From Sulfuricurvum sp. (GTDB lineage Bacteria; Campylobacterota; Campylobacteria; Campylobacterales; Sulfurimonadaceae): a stretch of DNA of 64,000 nt. The DNA is taken from the NCBI GenBank assembly GCA_028710885.1, contig JAQTTG010000006.1, positions 62,001-126,000 of the forward strand, read 5' to 3'. Positions 1-64,000 of the stretch are shown piece by piece (position 1 is the first letter of the stretch; the number at the start of each line of letters is the position of its first letter). The translations under genes and the position numbers were made by a program. Below the pieces are notes generated by a model. That model made no database searches. It had not been told where the DNA came from and saw only the letters and a program-made list of their open reading frames with translations.

Positions 1-990
1 GGCGATGAGTACGTTGTTGAGTCCGGAATTGGCAACCAGGGATCCTGAGAAAGCCTGAAGGTTAGCTTTGTATATCAAATTATTTATTAAGGTATTATTG
101 GCAGAACGAGGGACGGTTGATACCTCATCCATCAGAGAAAGCCCTGTTATCGCATTATCTCGAGTCGGGATGGCAGGTGCTGACGATATATACACTAAAT
201 TTCTTTGTACCAAGCTATTGGTGGCATCGGAAAGATAGAGATTGGGCGCCCAATTATCGTAAGTGATATTGTCTTCCATGGTACAATGATCGGCTTCGTA
301 ACAGGATATTCCTTCGCCCCAGTTGTTATACGTGATATTGTGCCGCAAAATAGCGTATGAAACAATTCCCGGGATTAATGCTGCTGCACTGTTATTTCGC
401 CCGGCGGATAAACCAGACGCGGCACCGGGTACCGGAGTACCCGAATTATTAAGTACGTTATTATATACCGTACAATATTCTACGGTAGTGTAATCTCCAT
501 GTATGATGATTCCGTTCTGCCATGAGTCGTGCACGATCAAATTGCTCAGCGTATTATGAACGCCTGTCACATACACGCCAATACCGGCCGTAGCCTGTGT
601 TCCATTAACATTACTGTTTTTTACCTCAAACCCATTCACCGTGTTATTGTTACCTACAACACTGAGCATTGAATTAAAATTCTCACCGGGAAGCGTCGTT
701 CCTCCATCGATGACCGGAGTATTGCCCGGGTACGCGCTAATCGTGAGTCCGTTCTTCGTTACCCAAAGGGTTGTATTATATGTCCCCGTCATCACGTAAA
801 TAATATCGCCATTGTTACTGATCGCGTAACTAATCGCTTTATTAATAGTCTTTACCGGTGTTGAAATTGACGTGCCGTTGTTCGCGTCGTTTCCTGTAGG
901 TGAAACGTAATAGAGGGTGCCTGCTGCTACTGAAAACATTACTGCGCTTGCAAGATATAACATTCCCGAAATAAATATTTTCTTTACCAT
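1..990 (-). CDS. Secreted right-handed parallel beta-helix protein (3' end outside window)
   Basis: An open frame of 330 codons runs from an ATG at 988-990 to the window edge without a stop. The N-terminus has a signal peptide (MVKKIFISG, then a hydrophobic stretch ending near SVAAGTLYYVS). The motif YYVSPTGNDANNGT followed by P-x-KTINKAI is the usual DUF1565/pectate-lyase-like opening. The rest is rich in regularly spaced Asn and short strands (NTVNGFEVKNSNV, TVEYCTVYNN, YAILRHNITYNNWGEG), the pattern of a right-handed parallel beta-helix. Known family role: extracellular polysaccharide binding or lysis; the substrate cannot be told. It resembles the protein at 10794-12932 and may likewise end in a T9SS sorting domain, but its C-terminus is not visible. 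A conserved promoter block lies about 230 bases upstream. Confidence 0.8.
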   Translation of the reverse strand, partial: MVKKIFISGMLYLASAVMFSVAAGTLYYVSPTGNDANNGTSISTPVKTINKAISYAISNNGDIIYVMTGTYNTTLWVTKNGLTISAYPGNTPVIDGGTTLPGENFNSMLSVVGNNNTVNGFEVKNSNVNGTQATAGIGVYVTGVHNTLSNLIVHDSWQNGIIIHGDYTTVEYCTVYNNVLNNSGTPVPGAASGLSAGRNNSAAALIPGIVSYAILRHNITYNNWGEGISCYEADHCTMEDNITYDNWAPNLYLSDATNSLVQRNLVYISSAPAIPTRDNAITGLSLMDEVSTVPRSANNTLINNLIYKANLQAFSGSLVANSGLNNVLIA

Positions 991-1227
991 AGTATTTTTT
1001 TATAAAAATGATTAATGATTAGTCCAGTCTGATAATTCAATTTATCTCAACCGAAGGAGAATCAGGTATTATCGTAACTTGACGGATTGTTTGGTGAAAT
1101 TGCCATTAAAAATGATTTGGCGGTCTATAACCCTCAAGGCGATCGCAAATAATAGCAACCAATAATAAACCAATTACTATATTTTGATTTCTGGATCATA
1201 TTCTTAAAGACTATGCAACGATTAATA

Positions 1228-1294
1228 TAAAAGTAAGTGTTAGTAGAGATTAAAAAAATACACAAAATGCGAAAATGTTTGCACTAAATGACAC
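1228..1294 (-). promoter_or_regulatory. Conserved upstream element, copy C (minus strand)
   Basis: On the minus strand, GTGTCATTTAGTGCAAACAT begins at 1294 and continues with a CGCATTTTGTGTATTT block; TACTTTTA, a weak match to the -7 consensus TAnnTTTG, lies at 1235-1228. Near-identical blocks occur at 4052 and 22675. It points to the beta-helix gene ending at 990 and would give a leader of about 220 bases. The remaining bases between 991 and 1523 show no gene. Confidence 0.6.
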
Positions 1295-1523
1295 AATGTA
1301 ATTGGTAAATTGTTTTGGTCCAAACTAAATCTATTTAATGAAAAATAGAACTTTGACTAATTGCATTTATACTAATGTCCAAAAGTCACTTAAAAAGAAA
1401 TAGCTATACCTACAAATGGAGTTGTTTTATGCAGTAGTAGTATCTATCCTACTTGACACTTGAAAGCTTCCGGTTTTTCAAGGAAGTCAAATACTAAATT
1501 TATAAATTGCCTTTTTACTTAGC

Positions 1524-1697
1524 TCACATTTTCTCAGCAGGATTTAGCTCCGGAATATATGGTGGTAAAAATACGAGTGTTATATTTTTAGGGATATTAA
1601 GTTTTATTTCTTTGTGGAAAGTGCCATTATCAAGAACTATAGATTTGAACTCATCAGGATTATAGTTTGATAAATCTTTTAAGAAAATCTGGGAATT
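1524..1697 (-). pseudogene. IS630-family transposase C-terminal fragment
   Basis: Read on the minus strand, the frame gives SIVLDNGTFHKEIKLNIP followed by LVFLPPYIPELNPAEKM and then a stop. This is the catalytic D and E part of the IS630/Tc1-like DDE transposase (D-N-G-x-F-H-K and L-P-P-Y-x-P-E-L-N-P-x-E). The expected Trp after EKM is replaced by a stop codon. No start, N-terminal helix-turn-helix or terminal repeats were found nearby, so this is a relic. Confidence 0.75.
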
Positions 1698-1777
1698 GTC
1701 TTTATTTCAATCATAGAGATTAAGGTGTAAACTATCTCTGGTTATGGGAGAGAAAGCCCTGAAAAGGTAAGTTGATT

Positions 1778-2349
1778 GAATACTTGTTGGAATGGGTAAA
1801 TTGGCTTGACACTAACAAGAACTTCGAAATGAAATTAGTGGTTGTTTTCATCAGGGAAAAGGTTGGTTAGAAGATGATGCACTTTCTCCATCTGCATGGT
1901 CAAGAGGTCAAGGTTGGATAGTGCATTGTTTGGTGCATTGTTTGCCTTTATTGGAGTGTTGGCCAAATTTACATAATCAAATAATATATTATTTGAATGA
2001 AATCCTGTCTGATTTAGTGAAACGACAATCAGAGTTAGAATTTTGGCATCAATTGATTGAAAGACCGAATGAATCATTTCCAGATACAAGCGGATCTGCT
2101 CTAATATTTGAGGCATTACAAATATCTCTCAATAAAAGTTATATTTCGGGAGAAAAATTTAGCATTGCTGCCGATAAAGCTCGGAATATTCTCAAACTAC
2201 AAATAGATGATGAGGATTTTGTTGACCAAGCATGTAAAGGCCCCGGAACGATTTGGAAAATTGAACCTTGGTCAAATTCAAAAGCTCCAAATGGAGAACC
2301 ACATGGCATATTTGCTATGTTATTTGCATGTCGAGCAATTTTACAATGA
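1778..2349 (+). pseudogene. GH105/GH88-like unsaturated glucuronyl hydrolase, 3' fragment
   Basis: The first piece (EYLLEWVNWLDTNKN) is in one frame and the rest, from about 1816, is in another: HQGKGWLEDDALSPSAWSRG, then QGWIVHCLV and a C-terminus with FPDTSGSALIFEAL, ACKGPGTIW and PNGEPHGIFAMLFACRAIL. W-x-RG-x-GW and the following D-T-S-G-S pattern are typical of GH105/GH88 enzymes, which remove unsaturated uronic acids from oligosaccharides made by lyases. The N-terminal half is missing and there is a frameshift, so the gene is dead. A GTG at 1921 could be mistaken for a start. It implies the ancestor degraded pectin- or glycosaminoglycan-like polymers. Confidence 0.7.
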
Positions 2350-2466
2350 AAAACAATTACCAAATTAATTATATTTCGTAAGATCTATGAAAACGGGTAT
2401 TTGTATTTTATTGATTAAATTAAAGCATATTGATAAGTACAATAGTCCGTTAGAAAAAAATTAATA

Positions 2467-3690
2467 TTAAGCGGCTTTAATGCCGAAATAGAGTAGCTCT
2501 TTGAAATGGTGATGACTTTTAATGGCATTCGGTTTAATGCCGAAAGCCTTGATAAATCGGTTTAAGATAAAAGCATTATGATACAGTACTTTATAGTCTG
2601 AAACAGAAAAAGGTTTATTTCGATTATTTTCATCTGATAGAAAAATTGCTTTAACTATATTAATAGTTGTAAGCGAAGTATTGAAGTGAAAATTGAGTTT
2701 GTCTAAATCTCTGGCTTGACATTGATTCAATCCTGCTGCTTGTTTGGCATCTCTGAAATTAAACTCCATCTGAAATCTACAATGATAATACTCTAAAACC
2801 TCTAATGGGTTCATTTTTATATCAGTTGAGAAAATGAGTCGCTGTGTTATTTTTCCTTTTTGATCTGTTTTTCGTTCAACAATTACAAGAATATCTCTTT
2901 TTAATGATTTTGAATTTACTATAGCAGAAAATGCCTGTGTATCTTCAGAAAATTGGAACTCAGTAAATATGTCCATATCTAAATTGTCAAGTTTAATTTT
3001 TCCTGCATACTCACTTGGTCTACCTTTTCCAGGGTATTCACCTGTGAATTTATAACGTAGATGCGCATCGGTTCTTAATTTACTTATGACATGAAATCCA
3101 GCATCTAACAGTGGATTCACAAATTTTATTTTTGAAAAATAGGCATCTGCTACAACAATAGAAGATATTTTTTGGAGCTCCTCTTTCCTGGAACATATAA
3201 TTTGTGCGTACCAAATGATTAAGCTCATGCTGACAACCTTTAATGTCTTTGGTGGAACAGTTTGAACAGCTTCTAAATGAAACGCCTGGTGAAGATCTAA
3301 ATCAATAACAGCGATCTCTGAAATTTCTAGTCCTTTCTTGACTGCTTGATCAGAACCAGACCAAAAACTTGCAAGGTAAGCTGTCTTCTTACCAGACTTA
3401 TCAATATGGCTAGGATCAAATGCAATGGCAATACGGTTACCAAAATAAGTAGCAGTGAGTTCTCGATTGAATTCCATGAAATCAAACTTTTGTTTAAACT
3501 GATTACGGAATCTCTGTTCTCCATAATCGCTATATCTACCCATTTGTTTAAAGTTTATACGATTTGGGATAACCATATACAACATAAAGATTTCTGTTAA
3601 AAAGTCATGTCTCCATTTATTGAGTTTTGTACTCTTGTTTAAGGTCTGTTTAACAACCAATAAAAATGAGTTAATTTCTGTGAAAATCAT
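2467..3690 (-). CDS. IS4-family-like transposase (intact)
   Basis: A 407-residue DDE transposase. First catalytic Asp is in IAIAFDPSHIDKSGKKT; a second lies in SSIVVADAYFSKIKFV; the signature Y-x2-R-x3-E-x6-K is seen in YYHCRFQMEFNFRDAKQAAG. This Y-R-E-K spacing defines the IS4 group. The ORF has no internal stops, so the element may still be active. Imperfect candidate terminal repeats (ATGAAAACGGGTAT at 2397, and ATGAAAATCAGTAC read inward from 3736) would bound an element of about 1.34 kb; no target duplication is obvious, so these ends are tentative. It sits just downstream of the GH105 pseudogene. Confidence 0.85.
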   Translation of the reverse strand: MIFTEINSFLLVVKQTLNKSTKLNKWRHDFLTEIFMLYMVIPNRINFKQMGRYSDYGEQRFRNQFKQKFDFMEFNRELTATYFGNRIAIAFDPSHIDKSGKKTAYLASFWSGSDQAVKKGLEISEIAVIDLDLHQAFHLEAVQTVPPKTLKVVSMSLIIWYAQIICSRKEELQKISSIVVADAYFSKIKFVNPLLDAGFHVISKLRTDAHLRYKFTGEYPGKGRPSEYAGKIKLDNLDMDIFTEFQFSEDTQAFSAIVNSKSLKRDILVIVERKTDQKGKITQRLIFSTDIKMNPLEVLEYYHCRFQMEFNFRDAKQAAGLNQCQARDLDKLNFHFNTSLTTINIVKAIFLSDENNRNKPFSVSDYKVLYHNAFILNRFIKAFGIKPNAIKSHHHFKELLYFGIKAA

Positions 3691-4051
3691 ACATTATAAA
3701 TTATGTGGTGTAATCTATAAAGGTACTGATTTTCATGGATTTAACCTAATTTAAATGTAAGTTATTTAGCTGTATTTCAATTATTTAACTGTAAGTTTAA
3801 CGCACTATTGTAAGTAATTAAAAGCATTTAAATGCGATTAAATGGCTCTTCGGATATTGATTCCCCAAAACATAGAGTTAAATATCATTAGCCTTTATAT
3901 TAATTCAAGTGTTGAGTATACTCGTACTTTGCTATACATTAAATGTATACGGTTAATATGTTAATTTTTTCACACTAAAATATCTAAGATTTAGTCTCTG
4001 GAAAATGGTTTAAAAGTTAGTTAAATTTTTATGGTTGGAATTTTAAATTTA

Positions 4052-4118
4052 GTGTCATTTAGTACAAACATTTGCGCATTTTGTCTATTTTATCAGACTA
4101 TGAAAACACTTATTTTTG
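4052..4118 (+). promoter_or_regulatory. Conserved upstream element, copy B
   Basis: GTGTCATTTAGTACAAACAT begins at 4052, followed by CGCATTTTGTCTATTT and by TATTTTTG at 4111-4118, an exact match to the Bacteroidota -7 box TAnnTTTG. It matches copy A (22675) and copy C (1294, minus strand). The first ATG downstream (about 4148) opens a frame that stops within a few codons, so this promoter may be an orphan, or may drive the receiver gene at 4382 with a ~260 base leader. No other gene is seen in 3691-4381. Confidence 0.6.
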
Positions 4119-4381
4119 TATTGTGTAGTTTTATCAATATATAAATAATGTTATTTAAGAGTTGAATGAATAACCCATTAAATAATGGCAACGGCAATAC
4201 TACCGCATATAAAGGTAATTAAGTACATGATATCACTAAGACTGTTGATATTTTTGATAATGCGATAATAAATTGACAATTAATGATACTTATTATTAGA
4301 AATTGTACAAATATAATATTAAAGTTTTTTTAAAGTATTGAATTTAATTACTCACTCATTAAAATAGAAATAACTACCAAT

Positions 4382-4783
4382 ATGAGTAAACCAGAAATTA
4401 TTATATTGGATAACAACCGAACCTTTCGTCAATGCCTGAAATACCTGTTTGCTGTAGAGGACATTGCCAGTGTAATAGCTGAAGCATCTAATGGCATTGA
4501 GTTTATGGATATCTTGATTAAAAACAAACCCGATATAGTTTTAATGGGAATTTCTCACGATCCAAAGAATGGAACAGAAATAATTAAAAGGGCACTTCAA
4601 TTCATGCCTGATTTAAAGATTATTGTTTTATCAATGTTCGTGAATGAAGAATATCAAAGAGGAATGATCGAACTTGGTGTTAAGGGATTTCTTCAAAAAT
4701 CAACTTATTTAGAGGAATTTGAAAAAGCAATTTACATCGTGACGAAGGGAGAAAATTATTTTTTCAACATCAGACATTCTTAA
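4382..4783 (+). CDS. Stand-alone receiver-like protein lacking the phosphoacceptor Asp
   Basis: A 133-residue protein with the fold of a CheY-type receiver and no output domain. Beta-1 is PEIIILDNN, where the usual acidic pair is D10-N11. Beta-3 is DIVLMGISHDPKNG, where the phosphoacceptor Asp is replaced by Gly56. The later Ser/Thr (S84 in IIVLSMF) and the conserved Lys (K106 in GFLQKST) are kept. Family knowledge: receivers without the Asp cannot be phosphorylated normally and act as pseudo-receivers, for example by binding partners. There is no histidine kinase next door. It is also possible that this is the surviving N-terminus of a NarL/LuxR-type regulator, because the chain ends where the linker to a helix-turn-helix would start. 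Confidence 0.75.
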   Translation: MSKPEIIILDNNRTFRQCLKYLFAVEDIASVIAEASNGIEFMDILIKNKPDIVLMGISHDPKNGTEIIKRALQFMPDLKIIVLSMFVNEEYQRGMIELGVKGFLQKSTYLEEFEKAIYIVTKGENYFFNIRHS

Positions 4784-5365
4784 TACGAGGCTTAAACAAA
4801 TTTTTTAAACAGTTTCTTAAAAATTGTATCTAAATAAAATGACCATTCCTGGATTAAAAACAGCTTTCATTTATACTTTCTCCAATGAGGCAAATGTTGT
4901 TTGTTTTGCACCGGGACATATAAATTTATTGGTTAACAGACCAATTATGATATTGATTCGGTTTGTAAATCTGCCTTAAGCAATGGGAAATATTTGTTAA
5001 TTGCCAGGATTAATAAGAAATTTATCAAATTTTGGTCATTGGATGAACCTGAAGCAATCCAATTAGAAATAAATTAACCAATAAATAAAAACACATTAAA
5101 TCCAGAAGTTCTTTACTCTTCTAATGAACATTATAATGCCTATTGTTTTACTATTAAATAAGTGTGAACCCTAAATATTAAATGAATATCAGTTTTAATA
5201 CATTATAAATGATTTAGAAAATTGACTTTTGAATCATAAAACAAATTGCCATACAAAGGTCAATGGCATACAATTAGCCTGTTTATTGATACCAGTTGGA
5301 ATGAATAATAGTTGGTTCGAAGGTGAATCAATTAAAGGTTTAAAATTAAGAGTTGAATTAAAAAA
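4784..5365. other. Gene-free stretch with short decayed coding scraps
   Basis: No intact gene. Short readable pieces such as GQWHTISLFIDTSWNE (about 5265) and SWFEGESIKGLKLRVELKN (about 5311-5367) are in different frames and look like the tail of a decayed gene. I do not recognise the family. Confidence 0.35.
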
Positions 5366-6259
5366 TTAAATAAATAAAAGCAGCAGCAATTCTCCCACAA
5401 ACAAAAGACAAAACCCTTTTGTTGATCGAACTTTACTAGCTCTTTGAATAACAGTTTTCTCTATTAACCAATTAAATAGCGATTCAATTGGTTGTCTAAC
5501 AGAAGAAACGGCTTTTGAGAATAAGTCATTATATGCCTTTTCTCTTTTCTTTTGCGATTCATGTTGACCTTTTATATCTTTAATAAGTGTAAGAATTCTG
5601 GAATTATTTGTTTTCTCCATTTCAGCCCAAAACTCAACATTGTCATAGATTTTATCCCCGATATACGTGCGGTTATGTATGTAAGTAGTAACACGCTTTA
5701 AATGGGTAATATCATTCTCAGAAGCTTTTGTAAAGAGTAATTGCTCTTGATGTGGCAAATGCCCCTTACTGTAGAAGCCTAAACTGTGTAACTTTAAACC
5801 GTGGTAATAAATTTTTTTTAGTAGAGCAGAAACTTTTATCGGTTATTTCTTTAGCTACCTTTGAAATTCGTTTACCCTAAACAGATAATAACTGGCATAG
5901 AATCAATTAGACTTATCTCTTGATTTCAATCATTTGGTATGAATTCTGTCAAAACAGTTTCCGATAAAACCCTGAATACTTGACATAACCGATTTATGTG
6001 ATTCGTAAAGGCTTCATAGGAAGGTAGTTTCAAAACCAAGTTCAAAGATGCTCGCTTGCAAATTCGTGAATATGTTTTACTTTAAGGCGATACTCTAAAT
6101 GCATTGCATAAAGGTAAAAGGTTATCGCTTCTTTATCTGAAAATTCAGGATTATTATTGTTACTAAAACGCTCACAAAGATATTTCCACCGGTATCATAG
6201 TAATCGCAAATATAAAAGTATATTTTAATAAGTTTAATTTTCTTGTTAGGAGGAGTCAT
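5366..6259 (-). pseudogene. Degenerate DDE transposase
   Basis: An ATG at 6259-6257 opens MTPPNKKIKLIKIYFYICDY, followed by PEFSDKEAITFYLYAMHLEY and KVKHIHEFASEHL; the frame is then broken several times before recognisable central (IDSMPVI) and C-terminal parts. The last part is a continuous 130-residue frame (5366-5758) with YIGDKIYDNVEFWAEMEK and VRQPIESLFNWLIEKTVIQR, containing the catalytic-Glu region of a DDE transposase. The general design is that of transposases common in Bacteroidota; I cannot place it safely in a named IS family. Multiple frameshifts and stops make it non-functional. Confidence 0.65.
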
Positions 6260-6538
6260 AGATTAGAATTTAATTGTGGTAATATTTCTTATAAGATACT
6301 GATATCTCTGATATATGAAATTATTTAATACTTATTATGTTGATAATAAGCATTATATTTAATAGGGTTCAACCCTTAATTCGAATAAATAGAGAAAATA
6401 TATTTTTCTTTTAGTTTTGATGATTAGTGAAATGCATCCATTTGCTTAATTACATTTGAAATTATCGGTATAACTGCTCTCAGATTTTAAAATACTACAA
6501 TAATTTTTCAAAATATAAATAACTGTAACAATTAAATC

Positions 6539-6994
6539 ATGAATATGAATAACTTAGAAATTAAAAGTTGCGTGAACGAATTAATAGCGGAAATTGAAAA
6601 AATTCTTCCAATTTATATGCAAAATCCTATTGATAGCAAAATGAATGATGGCAATGTTTCCATCTGCATTATTGACGAAAACGGCAATGTATATGGAAAA
6701 ATGTATGGTGAGCGTAAAATAACTCAACGCTGGACTTATAAAATTGCATGGATTAAAGCTAGTCAGGTTTGGATTACCGGTATGAAAACAGGTGAGTATG
6801 AGAAAATGTTGTTTAACGATGAAATAGCCGAAGAATTACAAGTAATTGAAGCTCCTGATTTGCTTGGATGGCCAGGTGGTCAACCTGTTAAATTAAAAAA
6901 TGGAACTGTGCTTTCAATCGGTTTTAGTGGCTTTCGTGGTGAAAAAGACCTTGAAATAGTTATTACTGCACTTACTAATTTAAATTATTTATAA
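6539..6994 (+). CDS. GlcG/HbpS-like (heme-binding protein family) protein
   Basis: A 151-residue protein without signal peptide. The pattern YGERKITQRWTYKIAWIKAS, QVWITGMKTGEYEKM, APDLLGWPGGQPVKL and IGFSGFRGEKDLEIV follows the GlcG/HbpS family (PF03928), including the G-W-x-G-G-Q and S-G-x-x-G-x-x-D-x-E signatures. Members are found beside dehydrogenases and sugar or glycolate genes; biochemical role is poorly known. It ends 18 bases before the aldo/keto reductase gene on the same strand, so the two are likely co-transcribed. The gap upstream (6260-6538) is AT-rich with no gene. Confidence 0.75.
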   Translation: MNMNNLEIKSCVNELIAEIEKILPIYMQNPIDSKMNDGNVSICIIDENGNVYGKMYGERKITQRWTYKIAWIKASQVWITGMKTGEYEKMLFNDEIAEELQVIEAPDLLGWPGGQPVKLKNGTVLSIGFSGFRGEKDLEIVITALTNLNYL

Positions 6995-7012
6995 AAGAAT
7001 CAATCAGTAGCA

Positions 7013-8005
7013 ATGGATTATCAACCTTCAGAAAACAGATATAGCGACATGATTTATCGTCGTAGTGGTAAAAGTGGTATTGACTTACCAGCCATTTCGT
7101 TGGGCTTGTGGCACAACTTTGGTGGAGTAGATACTTTTGAAAACTTTCGCAAAATAATTTGGAATGCATTCGATTCGGGTATAACACATTTTGATTTGGC
7201 CAACAATTACGGACCACCTCCGGGCTCAGCCGAAGAAAACTTTGGTAGAATTCTGAAAATGGATTTTCAATCGCATCGTGATGAGATGATTATTTCCACC
7301 AAAGCAGGTTGGGATATGTGGCCTGGACCTTATGGCGATTTTGGCTCACGAAAATACCTGATTGCCAGCTTGGATCAAAGTCTAAAAAGAATGCAACTTG
7401 ATTATGTTGATATTTTTTATTCTCATCGTCCAGATATATCGACACCGCTGGAAGAAACCATGGGTGCTTTGACAACCTCGGTTAATAGCGGAAAAGCGCT
7501 TTACACAGGTATATCGAGCTATGAAGCTGAAAGATCTCAACAAGCCATTGATTTACTGAAATACTACAATACGCCTTGTTTGATTCACCAACCTAAATAC
7601 TCGATGTTCGATCGTTGGGTGGAGGATGGTTTAATGGATGTACTTGGTGTTAATGGCGTTGGATGTATTGCATTTTCGCCATTAGCACAAGGATTACTTA
7701 CCAATAAATATTTGCATGGAATTCCTGAAGACTCAAGAGCAGCAAAAGCTACAGGACATCTTCAATCCAATGAAGTAACTGTCGAAAAGATTGATAAGAT
7801 AAAAAAACTGAATGAGATTGCATTAAACCGAAATCAATCATTGGCACAAATGGCAATTGCTTGGTTACTGAAAGACGAAAGGGTAACTTCTGTTCTTGTT
7901 GGAGCCAGTAGTACAGCACAACTTGCTGATAATTTGGCTTCGTTGACAAATTTAAAATTTGAAAGCGAAGAATTGAATCTGATTGAGGAAATTCTTAAAG
8001 CATAA
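7013..8005 (+). CDS. Aldo/keto reductase, YghZ (L-glyceraldehyde 3-phosphate reductase) type
   Basis: A 330-residue cytoplasmic NADPH-dependent reductase. The catalytic tetrad is visible: Asp and Tyr in FDLANNYGPPPGSAEENFG, Lys in IISTKAGWDMW and His in IFYSHRPD. LANNYGPPPGSAE, YRRSGKSGIDLPAISLGLWH and CLIHQPKYSMFDRW are typical of the YghZ/Gpr group, which in E. coli reduces L-glyceraldehyde 3-phosphate and related aldehydes such as methylglyoxal. The C-terminal cofactor motif VLVGASSTAQLADNL binds the NADPH phosphate. It is the second gene of a probable pair with the HbpS-like gene. Substrate here is inferred from family only. Confidence 0.88.
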   Translation: MDYQPSENRYSDMIYRRSGKSGIDLPAISLGLWHNFGGVDTFENFRKIIWNAFDSGITHFDLANNYGPPPGSAEENFGRILKMDFQSHRDEMIISTKAGWDMWPGPYGDFGSRKYLIASLDQSLKRMQLDYVDIFYSHRPDISTPLEETMGALTTSVNSGKALYTGISSYEAERSQQAIDLLKYYNTPCLIHQPKYSMFDRWVEDGLMDVLGVNGVGCIAFSPLAQGLLTNKYLHGIPEDSRAAKATGHLQSNEVTVEKIDKIKKLNEIALNRNQSLAQMAIAWLLKDERVTSVLVGASSTAQLADNLASLTNLKFESEELNLIEEILKA

Positions 8006-8283
8006 AGTTTTAGATTATAACTCACAAGTCAATGTAATATCTGTCAAAAGAATGACAAATTTTGTTGATTTTTAATGAATTATTTTCAGCAAATTACCTT
8101 AAATTATCCAATAATATCAAATTTAAAAACACAAACCAACTTCAAAACCGGAAACTACTTTTAAGCTGCTAAGTCCATTCGTACTATTGTAAATTTGTTG
8201 CTGATGTTTACAATGACGCAAAGTTTCATTGGTTATTCTACTAGAACTTGATGATGATGTTAACGTGAATATGGTTACGCAAA

Positions 8284-8355
8284 GTCTTTACTGGTAAATG
8301 TTGCTTTGTCAGTCTATTCTTTCAAAAATACGATATTATAATAATTATAAATAAT
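8284..8355 (+). promoter_or_regulatory. Repeated upstream element, copy D, before the GH92 gene
   Basis: GTCTTTACTGGTAAATGTT starts at 8284 and is followed by GTCAGT, a T-rich run and GATATTATAA ending just before the ATG at 8361. The same order of blocks occurs at 10714-10785 before the beta-helix/T9SS gene. TTTAC-TG-GTAAA is a short perfect dyad and could be an operator. It lies within the 355 base gap 8006-8360, which has no gene. Confidence 0.55.
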
Positions 8356-8360
8356 TCATT

Positions 8361-10565
8361 ATGTCAATTAAAAATTTATTTTTTTGTTTTGCATTACTTT
8401 TTCCTGTTTTGTTATTTGCTCAGTCAGGTATAGTGACACAATATGTCGATCCTTTTTTCGGAACCACAAGTGGTGAAGTATTTCCAGGTGCTAGCCTTCC
8501 ATTTGGGATTGTAAAACTAAGCCCGGATGTGAAAACCGGTTATAGAACTTCGGGCTATACGATAAATGGAGAAATTGGAGGTTTTAGTCATACTCATACC
8601 AGCGGAACAGGTGGTGAAGCCAGATATGGAAATATTTTCGTTGTTCCTCAACCGGGGAATGTAGATTTGAGAAATTATTGGGCTACCCAAAAAGAGAATG
8701 AATACGCAAAGCCAGGTTTTTATAGTGTCCTACTTTCAAAGGGTGCTGGAAAAGTATTGTGTGAAGTCTCTTCAAGTAATCATGTCGGAATTCACCGGTA
8801 TACATTTAACAATAAAGATAATAAAGAATTAACGGATGCAACCCTTTTGATTGATGTTGGTCATGTAATTAAAAACACAGGTGATAAATCTGGTTGCGAT
8901 GAAGGTGAAGTTAAAATAATATCTGATCGGGAAATTGAAGGGTTTGGAGAATATCATGGAGGATGGTGAGGTCCAACACCTTACAAAATCTATTTTGTTG
9001 CAGAATTCGATAATGCATTTAATTCTTCCGGCACTTTTTCTGATTCTGTAATTACAAAAAATAATAGACGCCTCCACGTAACTAATAATAATAAATTTGG
9101 AGTTTACACTACTTTCAAAGTAAATAAAAACCAGCCAATACAACTTAAAGTTGCACTTTCGTTCATAAGTATTGATAAAGCCAGAGAAAATCTGAAAGAA
9201 GTTAATGGACTAGGATTTAATGAAGTAAGGGTTAAAGCAGATTCTATTTGGAACAATTATCTTTCGAAGATACTGGTTGAAGGCGGTTTGCCTGAGCAAC
9301 GCGAGATTTTCTATTCCTCATTAAGAAATACTGTGCTAATGCCTACTGATATGACGGGTGAAAATCCGCTTTGGAAATCTAATAAACCGCATTTTTGGGA
9401 TCATTATTGTCTTTGGGATGTGTTTCGTTCGGTAATGCCTCTTTATACGCTTATTGTTCCGGAACAACAAGAAAGGATAGTACAAAGTTTGTTAGATATT
9501 TATGATCATAGAGGTTGGTTGCCTGATGCTTGGCTGGCTGGTGGATATGGATGTATGCAAGGAGGTTCAAATGCAGATGTGGTATTGGCTGATGCTGTAG
9601 TAAAAGGATTGAAAGGCTTTGACATTGGAAAAGTTTATGAGGCAATAAAGAAAGATGCAGAAGTTGCTTCTGATAATCCCGGATTATATGGCCGTTATTT
9701 AAATGACTATTTGAAATATGGATATTGTACCAAAAGTGTTGGTTCCGGGTCTTGTTCAAGAACGCTTGAATATGCTTATAACGATTTTTGTATTTCTCAG
9801 GTTGCAAAAAAATTAGGGAAAGATGATGATTATCAAAAATACATCAAGCGGTCATTAAATTCTTTTCTATTGTTTAACGATTCATTAAAAGCTGTTTGGG
9901 GAAAAGATGAAACTGGGAAATGGGAAACCGCTTATACTCCTGTTCAAACACGCAAGGACCCATGGAATGACCCGTATTTCTACGAAATGGGATCCAGTAT
10001 TTACAGTGGCTATTATCCTCATGACATGAAAGGTTTAATTAACAGGCTTGGTGGAAATGGCAATTTAACTAGTTTCCTTGATAATATTTTCAACAAAGGA
10101 TACTACGACCTGAATAACGAACCCGGATTTTTAGTTCCGTACTTATATAATTATTGTGGAAGGCCGGATAAAACAGCTCTTCGTGTCCGTGAAACATTGA
10201 ACTTTTTTAAAGTTGGGAATAAGGGATTTCCCGGACAAGATGACTCTGGAGCCTTGTCTTCCTGGTTTGTATTTGGTGCAATGGGCTTTTTCCCGGTTGC
10301 CGGACAAGATGTGTATTTAATTGGAAGTCCTGTTTTTGAAAAAACAACTATCGATCTTGGAAAAGGAAGAAAATTTGTAATTAAAGCAAAAAACGTGTCA
10401 AGTGAAAATATTTATGTGCAATCGGTTACGCTAAATGGAAAAGTTTGGACTAAGAACTGGTTCAAACATTCTGATATTATTTCGGGTGCTGAATTAATTT
10501 TGGATATGGGGAAAGAACCTTCAGAATGGGGTAAGACAGATTTACCTCCCTCAATAACCAAATAA
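8361..10565 (+). pseudogene. GH92 alpha-mannosidase interrupted by one in-frame TGA
   Basis: The reading frame is continuous from ATG 8361 to TAA 10565 (735 codons) except for one TGA at 8967-8969, where Trp (TGG) would be a one-base change. N-terminus: signal peptide ending LLFAQSG, then VDPFFGTTSGEVFPGASLPF and SHTHTSGTGG. After the stop the frame reads PYKIYFVAEF, TDMTGENPLW, ETAYTPV, NEPGFLVPYLYNY, GQDDSGALSSWFVFGAMGFF and AGQDVYLIGSP, the canonical GH92 core. GH92 enzymes are calcium-dependent exo-mannosidases acting on alpha-1,2/1,3-mannosides and are exported. Both halves are well preserved, so the stop is recent, or a sequencing error. An intact paralogue is at 16086. Confidence 0.85.
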
Positions 10566-10713
10566 TATAGAACATTTTTTCTGAAAATTGTTTTCTTGTC
10601 AACAAAGCTGACGGTAGAGAACTAGTAGAAACATGCATTAGGTCAATTTATGCATGAACGATTTTGTAAAGAAAACGTGGATTCATTTTATATTAGTACA
10701 CTTACATAAATCA

Positions 10714-10785
10714 GTCTTTACTGGTAAATGTTCTCGGTCAGTATTAATTTTTTTTGAACACGGATATTATAACAATAACTTAATT
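10714..10785 (+). promoter_or_regulatory. Repeated upstream element, copy E, before the beta-helix/T9SS gene
   Basis: GTCTTTACTGGTAAATGTT at 10714 is identical to copy D, followed by GTCAGT, a T-run, AACACGGATATTATAA and the ATG at 10794. The two copies share most of about 70 bases while the surrounding intergenic DNA differs, which points to selection or a recent duplication of a promoter. Confidence 0.55.
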
Positions 10786-10793
10786 TTAATTAA

Positions 10794-12932
10794 ATGAAAT
10801 CAATCCATTCGATTTGTATGCTGACTTTTTCCATAATTGTACTTAATATCAGTAGTGTAAATGGTCAGAACTTTTATGTTTCGATTACCGGTGTAGATTC
10901 AAATCCAGGCACTGAAGCTCTGCCATGGAGAACAGTTTCAAAGGCTGCAAGAACCCTTACAGCTGGGCAAACGGTATATATTCATGGTGGAATTTACAAC
11001 GAAAATGTTACAGTTTCAAATTCAGGCACAGCAGGCAATTATATTACTTTTAAGGCTTACCCCAACGAAACGCCAATAATTGATGGGACAGGTAAAGGTA
11101 CAGGATCCTGGGCACTGTTTAGTATTTATTCTAAAAATTACATTAATGTATCAGGTTTACGGTTACAAAATGGAGGAATGGGGATTAATGCTACTGGGAA
11201 TAATTTAATAATCGAAAATAATTACATATATAATTTCTCAAATCCCGGAATTACGCTTTCCTTATGTTCGAATTCAGTTGTCAGAGGAAACACAGCAGAC
11301 AGAACTGTTTATACTTCCTGGGGTGAATGTATCACTTTTAATCAATGTGAATATCTTGATGTTTGTTTTAATGAAGTTAAAAATGGTAGTACAACTAATA
11401 ATGCCGGTGGTGAAGGAATAGATGTAAAAAGTTCAAAACATGTGCGGGTGTATGGTAATGTTGTTCATGACCTGCCGTTGAAGAACAGCATATATATCGA
11501 TTCTTATGATGGATTGGATTATGACATTCAGGTGTTTAATAACAAGGTGTATAATAATATGCTCGGCATTATACTTTCTTCTGAAAAAGGAAATGATATG
11601 GAAAAGGTGTGGGTGTTTAACAATATTATTTATGATATTAAAGATCGTCTTGGTTTATCAGTTCAACGATATAATCATGATATAAGAACTAAAAACTATC
11701 GAATCAAGAATATTATTTTTGAGAATAACACAATTTCATCAAAAGGAATAGAAATTGATGCCGCGATAGGGAGCGATTTTATTCTTCGAAACAATATTAT
11801 TTACGTTAACAGAAATCCAATAGTTTTCACGGGTATACCTACAAACTTACTAATAAGTAATAATTTATCAAATGTGGGTGTTATAACCAATCTTGGATCC
11901 AATGGCATTCTTGCGGATCCACAATATGTAAATTATACGTTGAGAAATTTCAACTTGAGTGCTACTTCCCCTGCAATTGATAAGGCTGCTGCAACTAATG
12001 TTCCGTTTGATTATAATTTTATGAAACGATCGGTTGGAAATGGTGTGGATATTGGTGCTATTGAATATGGATCGACTGGATTAGTTCAATTGCCACCGCT
12101 TACAAAACCAGCTTTTACATTTACCAAATCAACTGTGAGTCAATCTACAGATGACGGTACAGAAGATACATCAACTGGTGTCGTTACTCTGGCTTCTAAA
12201 TCGCTTACAACTAATTTCACTACTGATTTAAGCAAAATTATAACTGCACTTCGGTTTACAAACGTGACTGTACCTAAAGGTGCTACTATTTTAAATGCCA
12301 GAATAAAAGTTCAAATTTCCGCTAACAGCAATAGTGATACTGCTGTAATTAAAATCAATGCAGAAAATTCGACAAATTCACAAACACTGACTTCTGCTAA
12401 CGGAAGTATTAGTTCAAAACCAAGGACTACTTATGCCTCCTATTGGATGCCGATGAATGCCACTACAGGAAACTTAAAAAGCACACCCAGTCTCGATTTT
12501 GTGGTGGGCGAGTTAGTTTCAAATGATAACTGGATGAGTGGTAACGCTATGACTTTTATTTTTGAGTATGTTTCAGGTACAGGAAAAACGGTTCAATTTA
12601 ATTCATTTGATAATTATTCAGTGCCGGCGGAATTGTCAATAGAATATACTCTAAATCAAACTAATGATGTCAAAACGGTTAACGGTTCTTCTGAAAATCC
12701 AGTTGTTATTTATCCAAACCCGGCAAGTCAATTCATTACAATTGACACAAAGGGAGGAAAATATAGAGAATTATCGGTATTTGATGTACTTGGGAAAAAT
12801 ATTTTTAATAGTAAAATAGACTCTGAAGCAAATTTAATTACTTTAGATATAAAAAACTGGAATAAAGGAATTCATTTTATTCAATTGCAAAACCATCAAG
12901 AGATAATTACAAGAAAAGTTTTGGTTAACTAA
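10794..12932 (+). CDS. Secreted beta-helix + DNRLRE domain protein with T9SS sorting domain
   Basis: 712 residues. Signal peptide (residues 1-25, ending SSVNGQ), then FYVSITGVDSNPGTEALPW, a DUF1565-type opening, and a right-handed parallel beta-helix to about residue 430 (many NxxI/NNxI strands). Residues ~440-620 resemble a DNRLRE-type beta-sandwich (LTTNFTTDLSKIITALRFTN, VPKGATILNARIKVQIS, FVVGELV). The last ~75 residues carry VIYPNPASQFITID and end in IITRKVLVN, a type A T9SS C-terminal domain that directs secretion across the outer membrane and surface attachment. Likely a polysaccharide-acting enzyme or binding protein; no catalytic residues could be assigned. It follows the GH92 gene and shares its upstream element. 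Confidence 0.82.
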   Translation: MKSIHSICMLTFSIIVLNISSVNGQNFYVSITGVDSNPGTEALPWRTVSKAARTLTAGQTVYIHGGIYNENVTVSNSGTAGNYITFKAYPNETPIIDGTGKGTGSWALFSIYSKNYINVSGLRLQNGGMGINATGNNLIIENNYIYNFSNPGITLSLCSNSVVRGNTADRTVYTSWGECITFNQCEYLDVCFNEVKNGSTTNNAGGEGIDVKSSKHVRVYGNVVHDLPLKNSIYIDSYDGLDYDIQVFNNKVYNNMLGIILSSEKGNDMEKVWVFNNIIYDIKDRLGLSVQRYNHDIRTKNYRIKNIIFENNTISSKGIEIDAAIGSDFILRNNIIYVNRNPIVFTGIPTNLLISNNLSNVGVITNLGSNGILADPQYVNYTLRNFNLSATSPAIDKAAATNVPFDYNFMKRSVGNGVDIGAIEYGSTGLVQLPPLTKPAFTFTKSTVSQSTDDGTEDTSTGVVTLASKSLTTNFTTDLSKIITALRFTNVTVPKGATILNARIKVQISANSNSDTAVIKINAENSTNSQTLTSANGSISSKPRTTYASYWMPMNATTGNLKSTPSLDFVVGELVSNDNWMSGNAMTFIFEYVSGTGKTVQFNSFDNYSVPAELSIEYTLNQTNDVKTVNGSSENPVVIYPNPASQFITIDTKGGKYRELSVFDVLGKNIFNSKIDSEANLITLDIKNWNKGIHFIQLQNHQEIITRKVLVN

Positions 12933-13375
12933 AACTATTTTATTAAATATTGATAAATTGTGATAACACTATATTGATTAAGCTATTAAAGTTATTCACA
13001 CACAGTATGTTTCCTAATTATTCTGTTGATAATTCAATAACGGATATGAATTTAATTTAACAATTATTCGTTACTACTCACCACCCTATAATGTTTAAAT
13101 AACATTTTTAGATTTAGAGTAAACTAAGTTAAAAATAGTTGATTGACTATTTGCTCATCTTATTGATATTCAATATATATACAGTTTGGACGAGCATATT
13201 TTAGAAATATCTTTTGTTACTAATACGATCAATTGGGGAAATGATATCTTGACTAAACATCTCAATATTATAATACAAGAGAATAGGGTTATTAAAAAGG
13301 AAATCGTTATTTTATAAATCTTTTGGTGTATTATACACCCAAAGATAGTCATAAAAGCAATATTCCGCCTACAAA
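12933..13375. other. AT-rich stretch with no gene seen
   Basis: No plausible coding frame, RNA or clear terminator. It separates the T9SS gene from an IS66 relic. Confidence 0.4.
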
Positions 13376-13975
13376 GGAATCAATTAAATCAAATGCTGTA
13401 AAATTGCAAAAATTGTTTTTAGCACAGTCGTTGAGAAAGAAGTTAAATAAAGCATCAGGTGGCCTTATAGGGCATAAAAGTTAAGTATTGAACCTGATTA
13501 TATTGTTCAACACAGTCTGTTCTTTTGAACTCATTGAGAAAATGATCTTTCTCAAATAGAAGTTTCTGTTATTGAGGTTCGTCAAAGTGTTGATAAACCA
13601 ATGCCAGTTTGCTCAGTTATTACATAGGATAAATTAATAGGCAAAAGTGTAACTGCAGACAATGTTTCGAAGTTGATTTTTCAAAAAGTGTTCGTTCTAA
13701 CAATTCTTGTGGTCCAGACATAATGGCTTTGGTGATATGTTTGAGTTGCACAACATGTGGCTATATGCGAATAACAGAGGTGCTACTTGATTGTTTTAGT
13801 GTAAATATAAATCAAAGATTAGTTGATAATACTTAGCGAGGCATGTTACTAAAATAACTGACTGTATATAATGAAATCCATGCTTGGGTTGAGCAAGCTG
13901 AGGTGGCTGGTGGTGCTGAAACAGGGGAGAATGAATATCTTGCACTTTTTTTATAGACCTTTTTGTTGGGACAAT
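13376..13975 (+). pseudogene. IS66-family transposase (TnpC) relic
   Basis: Scattered frames read ASGGLIGHKS, PDYIVQHS, LSQIEVSVIEVRQSVDKPMP, then MALV, and near 13876 EIHAWVEQAEVAGGAETGEN. These match, in order, the zinc-finger/RQV-x-D-x-P region and the first catalytic segment (S-D-E-T-G in intact IS66 TnpC; the Asp is here Ala). Numerous stops and frameshifts show a long-dead copy. No accessory tnpA/tnpB genes remain. Confidence 0.6.
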
Positions 13976-14014
13976 AATAGCTTCAGCAATCTTTTATTTT
14001 TAAAGAAATGACCA

Positions 14015-14476
14015 ACTTTAAATCCTGTAAAAACAGCTATTGTATTTGGCACTTCAAATGCTAAAACTCTAGATTATTATTTTCCTACCCAAAATAATTT
14101 ATTGGTAATGGATCGATCAAATGCTGAAACTTCTGAAGCTTTTATTGTACAAATGGCTCCCAATAAACGTTCTTATAGACATTTTCACAACGCCACCGGC
14201 AGTTTTTTTATGTCCACCAAGGTAAATGTTGTTTGAATTTGGAGTGTGGTGGGAAAAAAGATAGTTTTGAGATAGACCTAGCCGATTTTGTTCATATTTC
14301 ATAAAATTTATATCTCCAAACTTTTTGTGAGGGAAGCGATTCTTTAAAGTATTTTGCCATTAACTGCTCACATCTGGTCATAATCCTAGCGAACCTACGT
14401 GGGACTCACATGCAAGAGTAGTTTGTGATATGAATAACTGGGATTATAAAGACGCGAAAATTAAAAAGCATTAATA
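14015..14476 (+). pseudogene. Decayed cupin-domain protein
   Basis: From about 14015 the frame reads TAIVFGTSNAKTLDYYFPTQ, LLVMDRSNAETSEAFI and APNKRSYRHFHNATGSFF before breaking; a tail SEPTWDSHARVVCDMNNWDY ends at a TAA near 14476. A-P-x-K-R-x-x-R-H-x-H is a cupin metal-binding stretch. The middle is lost through frameshifts. It directly precedes the DUF362 gene. Confidence 0.5.
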
Positions 14477-14488
14477 ACACATTAGCTG

Positions 14489-16039
14489 ATGACCAGAAAA
14501 TTTTATAGTATGAAAAACTTTGCATTGTCCAAGAAGTTTATGTTCTTGGTATTAGGTATCAGTTCCACCGTTTGGTTTTTAATACGGGTTATTCCCAAAC
14601 CGTCAAGGGCTGCATATCCATGTATGCAGGCATCAGCACCCATCATGTCGGCATTTGTATTGTATTTGTTGACTTTGTTTGGAGGAATTGGAGCTTGGAT
14701 GAAAGCAAAAACCTTTTTAAAAAATAAAAAATATGGTTATGCCACACTGTTTATTTTTCTATTGTTGGTTTGTATTATGACTTTTACGATTCAAAATTCA
14801 GACAGAATTTATTCTCAGGTTATTGCTATTGTAAATCCCCCACTAATGATGGAAGGTGCAAACAAACCTGTGGGGATAGCAAAAGGGATTTTTCCCGGAA
14901 GAGTGGTTTGGGTGCATAAACCTGGAGTTGCAACTTGGGATGAACAAACCGGGTTTTGGTTTGAAGATAGATGGAATTCGCAGCAGAAAGCCAATGAAAT
15001 GATTCAACAAGCAATAACAAGCCTAACAGGCGAAAAAACAGATATAAATGCATGGAAAAAGCTATTTTCACATTTCAATAAAATCAATAATAGAGGCAAT
15101 GGTGGTTATAAACAAAATGAAAAAATAGCCATTAAAATCAATCAGAATAATACAAGTTCACATGACAATAGTCAAAATATTAACGCGTCTCCACAGCTGG
15201 TTTATGCTTTGATACGGAGTCTGGTAATGGACGGTCGTATCCCTCAAAAGAATATTACAGTGTTTGATGCCAGTAGGTTTATAACCAACTTTTTATTTAA
15301 TAAATGTCATATTGATTTTCCTGAAGTAGTTTTTGTTGATAACAGTGGTGGTGAAGGACGTGTAAAATCAACTTACGATAAAAATGTAATTACGTATTCA
15401 AAGGATAATGGGGTTTTAGCTCGTGGCATTGTAACTTGTGCAACTCAGGCTGATTATTTAATTGACATGGCATTGCTAAAAGGTCACACTGGACAAGGTG
15501 TTACTTTATGTGCAAAAAACTGGTATGGTGCTACTGACATTGACAAAAACTGGAAAAACAATGCTCATAATAATTTTAATCAGGATAGAGACGGTAAGTC
15601 TAAATACATGACTTTTACTGATTTTATGGGTCATAAAGAGTTCGGAGGAAAAACGATATTATATCTCATTGATGGTTTATATGGTTCTAAATCGGTGGGT
15701 GGGGCACCTAAACCAAAATGGAATATGAAACCTTTTAATGGTAACTGGCCTTGCAGCTTGTTGGCTTCTCAAGATCCTGTGGCAATTGATGCTGTTGGAA
15801 TTGATTTTATAGCTGCTGAATGGCCTGACGTGAATAATATTGCATATTCCGATGCCTATTTGTTAGAATCTGCAAAAGCTGACAATCCACCTTCCGGAAC
15901 TTTTTATGATCCTGAAGGAGATGGAATCCGCTTAAAAAGCTTAGGGGTGTTTGAACATTGGAACAATGCTGACAAAAAGCAGTATAATAAAAACTTAGGC
16001 AAAAAAACTGGGATAGAATTAATCGCTGTTGAAAACTAA
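14489..16039 (+). CDS. Membrane-anchored DUF362 domain protein
   Basis: 516 residues, with a second possible start at 14510 (MKNFALSKKF). Three N-terminal hydrophobic helices (about residues 15-110) precede an extracytoplasmic DUF362 domain with KIAIKINQNN, DASRFITNFL, LIDMALLKGHTGQGVTLCAK, GKTILYLIDGLYG and SQDPVAIDAVGIDFI. DUF362 proteins are of unknown biochemistry; some relatives sit next to ferredoxin domains, but no Cys cluster is present here. It lies 46 bases upstream of a GH92 gene and probably shares its transcript. A decayed DUF362 copy is at 19328. Confidence 0.75.
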   Translation: MTRKFYSMKNFALSKKFMFLVLGISSTVWFLIRVIPKPSRAAYPCMQASAPIMSAFVLYLLTLFGGIGAWMKAKTFLKNKKYGYATLFIFLLLVCIMTFTIQNSDRIYSQVIAIVNPPLMMEGANKPVGIAKGIFPGRVVWVHKPGVATWDEQTGFWFEDRWNSQQKANEMIQQAITSLTGEKTDINAWKKLFSHFNKINNRGNGGYKQNEKIAIKINQNNTSSHDNSQNINASPQLVYALIRSLVMDGRIPQKNITVFDASRFITNFLFNKCHIDFPEVVFVDNSGGEGRVKSTYDKNVITYSKDNGVLARGIVTCATQADYLIDMALLKGHTGQGVTLCAKNWYGATDIDKNWKNNAHNNFNQDRDGKSKYMTFTDFMGHKEFGGKTILYLIDGLYGSKSVGGAPKPKWNMKPFNGNWPCSLLASQDPVAIDAVGIDFIAAEWPDVNNIAYSDAYLLESAKADNPPSGTFYDPEGDGIRLKSLGVFEHWNNADKKQYNKNLGKKTGIELIAVEN

Positions 16040-16085
16040 ATTTATTTAACAAGCACTTAAAAGAGAAATAGTTAACATTTAAATT

Positions 16086-18449
16086 ATGAACCGAAAATCA
16101 ATTATTTCTTTGGTAATAGCACTAATTACTATTTTTCAATTTTCACATGGAGCCAGGATTAGTAAAATTGTATCTAAAGACCCGCTTCAATATGTCGACC
16201 CTTTTATTGGTGTTGATGGTGGCGGAAATGTCTTCCCAGGTGCCGCTTTGCCTTTTAGTATGGTAAACCTTAGCCCTGATTCAAAACGCACCAAATCTCC
16301 TGCCGGATATTCAACCAACAGCCCCATTGTTGGCTTTAGCCACAATCACATGAGTGGTATGGGCGTTAAACGTGGTTTTGGTAATTTGTTGGTTTTACCA
16401 CAAATAGGCGAAATTCGATTAAATGATAGCTCCTACGTGAAAGACGAATTTGCCAGTCCAGCTTATTATTGTGCTACATTGTCAGCATCAGGGATCAAAG
16501 CTGAGCTAACTTTGTCATCCAAATGCGGTGTACATCAATATATTTTTCCAAAAGGAAAAACTTCCCGTATATTAATCAACGTAAGTTCTACGATTATTGG
16601 CAGTAAGAGTAAATGTGTTGCTTCAGAAGCCCGATTTGTTTCTGATCAGAAAATTGAAGGGCAAGCTTCTTTCGAGTCGGAAGGCAAGTCGAGTGCTTAT
16701 ACCATTTTCTTTGTTGCCGAGTTTGATAAACAGGTGGTTGTAACAGGTGGCTGGCAAGGATCTGAAATTTCGAAAAATGCAAAAAATGTCGGCGGTATCA
16801 ATAGTGGATTATTTGCCGAGTTCAACCTTCCACAAGGCGGAGCAGTAGGTCTTCAGATTGGCATTTCGTATATGAGCCTCGACAATGCCCGCAAAAATCT
16901 GTCTGTTACGCAAGGTAAAACCTTTGCCGAAAATAAAAAAGCAGCTGAGGGTATTTGGCGTAATTACCTGAATAAGATTAAAATAGAAGGCGGAATTGAG
17001 GAGCAACGCAAATTGTTTTACACAGCACTTTACCGCTCGGTACTAGTTCCGGCCGATGTTACCGGCGAAGTACGGGGTTGGGATCCGAAAATTCCACATT
17101 TTTGGCACATATACTGTATTTGGGATACGTATCAAACGGTTAACCCGCTTTATACACTGATTGAACCCGAGAAAGAAGCTGCACTTATTCGCTGTTTGGT
17201 TGATATTCAGCAGAAAAAAGGTTGGTTGCCCGATTCGTGGTTCGCCAATGATTATACACATATTCAGGGTGGAACCCATGCTGATATGGTTATTGGAGAT
17301 GCTTTTGCAAAAAATCTAAAAGGATTTGATCGTGATGCTGCATACGCATCCATTCGTAAAGATGGAACAGTGCCCAGCACAGATGGCACACATAAAGGGC
17401 GTTATCCAGAGTATTTTACCCTGGGATATCTACCTTATTTCCAGCCTGAAAGATACATGACGAATGGATTGTTTGATGTCCAAAAACACATTGCAACTTC
17501 TAATAATCCCTCTTCACGCACATTGGAGTATTCCCGCAATGATTATGCCATTGCTATTGCAGCCAAAGCCCTTGGGAAGTCTGATGATTATTTGTTTTTC
17601 AAAAAACAGTCTATGAACGGTTGGAAAATATGGAATCCGGAAACCAAATTCTTTTGGGGTAAGGATGAAACAGGGAAATGGGTAGATGGGCATTTTGCAA
17701 CTAACTATGCTTCCAATACAACTAATTATCCAAATTTCAAACCCGGCATTTGGGATCCGCAAGGTCATTGGATATATGGCTTTGATCCTAATTATTTACC
17801 CAGGACTTGGACACCACCATTTTATGAAGGTAGTCCATGGGCTTATGCTTTTAGCATGCAGCATGATGTAAAAGGCTTAATTCAACGTCATGGTGGAAAT
17901 AAGGCATTCCTTGCATTCCTTGATCGTTATTTTGATGAAACTTGGAACAATGGATTTAATACTGTAATCGGTCACCACGAAGCGGACAACGAACCCGGTT
18001 TTCTATACCCCTGGCTACATACCTATGCCAATCGTCCCGATAAAAATGTGGATAGAGTTAGAGAGACAATCGAAAAAGTGTATCATACAACACGTAAAGG
18101 GCTACCGGGTAACGATGATGGAGGAGCTATGTCATCACTGTATGTCTTTAGTTCCATGGGCTTTATGCCAGTAGCAGGACAGGATGTGTACCTGTTGTCT
18201 AGCCCCTTCTTTTCGAAAATCACTATTCAGCTCGAAGGAGGGAAAAAACTGACTATTTGTGCCAGTAATGGGAGCGCAACCAATAAATATGTGCAATCTG
18301 CCACTCTGAATGGAAAATCATGGGATAAGGGATGGTTTCAACATAAAGATATTATTAATGGCGCAGAATTGGTGCTCGAAATGGGAGCTAAACCTTCAAC
18401 ATGGGGATCAAAAGCTTCACCTCCACCATCTGCATCGGATAATTATTAG
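16086..18449 (+). CDS. GH92 family alpha-mannosidase
   Basis: 787 residues with a signal peptide (about 1-23, ending FSHGAR). The GH92 order is complete: QYVDPFIGVDGGGNVFPGAA, SHNHMSGMGVKRGFGN, VYHTT, PADVTGEVRGWD, HFWHIYCIWDTYQTVNPLYT, HADMVIGDAFAK, SSRTLEYSRNDYAIA, DNEPGFLYPWLHTYANRPDK and GNDDGGAMSSLYVFSSMGF. N-E-P and the D-D-G-G-A-M-S motif carry the catalytic acid and base in the family. Function: periplasmic or surface exo-alpha-mannosidase, calcium dependent, releasing mannose from high-mannose glycans or mannan. Paralogue of the broken gene at 8361 and about the expected length. Confidence 0.9.
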   Translation: MNRKSIISLVIALITIFQFSHGARISKIVSKDPLQYVDPFIGVDGGGNVFPGAALPFSMVNLSPDSKRTKSPAGYSTNSPIVGFSHNHMSGMGVKRGFGNLLVLPQIGEIRLNDSSYVKDEFASPAYYCATLSASGIKAELTLSSKCGVHQYIFPKGKTSRILINVSSTIIGSKSKCVASEARFVSDQKIEGQASFESEGKSSAYTIFFVAEFDKQVVVTGGWQGSEISKNAKNVGGINSGLFAEFNLPQGGAVGLQIGISYMSLDNARKNLSVTQGKTFAENKKAAEGIWRNYLNKIKIEGGIEEQRKLFYTALYRSVLVPADVTGEVRGWDPKIPHFWHIYCIWDTYQTVNPLYTLIEPEKEAALIRCLVDIQQKKGWLPDSWFANDYTHIQGGTHADMVIGDAFAKNLKGFDRDAAYASIRKDGTVPSTDGTHKGRYPEYFTLGYLPYFQPERYMTNGLFDVQKHIATSNNPSSRTLEYSRNDYAIAIAAKALGKSDDYLFFKKQSMNGWKIWNPETKFFWGKDETGKWVDGHFATNYASNTTNYPNFKPGIWDPQGHWIYGFDPNYLPRTWTPPFYEGSPWAYAFSMQHDVKGLIQRHGGNKAFLAFLDRYFDETWNNGFNTVIGHHEADNEPGFLYPWLHTYANRPDKNVDRVRETIEKVYHTTRKGLPGNDDGGAMSSLYVFSSMGFMPVAGQDVYLLSSPFFSKITIQLEGGKKLTICASNGSATNKYVQSATLNGKSWDKGWFQHKDIINGAELVLEMGAKPSTWGSKASPPPSASDNY

Positions 18450-18499
18450 TATAAAAAACTGTTTTTTAAATAAAATTAAAGTCTGTTTAGCATCAGCTT

Positions 18500-19224
18500 A
18501 ATCAACTCTAAAAGTATCCTGTTTTTCACTTTTTTCAATATGAAACCCAGAGTCTTTAGAAAAATTTCGATAAATTTCAAACCGGGCAAAAGATCTTTCT
18601 ACCAATGCAATTTAGAAGTATTTTGAAGTTTTAGGTGAATCAACTTTTTGAAGAAAAACTTAAAGAATTCAACATAAGGCAGTCTTGGTATTTTCAATTA
18701 ATTCACTACGATAACCACCATCGATAATAATCTTGATAAGTCTATTTTAATGTTTTTTCAATAATTTGAGTACTTTAGTTTCATACTTGCTATCTTGCTC
18801 ATTTGCAACAGGAGCAATAACCAAAAATAATCCGAAGGTGTAAAAGATAATAAGTCTTTTACAATCTATTGTATTCTTATACCGTCATCACCACGACAAA
18901 CACGTCCACGCGTTTAATGGATTGACTTTTAATAAGACCCAAACCTGACGATTTATCTTTTCCCGCTTTAATGCAGACTTTATCACGAAAGTGGTCGTGA
19001 ATTAGATCAATAGTTCCTTTAAGTTTCTAACTAGTAAAACAGGAATAAACTGTTCGCAAAGAAAGGAAACACAAAGGAAGTATCCGCCATTGGCAGCATG
19101 TTTTATAAATTGAAGAACCATCAAATATATCTAAAATTTCATATTTTTGATAGTAGTTGTCTTTTAAAAGGTTATCTTTTATGTTCCAATGACTATCGGT
19201 GAGGTTGGTCGTATAGATTTTCAT
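18500..19224 (-). pseudogene. Degenerate IS5-family-like transposase
   Basis: The N-terminal 65 codons are open (19224-19027): YTTNLTDSHWNIKDNLL, then IYKTCCQWRILP, the DUF4096 opening of many IS5-group transposases. Further on, frames give KAGKDKSSGLGLIKSQSIKR, LIKIIIDGGYRSELIENTK and ALVERSFARFEIYRNFSKD, containing the second Asp and the E-R-x-F-A catalytic region. Frameshifts break it in at least four places. Confidence 0.7.
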
Positions 19225-19327
19225 TGTTCATTATGTATTTTATTTCCATAATATTACGATTTTACATCCAATTAAACAACTGAAAGTCTGTTTATTTTAT
19301 CAAGCAGTTTCTAAAATAAAAACTAAT

Positions 19328-20517
19328 ATGAAAAGATGTGAATTCTTAACCGTAGCAACCGGTGCAGTTGGATTAGCGCTAATGCCAAAAATTACTTTAG
19401 CCGAAAAGTCTATTTCTGATCCAAAGCTAGTGAGTAAAGACTTTAGCAAACACCCTTATTACGACAACAAGGTCGTCAGGGTGTATGACAACAAAGTTTC
19501 AAATTATGATTTCACAGATGGAAGTATTTTCTAGAAAACAATTGACCAAACTGTATTAGCTTCAATGCTTAAAAAATCGCTGGTTGAATTAAGCAATCAG
19601 AAAAACGAATCGAAAGCTTGGAAATAAATTCTAACCTGTGGAAAAAGTGACAATGTAGAGAATAAAAAGGTCGCCATCAAGATATACTTCAATAATACGG
19701 GCAGAGATATAAACACAACACTTAATAATAAACCGGCTATGATGGTTGTTTTAGTAAAAAGCCTTGTTAATGCGTGGTTAAAGGAAGAGTACATACTTGT
19801 CTTTGATTGTTCGTGTCCTTTTCTCGAATTATTTTAAGATGAAGTAAGGTCACATGGATTAAATAAGCTTCAAATGAAAGGTAAAAGTGAAAACTTGCCG
19901 GAAAGCGGAAAAACTATTTTCTTGTCGGATAACAAAGGAATGATGCGAAAAGAAAATCCCCAAGATCAGTTCCCTATCCCAAAATGCTTACTAGATGCTG
20001 ATTATCTGATTCACCTGCATTTAGTGAAGATACACGAACGCGGAGTCACCGGTGCAATGAAGAACCTGTATGGGATATCCCGCGAAGTGGGGCTTTATGT
20101 GCATGGGTTGCCTAAAAGTTACAAAGAGACCTATCATTTGCTTACATATTGTTGGCTCCTGAGAACATGCAATGTAGCCGTTTAAATAAAGCTGAGTTTA
20201 TTTTCGAAGGTCATAGTCCGGATACCATCGATAAATTTGAAAACAACTTATTTTTACCGGATGGGAAACCTTCCAGTTTGATTGTTAGTCGAAGTCAGTT
20301 TTTTCACGATACAATTTATCCAGTTTTGTAAAAGCTGAATACACCTTAGCCAATATTGAAAAGATCCGTAAAGATTTTAAAACCATGGGACCGGATAAGT
20401 GGTTTGAAAATTCGTCTGAACGCTATGAAGGTTGGCTGTATGACTGGGGTAGAATTCAAAATGCGAACTAAGACAATTTTCCTGTGAAGGACCTTGCTTT
20501 CAGATATATTAATTAAG
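19328..20517 (+). pseudogene. Decayed DUF362 protein with secretion signal
   Basis: Starts MKRCEFLTVATGAVGLALMP (signal-like) and continues SKHPYYDNKVVRVYDNKV, then a TAG at 19532. Past several stops the same and other frames give KKVAIKIYFNNTGRDINTT, VFDCSCPFLE, NLPESGKTIFLSDNKGM, ADYLIHLHLVKIHERGVTGA, LYGISREVGLYVHG and a C-terminal MGPDKWFENSSERYEGWLYD. K-x-N-x-N and the DYLI-x-L-x-x-x-K-x-H-x-x-x-G-x-T pattern match the DUF362 domain of the intact gene at 14489, but the tail differs, so it was a related, not identical, protein. Confidence 0.65.
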
Positions 20518-20680
20518 TATCTATTTGACAACAATTATCACATTATAAACACGTGAAACAAACACGAACCAACGGTCGGCATTAGCAAATGCGGATATTC
20601 ACCTGCTCGGCTTGCTAAGAAATGGTATGAAAATCTGTCATGCGAAGTCCATGGTACAACTCAAAAACAATTATTTACGT

Positions 20681-21355
20681 ATGAACAAAATCAAGTATTA
20701 TTTCCTAATCTCTATATTTGCACTAAAGACAGGTGCTTTTTATTTAAGTGCAAAAAATAACCTGCCTCAAGGATATAAAGGAGATCCTTTTAAAGGCAGC
20801 ATCAACACCAAGGGAGCGCAAGTTATACGGGGTTGTGTAGAATGCAAGTATTTCGATTTGGTAGGTGAAGGTGTTGCTTATCCCGATAAAGATTCTCTAA
20901 ATAATGTTAGTGGTCCTTACAATTACCAATTCGGACGTGCGAACCCAGTGCCGAATATGTGGTCTTTTTCGAATCAACGAAGGAGTTGATTTGTCGTACA
21001 CAAATGAAAAGTTAGATTTCAGTCATTCCAATGTTTTTCACTCCCGAACGTCGTCAGGAATTTATTGGTTGGACCAACGATGGGGAGTGGTGTAATTACA
21101 CCGTGAATGTAAAATAAACAGGAACGCACATAATTAGATTTTTATACTCAAACAAATTGAAAACATTTAAGATGTCAGTTAACAATAAAGCATCCGAGGA
21201 ATATGCAGTCCCTTTGAAAAATGATAGCTAACTAAATGGAATTATGCTGATAATATAGGCACAATAATTTCCCCCAAAACAGGCTTAAATTTAGTTACAT
21301 AACATATCAGTGGTGGTATGAATTATGCTTATCTGGAGTTTAAAAAACAGTAATC
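20681..21355 (+). pseudogene. Decayed carbohydrate-binding-module-like secreted protein
   Basis: Signal peptide MNKIKYYFLISIFALKTGAF, then GAQVIRGCVECKYFDLVGEG, VAYPDKDSLNN, a frameshift at about 20980 into RINEGVDLSYTNEKLDFSH, then WTNDGEWCNYTVNVK and a stop; later NADNIGTI and a C-terminal GGMNYAYLEFKK. E-x-x-x-Y-D-x-G-G-E-G-x-A-Y-x-D and W-x-x-x-G-E-W-x-x-Y-T-V-x-V are hallmarks of CBM6/CBM35-like beta-sandwich modules. Any catalytic part is missing. Confidence 0.55.
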
Positions 21356-21394
21356 TATCTAATGAAAATAAATAAAGTGAAAATATCAACTAAA

Positions 21395-22234
21395 ATGAAT
21401 AGAAAACTAATCATACAATTCGGATTAGTTTTGATTATGATTATCCCAATCGATGGTATGTGTGTAACTAAAATTCAGGTGCAAAGCCTGCAGATGAAGC
21501 AACTCAAAGGATTAAAAGTATTTAAAGAGGAGTTATTACATGGTGAAATAGCAGACACACGTATTGAACATTTTGCCTTTGTTGGACCTGTTTTAAAGAA
21601 AATGCTATTACCAAAAGATAGCACATGTATGTTTGTTTTCATTAAAGGAAACGCAAGTCTGAATGTAGGTTTTAAGAAATTTACAATAGTACAGGAATCA
21701 ATTGTTCTGCCATTTTTGTATAATGAAATTACTTTCAATATTCCTAAAGGTGAAACGCTTCATTTTGTTTTATTTACCAAAAAGTTATCCGAGCAGGATA
21801 AGGTTGATTTCTCGAATTTTCCGTATGAAAATAAAATCGATATCTATTTCACTAAATTCAGCGATAGTGAACCTTATACCGAGAAAATTAAAAGTCCGAA
21901 CACAGTCAGTCGCACCGTACTTAAATCCGATATAATTCCACGTGTATCGCTTGGAACCGTTGAAGCCAAGGGCCCTGATACTGTGGGAGCACACGAACAC
22001 CCAATGCTTGATCAGTTGTTTCTTGGACTTGAAGGTAACGATATTGTTGTGCATGCCGATGATAAATCAGCTGAACTGAAAGAGTTTTCGCTTTTACATA
22101 TTCCCATTGGTTCGAGCCATTGGGCTATCGTTGGTAAAGGAAAGAGAATGTACTATCTGTGGATGGACTTTTTTCTGACGAAAGATGGCCAGGAATGGCT
22201 CAAAACTCACAAGCCGATTAGTAAGAATACCTAA
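21395..22234 (+). CDS. Exported double-cupin-like protein
   Basis: Open from 21362, but the second Met at 21395 begins a clear signal peptide (MNRKLIIQFGLVLIMIIPID), so I choose it: about 279 residues. The N-terminal half has weak beta-strand repeats (cupin-like). The C-terminal half has VEAKGPDTVGAHEHPMLDQL, FLGLEGNDIVVHADD and LHIPIGSSHWAIV, a cupin with H-x-H, E/Q and a distant His for metal binding. Reaction unknown. Located among decayed carbohydrate genes; the intact frame among wrecks suggests it is still selected. Confidence 0.6.
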   Translation: MNRKLIIQFGLVLIMIIPIDGMCVTKIQVQSLQMKQLKGLKVFKEELLHGEIADTRIEHFAFVGPVLKKMLLPKDSTCMFVFIKGNASLNVGFKKFTIVQESIVLPFLYNEITFNIPKGETLHFVLFTKKLSEQDKVDFSNFPYENKIDIYFTKFSDSEPYTEKIKSPNTVSRTVLKSDIIPRVSLGTVEAKGPDTVGAHEHPMLDQLFLGLEGNDIVVHADDKSAELKEFSLLHIPIGSSHWAIVGKGKRMYYLWMDFFLTKDGQEWLKTHKPISKNT

Positions 22235-22285
22235 ATTTCTAAATAATCCGGAGATTCCATACAACAACTAACAAAAAATAAATGT

Positions 22286-22600
22286 ATGAAAAATATTGAT
22301 TGCTATATTTATGATAATTTCAGTAATAGCAAATGCTCAAACGCATCAATGCTTATTACTCACGTAAGATAAATTGGTAGAAATAAGGAAAAATTATTTG
22401 CTGTCCTTAGCTACGAAAATCATAGTAATGTTTGGATGTGATTTTGAAAAAAACTGGCCTTCTCAACGAGTATTATGACCCCGTTTATTTGCTCCGATTT
22501 TAAACAGGATTCCTGAATTGTAACATTCTGGTTTTGTAGATGTTGAATTGACTGGATGGGAATGAGGTATTTGAAATATATTTATAATATTTGATTGTCA
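22286..22600 (+). pseudogene. Remnant of a secreted-protein gene
   Basis: An ATG at 22286 plus one frameshift gives KILIAIFMIISVIANAQTHQ, a clean lipoprotein/Sec-type signal peptide. Further scraps (IVMFGCDFEKNWPSQRVL, LFAPILNRIPEL) lie in broken frames. The family is not recognisable. Confidence 0.35.
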
Positions 22601-22674
22601 AAGGGAAAATACATGAAAATGATTAACAGTTAGTTGAAGTTCTGATGTATAAACTATATCGAGTCTTTTTCTGA

Positions 22675-22741
22675 GTGTCATTTAGTGCAAACATTAACGC
22701 ATTTTGTCTATTTCTTTTGGCTCTGATAACACCTATCTTTG
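22675..22741 (+). promoter_or_regulatory. Conserved upstream element, copy A, with -7 box
   Basis: GTGTCATTTAGTGCAAACAT at 22675, CGCATTTTGTCTATTT, then TAACACC and TATCTTTG at 22734-22741, an exact TAnnTTTG box about 28 bases before the ATG of the esterase gene at 22769. This is the best-placed of the three copies and shows the element is a promoter plus an upstream block of about 40 conserved bases. Confidence 0.7.
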
Positions 22742-22768
22742 TTTTTATTATTTTAATTATTTTGTAAA

Positions 22769-24196
22769 ATGAAAAAATATATTTTGATATTGGCACTTTT
22801 TGTTAGTGTAATGCTACTGCATGCTGAAATTACTCTACCTGCTTTAATTGCAAATAATATGGTGTTGCAACAAAAGTCGGAAGTAAAACTGTGGGGAACT
22901 GCCAACGCAAACAAAACAGTAACTGTCAAAATGTCATGGAGCAATAAAAGCTATAAAACATTATCGGACAGTAATGGGAGTTGGTTACTTAAAGTGCAAA
23001 CTCCAAGTGCAGGCGGACCCTTTACAATCACTTTCTCGGATGGACAGAAGAAAACTATTTCTAATGTAATGTTAGGCGAAGTTTGGCTCTGTTCGGGACA
23101 ATCCAATATGGAAATGCCTGTAAAAGGATATAATGCACAACCAGTTGATTATTCATTAGAGACTATCAATCAATCTGAAAATTCCACACCAATTCGACTT
23201 TTTAAGATTGATAAAATTAAAAGCATTACGCCATTAAATAATCTTCCAGGAGATTGGCAGTTAAATAATCCTTCATCAGTAAAAGATTTTAGTGCTATAG
23301 CTTATTTTTATGCACTTTATCTGCAGTCGGTTTTGAAAGTACCTGTAGGAATTATTACTGCAGCCTGGGGCGGCGTTGGCATCGAATCATTTATGGATAG
23401 TATTTCTCTTTCTCAGTTTCAGAAAGTGAATACTCCGAAGCAGAATACTTCTAAATTCACTTATCCAATGAATTGTGAATTATATAATGCAATGATTTTT
23501 CCGCTCCGAAATGTTACAATTAAGGGTGTTATATGGTATCAGGGTGAAACTAATGCAGAACAATCGGCTTTGTATAGAAAAAAATTTCCTGCAATGGTTG
23601 CCAAATGGCGAAATATTTGGAAATTGGGCGATTTTCCGTTTTACTTTGCTCAGATTGCTCCATGGAAATACAAAGCTGTAAATGGTACTGCTGCTGCACG
23701 AATGCGCGAAGTGCAGCAATATTTGGCAGAGGATGTTCCGAATGCAGGCATAGTGCCAACTATAGATACCGGAGATTCGCTTATAATTCATCCTGCTGCT
23801 AAAAAACTTATTGCAGAACGTTTTGCTCATTTGTCCTTAGCAAGAACCTATAATATAAAAGGTATAGAATATCAAGCACCTTTGTTTAAATCAATGACGG
23901 TAAATAATGATACTGTTGTGCTTGATTTTAAAAATGCTGAATTGGGTTTTCATACCAATTCAAAGAAAATACAGAGTTTTGAAATCGCCGGTAGTGACAG
24001 CATTTTTAAACCTGCAAGAGCTATGATTACTGATAAAGCTACTAAAATAAGATTGACAGAACCCTCGATCAAAACTCCAATTGCAGTAAGATATGCTTTT
24101 AAAAACTTTGCCCCTGCAAGTTTATTTAATAATTTAGGATATCCTTTAATGCCATTTAGAACGGATGATTGGAAAGAAAAAAAAGAGATGAAATAA
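22769..24196 (+). CDS. Sialate O-acetylesterase family (SGNH hydrolase)
   Basis: 475 residues; signal peptide 1-19 (ending LLHAEI). LPALIANNMVLQQKSEVKLW is the usual beta-sandwich opening. The catalytic Ser is in WLCSGQSNMEMPVKG; GVIWYQGETNAEQSALYRK is block III; the Asp/His pair is in TIDTGDSLIIHPAAKKLIAE. Known family activity: removes acetyl groups from sialic acids or from O-acetylated plant and mucin glycans, exported to periplasm. First gene of a same-strand run with the MFS transporter (9 bases apart) and the isomerase-like gene, so probably an operon driven by copy A. Confidence 0.88.
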   Translation: MKKYILILALFVSVMLLHAEITLPALIANNMVLQQKSEVKLWGTANANKTVTVKMSWSNKSYKTLSDSNGSWLLKVQTPSAGGPFTITFSDGQKKTISNVMLGEVWLCSGQSNMEMPVKGYNAQPVDYSLETINQSENSTPIRLFKIDKIKSITPLNNLPGDWQLNNPSSVKDFSAIAYFYALYLQSVLKVPVGIITAAWGGVGIESFMDSISLSQFQKVNTPKQNTSKFTYPMNCELYNAMIFPLRNVTIKGVIWYQGETNAEQSALYRKKFPAMVAKWRNIWKLGDFPFYFAQIAPWKYKAVNGTAAARMREVQQYLAEDVPNAGIVPTIDTGDSLIIHPAAKKLIAERFAHLSLARTYNIKGIEYQAPLFKSMTVNNDTVVLDFKNAELGFHTNSKKIQSFEIAGSDSIFKPARAMITDKATKIRLTEPSIKTPIAVRYAFKNFAPASLFNNLGYPLMPFRTDDWKEKKEMK

Positions 24197-24204
24197 TTTA
24201 AAAA

Positions 24205-25446
24205 ATGAAACAACACGATCTGAAAATAATCCCATGGTTGGTAGTGGCCTTACTTTTCATTGTAACCGCACTTAGTTTTATGGATAGGCAAATATTGTCA
24301 ATGTCCATTCTGAAAATTAAAGAGGAAATTTCAATTACTGACACCGATTACAGCTGGATAACCGGTGGATTTATTGCTGGTTATGCTTTGATGTTTACCT
24401 TGGGAGGTGTTTTTATCGATAAATTTGGCTCAAAGCTTGGCTTAACACTTTCGTTAGCGATATGGACAATTGCTTCCGGTTTGCATAGTACAGCAACTAC
24501 AGTGCCTCAATTAATCCTGTTCCGGTTTTTGTTGGGAATTGGCGAAGGCGCTTGTTTCCCTGGTGTAATAAAAGCTGTTATTGAGTGGATTCCTATCCAA
24601 AAAAGATCGTTGGCAACTGGTATAGCCATTGGTGGTTCGGCTATCGGGGCAGTGGTGGCACCTTTACTTGTTATATCGATGCTCGATACAGTTGGTTGGC
24701 GTGTTTTGTTTTTAGTTTCACCAGTAATCAGTTTTATTTGGATTGGAGCCTGGTTGTATTTAAATAATAAAACAAATTCGAAACAAAAAATAGAAATTAT
24801 TCCTGCTGCAAATACTCTATCAAGTGTCAAGTATTCATTTTCCACGGTTTTAAAAAATAAAAATGCATGGGTATTTATTGCTATGCGAATGTTATTCGAC
24901 CCAATATTTTACTTTCTCATGTTTTGGATTCCAAAGTTTATGAGCGAGAGTCGTGGTATATCCATCGATTTGATCGGAAAATTATTTTGGATTCCATTTA
25001 TGGTATTGGGTATTTCGAACATTTTAGGTGGATATATTTCCGATAAAATTTTCCAAAAAACTGCTAGTCTGAATGTTGCCCGAAAGTCCATAATGACTGC
25101 GGCCGCATTGCTTACTTTTTCAGTTTTATTTATTCAAAAAGTCGATTCAGCTTATGCTGTAATTGCCTTGATTTCGATATTCTTCTTTGCACATGGATTA
25201 TGGATTACCAACTATTCAACAGCCGTTGGCGATGTCTTTGGAAGTAAAGCAACTTCTACGATGTTCGGTTTGACAGGCACTTTTGGAGCAATTTCTGCAT
25301 TCTTTATTAATAGGGGAATTGGGCACGTTGTTACTAATTATTCTTACGATCCACTGTGGATTTGGGCCGGCTTAATGTATCCTTTAGCATGTTGTATTTT
25401 CCTGATATTTATTCCTAAAATTAAAAAGTCGGCTGACTTTGAATAA
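24205..25446 (+). CDS. MFS transporter, hexuronate/anion-cation symporter-like
   Basis: 413 residues with about 12 hydrophobic helices. FMDRQILSMSILKIKEEISI in TM1 and GEGACFPGVIKAVIEWIPIQ followed by KRSLATGIAIGGSAIGAVVA are typical of the ACS/ExuT branch of the major facilitator superfamily, which takes up hexuronates, glucarate or similar anionic sugars with protons. Start chosen at the ATG 9 bases after the esterase stop. It presumably imports the product of the adjacent glycan-processing enzymes for the isomerase that follows; the exact sugar is not determinable. Confidence 0.82.
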   Translation: MKQHDLKIIPWLVVALLFIVTALSFMDRQILSMSILKIKEEISITDTDYSWITGGFIAGYALMFTLGGVFIDKFGSKLGLTLSLAIWTIASGLHSTATTVPQLILFRFLLGIGEGACFPGVIKAVIEWIPIQKRSLATGIAIGGSAIGAVVAPLLVISMLDTVGWRVLFLVSPVISFIWIGAWLYLNNKTNSKQKIEIIPAANTLSSVKYSFSTVLKNKNAWVFIAMRMLFDPIFYFLMFWIPKFMSESRGISIDLIGKLFWIPFMVLGISNILGGYISDKIFQKTASLNVARKSIMTAAALLTFSVLFIQKVDSAYAVIALISIFFFAHGLWITNYSTAVGDVFGSKATSTMFGLTGTFGAISAFFINRGIGHVVTNYSYDPLWIWAGLMYPLACCIFLIFIPKIKKSADFE

Positions 25447-25493
25447 TATTCCATTTGTCAGCCCATTATAAAAAGAATTTTAAAAAGATTGTA

Positions 25494-26963
25494 ATGAAAA
25501 AAGTTGAAAAAGTTGATTTCTCTATTTTTAAAGAAAATTTAAAACCCCGCATTGGAGTTATTGGCGTTGGACATCATACCTATTGGGCTCAATTTCCGGG
25601 ATTACTCGAAGAAATGTATAAAAAGCAAGATGTTTTTATAGGAAAAATTCCTGAGTTTGTAGATGTGGTGGATTTTGGATTAGTAGATGATGCTGAAAAA
25701 GCATATCAAGCTGCGAAATCCCTCCTTGCCGCCAATCTCGATTTGCTTTTTTGTGATATGGTTACCTATGCCACTTCGGGGACTTTTGGTATAATCATGA
25801 AAGCGCTGACCATTCCTATTGTGCTGGTGGCATTGCAACCCTTAGATGCGTTGGATTATGCCAACGCGACTACCTATATGCAACTCAACAACGATGATAT
25901 TTGCTCTTTGCCCGAATTTACAGGAGTCGCAGCTCGCATGGGAGTACGTATTCCAGATACCATTATAGGCACTTTATATAATGATCCGTTGGTTGACAAA
26001 CAAATTGATGAATATTGTCGAATTGCTGGTGTTTTACATGGATTGAAAAATGCACATTTTGGTCATATCGGTCATTCGCTCAATGCCATGCTTGATATGC
26101 ATTTTGATCCAACTATGTTTACAACTTATTTTGGATGCCATATCAAAGCCTGCGAAGCAAATGAATTGGTAACAGCTTATGAAGAGGTTACCGATTTAGA
26201 AATAGAAAATGCTAAAAGTAAGATATTATCATTTTTTGATACTCCTGATCCGGTTTCTGATCCTATTTCATTGAAATTGATAGATGAAGATTTGTATGTA
26301 TCTGCACGTGTTTATGTCGCTTTGGATAATTTTATCAGAAAAAGTAAATTAAGTGGATTAGCATATTATTACGACGGCATTTATGGGAGTTTGGTACGTC
26401 AAGTGATGACTAGCCTCGCTGTAGGAAACTCTTTGTTGACTGCCAAAAACATACCAATGTGTGGTGAGTCAGATGTGAAAACCTTGATTGCACTCTATAT
26501 TATGGATAAAATGGGCATTGGGGGGAGCTTTGCTGAATTTCATCCGGTAGATTTCGTAGGAGACTTTGTTTTGGTAGGTCACGATGGACCACATAATATT
26601 TCAATTGCTGAAGGAAAACCTGTTATTCGTAGTTTGAAGAAATTTCATGGCAAACCGGGTTCAGGGGCAGGAGTTGAGTTTAAAATAAAAACCGGACCAA
26701 TTACCATATTAAGCATCAATTCTACTTATGATGGAAAGTTTAAATTTGTGATTGCTGAAGGTGAATCTGTTGCAGGGTCCATTCCTGCAACAGGGAATAC
26801 TAATACACGCGGAAAATTCAAACCTGATGTTAGAACGTTTTTGACAAAATGGGTAAAAGAAGCTCCTACACATCATTTTTCCCTTGGGGTAGGACATCAT
26901 GCTGCTACGATAGTCAAAATTGCGAATTATCTAGGACTTGAATCGGTTGTAGTTACGGATTAA
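25494..26963 (+). CDS. L-fucose/L-arabinose isomerase family protein
   Basis: Open from 25455, but I prefer the Met at 25494 (MKKVEKVDFSIF), giving about 489 residues. RIGVIGVGHHTYWAQFPGLL is the N-terminal Rossmann-like start of FucI/AraA enzymes; LLFCDMVTYATSGTF, FGHIGHSLNAMLDMHFDP, GESDVKTLIALYIMDKMG, EFHPVDFVGDFVLVGHDGPH and LGVGHHAATIVKIANYLG follow, carrying the usual acidic and His metal ligands. Family enzymes interconvert aldoses and ketoses with Mn2+. It is not close enough to classical FucI or AraA for me to assign a substrate. Ends overlap by 4 bases with the convergent AraC gene. Confidence 0.75.
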   Translation: MKKVEKVDFSIFKENLKPRIGVIGVGHHTYWAQFPGLLEEMYKKQDVFIGKIPEFVDVVDFGLVDDAEKAYQAAKSLLAANLDLLFCDMVTYATSGTFGIIMKALTIPIVLVALQPLDALDYANATTYMQLNNDDICSLPEFTGVAARMGVRIPDTIIGTLYNDPLVDKQIDEYCRIAGVLHGLKNAHFGHIGHSLNAMLDMHFDPTMFTTYFGCHIKACEANELVTAYEEVTDLEIENAKSKILSFFDTPDPVSDPISLKLIDEDLYVSARVYVALDNFIRKSKLSGLAYYYDGIYGSLVRQVMTSLAVGNSLLTAKNIPMCGESDVKTLIALYIMDKMGIGGSFAEFHPVDFVGDFVLVGHDGPHNISIAEGKPVIRSLKKFHGKPGSGAGVEFKIKTGPITILSINSTYDGKFKFVIAEGESVAGSIPATGNTNTRGKFKPDVRTFLTKWVKEAPTHHFSLGVGHHAATIVKIANYLGLESVVVTD

Positions 26964-27841
26964 ACAGAATTTCTTTTCCTGTATTCAGCCGGTGAGATTT
27001 GAACTTTTTCTTTGAAAATACGTGAGAAATAGAATGCGGACTCAAATCCAAGTTCGTATGCTATTTCCTTTATAGTTTTGTTTGTAGATGTAAGTAAAAT
27101 TTCAGCACTGCGAATTCGGAGTTGCAGATGATATTGTACTGGAGGTAAACCTGTGTATTTCGTGAACATTTTACGAAAGTACGAATAGCCCATATTCAAT
27201 TCTTTGGCTAATTTTACCGCATCAACTTCTTGGTATACACGTTCATTTAGCAAAAATGTTGCTTTCCTAATTTTATTTTCAATATCCGTACCTTCAAATT
27301 CTTTGTACTTCAATAAAGCTATAATTTGACTGATATAGGCTATAAGTAAACCCACACAGATCTGGTGATAACCCGGCTTTTCGTTCATAGTCAGGTTATA
27401 AATCTTATTAAAATAGTCAAGGATTTCACTATTTAATCCAATATTTTGAATAGGATTTTCAGGTGTAAAGAAAATTCTTTTTAATAGCAAATTGGTCATT
27501 TCACCGTTAAAGCCAATATAATGAGTTTTCCAACCGGTACTTTTTAGAGGGCGATATCTGTGCCACTCTCCCGGAAGTAATACAATCATGCTGCCGGGAG
27601 TTACACGGTAAGTTTTGAAGCTGTTCTGAAAAACGCCATAGCCTTCGGTGACATAAATGATTTGATATTCCTGAAGAATCCTTCCTTTCTCCGAATTAAA
27701 CCAATAGCGGGAAGGATGACCTAATTTTGGTGGGTATATGGTTCCTGGCAGCACATTTGAAATTCCAACAACAGTTAAGTTCAGATTTAATTCCAAATCT
27801 TGATCTGATAGTGTTGTGTATTTAAATGGTGTGGTTTTCAT
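26960..27841 (-). CDS. AraC family transcriptional regulator
   Basis: 293 residues. N-terminal cupin-like sensor (YQIIYVTEGYGVFQNSFKTY, PGSMIVLLPGEWHRYRPLKS, GWKTHYIGFNG) and C-terminal double helix-turn-helix (DAVKLAKELNMGYSYFRKMF, IKEIAYELGFESAFYFSRIF). The sensor binds a sugar or related ligand in this family. It is convergent with the isomerase gene and divergent from the FAD/Fe-S oxidoreductase gene, with a 255 base shared upstream region, so it is the natural regulator of 28097-30940 and perhaps of the isomerase operon. A weak paralogue pair lies at 30962-32251. Confidence 0.87.
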   Translation of the reverse strand: MKTTPFKYTTLSDQDLELNLNLTVVGISNVLPGTIYPPKLGHPSRYWFNSEKGRILQEYQIIYVTEGYGVFQNSFKTYRVTPGSMIVLLPGEWHRYRPLKSTGWKTHYIGFNGEMTNLLLKRIFFTPENPIQNIGLNSEILDYFNKIYNLTMNEKPGYHQICVGLLIAYISQIIALLKYKEFEGTDIENKIRKATFLLNERVYQEVDAVKLAKELNMGYSYFRKMFTKYTGLPPVQYHLQLRIRSAEILLTSTNKTIKEIAYELGFESAFYFSRIFKEKVQISPAEYRKRNSV

Positions 27842-28096
27842 TGTCTGTCATTTTATGCAAAGATATAGCCATTTTATGTATTTTCCAAATGAATTTTAAT
27901 TAATAATTTTGTATCGTAATTCTTGAATTATTACGGATTTTTGAGTAATTATAGATATTACTTAAACATTTTTATATTTAACAATTAATGAAAATTATTT
28001 AGTAGAATTCATCATAAATCATATTGTTGATTTTGATTATCAATAATTAAATTGTGAATATTATTCTAATTTATTGTTCTTAAAAGTTCTGTTTAT

Positions 28097-30940
28097 ATGC
28101 TCCAATCTATACTAAGCGAAAAATACTTGACATTTTACAAAGAGCTGTCTAAAGTACTACCTATTGACAGAATATATCTGGATGAAGTGCGAAAACTTGC
28201 ATGGGGAACAGATGCCGGATTCTATCGATTGATACCAAAAATGATTGTTCGCTCTTCAAATGAAGAAGAAGTAATTACTATTTTGAAACTGTGTGATAAA
28301 TACAATGTTCCGGTTACGTTTAGAGCCGCTGGGACAAGCCTCTCTGGCCAAGCAATTTCAGATTCTATTCTTCTAGTAGCAGGTAAAAATTGGGAAAAAT
28401 ACTCTTTATCCGAAAATGGTGAGACAATTACCACACAATGCGGCATTGTTGGTGGACGAATAAATGAAATTCTGTCAAAGTATGGCCGGAAGTTAGGACC
28501 TGATCCTGCTTCGATAAGCTCGGCTATGATTAGTGGAATAGTTATGAATAATGCCAGTGGAATGAATTGTGGTGTTCACGAAAATAGCTATAATACCATT
28601 ATTAGTTCGAGAATCATCTTCGCAAATGGAACATTGTTAGATACCGGAAATGTCGAAAGTTGTGAATCTTTCAAACGTACCCATGCGGATTTTATTGCAA
28701 AAATTGAGGAAATCAAAAATAAAATTCGATCAAACAGCACGTTAGTTGAAAGAATTAAACGGAAATACTCGATAAAAAATACCACTGGTTTAAGTATAAA
28801 TTCGTTTGTCGATTATGATGACCCAATTCATATTATTGTAAATCTGCTTGTTGGTTCAGAAGGTACGCTGGCTTTTGCTTCTGAATTTACCCTTAAGACT
28901 ATTGCTGAAATGCCTTTTAGGGCTAGTGCAATGATTTATTTTCCTGACATTGTAACAGCATCAAGAGCAGTTGTTTCAATGAAACCAGGTAAAGTTTACG
29001 GAGCTGAACTACTCGATCGTTTAGCTTTGAAATCAGTTGAAAACCAAGATGGAATTCCAGAATATATTAAAAATTTTTCCAATGGTGTGACTGCAATTTT
29101 GGTTGAAACAAAGGCAGACAGCCAAAAAGAATTGGATGAAAATATAGCAGAAATTGAAAAATTGATTATTGATTTTCAAACTGTAAGGCCGCTTCGTTTT
29201 ACAGATAAAGCGGAAGAATACAATAAATATTGGAAAATCAGAAAAGGTATTTTTCCATCAATAGGCGGAATGCGGCCTTTGGGTACAACATGTTTGATAG
29301 AAGACATTGCTTTTCAGCTCGACGATTTACCAAATGCTGTTGCAGACTTGCAGATATTGGTTGCAAAACATGGATATGATGATGGTGTAATCTATGGTCA
29401 TGCGTTAGAAGGAAATTTTCATTTCATTGTCAATCAGAATTTTGATCAACCCGAAGAAGTGAAACGATACGAGGCATTGATAAAAGATGTGGTTGAATTG
29501 GTGGTTATAAAATACGATGGTTCACTAAAGGCTGAGCATGGAACTGGTAGAAACATGGCTCCATATGTGAAAGTGGAATGGGGTGATGAAGTGTTTGGTC
29601 TGATGAAAGAAGTGAAAGACCTTTTTGACCCAAAAGGATTGCTAAATCCAGGAGTTATTTTCAATGACAATTCCAATTGCTATCTCGAGAACTTTAAGTC
29701 TTTGTCTCCAACTAATAAACATGTAGATAAATGTATTGAATGTGGATTCTGCGAAGTAAATTGCTTAACGAGTGGCTTTTCTCTTTCTGCCCGTCAACGC
29801 ATTGTGGTGCAACGTGAGATTTCGAGACTTCGAAAAACCGGGGAAGATAGTTCCCGTTTAAATGAATTGGAGCACAATTTCAAATACCTTGGAGAACAAA
29901 CCTGTGCTGGCGACGGGCTTTGTTCTACTAGTTGCCCCGTTAGTATCAATACTGGTGAGATGATTCACGATTTGAGAACCATAAAAAACCAAACGTTCCC
30001 GAAAAAACAATTGGGCAACTTTACAGCAAAAAAATTCGGTTTAATTACGCCTTTTTTTGCGCCCTTTCTTTCACTGGTAAATAAAGTTCATACAGTAATT
30101 GGGACAAAATCGCTTACTGCTATAGCTTCTGAGCTTCGAAACTTTAGTGCTAATAAAATTCCATTGTGGACTCCGGCAATGCCGAAAGGTGTTAAACGTC
30201 CGAAGAAAATACCTGTGAATTCCCAGAATCCTCTTAAAGTTGTTTATTTCCCTAGTTGCATTAATCAAACTATGGGCCCGGCCAAAGATGCTCCTGAACA
30301 AATGTCTTTGCACGAGAAAATGGTAAAATTACTTCAAAAAGCAGGCTATGAAGTTATTTTTCCTAAGAATATGAAACAGCTTTGTTGTGGTACAATATGG
30401 GAAAGCAAAGGCTTTTATAAAGAAGCTGATGAAAAATCGTTTGAACTCCAAGCCATTTTAATCGAGGCTACTAAGCATGGACAATATCCTGTTTTGTGCG
30501 ATCAGAGTCCATGTTTACACCGAATGAGAAATACAATGAAATCACCATTGCAACTCTTCGAGCCGGTTGAATTTATTACTGAATTTCTATTGGATAAACT
30601 CAAATTCACAAAAACGAATGATCCGATTTCTATTCATGTAACTTGTAGTATGACCCGAATGAACTTGAAAGAGAAAATTGTAAAGCTCGCGGAAATGTGC
30701 TCTTCAAATGTGCTTATTCCCGAAGAAGTTGGATGCTGTGGCTTTGCTGGTGATAAAGGTTTTACACAACCTGAAGTAAATAAATATGCTTTAAGAAAGC
30801 TCAGGCTTCAAATTGAAAGGAACAACATAAAATACGGATTCAGTAATAGTCGCACTTGCGAAATTGGTCTCACAACTCATAGTGGAATTCCCTACCAATC
30901 TATTGTTTATTTAGTAGATAGATGTACTGAAAGCAAATAA
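28097..30940 (+). CDS. FAD- and Fe-S-binding oxidoreductase (D-lactate dehydrogenase-like)
   Basis: 947 residues. Residues ~20-240 are a PCMH-type FAD domain (VTFRAAGTSLSGQAISDSIL, GPDPASISSAMISGIVMNNA), followed by an FAD oxidase C-domain (YGHALEGNFHFIV, EHGTGRNMAPYVKVEWG). Next comes a two-cluster ferredoxin module (KCIECGFCEVNC; CAGDGLCSTSCPV) and two CCG domains (QLCCGTIWESKGF; VGCCGFAGDKGF). This Dld/GlcD-GlcF fused layout is known from YdiJ-type proteins that oxidise D-lactate or D-2-hydroxy acids and pass electrons to quinone. Beside a sugar isomerase and MFS permease it suggests oxidation of a 2-hydroxy acid from sugar breakdown; that link is inference. Confidence 0.85.
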   Translation: MLQSILSEKYLTFYKELSKVLPIDRIYLDEVRKLAWGTDAGFYRLIPKMIVRSSNEEEVITILKLCDKYNVPVTFRAAGTSLSGQAISDSILLVAGKNWEKYSLSENGETITTQCGIVGGRINEILSKYGRKLGPDPASISSAMISGIVMNNASGMNCGVHENSYNTIISSRIIFANGTLLDTGNVESCESFKRTHADFIAKIEEIKNKIRSNSTLVERIKRKYSIKNTTGLSINSFVDYDDPIHIIVNLLVGSEGTLAFASEFTLKTIAEMPFRASAMIYFPDIVTASRAVVSMKPGKVYGAELLDRLALKSVENQDGIPEYIKNFSNGVTAILVETKADSQKELDENIAEIEKLIIDFQTVRPLRFTDKAEEYNKYWKIRKGIFPSIGGMRPLGTTCLIEDIAFQLDDLPNAVADLQILVAKHGYDDGVIYGHALEGNFHFIVNQNFDQPEEVKRYEALIKDVVELVVIKYDGSLKAEHGTGRNMAPYVKVEWGDEVFGLMKEVKDLFDPKGLLNPGVIFNDNSNCYLENFKSLSPTNKHVDKCIECGFCEVNCLTSGFSLSARQRIVVQREISRLRKTGEDSSRLNELEHNFKYLGEQTCAGDGLCSTSCPVSINTGEMIHDLRTIKNQTFPKKQLGNFTAKKFGLITPFFAPFLSLVNKVHTVIGTKSLTAIASELRNFSANKIPLWTPAMPKGVKRPKKIPVNSQNPLKVVYFPSCINQTMGPAKDAPEQMSLHEKMVKLLQKAGYEVIFPKNMKQLCCGTIWESKGFYKEADEKSFELQAILIEATKHGQYPVLCDQSPCLHRMRNTMKSPLQLFEPVEFITEFLLDKLKFTKTNDPISIHVTCSMTRMNLKEKIVKLAEMCSSNVLIPEEVGCCGFAGDKGFTQPEVNKYALRKLRLQIERNNIKYGFSNSRTCEIGLTTHSGIPYQSIVYLVDRCTESK

Positions 30941-30961
30941 ATCATCACAAATAATAGAAGT

Positions 30962-31255
30962 ATGAATTATAGTAACTTAGGTATTTATTTATCATATACT
31001 TTAGATAATGAGATATACAATAAATATGGAGTTATGGTAAATTCAGTTGGGCTCCAATCTGTTAATTCAAATTTTCCATATCCTGCGAAAGCACATCTGA
31101 AAGGTTATTATTTTGATACAATAAAAGAGAGCACAATAAATGAATATCAGTTTACGACATTTGAGAAAGATGTGTTTCAATTCGTTTATATGTTTTTCGC
31201 ACAAATAAGGTTGCCCTATGTACTATTTTTGAATATTCCTATATGGGACTTCTAA
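30962..31255 (+). pseudogene. N-terminal remnant of an AraC-type regulator
   Basis: 97 codons beginning MNYSNLGIYLSYTLDNE, with NSVGLQSVNSNFPYPAKAHL, KGYYFDTIKESTINEYQF, then divergence. It parallels the opening of the intact regulator 109 bases downstream (MNYNDLGIDVKYLQKNKANK, YPVKSHPAGYYFSSQKGRKL, NEFQL), so it is a duplicated copy that lost its sensor core and DNA-binding part. Confidence 0.65.
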
Positions 31256-31363
31256 TCTAATTAAATTAGAAAAATTATCCGTTTAAATCTTGCGAAAATC
31301 AATTGGTAATTTGACAACCTGTCAATAAAATATTTTTAATATAATTTAATAATTTGTTTTATA

Positions 31364-32251
31364 ATGAACTATAACGATTTAGGTATTGATGTAAAATATT
31401 TACAGAAAAATAAAGCTAATAAAAGTTTGGGAATTAGCGTAAATACAGTAGGGTTTCAGACAATAAAACCATATACTCAATATCCTGTAAAAAGTCACCC
31501 GGCAGGTTATTATTTCAGTTCCCAAAAAGGAAGGAAACTAAACGAATTCCAGTTAATATATATTACTAAAGGGGGTGGTAAGCTATTGATAGAAAATTGT
31601 GAATATAATCTCTCTAAAGGGAATATCTTTATTCTATACCCAGAACAGTGGCATTCTTATATTCCAAACGAAGAGACAGGATGGAATGAGTACTATATCG
31701 GATTTGAAGGTAATGTTTTATATAAATGGATTGAAAATTCATTCTTAGGATATGATAGTCAGGTTTATAACATAGGCTTAAATGAAGAACTGGTAAAACT
31801 ATATAACAGGGCAATTGAATTGGCTAAATTAGAACAACAGCCTCTGGAATTACATTTATCAGGAATTGTTTACCATATGATTGGACTTTTGATTTCAGAA
31901 ATAAATAATAAAGAAATAGCAACTAAATATGATTTACAACTTATTGAAAGAGCCAAAATCATTATGAACGAGAATGTTTTAAAAAATATTTATCCGGAAG
32001 AACTGTCAGAAAAATTAGATACGAATTACACTTCATTTCGAAAACTGTTTAAAAAAGTCACTGGTTTTGCACCTGCAAATTATTACCATGAGCTTAAAAT
32101 AATGAAAGCAAAACAATTGTTACTTGAAACTTCTTGTTCTGTGAAAGAAATTTCATGTACCCTGAATTATAATACAGTAGAGCATTTTGGTACTTTATTT
32201 AAAAAGCGAACCGGATATTCACCTTCCCATTTTAGGAAATTCTGTCGGTAA
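31364..32251 (+). CDS. AraC family transcriptional regulator
   Basis: 295 residues: N-terminal AraC-type ligand-binding cupin (NEFQLIYITKGGGKLLIENC, LSKGNIFILYPEQWHSYIPN, GWNEYYIGFEGN), then HTH_18 at the C-terminus (EELSEKLDTNYTSFRKLFKK, SVKEISCTLNYNTVEHFGTL, TGYSPSHFRKF). Same architecture as the regulator at 26960. Target genes are not evident; it is the last chromosomal gene before the conjugative transposon region. Confidence 0.85.
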   Translation: MNYNDLGIDVKYLQKNKANKSLGISVNTVGFQTIKPYTQYPVKSHPAGYYFSSQKGRKLNEFQLIYITKGGGKLLIENCEYNLSKGNIFILYPEQWHSYIPNEETGWNEYYIGFEGNVLYKWIENSFLGYDSQVYNIGLNEELVKLYNRAIELAKLEQQPLELHLSGIVYHMIGLLISEINNKEIATKYDLQLIERAKIIMNENVLKNIYPEELSEKLDTNYTSFRKLFKKVTGFAPANYYHELKIMKAKQLLLETSCSVKEISCTLNYNTVEHFGTLFKKRTGYSPSHFRKFCR

Positions 32252-32319
32252 TAAGTCCAAAAAGTATAAATCAATATAATTCTTAATGCTACGATTTGAA
32301 GTTAAGTAATTGAACCTAA

Positions 32320-32407
32320 ATAATGTCGTATAATTTTCATAGTTGCACTCGGCAAAGTCCCTCTAGAAGAGGTCTAAATTTTAAAATGCGACATTATATT
32401 CGTCAAG
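32320..32407. repeat. Nested inverted repeats in the gap before rteC
   Basis: ATAATGTCG (32320-32328) and CGACATTAT (32399-32407) are perfect 9-base inverted arms about 70 bases apart. Between them CCTCT-AGA-AGAGG (32360-32372) is a small hairpin. The gap 32252-32685 has no gene. It lies between the last chromosomal regulator and rteC, so it could mark an element boundary or be a regulatory structure; the basis is position only. Confidence 0.35.
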
Positions 32408-32685
32408 CTAGAGATTTATCATTGTTCGCAGATGTGTGAAGTTTCAAAAGTTGGATTCTTCCATTAATTACAACCATAGTATTATAGTTTCATTTTAAAA
32501 TGACAAATGTGGTCAGATAACGAAATAATAGTAGATTTACTAGTATTTAAACACAATTCTGACAAAAGAAAAGTATTGGTATTGTTCGATTTGCTTTTAT
32601 TACAATCGAGGTATTTATATATTGTGGAAGTGCCAGATCCAGTTTTTTACAAATAATTAAAGAACAACTAATCGAACTCTCAACT

Positions 32686-33534
32686 ATGAAAAAATATACT
32701 CAAGATCTCTTGGAAAGAATTAATAATGAAATTCAAGTTCTGGACTTGGAAGAAGATGATATTTTCAAAAAATCACTAAAGGCAACTTCCTTATTAGAAA
32801 AAGCATTTAATGAACTTAAAGTTTACATTTCTGAATACTCATTTAAGAATGAGACTGACGAAATTCAATTTTTTAAAGACCTGAAACCACAGATATTCAG
32901 TAAACTCATTTATTATAGCACGATCTATAAGATCGAAATGAATCGACCCACTGGAAGTGATCTAATGCAAAAGACCTATACATTAAAACAACTTGATAGG
33001 TTGAAAGTTTTTTTTGATAATAATATTGACTTTTATAAGTATTACCGTACGGGAAGCACGGATCTAGATAAACAATATTTTTTAAGAGGGAAACCGGATA
33101 TTCATTTAAATCTGGATAGTTTTTACTTTGAGAGAGACCCAAAGTTCTTTACAGGATTTGATTCTAAAGTTGCAAAAATATTAGCCAATGATATGTTGAG
33201 TATTTATCTCAACGCAGAATTGTCAAAGTTGGAAGAGCCATCAACTAACAAATTCGAAACAACCAACTTTCCTAATGTCAAAGTAACGTGGACAGATTCC
33301 AAAGTTGCCCTTGTAGAACTTATTTATGCGATATATTCTACCGGAAGCATCAACAACGGAAATTCTGATTTAAAGAGTTTAGGTTTTTATTTTGAGAATG
33401 TATTCAACATTGAACTAGGCGATATTTATCGTACTTATCTTGAAATTCGTGGTCGTAAAGGCAACCGGGTACAATACTTGGATGAGCTTCGGAAAAGATT
33501 AATTGCTCGAATGGATGAGGTAGATAATATGTAA
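32686..33534 (+). CDS. rteC: RteC-like conjugative transposon regulator
   Basis: 282 residues, soluble, no signal peptide. Central and C-terminal parts show YYRTGSTDLDKQYFLRGKPD, KVTWTDSKVALVELIYAIYS, TGSINNGNSDLKSLGFYFEN and a basic tail IYRTYLEIRGRKGNRVQYLD, the PF09357 RteC pattern. In CTnDOT, RteC activates the excision genes and so starts transfer. Here no RteA/RteB two-component pair is beside it. It is separated from the tra genes by 2 kb of decayed repetitive DNA. Confidence 0.82.
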   Translation: MKKYTQDLLERINNEIQVLDLEEDDIFKKSLKATSLLEKAFNELKVYISEYSFKNETDEIQFFKDLKPQIFSKLIYYSTIYKIEMNRPTGSDLMQKTYTLKQLDRLKVFFDNNIDFYKYYRTGSTDLDKQYFLRGKPDIHLNLDSFYFERDPKFFTGFDSKVAKILANDMLSIYLNAELSKLEEPSTNKFETTNFPNVKVTWTDSKVALVELIYAIYSTGSINNGNSDLKSLGFYFENVFNIELGDIYRTYLEIRGRKGNRVQYLDELRKRLIARMDEVDNM

Positions 33535-33785
33535 GTTACATATTTAGTACAAATTGAACCTTATGATTAAAAACCAAGTTTTTCCGAAAATAGAATTTCA
33601 AATATATAGTCGTATGTAAAATATTTTACAAAACCTAAAGGGATTTATTTAGTGTATCCCATTTACACTGCTGTTTAAAAGCCCTAAAATTGCTGAAGCT
33701 CTATAATCAGTTGTTATGAAAGTAAATTTGCCGTGTTTTATTTCCTTATGCTTGGGGTAGATTTATTCCATCGTCTTATTTCTGT

Positions 33786-34790
33786 TCATCGTTTCGCAAA
33801 CTTCACTATCTTTCACTTCAATATACCTCATTCATTATAACAGTCTTAGTACCGCACTCCATAAGTGGCTTCTTCATTCCTCTCCATAATCAACCCTCTC
33901 ATTCCATTTAGATGATCCGGCTATTTCCACTCACAAATATTCCTTACACAACATCCAGTTTTGCTCCATTTCATTTCCCAACCCATTGTTCTGTCACATT
34001 CAATCGCCACCTATGCCACTTTCCGACGCATTTCAACTGTTTTATTTTCTCCACTACAACGAGTTTGCCCCAATAATATGCCTAAAGGTAGAGCGGAAAG
34101 TAATTTCGCCTTGTCGGCGAGTTCTTATGTGTGCCGCAAATATAAGATAGCCACAAAAAAAACCACCACCCATTAATTGTGCAGAAAATAAATACATGCC
34201 GAGTTTAAGGCAATGTGCCAGCGGTATATGCAATCATTCCAGCTCCATTTCTTTCCGGGACTTCGTTTATATCGCAAAACTCATTCTCTTCGAATCCCTG
34301 CACTTCATTTCACTTTCATTTTATACAAACACCTCAGCACCGCATGGCTTCGGTAGTTCCTTCCTTCCCATTCCGCAGGCTCCATTAATTCAGTCAGAAA
34401 CTATCCAAGCCTTTTTCCCACGCATTTCCAAAGGTATGTTTTTATTTTCTGCGGCGAGTTTGCCCAGAATAATGAATATCCTCAATGTCCCACTGGTAGT
34501 TTTTAAAGTCACTTCGGTCAATCGTATTTTATTACCTGTGCTTACGGTCGGTTCATTCCATTCTGGTTCCATAGCGCTCGGGAAATACAGTTTACTTTTC
34601 TCCGGACCCCAAGCACTACATTTGCCTTCATTTTTTTCATTATCTTATCGCATGGCATAAGAAATGCTTTAATTTCAATGCTTTGTTTCCGCTTTTAGCT
34701 ACTGACTAAGCAACTGTTCAACATAATTCCAATGGATTTTTTTTACTGCTACGAGTTGATCCCATAATTAAATCTCAACAAACTAAAATG
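33786..34790. repeat. Degenerate repeat region, pyrimidine-rich, no intact gene
   Basis: At least three diverged copies of a segment are seen: GAGTTTGCCCCAATAAT near 34061, GAGTTTGCCCAGAATAATGA near 34455 and GAGTTGATCCCATAATTAAA near 34745. In the first two this follows TTTTATTTTCT and is preceded by longer similar blocks containing TCGCAAAACT/TCGCAAACTT and CACCGCA/TACCGCA. Read on the minus strand the copies give similar short peptides (ILGKLAAENKNIPLEMRGKK and LLGQTRCSGENKTVEMRRK), so they may be relics of a repeated small gene. The rest of 33535-35573 contains no gene I can support. Confidence 0.45.
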
Positions 34791-35023
34791 TAAGATTCCT
34801 TTTAAGCAAAAAGCGAGTTTTCAACCAATCCGGCAAACCTGAGAATAATGCCCCGCAAACCACTTATGACTTTAATGCGTGTATAGTTTTTGATGGAAGT
34901 ATAAAAGTCATAACAGGTTTTCCCTGTGGGGACAGTGGACACAACACGTTTTTTTCTCGCCTGACACTTCGGGCCCCGGTATCCACTCAAAAAAATGCGT
35001 TGTGATCGGGTTTGATAATGTTG

Positions 35024-35066
35024 AAAAGTAAGAATAATTTTCAAGAAATGATTCTTACTTTTTTAG
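35024..35066. terminator. Hairpin with T-run, terminator-like
   Basis: AAAAGTAAGAAT (35024-35035) and ATTCTTACTTTT (35051-35062) are perfect 12-base inverted arms with a 15 base loop, flanked by A and T runs on either side. It could work in both directions and would end leftward transcription from the tra operon, about 510 bases past traQ. Confidence 0.6.
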
Positions 35067-35573
35067 GATACGGATAATGGAAAAATTATTTCCTGCTTTC
35101 CAACATTTAAGAAAATTCAAGATTCATGTTTTATGTTTCAACTCGATAGGAATACCCCAAAAGAATATGTCTGTTTTTTTGAAACTATATTTCTGGAAGC
35201 AAAGAAAACAGGCATACTATTTTTTAATAGGGACAACGGTTAAACTACATTAAGCGATTAAATTATTTTGCTTGACGCTCTGAATAAAAATAATTTATTC
35301 GCTAAAAGAAGTTATAATATTTAGCACTTCGTGCAAAACAATACATGTTTACACTTCGTGTCAGGGAAAAGAAAGTGTTTAATATTTGGCGTATAAAACA
35401 AAAAAAAAGAAAAACGAGAAAAACTTGTTCGGGCTAGATTCGCCCACCTAAAGTTATTTCCCGCTTTTCAATAAATGAAGATTCAGTTGCTTTTGAAATG
35501 ATTATTATTACTTAATTCCGACAAAAAATCAATTAATAATTTTATTTGAACTAAAACAATAATTCTATGATAT

Positions 35574-36053
35574 TCAGTTAGTTGAATTTGGGGTTCTTCT
35601 TCCGGTTCCGGTTCCAGTTCCAGTTCCAGTCCTGGTAACGGTTACACTTTCATTTGTAAAACTAAAACTTAGCTTAAATTCCTGATTGAAATTATCGCGA
35701 ATAGTTATATCTATGACCTGTTGAACAAGGCAAGACGACGTATAAAAAAGACGAAATGTTTCATTGTCCAAATAATAAAAATCGTTAGGAACGAATACAA
35801 TACCATTTTCATTTTTGAGGAAACCCTTACCTTCAGGTTGAAAATAGCTAATGGTATACCTGGCATCTTTATATTTGCCGGAGCAATTCAACTGGCAACG
35901 GATTTCTACCGTTTTACCCGAAATGATTGTCTTTTGCACCGGCAAGGTGCTAAGTGAAAACTCATACATCTGTTGTACATTCAGCTTATCGTTACATCCC
36001 ACGAATAGCAACGACACTATAGCTACTATGCTGATTATAATTGTATTTTTCAT
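35574..36053 (-). CDS. traQ: Conjugative transposon protein TraQ (DUF3872 lipoprotein)
   Basis: 159 residues. Lipoprotein signal: MKNTIIISIVAIVSLLFVGC with the lipobox Cys at residue 20. FSLSTLPVQKTIISGKTVEI, RCQLNCSGKYKDARYTISYF, FVPNDFYYLDNETFRLFYTS and DITIRDNFNQEFKLSFSF are the DUF3872 core. It is the last tra gene of the leftward operon, 13 bases after traO; the usual TraP primase gene between them is absent. The C-terminus is a simple (TG)n peptide encoded by a run of TTCCGG/TTCCAG hexamers (35597-35630), probably a slippage-prone tail. Confidence 0.85.
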   Translation of the reverse strand: MKNTIIISIVAIVSLLFVGCNDKLNVQQMYEFSLSTLPVQKTIISGKTVEIRCQLNCSGKYKDARYTISYFQPEGKGFLKNENGIVFVPNDFYYLDNETFRLFYTSSCLVQQVIDITIRDNFNQEFKLSFSFTNESVTVTRTGTGTGTGTGRRTPNSTN

Positions 36054-36066
36054 AAAAAATGCTGTT

Positions 36067-36630
36067 TTAATTGATAATAATTTTAAGACCTGTACCTAAT
36101 TGAGTTGAAAATTCACCTATGGATGATCCCCATAGAACACGTTCACGAGCATTCACTAAAAGGATAATGCGGTCGGTGATAAAAGTTTCAAGTTCTAATG
36201 TTAGCGCACCTCCATACAGAAATGCATCCCGATTAAGAAGAGTTGCACCATCAAAAAGCAGTTTATTTCCCCAATTACTTGTTTCGTATCCTGCCAACCC
36301 AGATGCACCAATGGATAAAAGTAAAGTCTTACTCGGATCTGAAAGGAAACTATAGTAATAACCTCCTTCGGCAGTAAATTGAGCCACCGGGATTTGCACT
36401 TGGGTGTAATCAAGTTGCTTTAGCAGAAATTCAGTTCCAATAACCCAACGGCTATCGTTTTGTGTGTAGGTGGAAACGGATGCGCCTCCATAAAATGCTT
36501 TTTTGAGGTTTATTCCATTCACAGTTCCCAGAGTGACTTGAATACCTTCCTGTCCGGGTAAGTAACGCTGTGCGTTTATGTATCCAAACGAAGTAATACA
36601 TACGATAAACATTAATATTGACCTTCTCAT
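36067..36630 (-). CDS. traO: Conjugative transfer protein TraO
   Basis: 187 residues with an N-terminal signal peptide (MRRSILMFIVCITSFGYINA). Regular beta-strand pattern of an outer-membrane-type protein (GIQVTLGTVNGINLKKAFYG, AEGGYYYSFLSDPSKTLLLS, QLGTGLKIIIN) fits TraO of the Bacteroidota transfer system. It follows traN by one base and lies in the conserved order N-O-Q. Confidence 0.83.
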   Translation of the reverse strand: MRRSILMFIVCITSFGYINAQRYLPGQEGIQVTLGTVNGINLKKAFYGGASVSTYTQNDSRWVIGTEFLLKQLDYTQVQIPVAQFTAEGGYYYSFLSDPSKTLLLSIGASGLAGYETSNWGNKLLFDGATLLNRDAFLYGGALTLELETFITDRIILLVNARERVLWGSSIGEFSTQLGTGLKIIIN

Positions 36631-36631
36631 A

Positions 36632-37549
36632 TTACTTGATTTTTAATTCGTTGACAAGTTTTGCTCTCACGACATCACAACTTTCAACACAAAAGCGTTG
36701 ATGGCGACCGCCATTTTTCTCGTTAAGTTCCACGACGAGCTCTTTGTCCTGTGGTATGGTGAACTTATCCATTGCAAAGACAGTGCGTTCACTGCTTTTT
36801 CCATTCACACGGGTGATGTAGTTAAAAGCCCGAATGGGAAAAATAACCGTTTCTTGAATGGCAGTACGTTTCATAACTTTTTTGTCTACAATCTTGAATG
36901 TGATAAAATCTAAATCGAAAGGAACATTGGAAGAATTATTGATTTGAGTATAGAAATAAAGAAGTCCATCATGTGTATAGATTCCTTTAAGTAGATACTG
37001 AATGCCAAAACTCATGCTACCGATTTGATTAATTTCTCTCCGGTCATTTTTATAAATTGAATTCATAATCAGATGTACCATCATGGGAGATTCATTCCCC
37101 AATTCTTTGAGATAGACTTCGAGCGCATTGTTTGGATGAGACACCGTATCACCATCGTGTATAAAATCCTTCATTTCCACACTCATTAAGAGTGGCTCAT
37201 TGGCATACTTCACTTTGAAGGTATAAAAGCTTCCTTCTTCGGTGATTACTGAAAAATTGGTTTCGGTCTTGAAATTTCGAACGGCAGCTTTTACTCGGAT
37301 AACATTTTCTGCTCCATCAGCTTTGCCCGCAATGATATTCGTGGAACCCAAATCGATATACCGAATGGCTGAGGGAAAAATAATGTGGACAGTCTTATCG
37401 AAAGTAACTTCCAGCCCGTAAGGAGGAATCATTTTGTCGTAGGTGATTTTCTTTGTAAGTCCTTCATAAAAATCCCCTTTGGTTGATTGTGCAACGGTGG
37501 AAGCAATGATTCCAAGAAATAGAATCAGCAAGAATCTTGTTTTTTTCAT
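36632..37549 (-). CDS. traN: Conjugative transfer protein TraN (DUF4138)
   Basis: 305 residues, signal peptide 1-20 (ending ASTVAQS). VTFDKTVHIIFPSAIRYIDL, GSTNIIAGKADGAENVIRVK and FSVITEEGSFYTFKVKYANE are the DUF4138/TraN opening, structurally a VirB9-like outer-membrane-complex protein. Between traM and traO on the minus strand; part of the core mating-pair apparatus. Confidence 0.87.
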   Translation of the reverse strand: MKKTRFLLILFLGIIASTVAQSTKGDFYEGLTKKITYDKMIPPYGLEVTFDKTVHIIFPSAIRYIDLGSTNIIAGKADGAENVIRVKAAVRNFKTETNFSVITEEGSFYTFKVKYANEPLLMSVEMKDFIHDGDTVSHPNNALEVYLKELGNESPMMVHLIMNSIYKNDRREINQIGSMSFGIQYLLKGIYTHDGLLYFYTQINNSSNVPFDLDFITFKIVDKKVMKRTAIQETVIFPIRAFNYITRVNGKSSERTVFAMDKFTIPQDKELVVELNEKNGGRHQRFCVESCDVVRAKLVNELKIK

Positions 37550-37608
37550 TTTAATTTAGTTGTTTGTGAGAAGCGAAGCTCCCCTCTGTTTAATGATTTG
37601 TTGAATAG

Positions 37609-38943
37609 CTACTCTTGATTTATTAGCAGCAAGACTTTATACCCGGCCTTTAATTTGACAGTGATGGTTTGGAATTTTTTGGACAAGTACTGAGAACCAC
37701 TTTGGATGAATCCTTTTCCTAATCCAGACACCAGTTGTTGACTGGCAGATTGATTAAAGGAAACACTTGATCCCAAGTTTGATCCAATATTCCCCGCCAT
37801 TCCTTTAAAGGCATTTATTTCCAATGACCCCGGGATAAAAATTCCCTCCTGACCATCGGTATCATACACTGTTAATTCCACGGGAAGAATAATTCCCATA
37901 TATTCCAGTGATTGAATCAAAATCTCAAGGCGGTCACCTTGTATCTTGACTTCACCTGAGATCATCGTGTTTCGTGGAATAAGGGTTTTCCCAACTTGCA
38001 AAGGTTCGAGCAATCGTAACCGGACACTTTGACCGTTTATAAGCGAGCAATTCTCATGTATACAAGCTCTGATTGTGTTTCTGTCTTCCTGTAAACTTTT
38101 GCCAATAGCCGTATTAAATCCGTTATTATGTGGGTTTTTATTGTTGCCAATTCCGAGGGAATCTATTGCTTGTGGCAAACTCGAAACTGTTTGCTCATTT
38201 TGTTGGTTGATTCTCGAAATCTGCCTCTTTTTCTTTGTGCTCATAAGCGAAGAACCAACTGATTGATTATTTTGCAGACCCACTATCTGTCCTTGATTTT
38301 GACCCTGCGGAATATACTTGGCAGCCATTTGATATGATTTTTCCATCAATTCAATTTGGTCTGCCATGGCGTTTCTACGACTGTTATTCTCCTTAATTCT
38401 TGCCGAAAGATCTTCCACCTTTTGATTCCCTTTTCTATTCTCAGGTTTTTCTTTCGATGATTTGAAAAAATTACTCAAATTTCTGTTTACTTGCCTGTAG
38501 GCAATGTTAGAACTTTGAATTTTTGCAATAGGTTGTCTGGTACTGACATTCCCGCTTGGATGGTTAATTTTTGATTTCGATTCGTCATTCAACTTTTCGT
38601 TATTTAACTTATTGGCATCAGAGCTTTTCATTTCTTCTGAGAACATGGAAGCCATACTTTGCAACGAATGTTTTTGTTCTCCCTGGTTCTCTTCCATTTT
38701 TGCCTGTTCGAAAGCTGCTTTTTTATCCCCAGCTAACACATTACTTTTTGGCATTGGAATCGTGGTGTTAAAACCTTTCGTTTCTTTTCCTTTCTCCGAC
38801 TTCGAAGGAGAAAAGATATACCACATGATTAAACCGAAGATGATGAACATCAAAGGAAAGATGAGCATCTTTTTTTGCCTTAACTTTTGTTCGACTGTCA
38901 ACAGTTCTTTTTGAGGTTTGTCGCCCTCATTAGTTTCTTTCAT
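37609..38943 (-). CDS. traM: Conjugative transfer protein TraM (VirB10-like)
   Basis: 444 residues. One N-terminal membrane helix (about 29-48, MLIFPLMFIIFGLIMWYIFS), a long Gln/Asn-rich low-complexity linker to about residue 290, then the conserved C-terminal domain: SVRLRLLEPLQVGKTLIPRN, TMISGEVKIQGDRLEILIQS, IIPVEL-like strand and a Gly/Ser-rich helix ending in TVKLKAGYKVLLLI. TraM spans the periplasm as the VirB10 counterpart. Its start overlaps the traL stop by 14 bases. Confidence 0.85.
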   Translation of the reverse strand: MKETNEGDKPQKELLTVEQKLRQKKMLIFPLMFIIFGLIMWYIFSPSKSEKGKETKGFNTTIPMPKSNVLAGDKKAAFEQAKMEENQGEQKHSLQSMASMFSEEMKSSDANKLNNEKLNDESKSKINHPSGNVSTRQPIAKIQSSNIAYRQVNRNLSNFFKSSKEKPENRKGNQKVEDLSARIKENNSRRNAMADQIELMEKSYQMAAKYIPQGQNQGQIVGLQNNQSVGSSLMSTKKKRQISRINQQNEQTVSSLPQAIDSLGIGNNKNPHNNGFNTAIGKSLQEDRNTIRACIHENCSLINGQSVRLRLLEPLQVGKTLIPRNTMISGEVKIQGDRLEILIQSLEYMGIILPVELTVYDTDGQEGIFIPGSLEINAFKGMAGNIGSNLGSSVSFNQSASQQLVSGLGKGFIQSGSQYLSKKFQTITVKLKAGYKVLLLINQE

Positions 38944-39211
38944 ACTGTTTTAAATTTAGTTTGTGAATACTATCGGTTGCATGTAGTTGCAGTTGGTTGA
39001 TATGTCCTATCTTGATTTGCTGCCTATCTGTTTTCTTGATATTGTAAATAGAAGAAAGAGAGAAATAGAGTGAGACAATTCCAAAAAAAGAACATAGAAT
39101 CAATATCGAGACAAGTCTTTTCTTAGGCGAGAGAGAAGCACAATAATTTTTCAATTTATTTTCAATCAGACATCTGAATTGAAAAATTTTCATTATTATT
39201 TCGTTTCTCAT
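38930..39211 (-). CDS. traL: Conjugative transfer protein TraL (DUF3989)
   Basis: 93 residues; an inner Met at 39193 is an alternative start. One membrane helix (LVSILILCSFFGIVSLYFSL) and a short polar C-terminal tail with IGHINQLQLHATDSIHKL. Size and position between traK and traM are those of the DUF3989 family. Small inner-membrane component of the transfer channel. Confidence 0.75.
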   Translation of the reverse strand: MRNEIIMKIFQFRCLIENKLKNYCASLSPKKRLVSILILCSFFGIVSLYFSLSSIYNIKKTDRQQIKIGHINQLQLHATDSIHKLNLKQYERN

Positions 39212-39215
39212 TGAG

Positions 39216-39839
39216 TTATCTGTTTATGACTTTTAGGTCTTTATTTTCGACTATCTCAAAATTTTCAATACTAAACCCCTGGGGATTATTATCACTTCGC
39301 ACAGAATTTAGTAGTAGGCAATGGGTTATCAAGCTCCGCTCAGTTACATTACTCTCACGGATAATCATTTGCCGGGCATAAGTCATGACCTGATACGGAT
39401 ACTTATCGAATTTGCAAACCACACTATCCACTTGAATAGCTTGATTTATATTTCCCGAAACGATTCGGGCGTAATATCCTTTTTCAGACAAATCCGAATA
39501 GTAATTGAAGGCACTTCGGTCTGAGAGAAACAAGGCTCTTTTGATGTTACTTTCAATCGCATCCTTATCGGGCGAGAGTGTGAAGAAGAGTTCATGAAAG
39601 CGTTTTACATGTTCCCGGGCTTCAACCGGCCTATTTTGTGAAAGGTCTTGTGAAAGAGCCAGCATCAAAGATTTTCCATTGTCCAGAACATAAATTTTCT
39701 GCCGTTGTGCTTCTGCAAAATTGTAGGAACTCCATACCGAATACCCAGTAACGGCTCCACATAGGCAAAGAAAAATAATGCTAAAGAGTCTGATCTGCTT
39801 AAAACTCGATTCTATATTTTTTAATGATTTGAATTCCAT
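39216..39839 (-). CDS. traK: Conjugative transfer protein TraK (VirB8-like)
   Basis: 207 residues. MEFKSLKNIESSFKQIRLFS then a membrane helix, followed by a periplasmic domain with YVLDNGKSLMLALSQDLSQN, RPVEAREHVKRFHELFFTLS and YARQMIIRESNVTERSLITH. Matches the Bacteroides TraK family, the VirB8-like inner-membrane scaffold. It starts 20 bases after the traJ stop in the same operon. Confidence 0.87.
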   Translation of the reverse strand: MEFKSLKNIESSFKQIRLFSIIFLCLCGAVTGYSVWSSYNFAEAQRQKIYVLDNGKSLMLALSQDLSQNRPVEAREHVKRFHELFFTLSPDKDAIESNIKRALFLSDRSAFNYYSDLSEKGYYARIVSGNINQAIQVDSVVCKFDKYPYQVMTYARQMIIRESNVTERSLITHCLLLNSVRSDNNPQGFSIENFEIVENKDLKVINR

Positions 39840-39859
39840 TTGTCTTTTTATTTAAAAAG

Positions 39860-40870
39860 TTATTTTCCAAGTAGTCGACCGGCTACATTTCCTGTTGCGG
39901 CTCCTGCTGCACCACCTGCTATTGAACCCGCTTTTCCAGCTGTATTGCCGACGTTTCGACCATAATTTCCCATTCCTCCTGCCTGAATAATCCATCCTGC
40001 TACTGTTGGAACAGTAAAGTATCCGATGATTCCAATAATCAAAAAAATGATGTACACTACGTTGGATGAATCTATGGAGTAATTGGGATTATTCTGCAAC
40101 TGCGAAATATCATTCTGCAACATCAACACTTGTATTTTGGCAAGAATGGTACTGAATAAATCGGATACCGGGAGCCAGAGATAAACACTCACATACCGTG
40201 TGATCCATTGGGTCATGGTAGATTGAAACCCATCCCACACACTTATAGCAAAGGCAATGGGACCAAGGATAGCCAATACGATTAAGAAAAAGGTGCGAAT
40301 AGTATCAATCACAAGAGAAGCTGCTTGAAACAATATCTCTAACAGTTCCCGAAAAAAATCCCGAATGGATTTTTTCATGCTGTACATCCCTTTTTCAATA
40401 TACATTCCCGTCATGGTGGCTAAATCGCCCGGACTCCATCCCAACTCATCAAGTTGCTTATCAAATTCTTCATTGCTTACCAAATAAGCAGTTTCAGGAT
40501 TTTTCATGGCAGCATCATATTCTAATTTATCTTTCTGCTTTTGATACCCTTCCATATCAAAAGTTTGTGATTGGAGCATTTGATTTGTGCCTTGAACAAC
40601 CGGACTTAGTATCCCGTTGATAGTACCCAAAACAAAGGTTGGAAAAAACATAATGCACAAACCAATGGCAAAAGGGCGAAGCAGCGGATAAACATCAATT
40701 GGTTCAGCTCTTGCTAAGGACTGCCACACCCGGGAGGAAACATAAAATAAAGCTCCAAGACCGGCTATCCCTTTGGCTACCCCTGCCATATTGGAGCAAA
40801 GAGGCATCATTTCTACATATAGACTCCGCAGAATCTGGTGCAGCGTTTCGAATTCAATAGATAACAACAT
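39860..40870 (-). CDS. traJ: Conjugative transfer protein TraJ (VirB6-like membrane protein)
   Basis: 336 residues with six or so membrane helices; MLPLC-like start, GVAKGIAGLGALFYVSSRVW, LLRPFAIGLCIMFFPTFVLG, FFLIVLAILGPIAFAISVWD and YVSVYLWLPVSDLFSTILAK. The C-terminus is Gly/Ala-rich (GNTAGKAGSIAGGAAG). It is the TraJ polytopic channel protein and lies 3 bases after the traI stop. Confidence 0.88.
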   Translation of the reverse strand: MLLSIEFETLHQILRSLYVEMMPLCSNMAGVAKGIAGLGALFYVSSRVWQSLARAEPIDVYPLLRPFAIGLCIMFFPTFVLGTINGILSPVVQGTNQMLQSQTFDMEGYQKQKDKLEYDAAMKNPETAYLVSNEEFDKQLDELGWSPGDLATMTGMYIEKGMYSMKKSIRDFFRELLEILFQAASLVIDTIRTFFLIVLAILGPIAFAISVWDGFQSTMTQWITRYVSVYLWLPVSDLFSTILAKIQVLMLQNDISQLQNNPNYSIDSSNVVYIIFLIIGIIGYFTVPTVAGWIIQAGGMGNYGRNVGNTAGKAGSIAGGAAGAATGNVAGRLLGK

Positions 40871-40873
40871 AGC

Positions 40874-41500
40874 TTACCAGTATTTTTCGTTCGTATCATA
40901 TAAAGCTTTCACTCTATCCGTGTCACCAGTACGTTGTGAACGAAGGTAGCTTACAGCAATATTTTTGTTGGTATAATAAGTGACCAGATTACGATATTTC
41001 TTAACTGAGTTGTAGGTCCGGTCAATAATATCCAGTCGCTCTTTATCAGTCATGGAAAGTCCGTTGGAACTTACTACCGCTTTTAATTCGACAAGAAGAT
41101 CTCCACTTTGCTCTAACAGTTTAGCATAACCAAAAGCAATTGCACCCAACTCTTGTACGGTATAGTTCTTGTCAATGAGCATTTTTTGAAAACTATTGAC
41201 ATATATGTCTGAAATTTCACCCACCATCAAGATGGTTTGCTGTACTTTTTTTGCATCCTTGACTAAATTACTGACTGTCTTCAAAGCATCATAATACTTC
41301 TTGCCCTGCTCATAGAGTTTCACTGTTTCCTTGAAATTGTTCACCATGTTCGAGGCGGTTGTTGAGGTTTCAATCACTTGTTTGGTCGTGTTTACGATAC
41401 CTTGAACCATGTTGGTAGGATCAAATGTAACAAATTGGGCTTTCGAGGACATGACGCAAGTCATTAGGAAGATGACTGCTAAATAGATTTTTGTTTTCAT
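40874..41500 (-). CDS. traI: Conjugative transfer protein TraI (DUF4141)
   Basis: 208 residues with a signal peptide (MKTKIYLAVIFLMTCVMSSK). Central amphipathic helices (TTASNMVNNFKETVKLYEQG, KKYYDALKTVSNLVKDAKKV) resemble a VirB5-like periplasmic minor pilus component. The gap of 129 bases to traG holds no recognisable traH. Confidence 0.82.
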   Translation of the reverse strand: MKTKIYLAVIFLMTCVMSSKAQFVTFDPTNMVQGIVNTTKQVIETSTTASNMVNNFKETVKLYEQGKKYYDALKTVSNLVKDAKKVQQTILMVGEISDIYVNSFQKMLIDKNYTVQELGAIAFGYAKLLEQSGDLLVELKAVVSSNGLSMTDKERLDIIDRTYNSVKKYRNLVTYYTNKNIAVSYLRSQRTGDTDRVKALYDTNEKYW

Positions 41501-41629
41501 CTTAAGAATTGATTTTTTAATGAATTTTGAAAGTTGATTTTGATAATTGCTTTAAAAGTAAATGCTACTGGATTATTTCTAAATTTGAAATGAAATGATA
41601 TGACTTAAAATCATGAGCAAAACTGATCA

Positions 41630-44131
41630 TCATTCTTTTTTTATTTGTTTTGTTTCACAAAGCTGTTTGATGGCTAATTCGATATCGCCATCCAACTTTT
41701 CAACGAGATTGAATAGTTCTACTTTTTCGGATTCTTCAGTAGTATATGTAAGATATTCCTCCATGGATACTTCCGTGGCATAGACGGCAGATTGTGTACC
41801 TCCCAGGCCTATCCAAACCTCTTTATACAAACGGTTTGGATTATTTGACAGATTGATGGAAAGTATCTGTGCTTTCTCCTTTTCTGTAAGTCCTAAAAGT
41901 GCCTGAATAGCATCAAATTTATTCATGTACTTACGTTGATCCAGGAGAATTTTACAGTCGGAATTATTGATGATGGATTCTTTGACAATGGGAGAAGCAA
42001 TGATATCTTCCACTTCCTGCGTTACGACAATGGCTTCGCCGAAATACTTACGAACCGTTTTAAAAAGGTATTTGATATATTCTGCCATGCCTTCTTTGGC
42101 AATTGCCTTCCAGGCTTCTTCAATCAGGATGACCTTTCTTATTCCTTTCAGTCGTCTCATCTTATTGATAAAGACTTCCATGATAATGATGGTAACAATG
42201 GGAAATAAAATGGGATGATCCTTGATGTTGTCCAGTTCAAAAACGATAAATCGCTTTGAAAGTAAATCAATTTGTTTGTCGGAATTTAGTAAGTAATCAT
42301 ATTCCCCGCCTCTGTAATACGGTTCGAGCACATTCAGAAAGTTGGCAATGTCAAAATCTTTTTCCCGTACTTTCTTCCCATTCAACACCTCATGGTAATC
42401 TGTTCTTATATACTCATAGAAGCTATTGAAACTAGGGGATAATTCCCGTGATTTAATTTTGTCGATGTACAAACTTACTGCATTGGAAAGAGCCACCTCT
42501 TCAGCACGGGTCGGAGGTTCATCGTCTCTTTTCCATAAAGTCAGAATCAATGTTTTGATACTTTCACGCTTTTCAATATCATATACGCCATCTTCGGTAA
42601 AGAAAGGGTTGAACGCTATTGGATTTTGTTCTGAGTAGGTAAAATAAACGCCATCTTCACCCCGGGTCTTGCGATGGATCATCTCACAAAGTCCCAGGTA
42701 ACTATTGCCGGTATCGATTAACAGGACATGCGAACCTTGTTCGTAATACTGCCTTACCATGTGATTCGTAAAAAACGATTTTCCGCTGCCTGATGGTCCC
42801 AATATAAATTTGTTCCGGTTAGTGATAATCCCTTTTTTCATAGGCAAATCCGAAATATCCACATGGATTGGTTTCCCTGTCAGTCTATCCACCATTTTTA
42901 TCCCAAAAGGAGAAACAGAACTTTTGTAATTTGTTTCTTCGGTGAAAAAGCAAATGCCCTGTTCAATGAACGTATAAAAACTCTCTTCTGCCGGAAAGTC
43001 CGCTTGATTGCCCGGAATGCCAGCCCAAAATAGCGTTGGGGTATCCACGGTGTTATGCCTGGGTTTACATTCCATAAGTGCTAATTGACAGCCCACATCA
43101 TTTTTGATGTGTTTAAGTTCTTCCCGGTTATCACTCCATGCCATCACGTTACAATGGCAACGAATAGAGGTAAGTCCATAACTGTGGGCTTCGTTCAGGT
43201 ACTTATCAATCCACTCTTTATTGATTTGATTGCTCCTGCTGTACTTTGATAAAGAATGCATATTACGCCCCATTTTCTCAAATTTTTGTAGGTTCTCGAC
43301 ACTATCATCAATGAATAGGTATTGATTGTAAATGTGGTTACAAGAAAGTAGCAACCCAACCGGAGAAGCAAACGACAACCGGCAATCGGAACGGTCGGTG
43401 GATAGTTTCTCGTATCGGATATCTGTTCCCACGCTGGCAGGCAGATCATCCACATCCGACAGGGTATGCAAGCAAAGAATATTATCACCAATGCACATCT
43501 CTTCTGCTTTGAGCGTAATATCTTTGAGTGTAGTGGTATTTTCCTGAGACAGCGAAAAGTATTTTTCAACAATTCCGGCTTTGGATTCAGAACCTACAAT
43601 CTCATCAGTGGTTAGTCGGGTAAGGGTAATGAATCCGCCATCGTTGATAATCCGTTCAAATTGTCCCACAGCTTCCAGAAATCTTTCAACAATTTCCTTG
43701 TCTCGAAACTCTTTGGGGATAATAGAGCCCCGGCACAAAGTCGAAAAGTTACTCTGCATCCGGGAACGTTCCTTGGTAGTCTTAGTCAAAAAAAGGTAAC
43801 AGGTATGATTCAGGTAAGGACGTTCATTGAAATGACGTTCAAAACTTCGGGAGTGATAACTCATTTCTTCCTGTTTGATTTCCGGCTTGTATTGTTCCTT
43901 GATATACCAATCCTGTTTGTGCAGGATGCAATAATCAGGAAGCACCTTTACTGCCTTTGTCCAGGAAGAATGAATGGCTTCATATTCCTTACCGGTAACC
44001 GTAAAGAGTTCGGGCAGTTCCACTTTAAAAGCAACCGTTATATCGGCGTCCTTTGAAATGATGCAACCCATTTCTACTCCCCAAATCGGGAATTTACTTT
44101 CAAGCATTGCTGCTTTTAATATGTTTCTCAT
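41630..44131 (-). CDS. traG: Conjugative transfer ATPase TraG (VirB4-like)
   Basis: 833 residues. Walker A is FILGPSGSGKSFFTNHM (about residue 445); Walker B is KVILIEEAWKAIAKEGM, followed by YFGEAIVVTQEVEDIIASPI and NSDCKILLDQRKYMNKF. This is the TraG/VirB4 secretion ATPase that powers pilus/channel assembly at the inner membrane. Length is as expected (800-840). Its start overlaps the traF stop by 4 bases, indicating translational coupling. Confidence 0.93.
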   Translation of the reverse strand: MRNILKAAMLESKFPIWGVEMGCIISKDADITVAFKVELPELFTVTGKEYEAIHSSWTKAVKVLPDYCILHKQDWYIKEQYKPEIKQEEMSYHSRSFERHFNERPYLNHTCYLFLTKTTKERSRMQSNFSTLCRGSIIPKEFRDKEIVERFLEAVGQFERIINDGGFITLTRLTTDEIVGSESKAGIVEKYFSLSQENTTTLKDITLKAEEMCIGDNILCLHTLSDVDDLPASVGTDIRYEKLSTDRSDCRLSFASPVGLLLSCNHIYNQYLFIDDSVENLQKFEKMGRNMHSLSKYSRSNQINKEWIDKYLNEAHSYGLTSIRCHCNVMAWSDNREELKHIKNDVGCQLALMECKPRHNTVDTPTLFWAGIPGNQADFPAEESFYTFIEQGICFFTEETNYKSSVSPFGIKMVDRLTGKPIHVDISDLPMKKGIITNRNKFILGPSGSGKSFFTNHMVRQYYEQGSHVLLIDTGNSYLGLCEMIHRKTRGEDGVYFTYSEQNPIAFNPFFTEDGVYDIEKRESIKTLILTLWKRDDEPPTRAEEVALSNAVSLYIDKIKSRELSPSFNSFYEYIRTDYHEVLNGKKVREKDFDIANFLNVLEPYYRGGEYDYLLNSDKQIDLLSKRFIVFELDNIKDHPILFPIVTIIIMEVFINKMRRLKGIRKVILIEEAWKAIAKEGMAEYIKYLFKTVRKYFGEAIVVTQEVEDIIASPIVKESIINNSDCKILLDQRKYMNKFDAIQALLGLTEKEKAQILSINLSNNPNRLYKEVWIGLGGTQSAVYATEVSMEEYLTYTTEESEKVELFNLVEKLDGDIELAIKQLCETKQIKKE

Positions 44132-44457
44132 ACTTCTTTTTGATGAATGTGTTTGAATAATCGGGGAAATCTTTTACGGTTAAGCAGGTACTTCGGATGA
44201 TTCCTGACAGCACTCAGCTTCATAAGTCCATATTCACCGTATTTATGATTCAGTGCAAAAGTTTGCCAGACAAGTACAGATGAAGCGATAACACCAAAGC
44301 CAATACAGAACCATTGACCGATTCCAGTCATATACAGAATCACGAACAGGACAAAGATGGTGAGTAGTCCGCCTGCAAAAAGGAAGAGGTACTGGCTTTT
44401 CAGTCCTTTGAACTCCACCGATTTGCCAATACCTCTATTAATTGGATAATCTGCCAT
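44128..44457 (-). CDS. traF: Conjugative transfer protein TraF (DUF4133)
   Basis: 109 residues with two membrane helices. INRGIGKSVEFKGLKSQYLF, LFVILYMTGIGQWFCIGFGV and KYGEYGLMKLSAVRNHPKYL are DUF4133 hallmarks (VirB3-like). Operonic between traE (4 base gap) and traG. Confidence 0.88.
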   Translation of the reverse strand: MADYPINRGIGKSVEFKGLKSQYLFLFAGGLLTIFVLFVILYMTGIGQWFCIGFGVIASSVLVWQTFALNHKYGEYGLMKLSAVRNHPKYLLNRKRFPRLFKHIHQKEV

Positions 44458-44461
44458 TGAC

Positions 44462-44764
44462 TTACAAGAAAAAGGAACGTAAAACGGTAGCTGCTACAAT
44501 CAGAAAGATACAGGCTCCAAACCATGATGCCGCTGTTTTGCTGGTGTCCGGGTCACCCGAAGAAAACTTACTGTATACCTTCACACCACCTATCAAGCCG
44601 ATAACGGCACCTATGGCATAAATCAATTTAGTAGCCGGTTCGAAATAAGATGTAACCATGGTGGTAGCCTCAGTGATGCCTCCGGAACCATTCCCTTGCG
44701 CCCGAAGAGAAGCATAGGCAGTTAGTATGCAAACTGCTGTTAGAAATACTTTTTTGTTAGTCAT
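44462..44764 (-). CDS. traE: Conjugative transfer protein TraE (DUF4134, VirB2-like)
   Basis: I choose the Met at 44764 (MTNKKVFLTAVCILTAYASL), which begins a signal peptide; an upstream Met at 44812 would add 16 residues without support. The mature part has EATTMVTSYFEPATKLIYAI, GAVIGLIGGVKVYSKFSSGD and KTAASWFGACIFLIVAATVL, the DUF4134 pilin-like two-helix design. Confidence 0.87.
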   Translation of the reverse strand: MTNKKVFLTAVCILTAYASLRAQGNGSGGITEATTMVTSYFEPATKLIYAIGAVIGLIGGVKVYSKFSSGDPDTSKTAASWFGACIFLIVAATVLRSFFL

Positions 44765-44891
44765 AATATATTTTTTAAAATTATCAGTAATCGAAATGGA
44801 TTTAAACACCATAAATAAGTGTTTTTAGATTGCTTTTAAGTGAGTTTAATTACCATTAGCCATATTTGATTTTCTTCATGATGTTAGCTTA

Positions 44892-45581
44892 TTATATAAA
44901 ATTGTTTATCTCGAATTGCTGAAAGTCACCATCGTGACTTTCGGGATTCATTGCGTTTGTCTCATTAGAATTTATATTGTACTTATTCAACATCTCTGTT
45001 ACCCGTTCTTTGCCTCCAGAAATTTGTGAAACCATAAGATGAAATAGCTCGGTTTGTTCCATCTGTTGAAACGTTTTCATTGCAATGAGTTCTGCTTCTT
45101 GTGAAGACCCGCTTTGCTTCATTACCTGAACAAGATTTTCCATTTCATCATATTGAATACCTGTGGCTGGTCCGGTAATTTCATCTTCCACAAAGCAATT
45201 CAAATCTTCTTCCTCCAACAAATCGTCTTCATTGTATTCAGATTCTATGTCCAAATCCATGGATTCGGGAGAGTCGGAAAATACGCTGTCCAATTCGCTA
45301 TTTTCGACCACTGGCGACCTTGTATTTCCATTGGACTCAGCAAATGTAGTGGCGTTATCAATCGGTTTTTCAATCTGTCTCAGGCTGTCATCGTTTGTCA
45401 CAACATGGCTTAATTGAGTTTTCGTTTTACCCATTATATCGTCATCGTCTGCAAAAATTGGAGTTATATTGGGTGGTAATTTTACTTTCGGATAGAATAA
45501 CTTTTTTATTCGCTGATGTTGAAGATAAAGCAGTACCCAAATGAGGTATAAGAGAATGGATATTAATACTATATTTGTCAT
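44892..45581 (-). CDS. traD: Conjugative transposon protein TraD-like
   Basis: 229 residues: one N-terminal membrane helix (NIVLISILLYLIWVLLYLQH), then a very acidic linker (DLDIESEYNEDDLLEEEDLN) and a helical C-terminus (QEAELIAMKTFQQMEQTELF, VTEMLNKYNI). Position, membrane anchor and acidity fit TraD of the Bacteroidota set. Its ATG shares one base with the stop of the DUF3408 gene (TAATG), so translation is coupled. Confidence 0.65.
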   Translation of the reverse strand: MTNIVLISILLYLIWVLLYLQHQRIKKLFYPKVKLPPNITPIFADDDDIMGKTKTQLSHVVTNDDSLRQIEKPIDNATTFAESNGNTRSPVVENSELDSVFSDSPESMDLDIESEYNEDDLLEEEDLNCFVEDEITGPATGIQYDEMENLVQVMKQSGSSQEAELIAMKTFQQMEQTELFHLMVSQISGGKERVTEMLNKYNINSNETNAMNPESHDGDFQQFEINNFI

Positions 45582-46000
45582 TACGATATGGGTTTTTTGA
45601 ATTTGTTTTCATATAGATTGTTGATTTCATCTTTGTGACTTTCAAGATGGTGGAGGATGATATTTTCCACATAGCTGCTAATGTTAACTTTATGGCCTCC
45701 AATAACATTGACGATACTTAAAAGGGTCAAATGGGTCTCTCTTGTAATGTAAAGGCTTTGACGATCTGTAAGATCTACCTTTTCAAAATAGGTCTCCCGA
45801 TAATCCGTTTGCTCTGTTCGTTTTCGCTTTTGGGGTTCCTTGATTTTAGTAGTTTCGATTACAGGTTCATCTTCTTTGATAATAGTTGAGAATTCTTTTT
45901 CTTTTTCATTCAAGATTTCCTTTTTCATAGGAAAACCTTGTGAAATGACTTCTCTCATAAAATTCTCATCCACTTTTGGGATAGTTGTTTGTTTTGCCAT
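45581..46000 (-). CDS. DUF3408 protein (TraB/TraC-type)
   Basis: 139 residues. Disordered basic N-terminus, then YFEKVDLTDRQSLYITRETH, LTLLSIVNVIGGHKVNISSY and VENIILHHLESHKDEINNLY, the DUF3408 C-domain, which looks like a small ribbon-helix-helix DNA-binding fold and is normally encoded right after traA. Starts 5 bases past the traA stop. A role with the ParA-like TraA in DNA handling is likely but unproven. Confidence 0.82.
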   Translation of the reverse strand: MAKQTTIPKVDENFMREVISQGFPMKKEILNEKEKEFSTIIKEDEPVIETTKIKEPQKRKRTEQTDYRETYFEKVDLTDRQSLYITRETHLTLLSIVNVIGGHKVNISSYVENIILHHLESHKDEINNLYENKFKKPIS

Positions 46001-46005
46001 AATGT

Positions 46006-46767
46006 TTATAACTTAATGATGTGAGCTATTTCAATTAATAGTTCTTCCAGATTACTCCCTTTAATCATTTTCCTATCGGTAGGAAACAGGGTGGAACGAA
46101 ATACAGGTTTCCGATTTCCGGATAACTCCTTATTGTATCTTTTGGTGTCAGGGATAAAGGTGCGAAGCAGCGGAATACCGAATGCATGGATGGATTTTTC
46201 GTAGATGTCATACAAATCGGTCTTTTCACGTCCATCCACCTGATTCCAAAAGAGATGAAGTTCTTTCAGACGCAAGGATGCATTACTGACCAATAGCTCA
46301 TTGATTGAAAGTGCGAATGATAGGCAACTTTCCAAAACCAACCGATCTGCAATAATGGGCGTAAAAATGTAATCCATGTTGGCAAGCGATTGTAACACCC
46401 CCGCACTATTTACTGTCCCGGGCAGGTCGAAAAACACTACATCAAATTCCATTTCCGTAGAGGCTAAAAAGCTGTTGGCTGAAGCGATAGCATCCTCAGG
46501 CGAACTGCAAATAATCGGATAGGCCTTTTTATTCAATTGCTTGAACTGATTATAGGCTATCAGCTTGTAATAGTCATCCGTTTCCACTTGTTGTGTATCC
46601 CGTTTGCGCATGGCATTGATGCTGTATTGCGGATAATCACAATCCAACACCGCTACATTATAACCTTTGAGGTAATGCAGATAACTCGCCGCTAAAACGG
46701 TAAAGGTCGTTTTGCCAACTCCACCCTTTTGTGTAGAAAAGGCGACAAACAATGTTTCTTTCTTCAT
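46006..46767 (-). CDS. traA: ParA-family ATPase TraA
   Basis: About 253 residues from the Met at 46767 (MKKETLFVAFSTQKGGVGKT); an upstream Met at 46776 is also possible. Deviant Walker A KGGVGKTTFTVLAASYLHYL, Walker A' VLDCDYPQYS, and Walker B VVFFDLPGTVNS are those of ParA/MinD ATPases. First gene of the leftward tra operon in CTnDOT-like elements. The upstream side faces a dense repeat array (46851-47067) that could be its target. Confidence 0.92.
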   Translation of the reverse strand: MKKETLFVAFSTQKGGVGKTTFTVLAASYLHYLKGYNVAVLDCDYPQYSINAMRKRDTQQVETDDYYKLIAYNQFKQLNKKAYPIICSSPEDAIASANSFLASTEMEFDVVFFDLPGTVNSAGVLQSLANMDYIFTPIIADRLVLESCLSFALSINELLVSNASLRLKELHLFWNQVDGREKTDLYDIYEKSIHAFGIPLLRTFIPDTKRYNKELSGNRKPVFRSTLFPTDRKMIKGSNLEELLIEIAHIIKL

Positions 46768-46850
46768 TTCAATCATTTTTTAAGTTTTTAATTCTGGGTT
46801 GTATTATTGCTATACCTCATTCCTGAATTCAAGAATGTATGTTTACAAGT

Positions 46851-47067
46851 TTTCAAGATTGCATGATTTCAAGAATTCTTGGTGTCATATTGTCAAGACT
46901 TCTTGGTGTCATGGTTTCAAAAATGCATGTTGTCAAGAATTCCTGGTGTCAATATTTCAAGGTGTCATGGTGTCAAGATTTCTTGGTGTCAAAGTTTCAA
47001 AAATGCAAGTTGTCAAGATTTCTTGATGTCAAGAATTCATGGTGTCATGGTTTCAAGATTTCAATTT
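46851..47067. repeat. Iteron-like imperfect repeat array upstream of traA
   Basis: About ten copies of a TTTCAAGATTTCTTGGTGTCA-like unit (T-C-A-A-G-A-[AT]-T-T-C-[TC]-T-G-G-T-G-T-C-A) with partial units in between; one copy holds the perfect palindrome CAAGAATTCTTG (46870-46881), and AAAAATGCA[AT]GTTGTCAAGA recurs at 46920 and 47009. No spacers of constant length, so it is not CRISPR. Probably a binding region for a plasmid/CTn protein (TraA, the DUF3408 protein or relaxosome). Confidence 0.7.
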
Positions 47068-47126
47068 TTATTGAAGTCAATTATTCATTTATTCAATCAT
47101 TAAAGACTTTTTTCAATCATTCATGA

Positions 47127-47499
47127 TTTATAGTTTTCAAGAAAGCAGTAAAGCAATATTTCAAGCAAATAAATACATTAAATCGACCTCTTTTTCGAAC
47201 TGTCCTAGTTTGGCACTCTCTGACCTCTTTTGTCCTATATCCAGCTATGGTACAGCTGGGAAACAGATACTAATTTTGCGCTGTCATGAAACAAGAGAAT
47301 ATCAGTAGGCTATATACGCAGTCAATAATGCTAATCACATTTGCATTTGGCAAATGGCAAGTTGTATTTTGAGCTGCTTGAAATTCTTTCAGCATCTCAA
47401 AATGACTTGCCCTTTCAGGGACAAAAAGCATCCTCCGAAGTCGGTGCTTTAGAAGAGTAATTTATGGAGCAAATAGCTCAAAAGTAAAATTTCAAGAAT
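47127..47499. other. Candidate oriT region between tra and mob operons
   Basis: A gene-free stretch directly upstream of the relaxosome genes. It has several hairpins: CCAGCT/AGCTGG (47241-47259), CATTTG-G-CAAATG (47344-47356) and AAAGCA/TGCTTT (47425-47450). In CTnDOT-like elements oriT lies just upstream of mobA, so nicking by the MobB relaxase is expected here; the nic site itself cannot be read from sequence alone. Confidence 0.5.
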
Positions 47500-47976
47500 A
47501 TGAATACAGAAGATAATAAATTGCATCGCAAAACCAAAGCAGGAAGGAATCAAAAGAGTGATCCAGCCATATTTCGTTACTCCATAAGTTTCAATGCAGT
47601 GGAAAATACTGCATTTTTAGGTCGCTTTGATGAGTCTGGAATGAAGGTAAAAGCACATTTTATCACCGCTTGCATCTTCGATAAACCTATTCGGGTAGTC
47701 AAACTGGATAAGGCGGCTATGGATTATTATATGAGATTGACAACCTTTCACTCACAGTTCCGTGCCATTGGGGTCAATTATAATCAGGCAGTGAAGTCTA
47801 TTAAATTTGCTTTTGAAGAGAAAAAGGCCCTTTACTATTTGGCAAGATTGGAGAAGGCAACCCTTGAACTGGTCGTATTGAATCGTCAGATTATTGACTT
47901 GACACAAAAACTTGAAGTAAAAATATACGGTTCCGCAGATGCAGAATCAGAAAAGACTGATACCAATTTGAAATGA
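47500..47976 (+). CDS. mobA: Relaxosome protein MobA
   Basis: 158 residues. Basic N-terminus (KLHRKTKAGRNQKSDPAIFR), then YSISFNAVENTAFLGRFDES and a region FHSQFRAIGVNYNQAVKSIK typical of MobA/BfmA-type DNA-binding accessory proteins of Bacteroides transposons. It binds oriT and helps load the relaxase. Ten bases upstream of mobB on the same strand. Confidence 0.82.
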   Translation: MNTEDNKLHRKTKAGRNQKSDPAIFRYSISFNAVENTAFLGRFDESGMKVKAHFITACIFDKPIRVVKLDKAAMDYYMRLTTFHSQFRAIGVNYNQAVKSIKFAFEEKKALYYLARLEKATLELVVLNRQIIDLTQKLEVKIYGSADAESEKTDTNLK

Positions 47977-47985
47977 TAAACAAAA

Positions 47986-49236
47986 ATGGTTGCGAAGATA
48001 AGTTCGGGTAACTCCATTTTTGGAGCATTGGTCTATAATCAAACCAAGGTAGATGAGCAAAAAGGGAAAGTAATTCTTACCAACCGGATGATAGAACCCC
48101 GGGATGGGAACTATACGATAGGTGGTTGCATGCGTTCCTTTGACCCTTATCTGACAGCAAATCAAAAGACGGAAAGTCCGATTCTGCATATTTCTTTGAA
48201 TCCAGACCCGAAAGATATTTTGACGGACGACCAATTATCGGAAATTGCGCAGGAGTATATGGAAAAACTGGGTTATGGCAACCAACCTTTTATCGTGTAC
48301 AAGCACGAGGATATTGATCGTCATCACCTCCACATTGTTTCGGTTCGCGTAGACGAGAACGGGAAGAAGTTGGATCACAATTTTGAATACCGTAAATCCA
48401 TGGAGATTTGCCGGCATCTTGAACAAAAGTTTCATTTGATACCGGCTGATAAGAAAGAAAAACAACCAGTGACCCCAATCAAAGCGATACAATATGGCGA
48501 TGAAAATTTGAAAAGTCAAATAGCGAGTGTCATTCGTCCGATTGTGAAATCCTATTATTTTCAGACTATGGGAGAATATAAAGCCTTGTTGTCATTGTAT
48601 AATATTACGGTTGAAGAAATCAAAGGTGGTACAGCCGATAAAATATTTAACGGTTTGGTTTATTCGGCAATAAATGACAAAGGAGAACGGATTGGTAAAT
48701 CGTTTAAGTCGTCTCTTTTTGGAAAAACGGTTGGATATGAAGCGTTGCAACAACGAATGGCTCAATCCGGAGAAATTATTAAGCAAAAACAGTTGAAAGA
48801 AAGAACCAGAGCTATAGTTACCAAAGCAATGAAATTACCTTTAAATCGAGCTGACTTTGAAAAACAACTATCCGCTAATAATATAAATGTAGTGTTCCGA
48901 TATAATGATGCCAATCGTATCTATGGAGTAACATTTATCGATCATCAAAATAAATGTGTACTTAACGGTTCCCGTTTGGGCAAAGAGTTCTCGGCAAACG
49001 TTTTTAATGAGCTTTTTACCTCATCTAAAGAGAGTAATGGCAATCAATCACAGCAACACACTAATAACCATATTGGACACGCTGACGAGCCTAAAATCAA
49101 GTCTCAACATAATACCGAAAATTTTGATGATTCTCTCAATTTATTCAGTATGGAGACCAACGGAGGTATTGATTCTGAGGAAGAAGCTTTTATCCGTCGG
49201 ATGAAAAAGAAGAAAAAGCGGAAGAAACCTATCTGA
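47986..49236 (+). CDS. mobB: Relaxase MobB
   Basis: 416 residues. The relaxase His motif is VYKHEDIDRHHLHIVSVRVD (H107, D109, H113/H114, H116), preceded by LHISLNPDPKDILTDDQLSE and the N-terminal nucleophile region MVAKISSGNSIFGALVYNQT (a Tyr at 18). PF03432-type relaxase that nicks oriT and pilots the strand. The C-terminus is polar and very basic (RRMKKKKKRKKP). Followed by the coupling protein mobC. Confidence 0.9.
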   Translation: MVAKISSGNSIFGALVYNQTKVDEQKGKVILTNRMIEPRDGNYTIGGCMRSFDPYLTANQKTESPILHISLNPDPKDILTDDQLSEIAQEYMEKLGYGNQPFIVYKHEDIDRHHLHIVSVRVDENGKKLDHNFEYRKSMEICRHLEQKFHLIPADKKEKQPVTPIKAIQYGDENLKSQIASVIRPIVKSYYFQTMGEYKALLSLYNITVEEIKGGTADKIFNGLVYSAINDKGERIGKSFKSSLFGKTVGYEALQQRMAQSGEIIKQKQLKERTRAIVTKAMKLPLNRADFEKQLSANNINVVFRYNDANRIYGVTFIDHQNKCVLNGSRLGKEFSANVFNELFTSSKESNGNQSQQHTNNHIGHADEPKIKSQHNTENFDDSLNLFSMETNGGIDSEEEAFIRRMKKKKKRKKPI

Positions 49237-49323
49237 TACGATATTGAAGATTCAAAAACAACAAACAAGAAAACAAATAAAGAAATTAGAAACTAACAAA
49301 CTAAAACTAAAACAATAAATATT

Positions 49324-51327
49324 ATGCAACAAGAAGATGATTTAAGAGGCTTGGCAAAAGTCATGGAATTTATGCGAGCCATCAGTATACTATTCGTACT
49401 GATAAATATCTACTGGTACTGTTATGAAGCTTTCCAACAGTGGAATCTAACCATTGAAACATTGAACAAAATACTGCTGGGTTTTCAACGAACGTCTGGA
49501 TTATTCTCCTCTATCATTTGGACAAAGTTGTTCGCAGTGGTTTTTCTGGCTTTGTCATGCCTGGGCACCAAAGGCGTAAAAGAAGAGAAAATATCATGGA
49601 CAAAAATCACAATTCTCCTAATTATTGGAAGCCAGTTGTTTTTTCTGAATTGGTGGATACTTTCTTTGCCTCTACCTATACTGGCAAACGTGGCTTTTTA
49701 TATTTCAACCTTGACCATTGGGTATATTTGTATGATGATGGCCGGTTTGTATATGAGCCGTCTTTTGAAGAATAGTATGATGGACGATGTGTTCAACAAC
49801 GAGAATGAAAGCTTTATGCAGGAAACCCGTTTAATGGAGAATGAATATTCCGTCAACCTGCCTACTAAGTTTTGGTATAAAAAGAAACAGTGGGATGGTT
49901 GGATCAACATTGTCAATCCTTTCCGAGCCACTATCGTGTTGGGTACACCCGGTAGCGGTAAATCGTATGCTGTAGTCAATAATTATATTAAACAGCAAAT
50001 TGAAAAAGGCTTTGCAATGTATATCTATGATTTTAAGTTCGACGATTTATCGACTATTGCTTATAACCATTTGCTAAAACATCGTGACAAGTACAAAGTG
50101 GCTCCCAAGTTTTATGTCATTAATTTCGATAATCCGAGAAAAAGTCACCGCTGTAATCCAATTAACCCAACATTTATGACAGATATCAGTGACGCCTATG
50201 AAAGTGCTTATACCATTATGCTTAACCTGAATCGCAGTTGGATACAAAAACAAGGTGATTTCTTTGTGGAATCGCCGATTATTCTGTTAGCCGCTATAAT
50301 TTGGTATTTGAAAATCTATAAGGATGGAAAGTATTGCACTTTTCCCCATGCCATTGAATTTCTGAATAAAAAATATTCCGATACTTTTACGATTCTTACT
50401 TCTTATACCGACCTTGAGAATTACCTTTCACCGTTTATGGATGCCTGGGAGGGAGGAGCACAAGACCAGTTACAAGGACAAATTGCATCCGCTAAGATTC
50501 CGTTGTCCCGTATGATTTCACCACAACTCTATTGGGTAATGACCGGTGATGATTTTACCCTCGACATCAATAATCCCGAAGCACCCAAAATTCTTTGTGT
50601 TGGTAATAATCCCGATCGCCAGAGTATTTATTCGGCAGCACTAGGATTGTACAATAGCCGTATTGTAAAACTTATCAATAAGAAAGGGCAACTCAAAAGC
50701 TCGGTTATCATTGATGAATTACCGACCATCTATTTTCGTGGATTGGATAACCTGATTGCCACCGCTCGTAGTAATAAAGTTGCTGTATGCTTGGGATTTC
50801 AGGACTACAGCCAATTGAATCGGGATTATGGAGATAAGGAAGCGAAAGTAATTCAAAATACGGTTGGAAATATATTCAGCGGACAAGTGGTGGGAGAGAC
50901 AGCTAAAAACCTATCTGATCGTTTCGGTAAAGTTTTACAATTGCGCCAATCCATGACTATCAATCGTCAAGATAAATCTACATCCATCAGTACTCAACTA
51001 GATAGCCTTATTCCTGCTTCAAAGATAAGCAACTTGACTCAAGGAGTTTTTGTGGGAGCAGTTTCCGATAATTTTGAGGAACGCATCGAGCAAAAGATTT
51101 TTCATGCTGAAATAGTGGTAGATAATGCCAAAGTAGCAGCCGAAACCAAAGCTTATAAAATGATACCCGAAATAGCATCCTTTGTTGATAGAGATGGTAA
51201 CGATAACATGAAACATGAAATTGACAAAAACTACAATCGAATCAAACAAGAAGTTGCCCAAATTATTGTGGACGAGATGGAACGAATTAGAAATAATCCG
51301 GAATTGAGCCATTTGGTGAAGAAATGA
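49324..51327 (+). CDS. mobC: Type IV coupling protein MobC (VirD4/TraG-like)
   Basis: 667 residues with four or so N-terminal membrane helices (to about residue 150), then Walker A VLGTPGSGKSYAVVNN (about 205-220) and Walker B SSVIIDELPTIYFRGLDN. VCLGFQDYSQLNRDYG and GNIFSGQVVGETAKNLSDRF complete the VirD4-like motor domain. It docks the relaxosome to the TraG/J/K/M/N channel. Length is normal. A stretch of about 315 bases follows before the defence island. Confidence 0.92.
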   Translation: MQQEDDLRGLAKVMEFMRAISILFVLINIYWYCYEAFQQWNLTIETLNKILLGFQRTSGLFSSIIWTKLFAVVFLALSCLGTKGVKEEKISWTKITILLIIGSQLFFLNWWILSLPLPILANVAFYISTLTIGYICMMMAGLYMSRLLKNSMMDDVFNNENESFMQETRLMENEYSVNLPTKFWYKKKQWDGWINIVNPFRATIVLGTPGSGKSYAVVNNYIKQQIEKGFAMYIYDFKFDDLSTIAYNHLLKHRDKYKVAPKFYVINFDNPRKSHRCNPINPTFMTDISDAYESAYTIMLNLNRSWIQKQGDFFVESPIILLAAIIWYLKIYKDGKYCTFPHAIEFLNKKYSDTFTILTSYTDLENYLSPFMDAWEGGAQDQLQGQIASAKIPLSRMISPQLYWVMTGDDFTLDINNPEAPKILCVGNNPDRQSIYSAALGLYNSRIVKLINKKGQLKSSVIIDELPTIYFRGLDNLIATARSNKVAVCLGFQDYSQLNRDYGDKEAKVIQNTVGNIFSGQVVGETAKNLSDRFGKVLQLRQSMTINRQDKSTSISTQLDSLIPASKISNLTQGVFVGAVSDNFEERIEQKIFHAEIVVDNAKVAAETKAYKMIPEIASFVDRDGNDNMKHEIDKNYNRIKQEVAQIIVDEMERIRNNPELSHLVKK

Positions 51328-51353
51328 CAAAATATTTTATAACGTTTCTAATT

Positions 51354-51551
51354 TTAGTTTCTTTCAATGAGATTATCTGGGACATCTTCCCATGTATTAC
51401 ATTTTCTGGAAATTTGTCGTTTGAATGTGCGAAATATAGATCTCGTATCAAAGTTTTGATTTGGAAAGTGCTCTTCTAAAGTAGCTTCCAGCGATTTTCA
51501 AATTTTATAATCGAGATGATTAATTATCTCTTCAATCTTAACTTGTGCCAT
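51354..51551 (-). pseudogene. Small ORF (66 codons) with one in-frame TGA
   Basis: ATG at 51551-51549, frame MAQVKIEEIINHLDYKI, TGA at 51500-51498, then KSLEATLEEHFPNQNFDTRS, IFRTFKRQISRKCNTWEDVP and DNLIERN before a TAA. Amphipathic, charged and coding-like on both sides of the stop, so it was once translated. The family is unknown. It lies between mobC and the Argonaute gene and could be a decayed small partner of the island. Confidence 0.45.
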
Positions 51552-51642
51552 GTGTATCGAAATTAGTTTGAAAATAATTAGTCAAATTATTGTGAGTTAG
51601 ATTTGGTATTAGCTTCACTAAAGATAATTTTGTTGGAATTAC

Positions 51643-54600
51643 TCAAATAAACAACCTGTAATCATACGTTTTTCCTTCAAAACGAGCTAATAATTTTCCT
51701 ATTCTCGCAATCTGATTCGAAGAATTTATAGTTGCAGGTAATTTAGTGTATAAGTCAAATGAATTCCAATTCATTTTTGTGAGTCCAAGTATTTCAGTTG
51801 CTATGAGATTAATATTAGAATCCCCATGATGTTTTACAATTTTAAGTGGTGCCGGAATACTTCTTCCACCAAGATAATATCTATAATTTGCATCTCTTAC
51901 AGATGGAACAATCCCATGTGTCCAGAGTAATGCAGTTGTATTATTTGTAACGATACAGGTTCCTCTTGAAATTGGAAAACGATCAATTTGCATTTCATTA
52001 CGAAAAATGCTGGTTGCTACAAATCTGGCATCAGGCTCATAATTTATTTCTATTAAATCTATTTTTTTTATTCCAGCCATTTTTAGACTTTCTGTTATAC
52101 CCTTAATTTCATCATTTGTAAATCTTGTTCTTTTGTGTATTACAACTCTTTTGGGAAGTTTATCCATGGAATTGTAAAAGAGTTCTCTAATTGAAACTCC
52201 AAATTGAAAGGCGTCATCATATGATAAAAAAGGATTTGCTTGTTTGTCTAAGTAAAAATTATCAACTTTCGATAATTTGTATTTTAAACCCTGACCTTCG
52301 GAATTGTAAATATGACTACAGCCAATAACAATATCTGTTTGATTTGCCTTATGGTTAATGCTATATCCAATTCCTGCATACGCAGTATCTTTTTCTGTAT
52401 TATTTAAAACCCATGGAGTTCTTAGAGATTTCACATAAAATGATAATGATAACCACCAGAATATCTGACATCTTAAATTATCAGAAAGAGTATCTTGTCT
52501 AATTAGTTGTGTTGAAACCCCTTTTGATGCTGAAAATGCTTTTATATAATCATGTAAATCGAATATTTCGCCATCCTCGTCATATGATTCATAAGCTTGC
52601 CATTCATCAGGTATAAATATTACAATTGTATGCTGATTCTGACTATTAGCAAGATGGTCAATTTTTGCTGTAATTAATCTAGCCAACTTTAAAGCAATAT
52701 CTTTTATTTCTCCTTTAGAATGATCAATTTCAATATCAAGCCATTTGTATGAGTCATTAATCAATGGTATATTGATTGGTATATTATAAGCAGAGGCAAA
52801 ACCAGGATAATCTATAAGATAGTCTGGATTGACATTTGATATATGCTTTTGATTTAAAGCATTTAAAAAGTTGAAAAGCTCATTGGAGTATTTCTGGCTA
52901 CAAATTATGCTCAAATTTATTTCATTTGAGTATAGAGTGCCATTTAATGGGAAATCAAAAGGCCTATGATTAGTAAGGGCTCTCATTGGGTGAAAATCCT
53001 TAGTTTGATTAAATGAGTTATTGTGAGTGAAAATTAGTTGAGGCTCTAGTAATTGAACCCCTTTGTGTAATGTGAAATCTTTATTATAGGATGTTGGATG
53101 ATAAGCACGGAAATTGGTATCTGCGACCATTATTTCGGCAAAAGCAGTATTTTGAGAAATAGAGAATTCGAATCCAGTACCAGATTTAGTGGGATATTCA
53201 AATACTAATTTTTTCCCATTAAATAAAATACTTTTCCAATCCTCTAGAGTCCTATCATATTGATTGTTGAAGAGTTTTTCTAGCGATACTTTACTCAAAC
53301 TCTGTTTTATTTCTTTTGATATATCTGATTGACTAGTCAAATGTACACTTGGCTTAAATGTCAAAAATGCATATTTGCTTCGATAATCAAAGAAAAGAGA
53401 TAAATAAATTGATTTGTGAATTTCAACCGTTTGTGAATTTTGAGTTATTGAATTATAACTTTTTGTAAGCCATATTTCATCTTTTTCATTTGTTTGAATT
53501 AATTCATTCTTTGATAAGGTTTTTAATACAGCTTGAAGCATTAATGATTTAAAAGCAGTAACAATTTCAATATCAAATTTAGAAATAGGGACACGAATTA
53601 TTTCACCCTTAATTTTATTGCCAAAAACATTGTTAATTGAAGATAAAGTTCCTAAGGCAAATACTTTTTGTTTAAATGGGACAGCACAAATGTCATTAGC
53701 TTTTGTGAGTTCTCTTAATGTCGACCATGGTTTTTCCCCACTATACTCAAATTCAAATTGAAAAACCTCTTTTGGGAAACTTATGGGATGCAAATTACTC
53801 TTAATATATTTGTCTGTCCTCGTTATCTCTTGAGTGAAATTTGTCATCTCTAATTCTAAGGTTTGAGATGATGACAATATTTCATTTATCCTTTCTAAAG
53901 ATGTTTCATCATCTTCAAAACAAGACTTTGTTAAATGTAATAATGTTTTATCAAAACCATCAGTTGGTATAAAAAATGCTTCTCGACCACTATTCCGAGT
54001 AGTTTCAATAAGTTGTTTTACTTCTTCGTCAATCTCATGTCCATACCCACACCAATAAAGTCTTACTGAACCCTTTTTACTAAATGCTTCTGAGATAGCA
54101 CACATTAAAGACCTATCTCTGCCACTATAACCAATAACAATCAAATTCTTATCACAATGGTATCTGGTTAATGCTTCAACAAAGACATCTTCCTGTGAGT
54201 CTAATTCACTTTGAGTATTCTTCAAAGTGCTATATTTATAGTCTCCATGAAGTGAAATTGATAATAGTTCTTTTTTACTCTGATTTCTGTATATTCTCTC
54301 TACACTATCTAAGGTTATTTCGATAGGAGTTAAATTTGCTTGGTGAGCTGATTTTACAACTAACCCATCAAAATTGGTAGACCAAACTGCTTTTACAATT
54401 TCATTTTCACACAGTAAGCATAAAAGTTTATAACCTATATACGGATCAATACCTTCTATAAGGGATTGAAAGTATTTTCTTCTATCATCCGCAATTGGAT
54501 ACGCTTTTTCTGCATAATATGAATATTCTTCATTTGAATTGAATTTAGGATGAATACCTTCGTTATCAAGCCAATTCTGTATACTCAATCTAACAGACTC

Positions 54601-54807
54601 ATTTTTAGTATTTTTATAATAGTCCGATGCGTTGGGATTTTTTGATAAATAAATATCTTTTTTCCATTCCCAGATACAATCATTTGCCGATTGAATGCCA
54701 GAACTGATTGATGCACCAGCACCAATTAAAAGAGAGTGGGGAATGTCTTTATTTCTTTTTATTGATCTTAAAAATGCATCATATTCTAAAATTATTTCTT
54801 TATCCAT
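51643..54807 (-). CDS. Single-chain SIR2-APAZ-short prokaryotic Argonaute (SPARSA-type)
   Basis: 1054 residues in four parts. Residues ~1-290 are a SIR2 NADase: LLIGAGASISSG, STNFDGLVV (N145, D147), SLHGDY (H187) and VIGYSGRDRSL. Residues ~320-640 are an APAZ-like, N-domain region. Residues ~640-800 form MID, with IPDEWQAYESYDEDG and ASKGVSTQLIRQDTL (guide 5' end pocket). Residues ~800-1054 are PIWI, where the first catalytic Asp is missing (YAGIGYSIN), so it cannot slice. Known mechanism of the family: guide-directed detection of invading DNA activates the SIR2 domain, which depletes NAD+ and kills or arrests the cell. The fused layout is less common than the two-gene one. All SIR2 catalytic residues are present, so it should be functional. 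Confidence 0.88.
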   Translation of the reverse strand: MDKEIILEYDAFLRSIKRNKDIPHSLLIGAGASISSGIQSANDCIWEWKKDIYLSKNPNASDYYKNTKNESVRLSIQNWLDNEGIHPKFNSNEEYSYYAEKAYPIADDRRKYFQSLIEGIDPYIGYKLLCLLCENEIVKAVWSTNFDGLVVKSAHQANLTPIEITLDSVERIYRNQSKKELLSISLHGDYKYSTLKNTQSELDSQEDVFVEALTRYHCDKNLIVIGYSGRDRSLMCAISEAFSKKGSVRLYWCGYGHEIDEEVKQLIETTRNSGREAFFIPTDGFDKTLLHLTKSCFEDDETSLERINEILSSSQTLELEMTNFTQEITRTDKYIKSNLHPISFPKEVFQFEFEYSGEKPWSTLRELTKANDICAVPFKQKVFALGTLSSINNVFGNKIKGEIIRVPISKFDIEIVTAFKSLMLQAVLKTLSKNELIQTNEKDEIWLTKSYNSITQNSQTVEIHKSIYLSLFFDYRSKYAFLTFKPSVHLTSQSDISKEIKQSLSKVSLEKLFNNQYDRTLEDWKSILFNGKKLVFEYPTKSGTGFEFSISQNTAFAEIMVADTNFRAYHPTSYNKDFTLHKGVQLLEPQLIFTHNNSFNQTKDFHPMRALTNHRPFDFPLNGTLYSNEINLSIICSQKYSNELFNFLNALNQKHISNVNPDYLIDYPGFASAYNIPINIPLINDSYKWLDIEIDHSKGEIKDIALKLARLITAKIDHLANSQNQHTIVIFIPDEWQAYESYDEDGEIFDLHDYIKAFSASKGVSTQLIRQDTLSDNLRCQIFWWLSLSFYVKSLRTPWVLNNTEKDTAYAGIGYSINHKANQTDIVIGCSHIYNSEGQGLKYKLSKVDNFYLDKQANPFLSYDDAFQFGVSIRELFYNSMDKLPKRVVIHKRTRFTNDEIKGITESLKMAGIKKIDLIEINYEPDARFVATSIFRNEMQIDRFPISRGTCIVTNNTTALLWTHGIVPSVRDANYRYYLGGRSIPAPLKIVKHHGDSNINLIATEILGLTKMNWNSFDLYTKLPATINSSNQIARIGKLLARFEGKTYDYRLFI

Positions 54808-54920
54808 TTATAGTTATTATGTTTAAGGTAACCTTTTTTTTAAACATTATGTTGCAATTATATATGAAACTTAATATTCTGTTTTAATAGATTTATTATT
54901 AGCTTATTATTGGTTTCTTG

Positions 54921-54949
54921 TTTCACAAAAGTAGTCGATATTTGTGAAA
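54921..54949. promoter_or_regulatory. Operator-like dyad upstream of the Argonaute gene
   Basis: TTTCACAAA and TTTGTGAAA are perfect 9-base inverted arms around an 11 base centre. On the minus strand the sequence holds TACTTTTG, an exact TAnnTTTG -7 box, at the dyad's downstream arm, about 115 bases before the Argonaute start. A near-identical dyad sits upstream of the DUF6088 gene (57069-57097), and about 130 flanking bases (54921-55049 against 57069-57196) also match. Confidence 0.6.
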
Positions 54950-55054
54950 TGAACAACTGTTGTACTATATTATAATAAGACAGACTTTAGATAAAAGCAA
55001 AGCATTCTGTCCTTGCATTGGATTCTATTGAAAAATCCCCGACAATTGGATAAA

Positions 55055-55362
55055 ACGGAGAATGCTGACCACCATCCGAATTCGGTCTTAGCAAATGCTA
55101 TTCAAGAATGATTTTTTGAAAAATGTCCTAACAATAAGGCGGATGTTGACCAATTTTAAAAGAAAGGAAAATCTATTTTACATTTTTTATTTCAGTAAGT
55201 ATAAAAATTTCAATATTGATTTTTCGTTGGTGGACGGGCTTCATTATTTCGGAGCATTCTGACCACTTTTTTCTTACTGAACTCAATTTTGCAGTAAGGT
55301 TACATCCATAGTTTAACAAGTGGCACACTTTGCCGAAATTAGTGGCTCAGTTTCAATCGGAA
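55055..55362. mobile_element. Possible IS21-family end fragments
   Basis: Three related 19-mers, ACGGAGAATGCTGACCACC (55055), AAGGCGGATGTTGACCAAT (55136) and TCGGAGCATTCTGACCACT (55249), are spaced roughly 80 and 115 bases apart. Downstream GTGGCACACTTTGCCGAAAT and GTGGCTCAGTTTCAATCGGA (55320, 55342) form a second pair. Multiple short repeats of this kind are a feature of IS21 ends, but no istA/istB gene is present. Fragments only; assignment is tentative. Confidence 0.35.
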
Positions 55363-55560
55363 TATGTACGTCTCGATTTAGATAAATCAGTCCAATTCAT
55401 TTCTTGAAAATTTAGTTTATGAGTGATAATATCAGTTTTGAAATCCATTCAGGTGCTAATTGAATATCATGTTTTATATTCTTTGGGGATTCTTTTTTCA
55501 GTGCTTTAGCAAGTTGAAGTTGCACTTCCGGTGTAATCCCATTCTTGCCTAATTGTTTTA

Positions 55561-56596
55561 ACCTGAGTTCGGGATAAGGAAATGACATAAAAAGTTGTAA
55601 TATAGAAGTTTATTTTGTATCTTTGTGATTGACAGTCAAACAAATAACAAAATAAAACTCCTATGATTACAACAGACAAAATTATAGAAATATTCTGTAT
55701 TGCAGATGATTTTTACAAAGAATATGAGTCAGAAGTCCAAAAAGTTGCTATTTGTACCTCCAGCGAGGTGAAAACACGCAATAGGGCTACTCAATTATCA
55801 CCAAGTGAGATCATAACTATTTTAGTATGTTTCCACTTTGGTACGTTTAGAAATTTCAAACATTACTATCTGTTTTTCATCAGAGAACACCTTAATGGAG
55901 ATTTCCCAAATGCAGTTTCTTACAATCGCTTTGTCGAATTAGAAGCTCGTGTATTTGTTCCATTGATGATGTATTTACAGCTTATTTGTTTTGGTGAATG
56001 TACCGGCATAACTTATGTTGACTCAAGCTCAATAAGGGTCTGTAACAACAAAAGAATTAATCGAAACAAAGTATTCCAAGGAATTGCTGAAAGAGGAAAA
56101 TCAACCATGGGTTGGTTCTACGGATTCAAACTTCATTTAGTTTGTAATGAAAAAGGAGAACTTCTAAACTTCTCATTGACAAAAGGTAACGTTGACGATA
56201 GAAATCAAGAGGTGCTGAGTGTTCTTACAAAAGATCTGTTTGGAAAACTATTTGCAGACAAAGGATATATATCACAAAAACTCTTTGAAGCGCTCTTCAA
56301 TGATGGTGTGCATTTGGTTACAGGGATAAAGAGTAACATGAAAAACAGCTTAATGTCAGTAAGAGATAAAATCCTTTTAAGAAAACGATCTGTTATTGAA
56401 ACCATAAACGATGAACTCAAAAACATATGTCATGTTGAGCATAGCAGACACAGATCAACTCATAACTTTATTATGAATATCATATCTGCACTTGTGGCAT
56501 ATTGCTTTTTCCCTAAGAAACCATCAATCAATGTTGAATGGGATAATTCTGGACAATTAGCTCTCAATTTCTAAAATTCTTAACCCGAACTCAGGT
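55561..56596 (+). mobile_element. IS982-family insertion sequence, complete
   Basis: 1036 bp bounded by inverted repeats: ACCTGAGTTCGGGATAAG at 55561 and, read inward from 56596, ACCTGAGTTCGGGTTAAG. It is flanked by direct repeats TTTTA at 55556-55560 and 56597-56601, a 5 bp target duplication. It inserted into the DUF6088 gene. It has one intact transposase gene, so it may be active. Confidence 0.92.
55663..56574 (+). CDS. IS982-family transposase
   Basis: 303 residues: MITTDKIIEIFCIADDFYKE is the usual IS982 start. Catalytic residues are D120 (GITYVDSSSIRVC), D199 (KLFADKGYISQ) and E246 (RSVIETINDELKN). QLSPSEIITILVCFHFGTFR and GWFYGFKLHLVCNEKGE are family hallmarks. Fills most of the element and is complete, ending 22 bases from the right inverted repeat end. 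Confidence 0.95.
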   Translation: MITTDKIIEIFCIADDFYKEYESEVQKVAICTSSEVKTRNRATQLSPSEIITILVCFHFGTFRNFKHYYLFFIREHLNGDFPNAVSYNRFVELEARVFVPLMMYLQLICFGECTGITYVDSSSIRVCNNKRINRNKVFQGIAERGKSTMGWFYGFKLHLVCNEKGELLNFSLTKGNVDDRNQEVLSVLTKDLFGKLFADKGYISQKLFEALFNDGVHLVTGIKSNMKNSLMSVRDKILLRKRSVIETINDELKNICHVEHSRHRSTHNFIMNIISALVAYCFFPKKPSINVEWDNSGQLALNF

Positions 56597-57068
56597 TTTT
56601 AATGCTGCAATTGCAAAACCACTTACTTTTCCTTTCATCGATAAATTTTTTGGTGCAGTTTTCTTAAACTTGATAAAACGGTTTCCGTATTTTATCTTAC
56701 GCGGAATACCATCTGTCAGGTAAACCACATTAACCGGTATTTGAGTTGACAGACCCAAACTATGAAGTGCAAATACTCCAGTAGGTTCAATCCTTGCTTT
56801 ATCTCTTTTGGCTATAGCCTTGCATACATCATCAACAGATGGATACAGAATACCAAATTCGGCATCAATTTTTGGGTACAGATAAATTCCTTGAGTTAAA
56901 CGTACAAGTGTACCTCTTTTTACCAATACAGAAAGGCTCTTCCTGATTGATTCAGAACTGCCAATAGAAGAAAAATCATCGAGAAAATATATTTTACCCT
57001 TTGCCCTGTATTTTAGGAACTCTATTGTTTTATTATCAGTTGATTGAGTCATAATAATTTGAGTTATA

Positions 57069-57097
57069 TTTCACAAAAGTTGTCGATATTTGTGAAA
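57069..57097. promoter_or_regulatory. Operator-like dyad upstream of the DUF6088 gene
   Basis: TTTCACAAA/TTTGTGAAA around an 11 base centre, 17 bases before the DUF6088 start. Read on the minus strand it contains AACTTTTG, one base from the TAnnTTTG -7 box. Second copy at 54921. Position suggests autoregulation by the winged-helix DUF6088 protein. Between here and 57371 there is no gene. Confidence 0.6.
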
Positions 57098-57371
57098 TAT
57101 ACAACAGTAATACTATATTATTTCAAAACAAACTAAAGATAACGTAAACCATTCTTTTTGGGTATTAGATTCTAAAGAAAAAATCCCTGACAATTATGTT
57201 AGTTGCCAGGGGTTATAACCATTTTAGGTTTTGATAGTGGTATAGTGATAGTGAACAGAAAACTCGATGCTGATATTTATTCGTTTTTCTTAGCTGTAAT
57301 TTTTATTTTATTCTGTTGGGCTCTTAATGACTGCTTCTTTGATAAACAATTATTTTAATTTTAATTTAGAC

Positions 57372-58433
57372 TTAGCTTTCAACATTATAATAAATTTTGT
57401 AATACTTTCTGCCTTCGTTGTCAGTTCCCTGTTCAATCATTTCTCTGTCACCATGAATATAAATATGGAAGTTCTTATCTAGTTTGATTACACTTTTTAT
57501 TGTACGAGCTTGTTTTTTTACAGCCGACTCTGAAATAGTGAATTTCTCCATAATAGCTAATTCGCGCGCAAACTCATAATCCGATTTATATTGATTGAAA
57601 GTTTCAATTACTTCCGGCTTACCAATAACTTCCATGGCAAAAGTAGCCATATCAAAGTTTTCATTTTTTTTGAAATACTCCACCGACTTATTCAGAAAAT
57701 CTACCTGATCGGCTTTTGAAATATCTGTTTGTTCTGAAAGTTCTTCTGTTACAAAGTTCTTACAAAGCAAGAGTACATTTTGAGTGTTATAAAATTCGTC
57801 TTTGCGAGGTTTTATATGCAAGAAATCATCAATCCAGTATTTTGCTTCGACATCTTTATTGGTGTTATCAACCACCGAAACTAAATAACCATTTTCCTTC
57901 TCAATATTAAATATCAAGCAGCCTTTGTCCAATTTATTGAGATTAATTCCTTTATCACACTCAATTTTATAACTATCATCATTTGGATATACTTTTAAAA
58001 AGGTATCTTTATTTTCCGATTTAAACATGCCTATAGCATCTGTGGTAATACCATTAACAATACAGTTTTTAAATGAAACAATGTATAATTCCCCATCTTT
58101 AATTTTAGGATGAGTGCTTTGATCATAAAGATGTTTTGCAAGGGCTTGAGAAACCTCGATAAAATTATTTTTCTCGTTAAAAAGACTATCAATAAAATTA
58201 TAAACAGGATTTAAGTTTATATCATATGTGAAATATAGTTGAAAAAATTCTTCAAACTTGAATGCTTTTTGCACTTGCGCTATAAAATAGCTTTCTATAT
58301 CATTAAATACTGAGGTCTTGTTAGAAAACCGGATTCCACTTCCATTAGACTTATTGCCTATACCATGAATAACTAATTTATCTATAGCCTTAATCGATAC
58401 TATCATTTTCTTCTGTGTTTTTTGATAAAACAT
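57372..58433 (-). CDS. NdpA/YejK-type nucleoid-associated protein
   Basis: 353 residues from the first Met (58433), or 344 from the Met at 58406 (MIVSIKAIDKLVIHGIGN), which overlaps the ABC gene by 17 bases rather than 44. FFQLYFTYDINLNPVYNFID, ALAKHLYDQSTHPKIKDGEL, YIVSFKNCIVNGITTDAIGM and FKSENKDTFLKVYPND are the PF04245 nucleoid-associated family pattern. Family members bind DNA and nucleoid, but their role in defence loci is not established. Last gene of the four-gene operon; the tight overlap suggests it works with the ABC ATPase. Confidence 0.72.
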   Translation of the reverse strand: MFYQKTQKKMIVSIKAIDKLVIHGIGNKSNGSGIRFSNKTSVFNDIESYFIAQVQKAFKFEEFFQLYFTYDINLNPVYNFIDSLFNEKNNFIEVSQALAKHLYDQSTHPKIKDGELYIVSFKNCIVNGITTDAIGMFKSENKDTFLKVYPNDDSYKIECDKGINLNKLDKGCLIFNIEKENGYLVSVVDNTNKDVEAKYWIDDFLHIKPRKDEFYNTQNVLLLCKNFVTEELSEQTDISKADQVDFLNKSVEYFKKNENFDMATFAMEVIGKPEVIETFNQYKSDYEFARELAIMEKFTISESAVKKQARTIKSVIKLDKNFHIYIHGDREMIEQGTDNEGRKYYKIYYNVES

Positions 58434-60270
58434 ATTGTGGTATTAATCCATTACCATTAATAAACTCATCTACTGTATGGAAATATTCTAAGTCATTATC
58501 CTCCCAATAATCTTTTGGAGCATGTTCAACCATAAATATCTGGAATTCACTTTTAAGATCATTTATTACATACGATAAAAAAGAATTTAAAAGCTTAAAC
58601 GCATCTATTAATTTCTCTTGATCATCAGTTTTTACCTTGTCTCCCCCAGAAAAATAAGGGAAGCTTGGTTGATCTATAAATAAAAATTGTGGAACATGTT
58701 TATGATTGTTTTTTATCAAATACTCATGCAGTCCTAAATAAAAACATAAATGTAAAAACATATAGTTGGAAGAACTTCCTATATCTTCAGATTCAAATAA
58801 TTCTCTAGGATTTTTTAACTTTAAAACCATCTCATCGATATCAAATCTAATTGTATGATTTTTATAATTTGGCATCGAATTGATTAAGCTATATATTCTT
58901 TGAATAGATTTATTTAGTTCTTCATTTAAAACATATTTATTTTTATCGATATCATAAAATTGCAAGTCTAATTTTTCAAGTTCTTCCTTCAAATTCGCTA
59001 ACAATTCTTTTTGAGGAGAATCTAATTTTAATCGATTTTTCTCATTGTTTGTTAACTTGTTTTGAAGATTTCCAATAAAAATATATTTAGCAGCTTCACT
59101 TGTGAAAATTGATTTTATTTTAGGTAGACTCTTAATTTCAATATCAATTTGCTTTAATCTCTCATTTAAACTTGTCAATTCTGTTTGATATTTATAAAAT
59201 TTGAAATCCGTTTTTTTGTACCCAATTTTTATTTCTTTCAATGAATCTTCTAATGAATTAATAAATAAATGGATGCTTCGAGAAGGAATAATCTCACTGA
59301 AATTATTTGCTAAATATTCTATCGGTTTAAGACTATCAGCATATTTGTTCAAATTTTTGTGATAAATATCTACTTCATTTTTGAAGTTTTCAATGGCATT
59401 TGTTTTTTTTATAAGATTCCTTTTCTCTTTGTTAAGACTATCAATCTGTTTAAATATCTTCTCATTATTTGCCAATACAATGTAATCTTTGACTATTTGA
59501 TTTAATGCATTATATGCTTCAATATATGTACTATATTCAAAATCGACATTTAGCAAATTATATTCCTTACATTCTGTGATTAGTTGGGCTAATTCATAAT
59601 CCAAGCTCTTTTTTTTTGCTGTTTCAGTGTTAATCTTATTTGCTAACTTATTAATCTGTTGCTCAATAGGTCTCCTTTTTTCTTCAATTAAAATATTTTG
59701 TATTTTATCAATCCCAGTACTTATATAGAATATGTGTTTAAGGTCCTCATCTGTAGTTATTTCATAGAAAGACTTGTCAAAATAATTGTTTGAAGTAATA
59801 ATTATATCAGCTGATATTGATGTTAATACTAGAAATTCTCTGTAACTTAATTTTTGAGGATTTTTTATTGTCGGATATTCAATTTTAGGGATAGAGAATT
59901 CTTTGTTAAGAACTTCTTTTAATTGGAATATACTAATGTTTGCAACTGGAAGTGTTGGATAGATACCTCTATCTGAAAAATACACTTCTGCGGATACTTC
60001 GCCCGCTTCTGGTGATTTTCTTGCAATAATGAAATTCTTATCATTTATAAAAAAATTAATGCAATACCATGATACATTTTCATTAATTATTGATTGAACA
60101 ATTCTATTCTTTTTAGACAAAAGACAATAATCAATTATTTTTAGAAAACTAGTTTTGCCTTTTGTAGCATCACCTGTAATGACATTAATTTTATTAGGTT
60201 TTAATTCATAACTTTTAGGTTCTGAATCATTCTTGAACCAAAGTTTAATTTCATGTATATAATATCTCAT
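58390..60270 (-). CDS. ABC-3C system ABC ATPase (DUF3732-like)
   Basis: 626 residues, SMC-like layout. Walker A GDATKGKT (33-40); long coiled coil from about 195 to 460 (EQQINKLANKINTETAKKKS and EELEKLDLQFYDIDKNKYVL); ABC signature region IGSSSNYMFLHL (497-508); Walker B QFLFIDQPSFPY (528-539), where the usual catalytic Glu is Gln; H-loop His583 (FMVEHAPKDYW). D-Q-P-S replaced for D-E-P is shared by DUF3732/ABC-3C ATPases. Role inferred: senses foreign DNA or nucleoprotein and controls the nuclease partner. It overlaps the middle component gene by 4 bases. Confidence 0.85.
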   Translation of the reverse strand: MRYYIHEIKLWFKNDSEPKSYELKPNKINVITGDATKGKTSFLKIIDYCLLSKKNRIVQSIINENVSWYCINFFINDKNFIIARKSPEAGEVSAEVYFSDRGIYPTLPVANISIFQLKEVLNKEFSIPKIEYPTIKNPQKLSYREFLVLTSISADIIITSNNYFDKSFYEITTDEDLKHIFYISTGIDKIQNILIEEKRRPIEQQINKLANKINTETAKKKSLDYELAQLITECKEYNLLNVDFEYSTYIEAYNALNQIVKDYIVLANNEKIFKQIDSLNKEKRNLIKKTNAIENFKNEVDIYHKNLNKYADSLKPIEYLANNFSEIIPSRSIHLFINSLEDSLKEIKIGYKKTDFKFYKYQTELTSLNERLKQIDIEIKSLPKIKSIFTSEAAKYIFIGNLQNKLTNNEKNRLKLDSPQKELLANLKEELEKLDLQFYDIDKNKYVLNEELNKSIQRIYSLINSMPNYKNHTIRFDIDEMVLKLKNPRELFESEDIGSSSNYMFLHLCFYLGLHEYLIKNNHKHVPQFLFIDQPSFPYFSGGDKVKTDDQEKLIDAFKLLNSFLSYVINDLKSEFQIFMVEHAPKDYWEDNDLEYFHTVDEFINGNGLIPQYVLSKNTEENDSID

Positions 60271-60716
60271 ATTTGAACTTTTAAATTTTTATATAGCAAG
60301 TCTGTGCTTTGCATTCCTAACAAAACTGAAAAATTTAGAATTACACTTACGATTTTATTTGCTCTAATTCCAAAATCATGATTAAAGTCAAACTTATTGT
60401 TTTCAATATATATAATCTTGTCGTTTAAAATTTTTATCGTTTTTGATTCATTTAAGATATTAATGGTATTTAGCGTTATTGGCAACAACTCTAAGTACCT
60501 TTCATTAAACCCGACTAATAGTTTTGCATTATCATCAAAAAAATCATCCATTGAATTATATGAATATGACAATTTTCTGACAATTCTATCATCTAGCAAT
60601 AGTGGCAGTACTATAAAAACCCTTGCGACATCTAATGATTTTACTATTTTCATTAAACCTGCAAATACTACTACAGATATTGCCTCATTATTATAAATAT
60701 AAAATTCCGAATTCAT
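60267..60716 (-). CDS. ABC-3C system middle component
   Basis: 149 residues, acidic, no membrane helix. It has YIYNNEAISVVVFAGLMKIV, FIVLPLLLDDRIVRKLSYSY and NERYLELLPITLNTINILNE, ending in an Ile/Val-rich helix. Its size, position between the CTD protein and the ABC ATPase, and 4 base overlaps on each side are those of the ABC-3C middle component (MC), an adaptor. Sequence of MCs is poorly conserved, so the call leans on context. Confidence 0.78.
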   Translation of the reverse strand: MNSEFYIYNNEAISVVVFAGLMKIVKSLDVARVFIVLPLLLDDRIVRKLSYSYNSMDDFFDDNAKLLVGFNERYLELLPITLNTINILNESKTIKILNDKIIYIENNKFDFNHDFGIRANKIVSVILNFSVLLGMQSTDLLYKNLKVQI

Positions 60717-61945
60717 TGCTTATATTTTTTTTCCCATTCATAATGCCATCCAATTCTAGGTTCATTTGATAGCAGATAATACTGACCATTACTAAAATCT
60801 GAACCTATTTCTATATTTTTTACTTTTAAAATATCTCTTCGTATTTCATCTATACAAGAATTTGCAACATCAATAATATCTGAGTCTTTATCTGTTTTAT
60901 TTAAGTAGGCATTTAATGTTATTTTATTTTTTATTTTTTTATAATTGGTAGTAAAAACAACTCTCCACCTTGCAAAAGCTTCTTCTTCCAATTTAATTTT
61001 ATCTTCTCTTGAAATAATGTGATCTTCATCTATCCAACTTCTAATATTGTTAACAAAACTCAACATCTTAGTTGTATAATCTATCATTTCATCATCAGTA
61101 AGCATTTCTCCTATTTCATTAAGTTGTTTAATGAAAATTTGAGATTCTAAATTTTCAGGATAAACTATAGGTAAGTTTCTTTTTGGGAGAGATGAAATAT
61201 CATATGCTAAATCAAAACAACTACTATATTTGGTGTTAAAATCTTCAAATGTTATTACAAATTTTTGTCTATTTGCAATTGTCAAAAATTTTTCTTTCTG
61301 AATAGTAGCATATAACGCATTATAAACTAAATCAATTTTGTTTTCCCTCCTGATTTGCTTATATAATCGCTTCTTAATTAAATCTATGATAAATTCTGGA
61401 TTAGAAATAATATCGATATTAGTTAGAAACTGTTTTTTTTGTTTGTCAACTAATTTATATAACTTTTCAATATGTTTTTTGATTTCACCATCTGTTGTTT
61501 CTAACAAATTCTTCAAATAGATATTAAATTCATTCATCTTAATTTCAGATTTTTGAAACTTTAATACGTTTTGAAGAAATGGATTTTGATCAATTGACTT
61601 ATTTGTAACTAACCTAAATTTAGTATTATCTAAAAAATCTACCTGGCCTTTTGAACCTTGAATAAATAAAATCCAATTATTTATTGTCTTCCAGAGGTCT
61701 ATATCTCGTTCTGTTAAATTGATAATGCTTCCGTCTGATTTCTTTTGAACAGTATGTTTTGTTTGGAGTAACTCTATTTTTCCATTTGGTAATTCGATAT
61801 GAATATCATCAAATACTTCAAATCCAATTTTCTCATTAGGACTTAAATCTAAAGTTAAGTAAAGAAAATAGTAGAATTGATAATCAAAACCGATTGCATT
61901 TGGTCCAGCCGTATGTTGTTCTTGTATTGTTTCTATATTATTCAT
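60713..61945 (-). CDS. ABC-3C nuclease + CTD protein (Cap4-like endonuclease domain)
   Basis: 410 residues. N-terminal PD-(D/E)xK-type domain similar to DUF4297/Cap4: NAIGFDYQFYYFLYLTLDL, GFEVFDDIHIEL (E43, D46, D47) and KIELLQTKHTV (E58, Q61, K63), the E-x-D...Q-x-K catalytic core. C-terminal ABC-3C CTD: AFARWRVVFTTNYKKI, then CIDEIRRDILKVKNI, SNGQYYLLSNEP and the terminal RIGWHYEWEKKYK. Inferred effector: cuts DNA when the ATPase and MC detect a threat. First gene of the operon; the promoter is 60 bases upstream. Confidence 0.82.
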   Translation of the reverse strand: MNNIETIQEQHTAGPNAIGFDYQFYYFLYLTLDLSPNEKIGFEVFDDIHIELPNGKIELLQTKHTVQKKSDGSIINLTERDIDLWKTINNWILFIQGSKGQVDFLDNTKFRLVTNKSIDQNPFLQNVLKFQKSEIKMNEFNIYLKNLLETTDGEIKKHIEKLYKLVDKQKKQFLTNIDIISNPEFIIDLIKKRLYKQIRRENKIDLVYNALYATIQKEKFLTIANRQKFVITFEDFNTKYSSCFDLAYDISSLPKRNLPIVYPENLESQIFIKQLNEIGEMLTDDEMIDYTTKMLSFVNNIRSWIDEDHIISREDKIKLEEEAFARWRVVFTTNYKKIKNKITLNAYLNKTDKDSDIIDVANSCIDEIRRDILKVKNIEIGSDFSNGQYYLLSNEPRIGWHYEWEKKYKQ

Positions 61946-62004
61946 ATCTAATTGAATTTTGGTTTGTATTTAGTTTGTTATCAACCAAATCAACTCATTT
62001 TTAG

Positions 62005-62012
62005 CAAAGATA
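62005..62012 (-). promoter_or_regulatory. Probable -7 box for the ABC-3C operon
   Basis: On the minus strand TATCTTTG, an exact TAnnTTTG, lies 60 bases upstream of the first ATG at 61945, predicting a leader of about 50 bases. No clear -33 box; this is a sequence-only prediction. No gene is seen in 61946-62481 apart from the MITE. Confidence 0.45.
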
Positions 62013-62112
62013 ACAGTTTTTTCTAAAATAATGGTCGTTTCTTTTTTATTTTTATAATTTGTCCAATTGGCTTTAATTATAAGTAAATGCAATGATTTTT
62101 TATAAACTATTA

Positions 62113-62337
62113 ACCTGAGTTCGGGATAAAAATAAATTATCATGTTAGCTAACAGTCTAAATATAAGTGAATAAGGTTGCACTGCTCTGCTTGCCTTTGC
62201 TACTAAGGTAGAAAAAGTTAGTAAATAGGGTCTTAATCTTAGTAGTTATATAGGCTCCATTCAACATTAAACCTTATTGATAAATTGAAAAAATTTAATA
62301 TGAATAACTTATAAATTACCTTATCTCGAACTCAGGT
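62113..62337. mobile_element. 225 bp MITE derived from the IS982 element
   Basis: Ends are ACCTGAGTTCGGGATAA (62113) and, read inward from 62337, ACCTGAGTTCGAGATAAG, matching the inverted repeats of the IS982 copy at 55561. Flanks are TATTA at 62108-62112 and 62338-62342, a 5 bp target duplication as for the parent. It has no coding capacity; transposition would need the IS982 transposase. It lies about 100 bases upstream of the ABC-3C -7 box. Confidence 0.85.
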
Positions 62338-62481
62338 TATTATAAGTTTTTATATGTATTCACAGCCACTCAACGCCACCCTCTGCCAAATAACGACACC
62401 CCAGTCCTAACATGATAATAGGTTGATTTACAAATATAACTTTGCCGGTGAATAAAGTATTCACCAATAAAATCAATAGTT

Positions 62482-63861
62482 ATGAACGAGAATGTAAATG
62501 ACCAGGATGTGCTGTTGGTCGCAGACAAAAAGGACAACAAATTAAAGGTTGTCGAAGGAATGGGCAAAGATGGAAAATTAAAGACTCAAAACCCAAATAA
62601 GAAAAATGAAGCCCTTTTTCTAAAACTTGACAAGCAGGGCAATGTGTTGGACAATTTCTTCTCCAACTTTCACAGGCAGTACAAAGATCCTACCCATTTC
62701 CAATTTTTCAAAGTCCCGGCCAATCTGGTTGAAGGCATGTCAGCTCTTTTACAGGAAATGCTGAAACAACCGGAAAATCCCTTGAACAAAGAAACGCTTG
62801 ATAAACACCGCGTGTTTTCAGATGAAATTTCAACAAAACAGACCTATCAACCCATTGATGAAAGCCGAATCGACTGGAAACAGTTGGAACGACTGGGAGT
62901 AACGCGTGAAACACTGGAGAAAACAGGTAGTCTTGATGCCATGCTTAACTGGGGCAAATCACCGGTATTGATTCCTATTGCACCCAAGTTCGATGAGGTA
63001 ACTCTTCGCACCGATGCTCGATTATCATTTCGGGAAATAGATGGCAAGTTAACCATTGCAATTCATGCTGTTCGTAAATCACCCGATCTGGATAGACCTT
63101 TCTTTGGTATTCATTTTACAGAAGATGAAAAAATGAGTTTGCTCAAAAATGGAAATGCCGGAAGTATACTTAATGTTGAATATTCCGGACAAACTCCTAT
63201 CCCCGCTTATATTTCAATCGATAAATTGACCAATGATTTGGTGGCTGTCAGAGCCGATAAAATTCATATCCCAAATGATATTAAAGGTGTATCTCTGGAT
63301 GATAAACAAATGCAGAGTTTGAAAGACGGCAAAGCCATTTATCTGGAAGATATGATGTCCAAAAGCGGTAAGCTATTTAATGCTACTGTTCAAATCAATG
63401 CCGACAAACGAGGTATTGAATTTAGTTTTGACAATGACCATAAGCAAACTCTGAAACAACCGAATTCAGAATCAGGCAAACAAGAATTTGCTATTCCGAA
63501 TAAATTGGGTGGTATCGAATTGAGTGAAGATGTCCGTAACCAACTTAAAGCAGGTGAAACTATCTACATCTATGGTATGAAAGATCGCGAAGGTCAAGAA
63601 TACAATGCGTATGTAAAAGTAAATCCGGAAGAAAATAAACTTAATTTCTACCGCTGGAATCCTGACAAATCAAATGCAAAAGAAGTAACCCCTGATAATG
63701 CAAGTAAAACCCAGGTTGCAGTTAATTCCGAAGGCAAAACCAATGAAGCCACTAAGAAAATAGATGCACCTTTGAAACAAGGACAAACCAAACCAACAGA
63801 GGTACAGGAAAAGAAGAAAGACGAACAGAAAATTTCTAAACCACGAATCCGCATTAAATAA
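62482..63861 (+). CDS. DUF4099/DUF3945 conjugative transposon protein
   Basis: 459 residues, soluble. After a short polar N-terminus, RIDWKQLERLGVTRETLEKT, GSLDAMLNWGKSPVLIPI and KFDEVTLRTDARLSFREI are the DUF4099 block, followed by DUF3945 repeats (PFFGIHFTEDEKMSLLKNGN, KGVSLDDKQMQSLKDGKAIY, GIELSEDVRNQLKAGETIYI). These repeats with T/D-D-x-Q/K-M-x-x-L-K-x-G-x-A are a hallmark of Bacteroidota conjugative transposons, where the gene precedes topB. Function unknown. It marks the return to the CTn backbone right of the defence cargo. Confidence 0.88.
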   Translation: MNENVNDQDVLLVADKKDNKLKVVEGMGKDGKLKTQNPNKKNEALFLKLDKQGNVLDNFFSNFHRQYKDPTHFQFFKVPANLVEGMSALLQEMLKQPENPLNKETLDKHRVFSDEISTKQTYQPIDESRIDWKQLERLGVTRETLEKTGSLDAMLNWGKSPVLIPIAPKFDEVTLRTDARLSFREIDGKLTIAIHAVRKSPDLDRPFFGIHFTEDEKMSLLKNGNAGSILNVEYSGQTPIPAYISIDKLTNDLVAVRADKIHIPNDIKGVSLDDKQMQSLKDGKAIYLEDMMSKSGKLFNATVQINADKRGIEFSFDNDHKQTLKQPNSESGKQEFAIPNKLGGIELSEDVRNQLKAGETIYIYGMKDREGQEYNAYVKVNPEENKLNFYRWNPDKSNAKEVTPDNASKTQVAVNSEGKTNEATKKIDAPLKQGQTKPTEVQEKKKDEQKISKPRIRIK

Positions 63862-63885
63862 TATCAAAATCTAAAATCAACACAA

Positions 63886-64000
63886 ATGAAAATAGCAATA
63901 ATAGCTGAAAAGCCCGGTGTGGCTCGTGAAATAGCCCGAATTGTTGGTGCAACTGACAAGAAAGATGGTTTCTTGCAAGGAAACGATTATATGGTTACCT
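63886..64000 (+). CDS. topB: DNA topoisomerase III, N-terminal start (cut by window end)
   Basis: ATG at 63886 opens MKIAIIAEKPGVAREIARIV and GATDKKDGFLQGNDYMVT before the window ends (38 codons). The TOPRIM start I-A-E-K-P-G-V-A is that of type IA topoisomerase III, encoded by most Bacteroidota conjugative transposons and needed to process transferred DNA. It starts 24 bases after the DUF3945 gene, so it shares its transcript. Confidence 0.88.
   Translation, partial: MKIAIIAEKPGVAREIARIVGATDKKDGFLQGNDYMVT

Follow-up and report, generated by a model that had tools for sequence, protein, structure and literature searches.

A 64,000-nucleotide stretch of DNA binned as Sulfuricurvum sp. (henceforth termed the window) encodes on its minus strand, at 51643-54807, a fused SIR2-APAZ-Argonaute protein of 1054 residues. 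This protein is very probably a single-chain SPARSA-type immune protein (clade S1A) that is carried as cargo of a CTnDOT-like integrative conjugative element and that, by analogy with studied relatives, would deplete NAD+ upon activation by guide and target. Fusions of SIR2-APAZ with pAgo have been known since 2009 (PMC2743648); a count of them followed in 2018 (PMC6299218), and they correspond to clade S1A in present usage (PMC11156904, PMC12205087); NAD(P)ase-APAZ proteins have also been described as fused to pAgo at times (PMC10810196). The novelty of the single-chain form that an earlier note on this DNA had hinted at is thus not borne out.

The reading frame occupies exactly 51643-54807 from ATG to stop, with 1054 codons and zero internal stops, in agreement with the single protein of 1054 residues described earlier. 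A chance artefact, a frameshift and a pseudogene were considered as readings of this gene, and all were rejected. Assignment to short Argonaute clade S1A is based on the reading frame, PADLOC, phmmer and a phylogenetic tree. The full-length pAgo model of PADLOC (PDLC02384) spans residues 5-1054 at 1525 bits, and the SIR2-PNTD1-PNTD2 model matches up to residue 558. In phmmer searches, residues 587-1053 resembled GsAgo (4.8e-51) and residues 26-294 GsSir2 (1.2e-24). Identity to these characterised proteins is about 20-25% (about 24% for MID-PIWI), and the closest relative is a Labilibacter protein at 80%. Sequence comparison and structural modelling support a protein that combines SIR2, APAZ and MID-PIWI in one chain, with a PIWI domain predicted to be inactive and an intact SIR2 dyad.

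The N-terminal SIR2 NADase domain (residues about 1-310; 53878-54807, minus strand) was delineated by a Pfam SIR2_2 match at residues 140-260, by alignment with GsSir2 and by invariant residues. N145 (codon 54373-54375) and H187 (codon 54247-54249) align with N142 and H186 of GsSir2, a dyad that is required for NAD+ hydrolysis and in which alanine substitutions abolish NADase activity (PMC10781750). Across an alignment of 26 fused proteins, whose other members are 38-80% identical to the window protein, N145, H187, G226, G229, R230 and D231 are invariant and Y227 and S228 nearly so, which bears out the earlier claim of intact SIR2 residues (N145, H187 and the GYSGRD motif). The same residues bear on a reading in which the SIR2 domain serves another end than NAD+ depletion, such as nuclease activity or the synthesis of a signal molecule, with the Argonaute still acting as sensor. 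The original prediction for the SIR2 domain of pAgo fusions was indeed nuclease activity (PMC2743648, PMC6299218); however, the Asn/His dyad and the GYSGRD motif are held in common with GsSir2, which loses NADase activity on mutation, and their conservation makes this reading very unlikely.

The APAZ domain (residues about 323-560; 53128-53841, minus strand) was recognised by a PADLOC model and a fold match, and MID-PIWI (residues 577-1054; 51646-53079, minus strand) by a fold match to 8jkz_B and an alignment with TtAgo. Residues 577-1054 align with short pAgo chains over their whole length and comprise MID and PIWI without PAZ. For TtAgo, we take the catalytic tetrad to be D478, E512, D546 and D660 and the guide pocket to be R418, K422, Q433 and K457; the tetrad letters were verified in the sequence, and the pocket letters were taken from the alignment. 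The tetrad positions are occupied by S816, P859, R893 and N1031 in the window protein. The earlier observation that the first catalytic Asp is missing from PIWI therefore stands (S816 at D478) but understates the loss, as all four tetrad residues are absent. The pocket for the 5'-phosphate of the guide is kept, with H752, K756, Q767 and K793 aligned to the four TtAgo pocket residues and invariant in fused proteins.

An AlphaFold2 model of the window protein was built from 26 sequences (pLDDT 79, pTM 0.61), with low-confidence PIWI stretches at 966-981 and 1015-1026. The top structure match for model residues 577-1054 was the SPARSA Argonaute 8jkz_B (Z 30.2, rmsd 3.0 A over 447 residues), and residues 323-1054 align with Piwi proteins; the assignment of the central and C-terminal parts to MID/PIWI thus survived the structure search. 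For residues 7-560, the top match was the SPARSA SIR2-APAZ chain 8y80_E (Z 30.3), with an rmsd of 12.9 A that reflects a fit of the individual domains rather than of their mutual placement. The packing of SIR2 against APAZ may therefore differ from that in SPARSA.

In a MID-PIWI tree of fused and two-gene short Argonautes, the window protein and 30 other fused sequences form one clade with support of 100/99. When the tree was rooted with a DUF4365/SMEK outgroup, two-gene SPARSA systems including GsAgo appeared as sister of the fused clade, with a thin two-gene sampling of four SIR2 rows against 31 fused rows. The window protein is a member of the recognised clade S1A (APAZ group Ia) and ordinary for its class: it shares the single-chain domain order, the inactive PIWI and the SIR2 domain and has no distinguishing feature of its own, while its gene sits in a conjugative element beside other defence genes. 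With SPARSA (GsSir2-APAZ/GsAgo, clade S1B), it has the domains, the SIR2 dyad, the guide pocket, the lost tetrad and the fold (Z 30) in common, whereas SPARSA consists of two proteins and belongs to a separate sister clade. SPARTA (TIR-APAZ/short pAgo) has the same Argonaute fold and presumably the same target-triggered NAD(P)+ loss, yet carries TIR in place of SIR2, and its Argonaute is more distant. In the literature that we searched, S1A is defined chiefly by phylogeny, the structural and biochemical work concerns two-gene relatives, and we found no biochemistry of any fused member.

SPARSA and SPARTA are activated by target DNA and form tetramers (PMC12205087). From such two-gene relatives we infer the type of guide and target, activation, NADase activity and protection for the fused protein. 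The MID pocket would hold a small 5'-phosphorylated guide, probably RNA, and the catalytically dead PIWI together with APAZ would close on complementary DNA of plasmid or phage origin. Recognition of this target would cause oligomerisation and unlock the SIR2 domain, NAD+ hydrolysis would stop growth or kill the cell, and spread of the invader would be blocked, with one fused chain taking the place of the SIR2-APAZ/Ago heterodimer. The earlier note suggested that the protein could guard its host against rival plasmids but would have to tolerate transfer of its own element. For an integrated element of low copy number, such tolerance poses no evident difficulty; an integrated single copy would presumably offer little target. 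A single-chain S1A member lends itself, by its simplicity, to studies of how SIR2 is opened on binding of a target.

The gene is surrounded by the backbone of a conjugative element, for which Pfam matches provided most assignments. An RteC regulator (32686-33534, plus strand) lies near the left end, followed by a CTnDOT-type tra operon (35574-46776, minus strand) that encodes a TraA-like ParA ATPase, a DUF3408 protein, TraG, TraI, TraJ, TraK, TraM, TraN/DUF4138, TraO and TraQ, with TraI and TraK assigned from their position and from DUF4141 or no Pfam match. A MobC-like protein and a MobA/VirD2 relaxase (47500-49236, plus strand) and a type IV coupling protein (T4CP; YWFCY/TraG-D; 49324-51327, plus strand) lead up to the convergent Argonaute gene. 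The backbone resumes past the cargo with a DUF4099/DUF3945 gene (62482-63861, plus strand) and continues past the window end with a topoisomerase, DUF1896, a methylase-helicase, a second RteC and helix-turn-helix genes. The C-terminus of a tyrosine integrase, a 57-aa frame above the Pfam cut-off (G000:C14:143036-143125), is interrupted by the contig end. Since backbone genes lie on either side, the Argonaute gene is located inside the conjugative element, as the earlier note had claimed. RteC, the Tra set, MobC/relaxase, T4CP, topoisomerase, methylase-helicase and tyrosine integrase are shared with CTnDOT-type elements, from which the window element differs by its cargo of a short Argonaute and Lamassu-like genes in the interval from T4CP to DUF4099. 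The contig stops inside the integrase, so that the right end of the element lies off the contig; in a search for att sites, one GTANNTTTGC was found at 33722 against 2.4 expected by chance. Bacteroidota promoter patterns occurred at chance level only.

Between the Argonaute gene and the remaining cargo lies an IS transposase (DDE_Tnp_1_3; 55663-56574, plus strand), followed by an AbiEi-type antitoxin gene (DUF6088 by Pfam, AbiEi by PADLOC; 56591-57052, minus strand) without an adjacent AbiEii. This orphan AbiEi beside the transposase may be what is left of an AbiE pair. The two flanking genes, together with a GC content of 0.29 in the cargo versus 0.377 in the tra region, are what one might expect if the Argonaute gene were passive cargo whose activity or expression had been lost. 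All 1054 codons are open, however, and every family-invariant residue is kept, and we consider such decay improbable, marginally more so than a SIR2 domain without a role in NAD+ depletion. The cargo further contains genes of a Lamassu-like/ABC-three-component type, LmuA, LmuC and LmuB, followed by a gene for NA37, a 37-kD nucleoid-associated protein (57372-61945, minus strand). PADLOC matched LmuB at 5.4e-75, LmuA at 2.8e-48 and LmuC at 4e-4, and Pfam identified MC3, DUF3732 and NA37. The start of NA37 overlaps the end of lmuB, and with a GC content of about 0.26 the stretch is strongly AT-rich; NA37 may represent an additional component. More defence cargo was observed past the window, between the helix-turn-helix genes and the integrase (L032:12377-16638), where an AbiEi/AbiEii pair accompanies an OLD-like TOPRIM protein with a weak GajA match.

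The contig is probably mis-binned Bacteroidota DNA. Its left part encodes SusD proteins, a SusC-like TonB receptor, GH67, GH3 and GH92 enzymes and a Por secretion tail, which are typical of Bacteroidota, and its tetranucleotide composition is somewhat closer to Labilibacter (0.92-0.96) than to other contigs of the bin (0.78-0.95). For a gene outside the element (28097-30940), congeners gave only partial matches of about 30%. The RpoB of the bin (1381-1382 aa, contig C20) scored best against proteobacterial-type RpoB and is not of Bacteroidota origin: it groups with its own genus and order, apart from six Bacteroidota, in a tree in which the Rhizobium and G039 rows were disregarded owing to a wrong frame, with the split between Bacteroidota and bin unaffected. 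A very large transfer into the organism of the bin would provide a much less likely explanation than mis-binning. Genus-level comparisons for the window are unreliable for this reason, and the absence of the Argonaute from 36 of 36 congeners and of T4CP from 40 of 40 searched is uninformative, as the contig is seemingly not of that genus. Likewise, no empty element or cargo hotspot was demonstrable in searches at genus, order and phylum level.

Linkage to conjugative elements recurs among relatives. Of 23 other genomes with a fused gene, 6 carry TraG (PF19044) no more than 25 kb away on the same contig and 7 no more than 40 kb away; uniform placement, a null that is generous to the linkage claim, predicts 0.48 and 0.76, respectively. 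The layout of the window, with T4CP, convergent Argonaute and DUF4099, is repeated in Phocaeicola sartorii. In Empedobacter brevis (L009:9567-13186), the tra operon is interrupted between traD and traE by an Xre-type regulator and the fused Argonaute, both oriented like the tra genes, an arrangement by which this copy could be tied to transfer. Empedobacter and the window differ in insertion site and share 81% identity in T4CP but 51% in the Argonaute, as would be expected from separate captures. The Argonaute of Bacteroidetes 43-16 lies between RteC and TraG; in Flavobacterium Root186, Parapedobacter, Mucilaginibacter and F. agrisoli it is linked, with inclusion within an element only putative. 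A tree-based count on incomplete contigs gave 7 changes for 8 linked rows. The pattern suggests independent captures of the fused gene by conjugative elements.

Such carriage offers a natural setting in which to ask whether these proteins protect the host against phages or the element against rival elements. With the same NADase mechanism, the gene might serve the element, through stabilisation or a superinfection block against related elements, instead of general phage defence. The TraG excess, the recurrent T4CP-side site in Phocaeicola and the copy with an Xre-type regulator within the tra operon of Empedobacter are all in line with this possibility. Against it, TraG is absent from the surrounding 40 kb of the contig for 16 of the 23 fused genes, and several adjoin other defence-like genes. 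Mobile elements tend to accumulate defence genes of any kind, so that the excess alone is no proof of function or of a special tie and may reflect only this tendency. We regard service to the element as unlikely, if clearly more plausible than the two alternatives discussed above. To the same doubtful degree, single-chain SPARSA could be a weapon that conjugative elements of Bacteroidota have acquired repeatedly and independently, at the T4CP side or in the tra operon, and that serves competition between elements. Our literature search found no report of Argonautes carried by Bacteroides conjugative elements; the repeated linkage of the class to such transposons is only mildly new.

Beyond these elements, plasmid and phage collections lacked a close fused relative. 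The best plasmid matches were two-gene SPARSA (<32%), and among phages one 7.3-kb human faecal contig matched residues 1-617 at 49%. Contigs classed as viral likewise carry fused SIR2-APAZ-Ago genes: besides phage record MT837260.1, seven loci (L065-L071) encode the protein, L071 with only the last 586 residues. Prophage carriage was unsupported at L070, where ten ORFs had mostly no or unknown PHROGs besides one DNA methyltransferase and one endolysin-like match, and at L065 and L067, whose flanks gave defence-like Pfam matches or none. A scan of genomes recovered 28 loci, mostly full-length fusions and chiefly from Bacteroidota; Rhizobium, Paenibacillus, Lentisphaeria and Caldilineaceae contributed one case each. 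The Caldilineaceae copy (L027:1505-4704) consists of two open frames of 615 and 441 aa with a break within the MID region, representing either a frameshift or a natural split.
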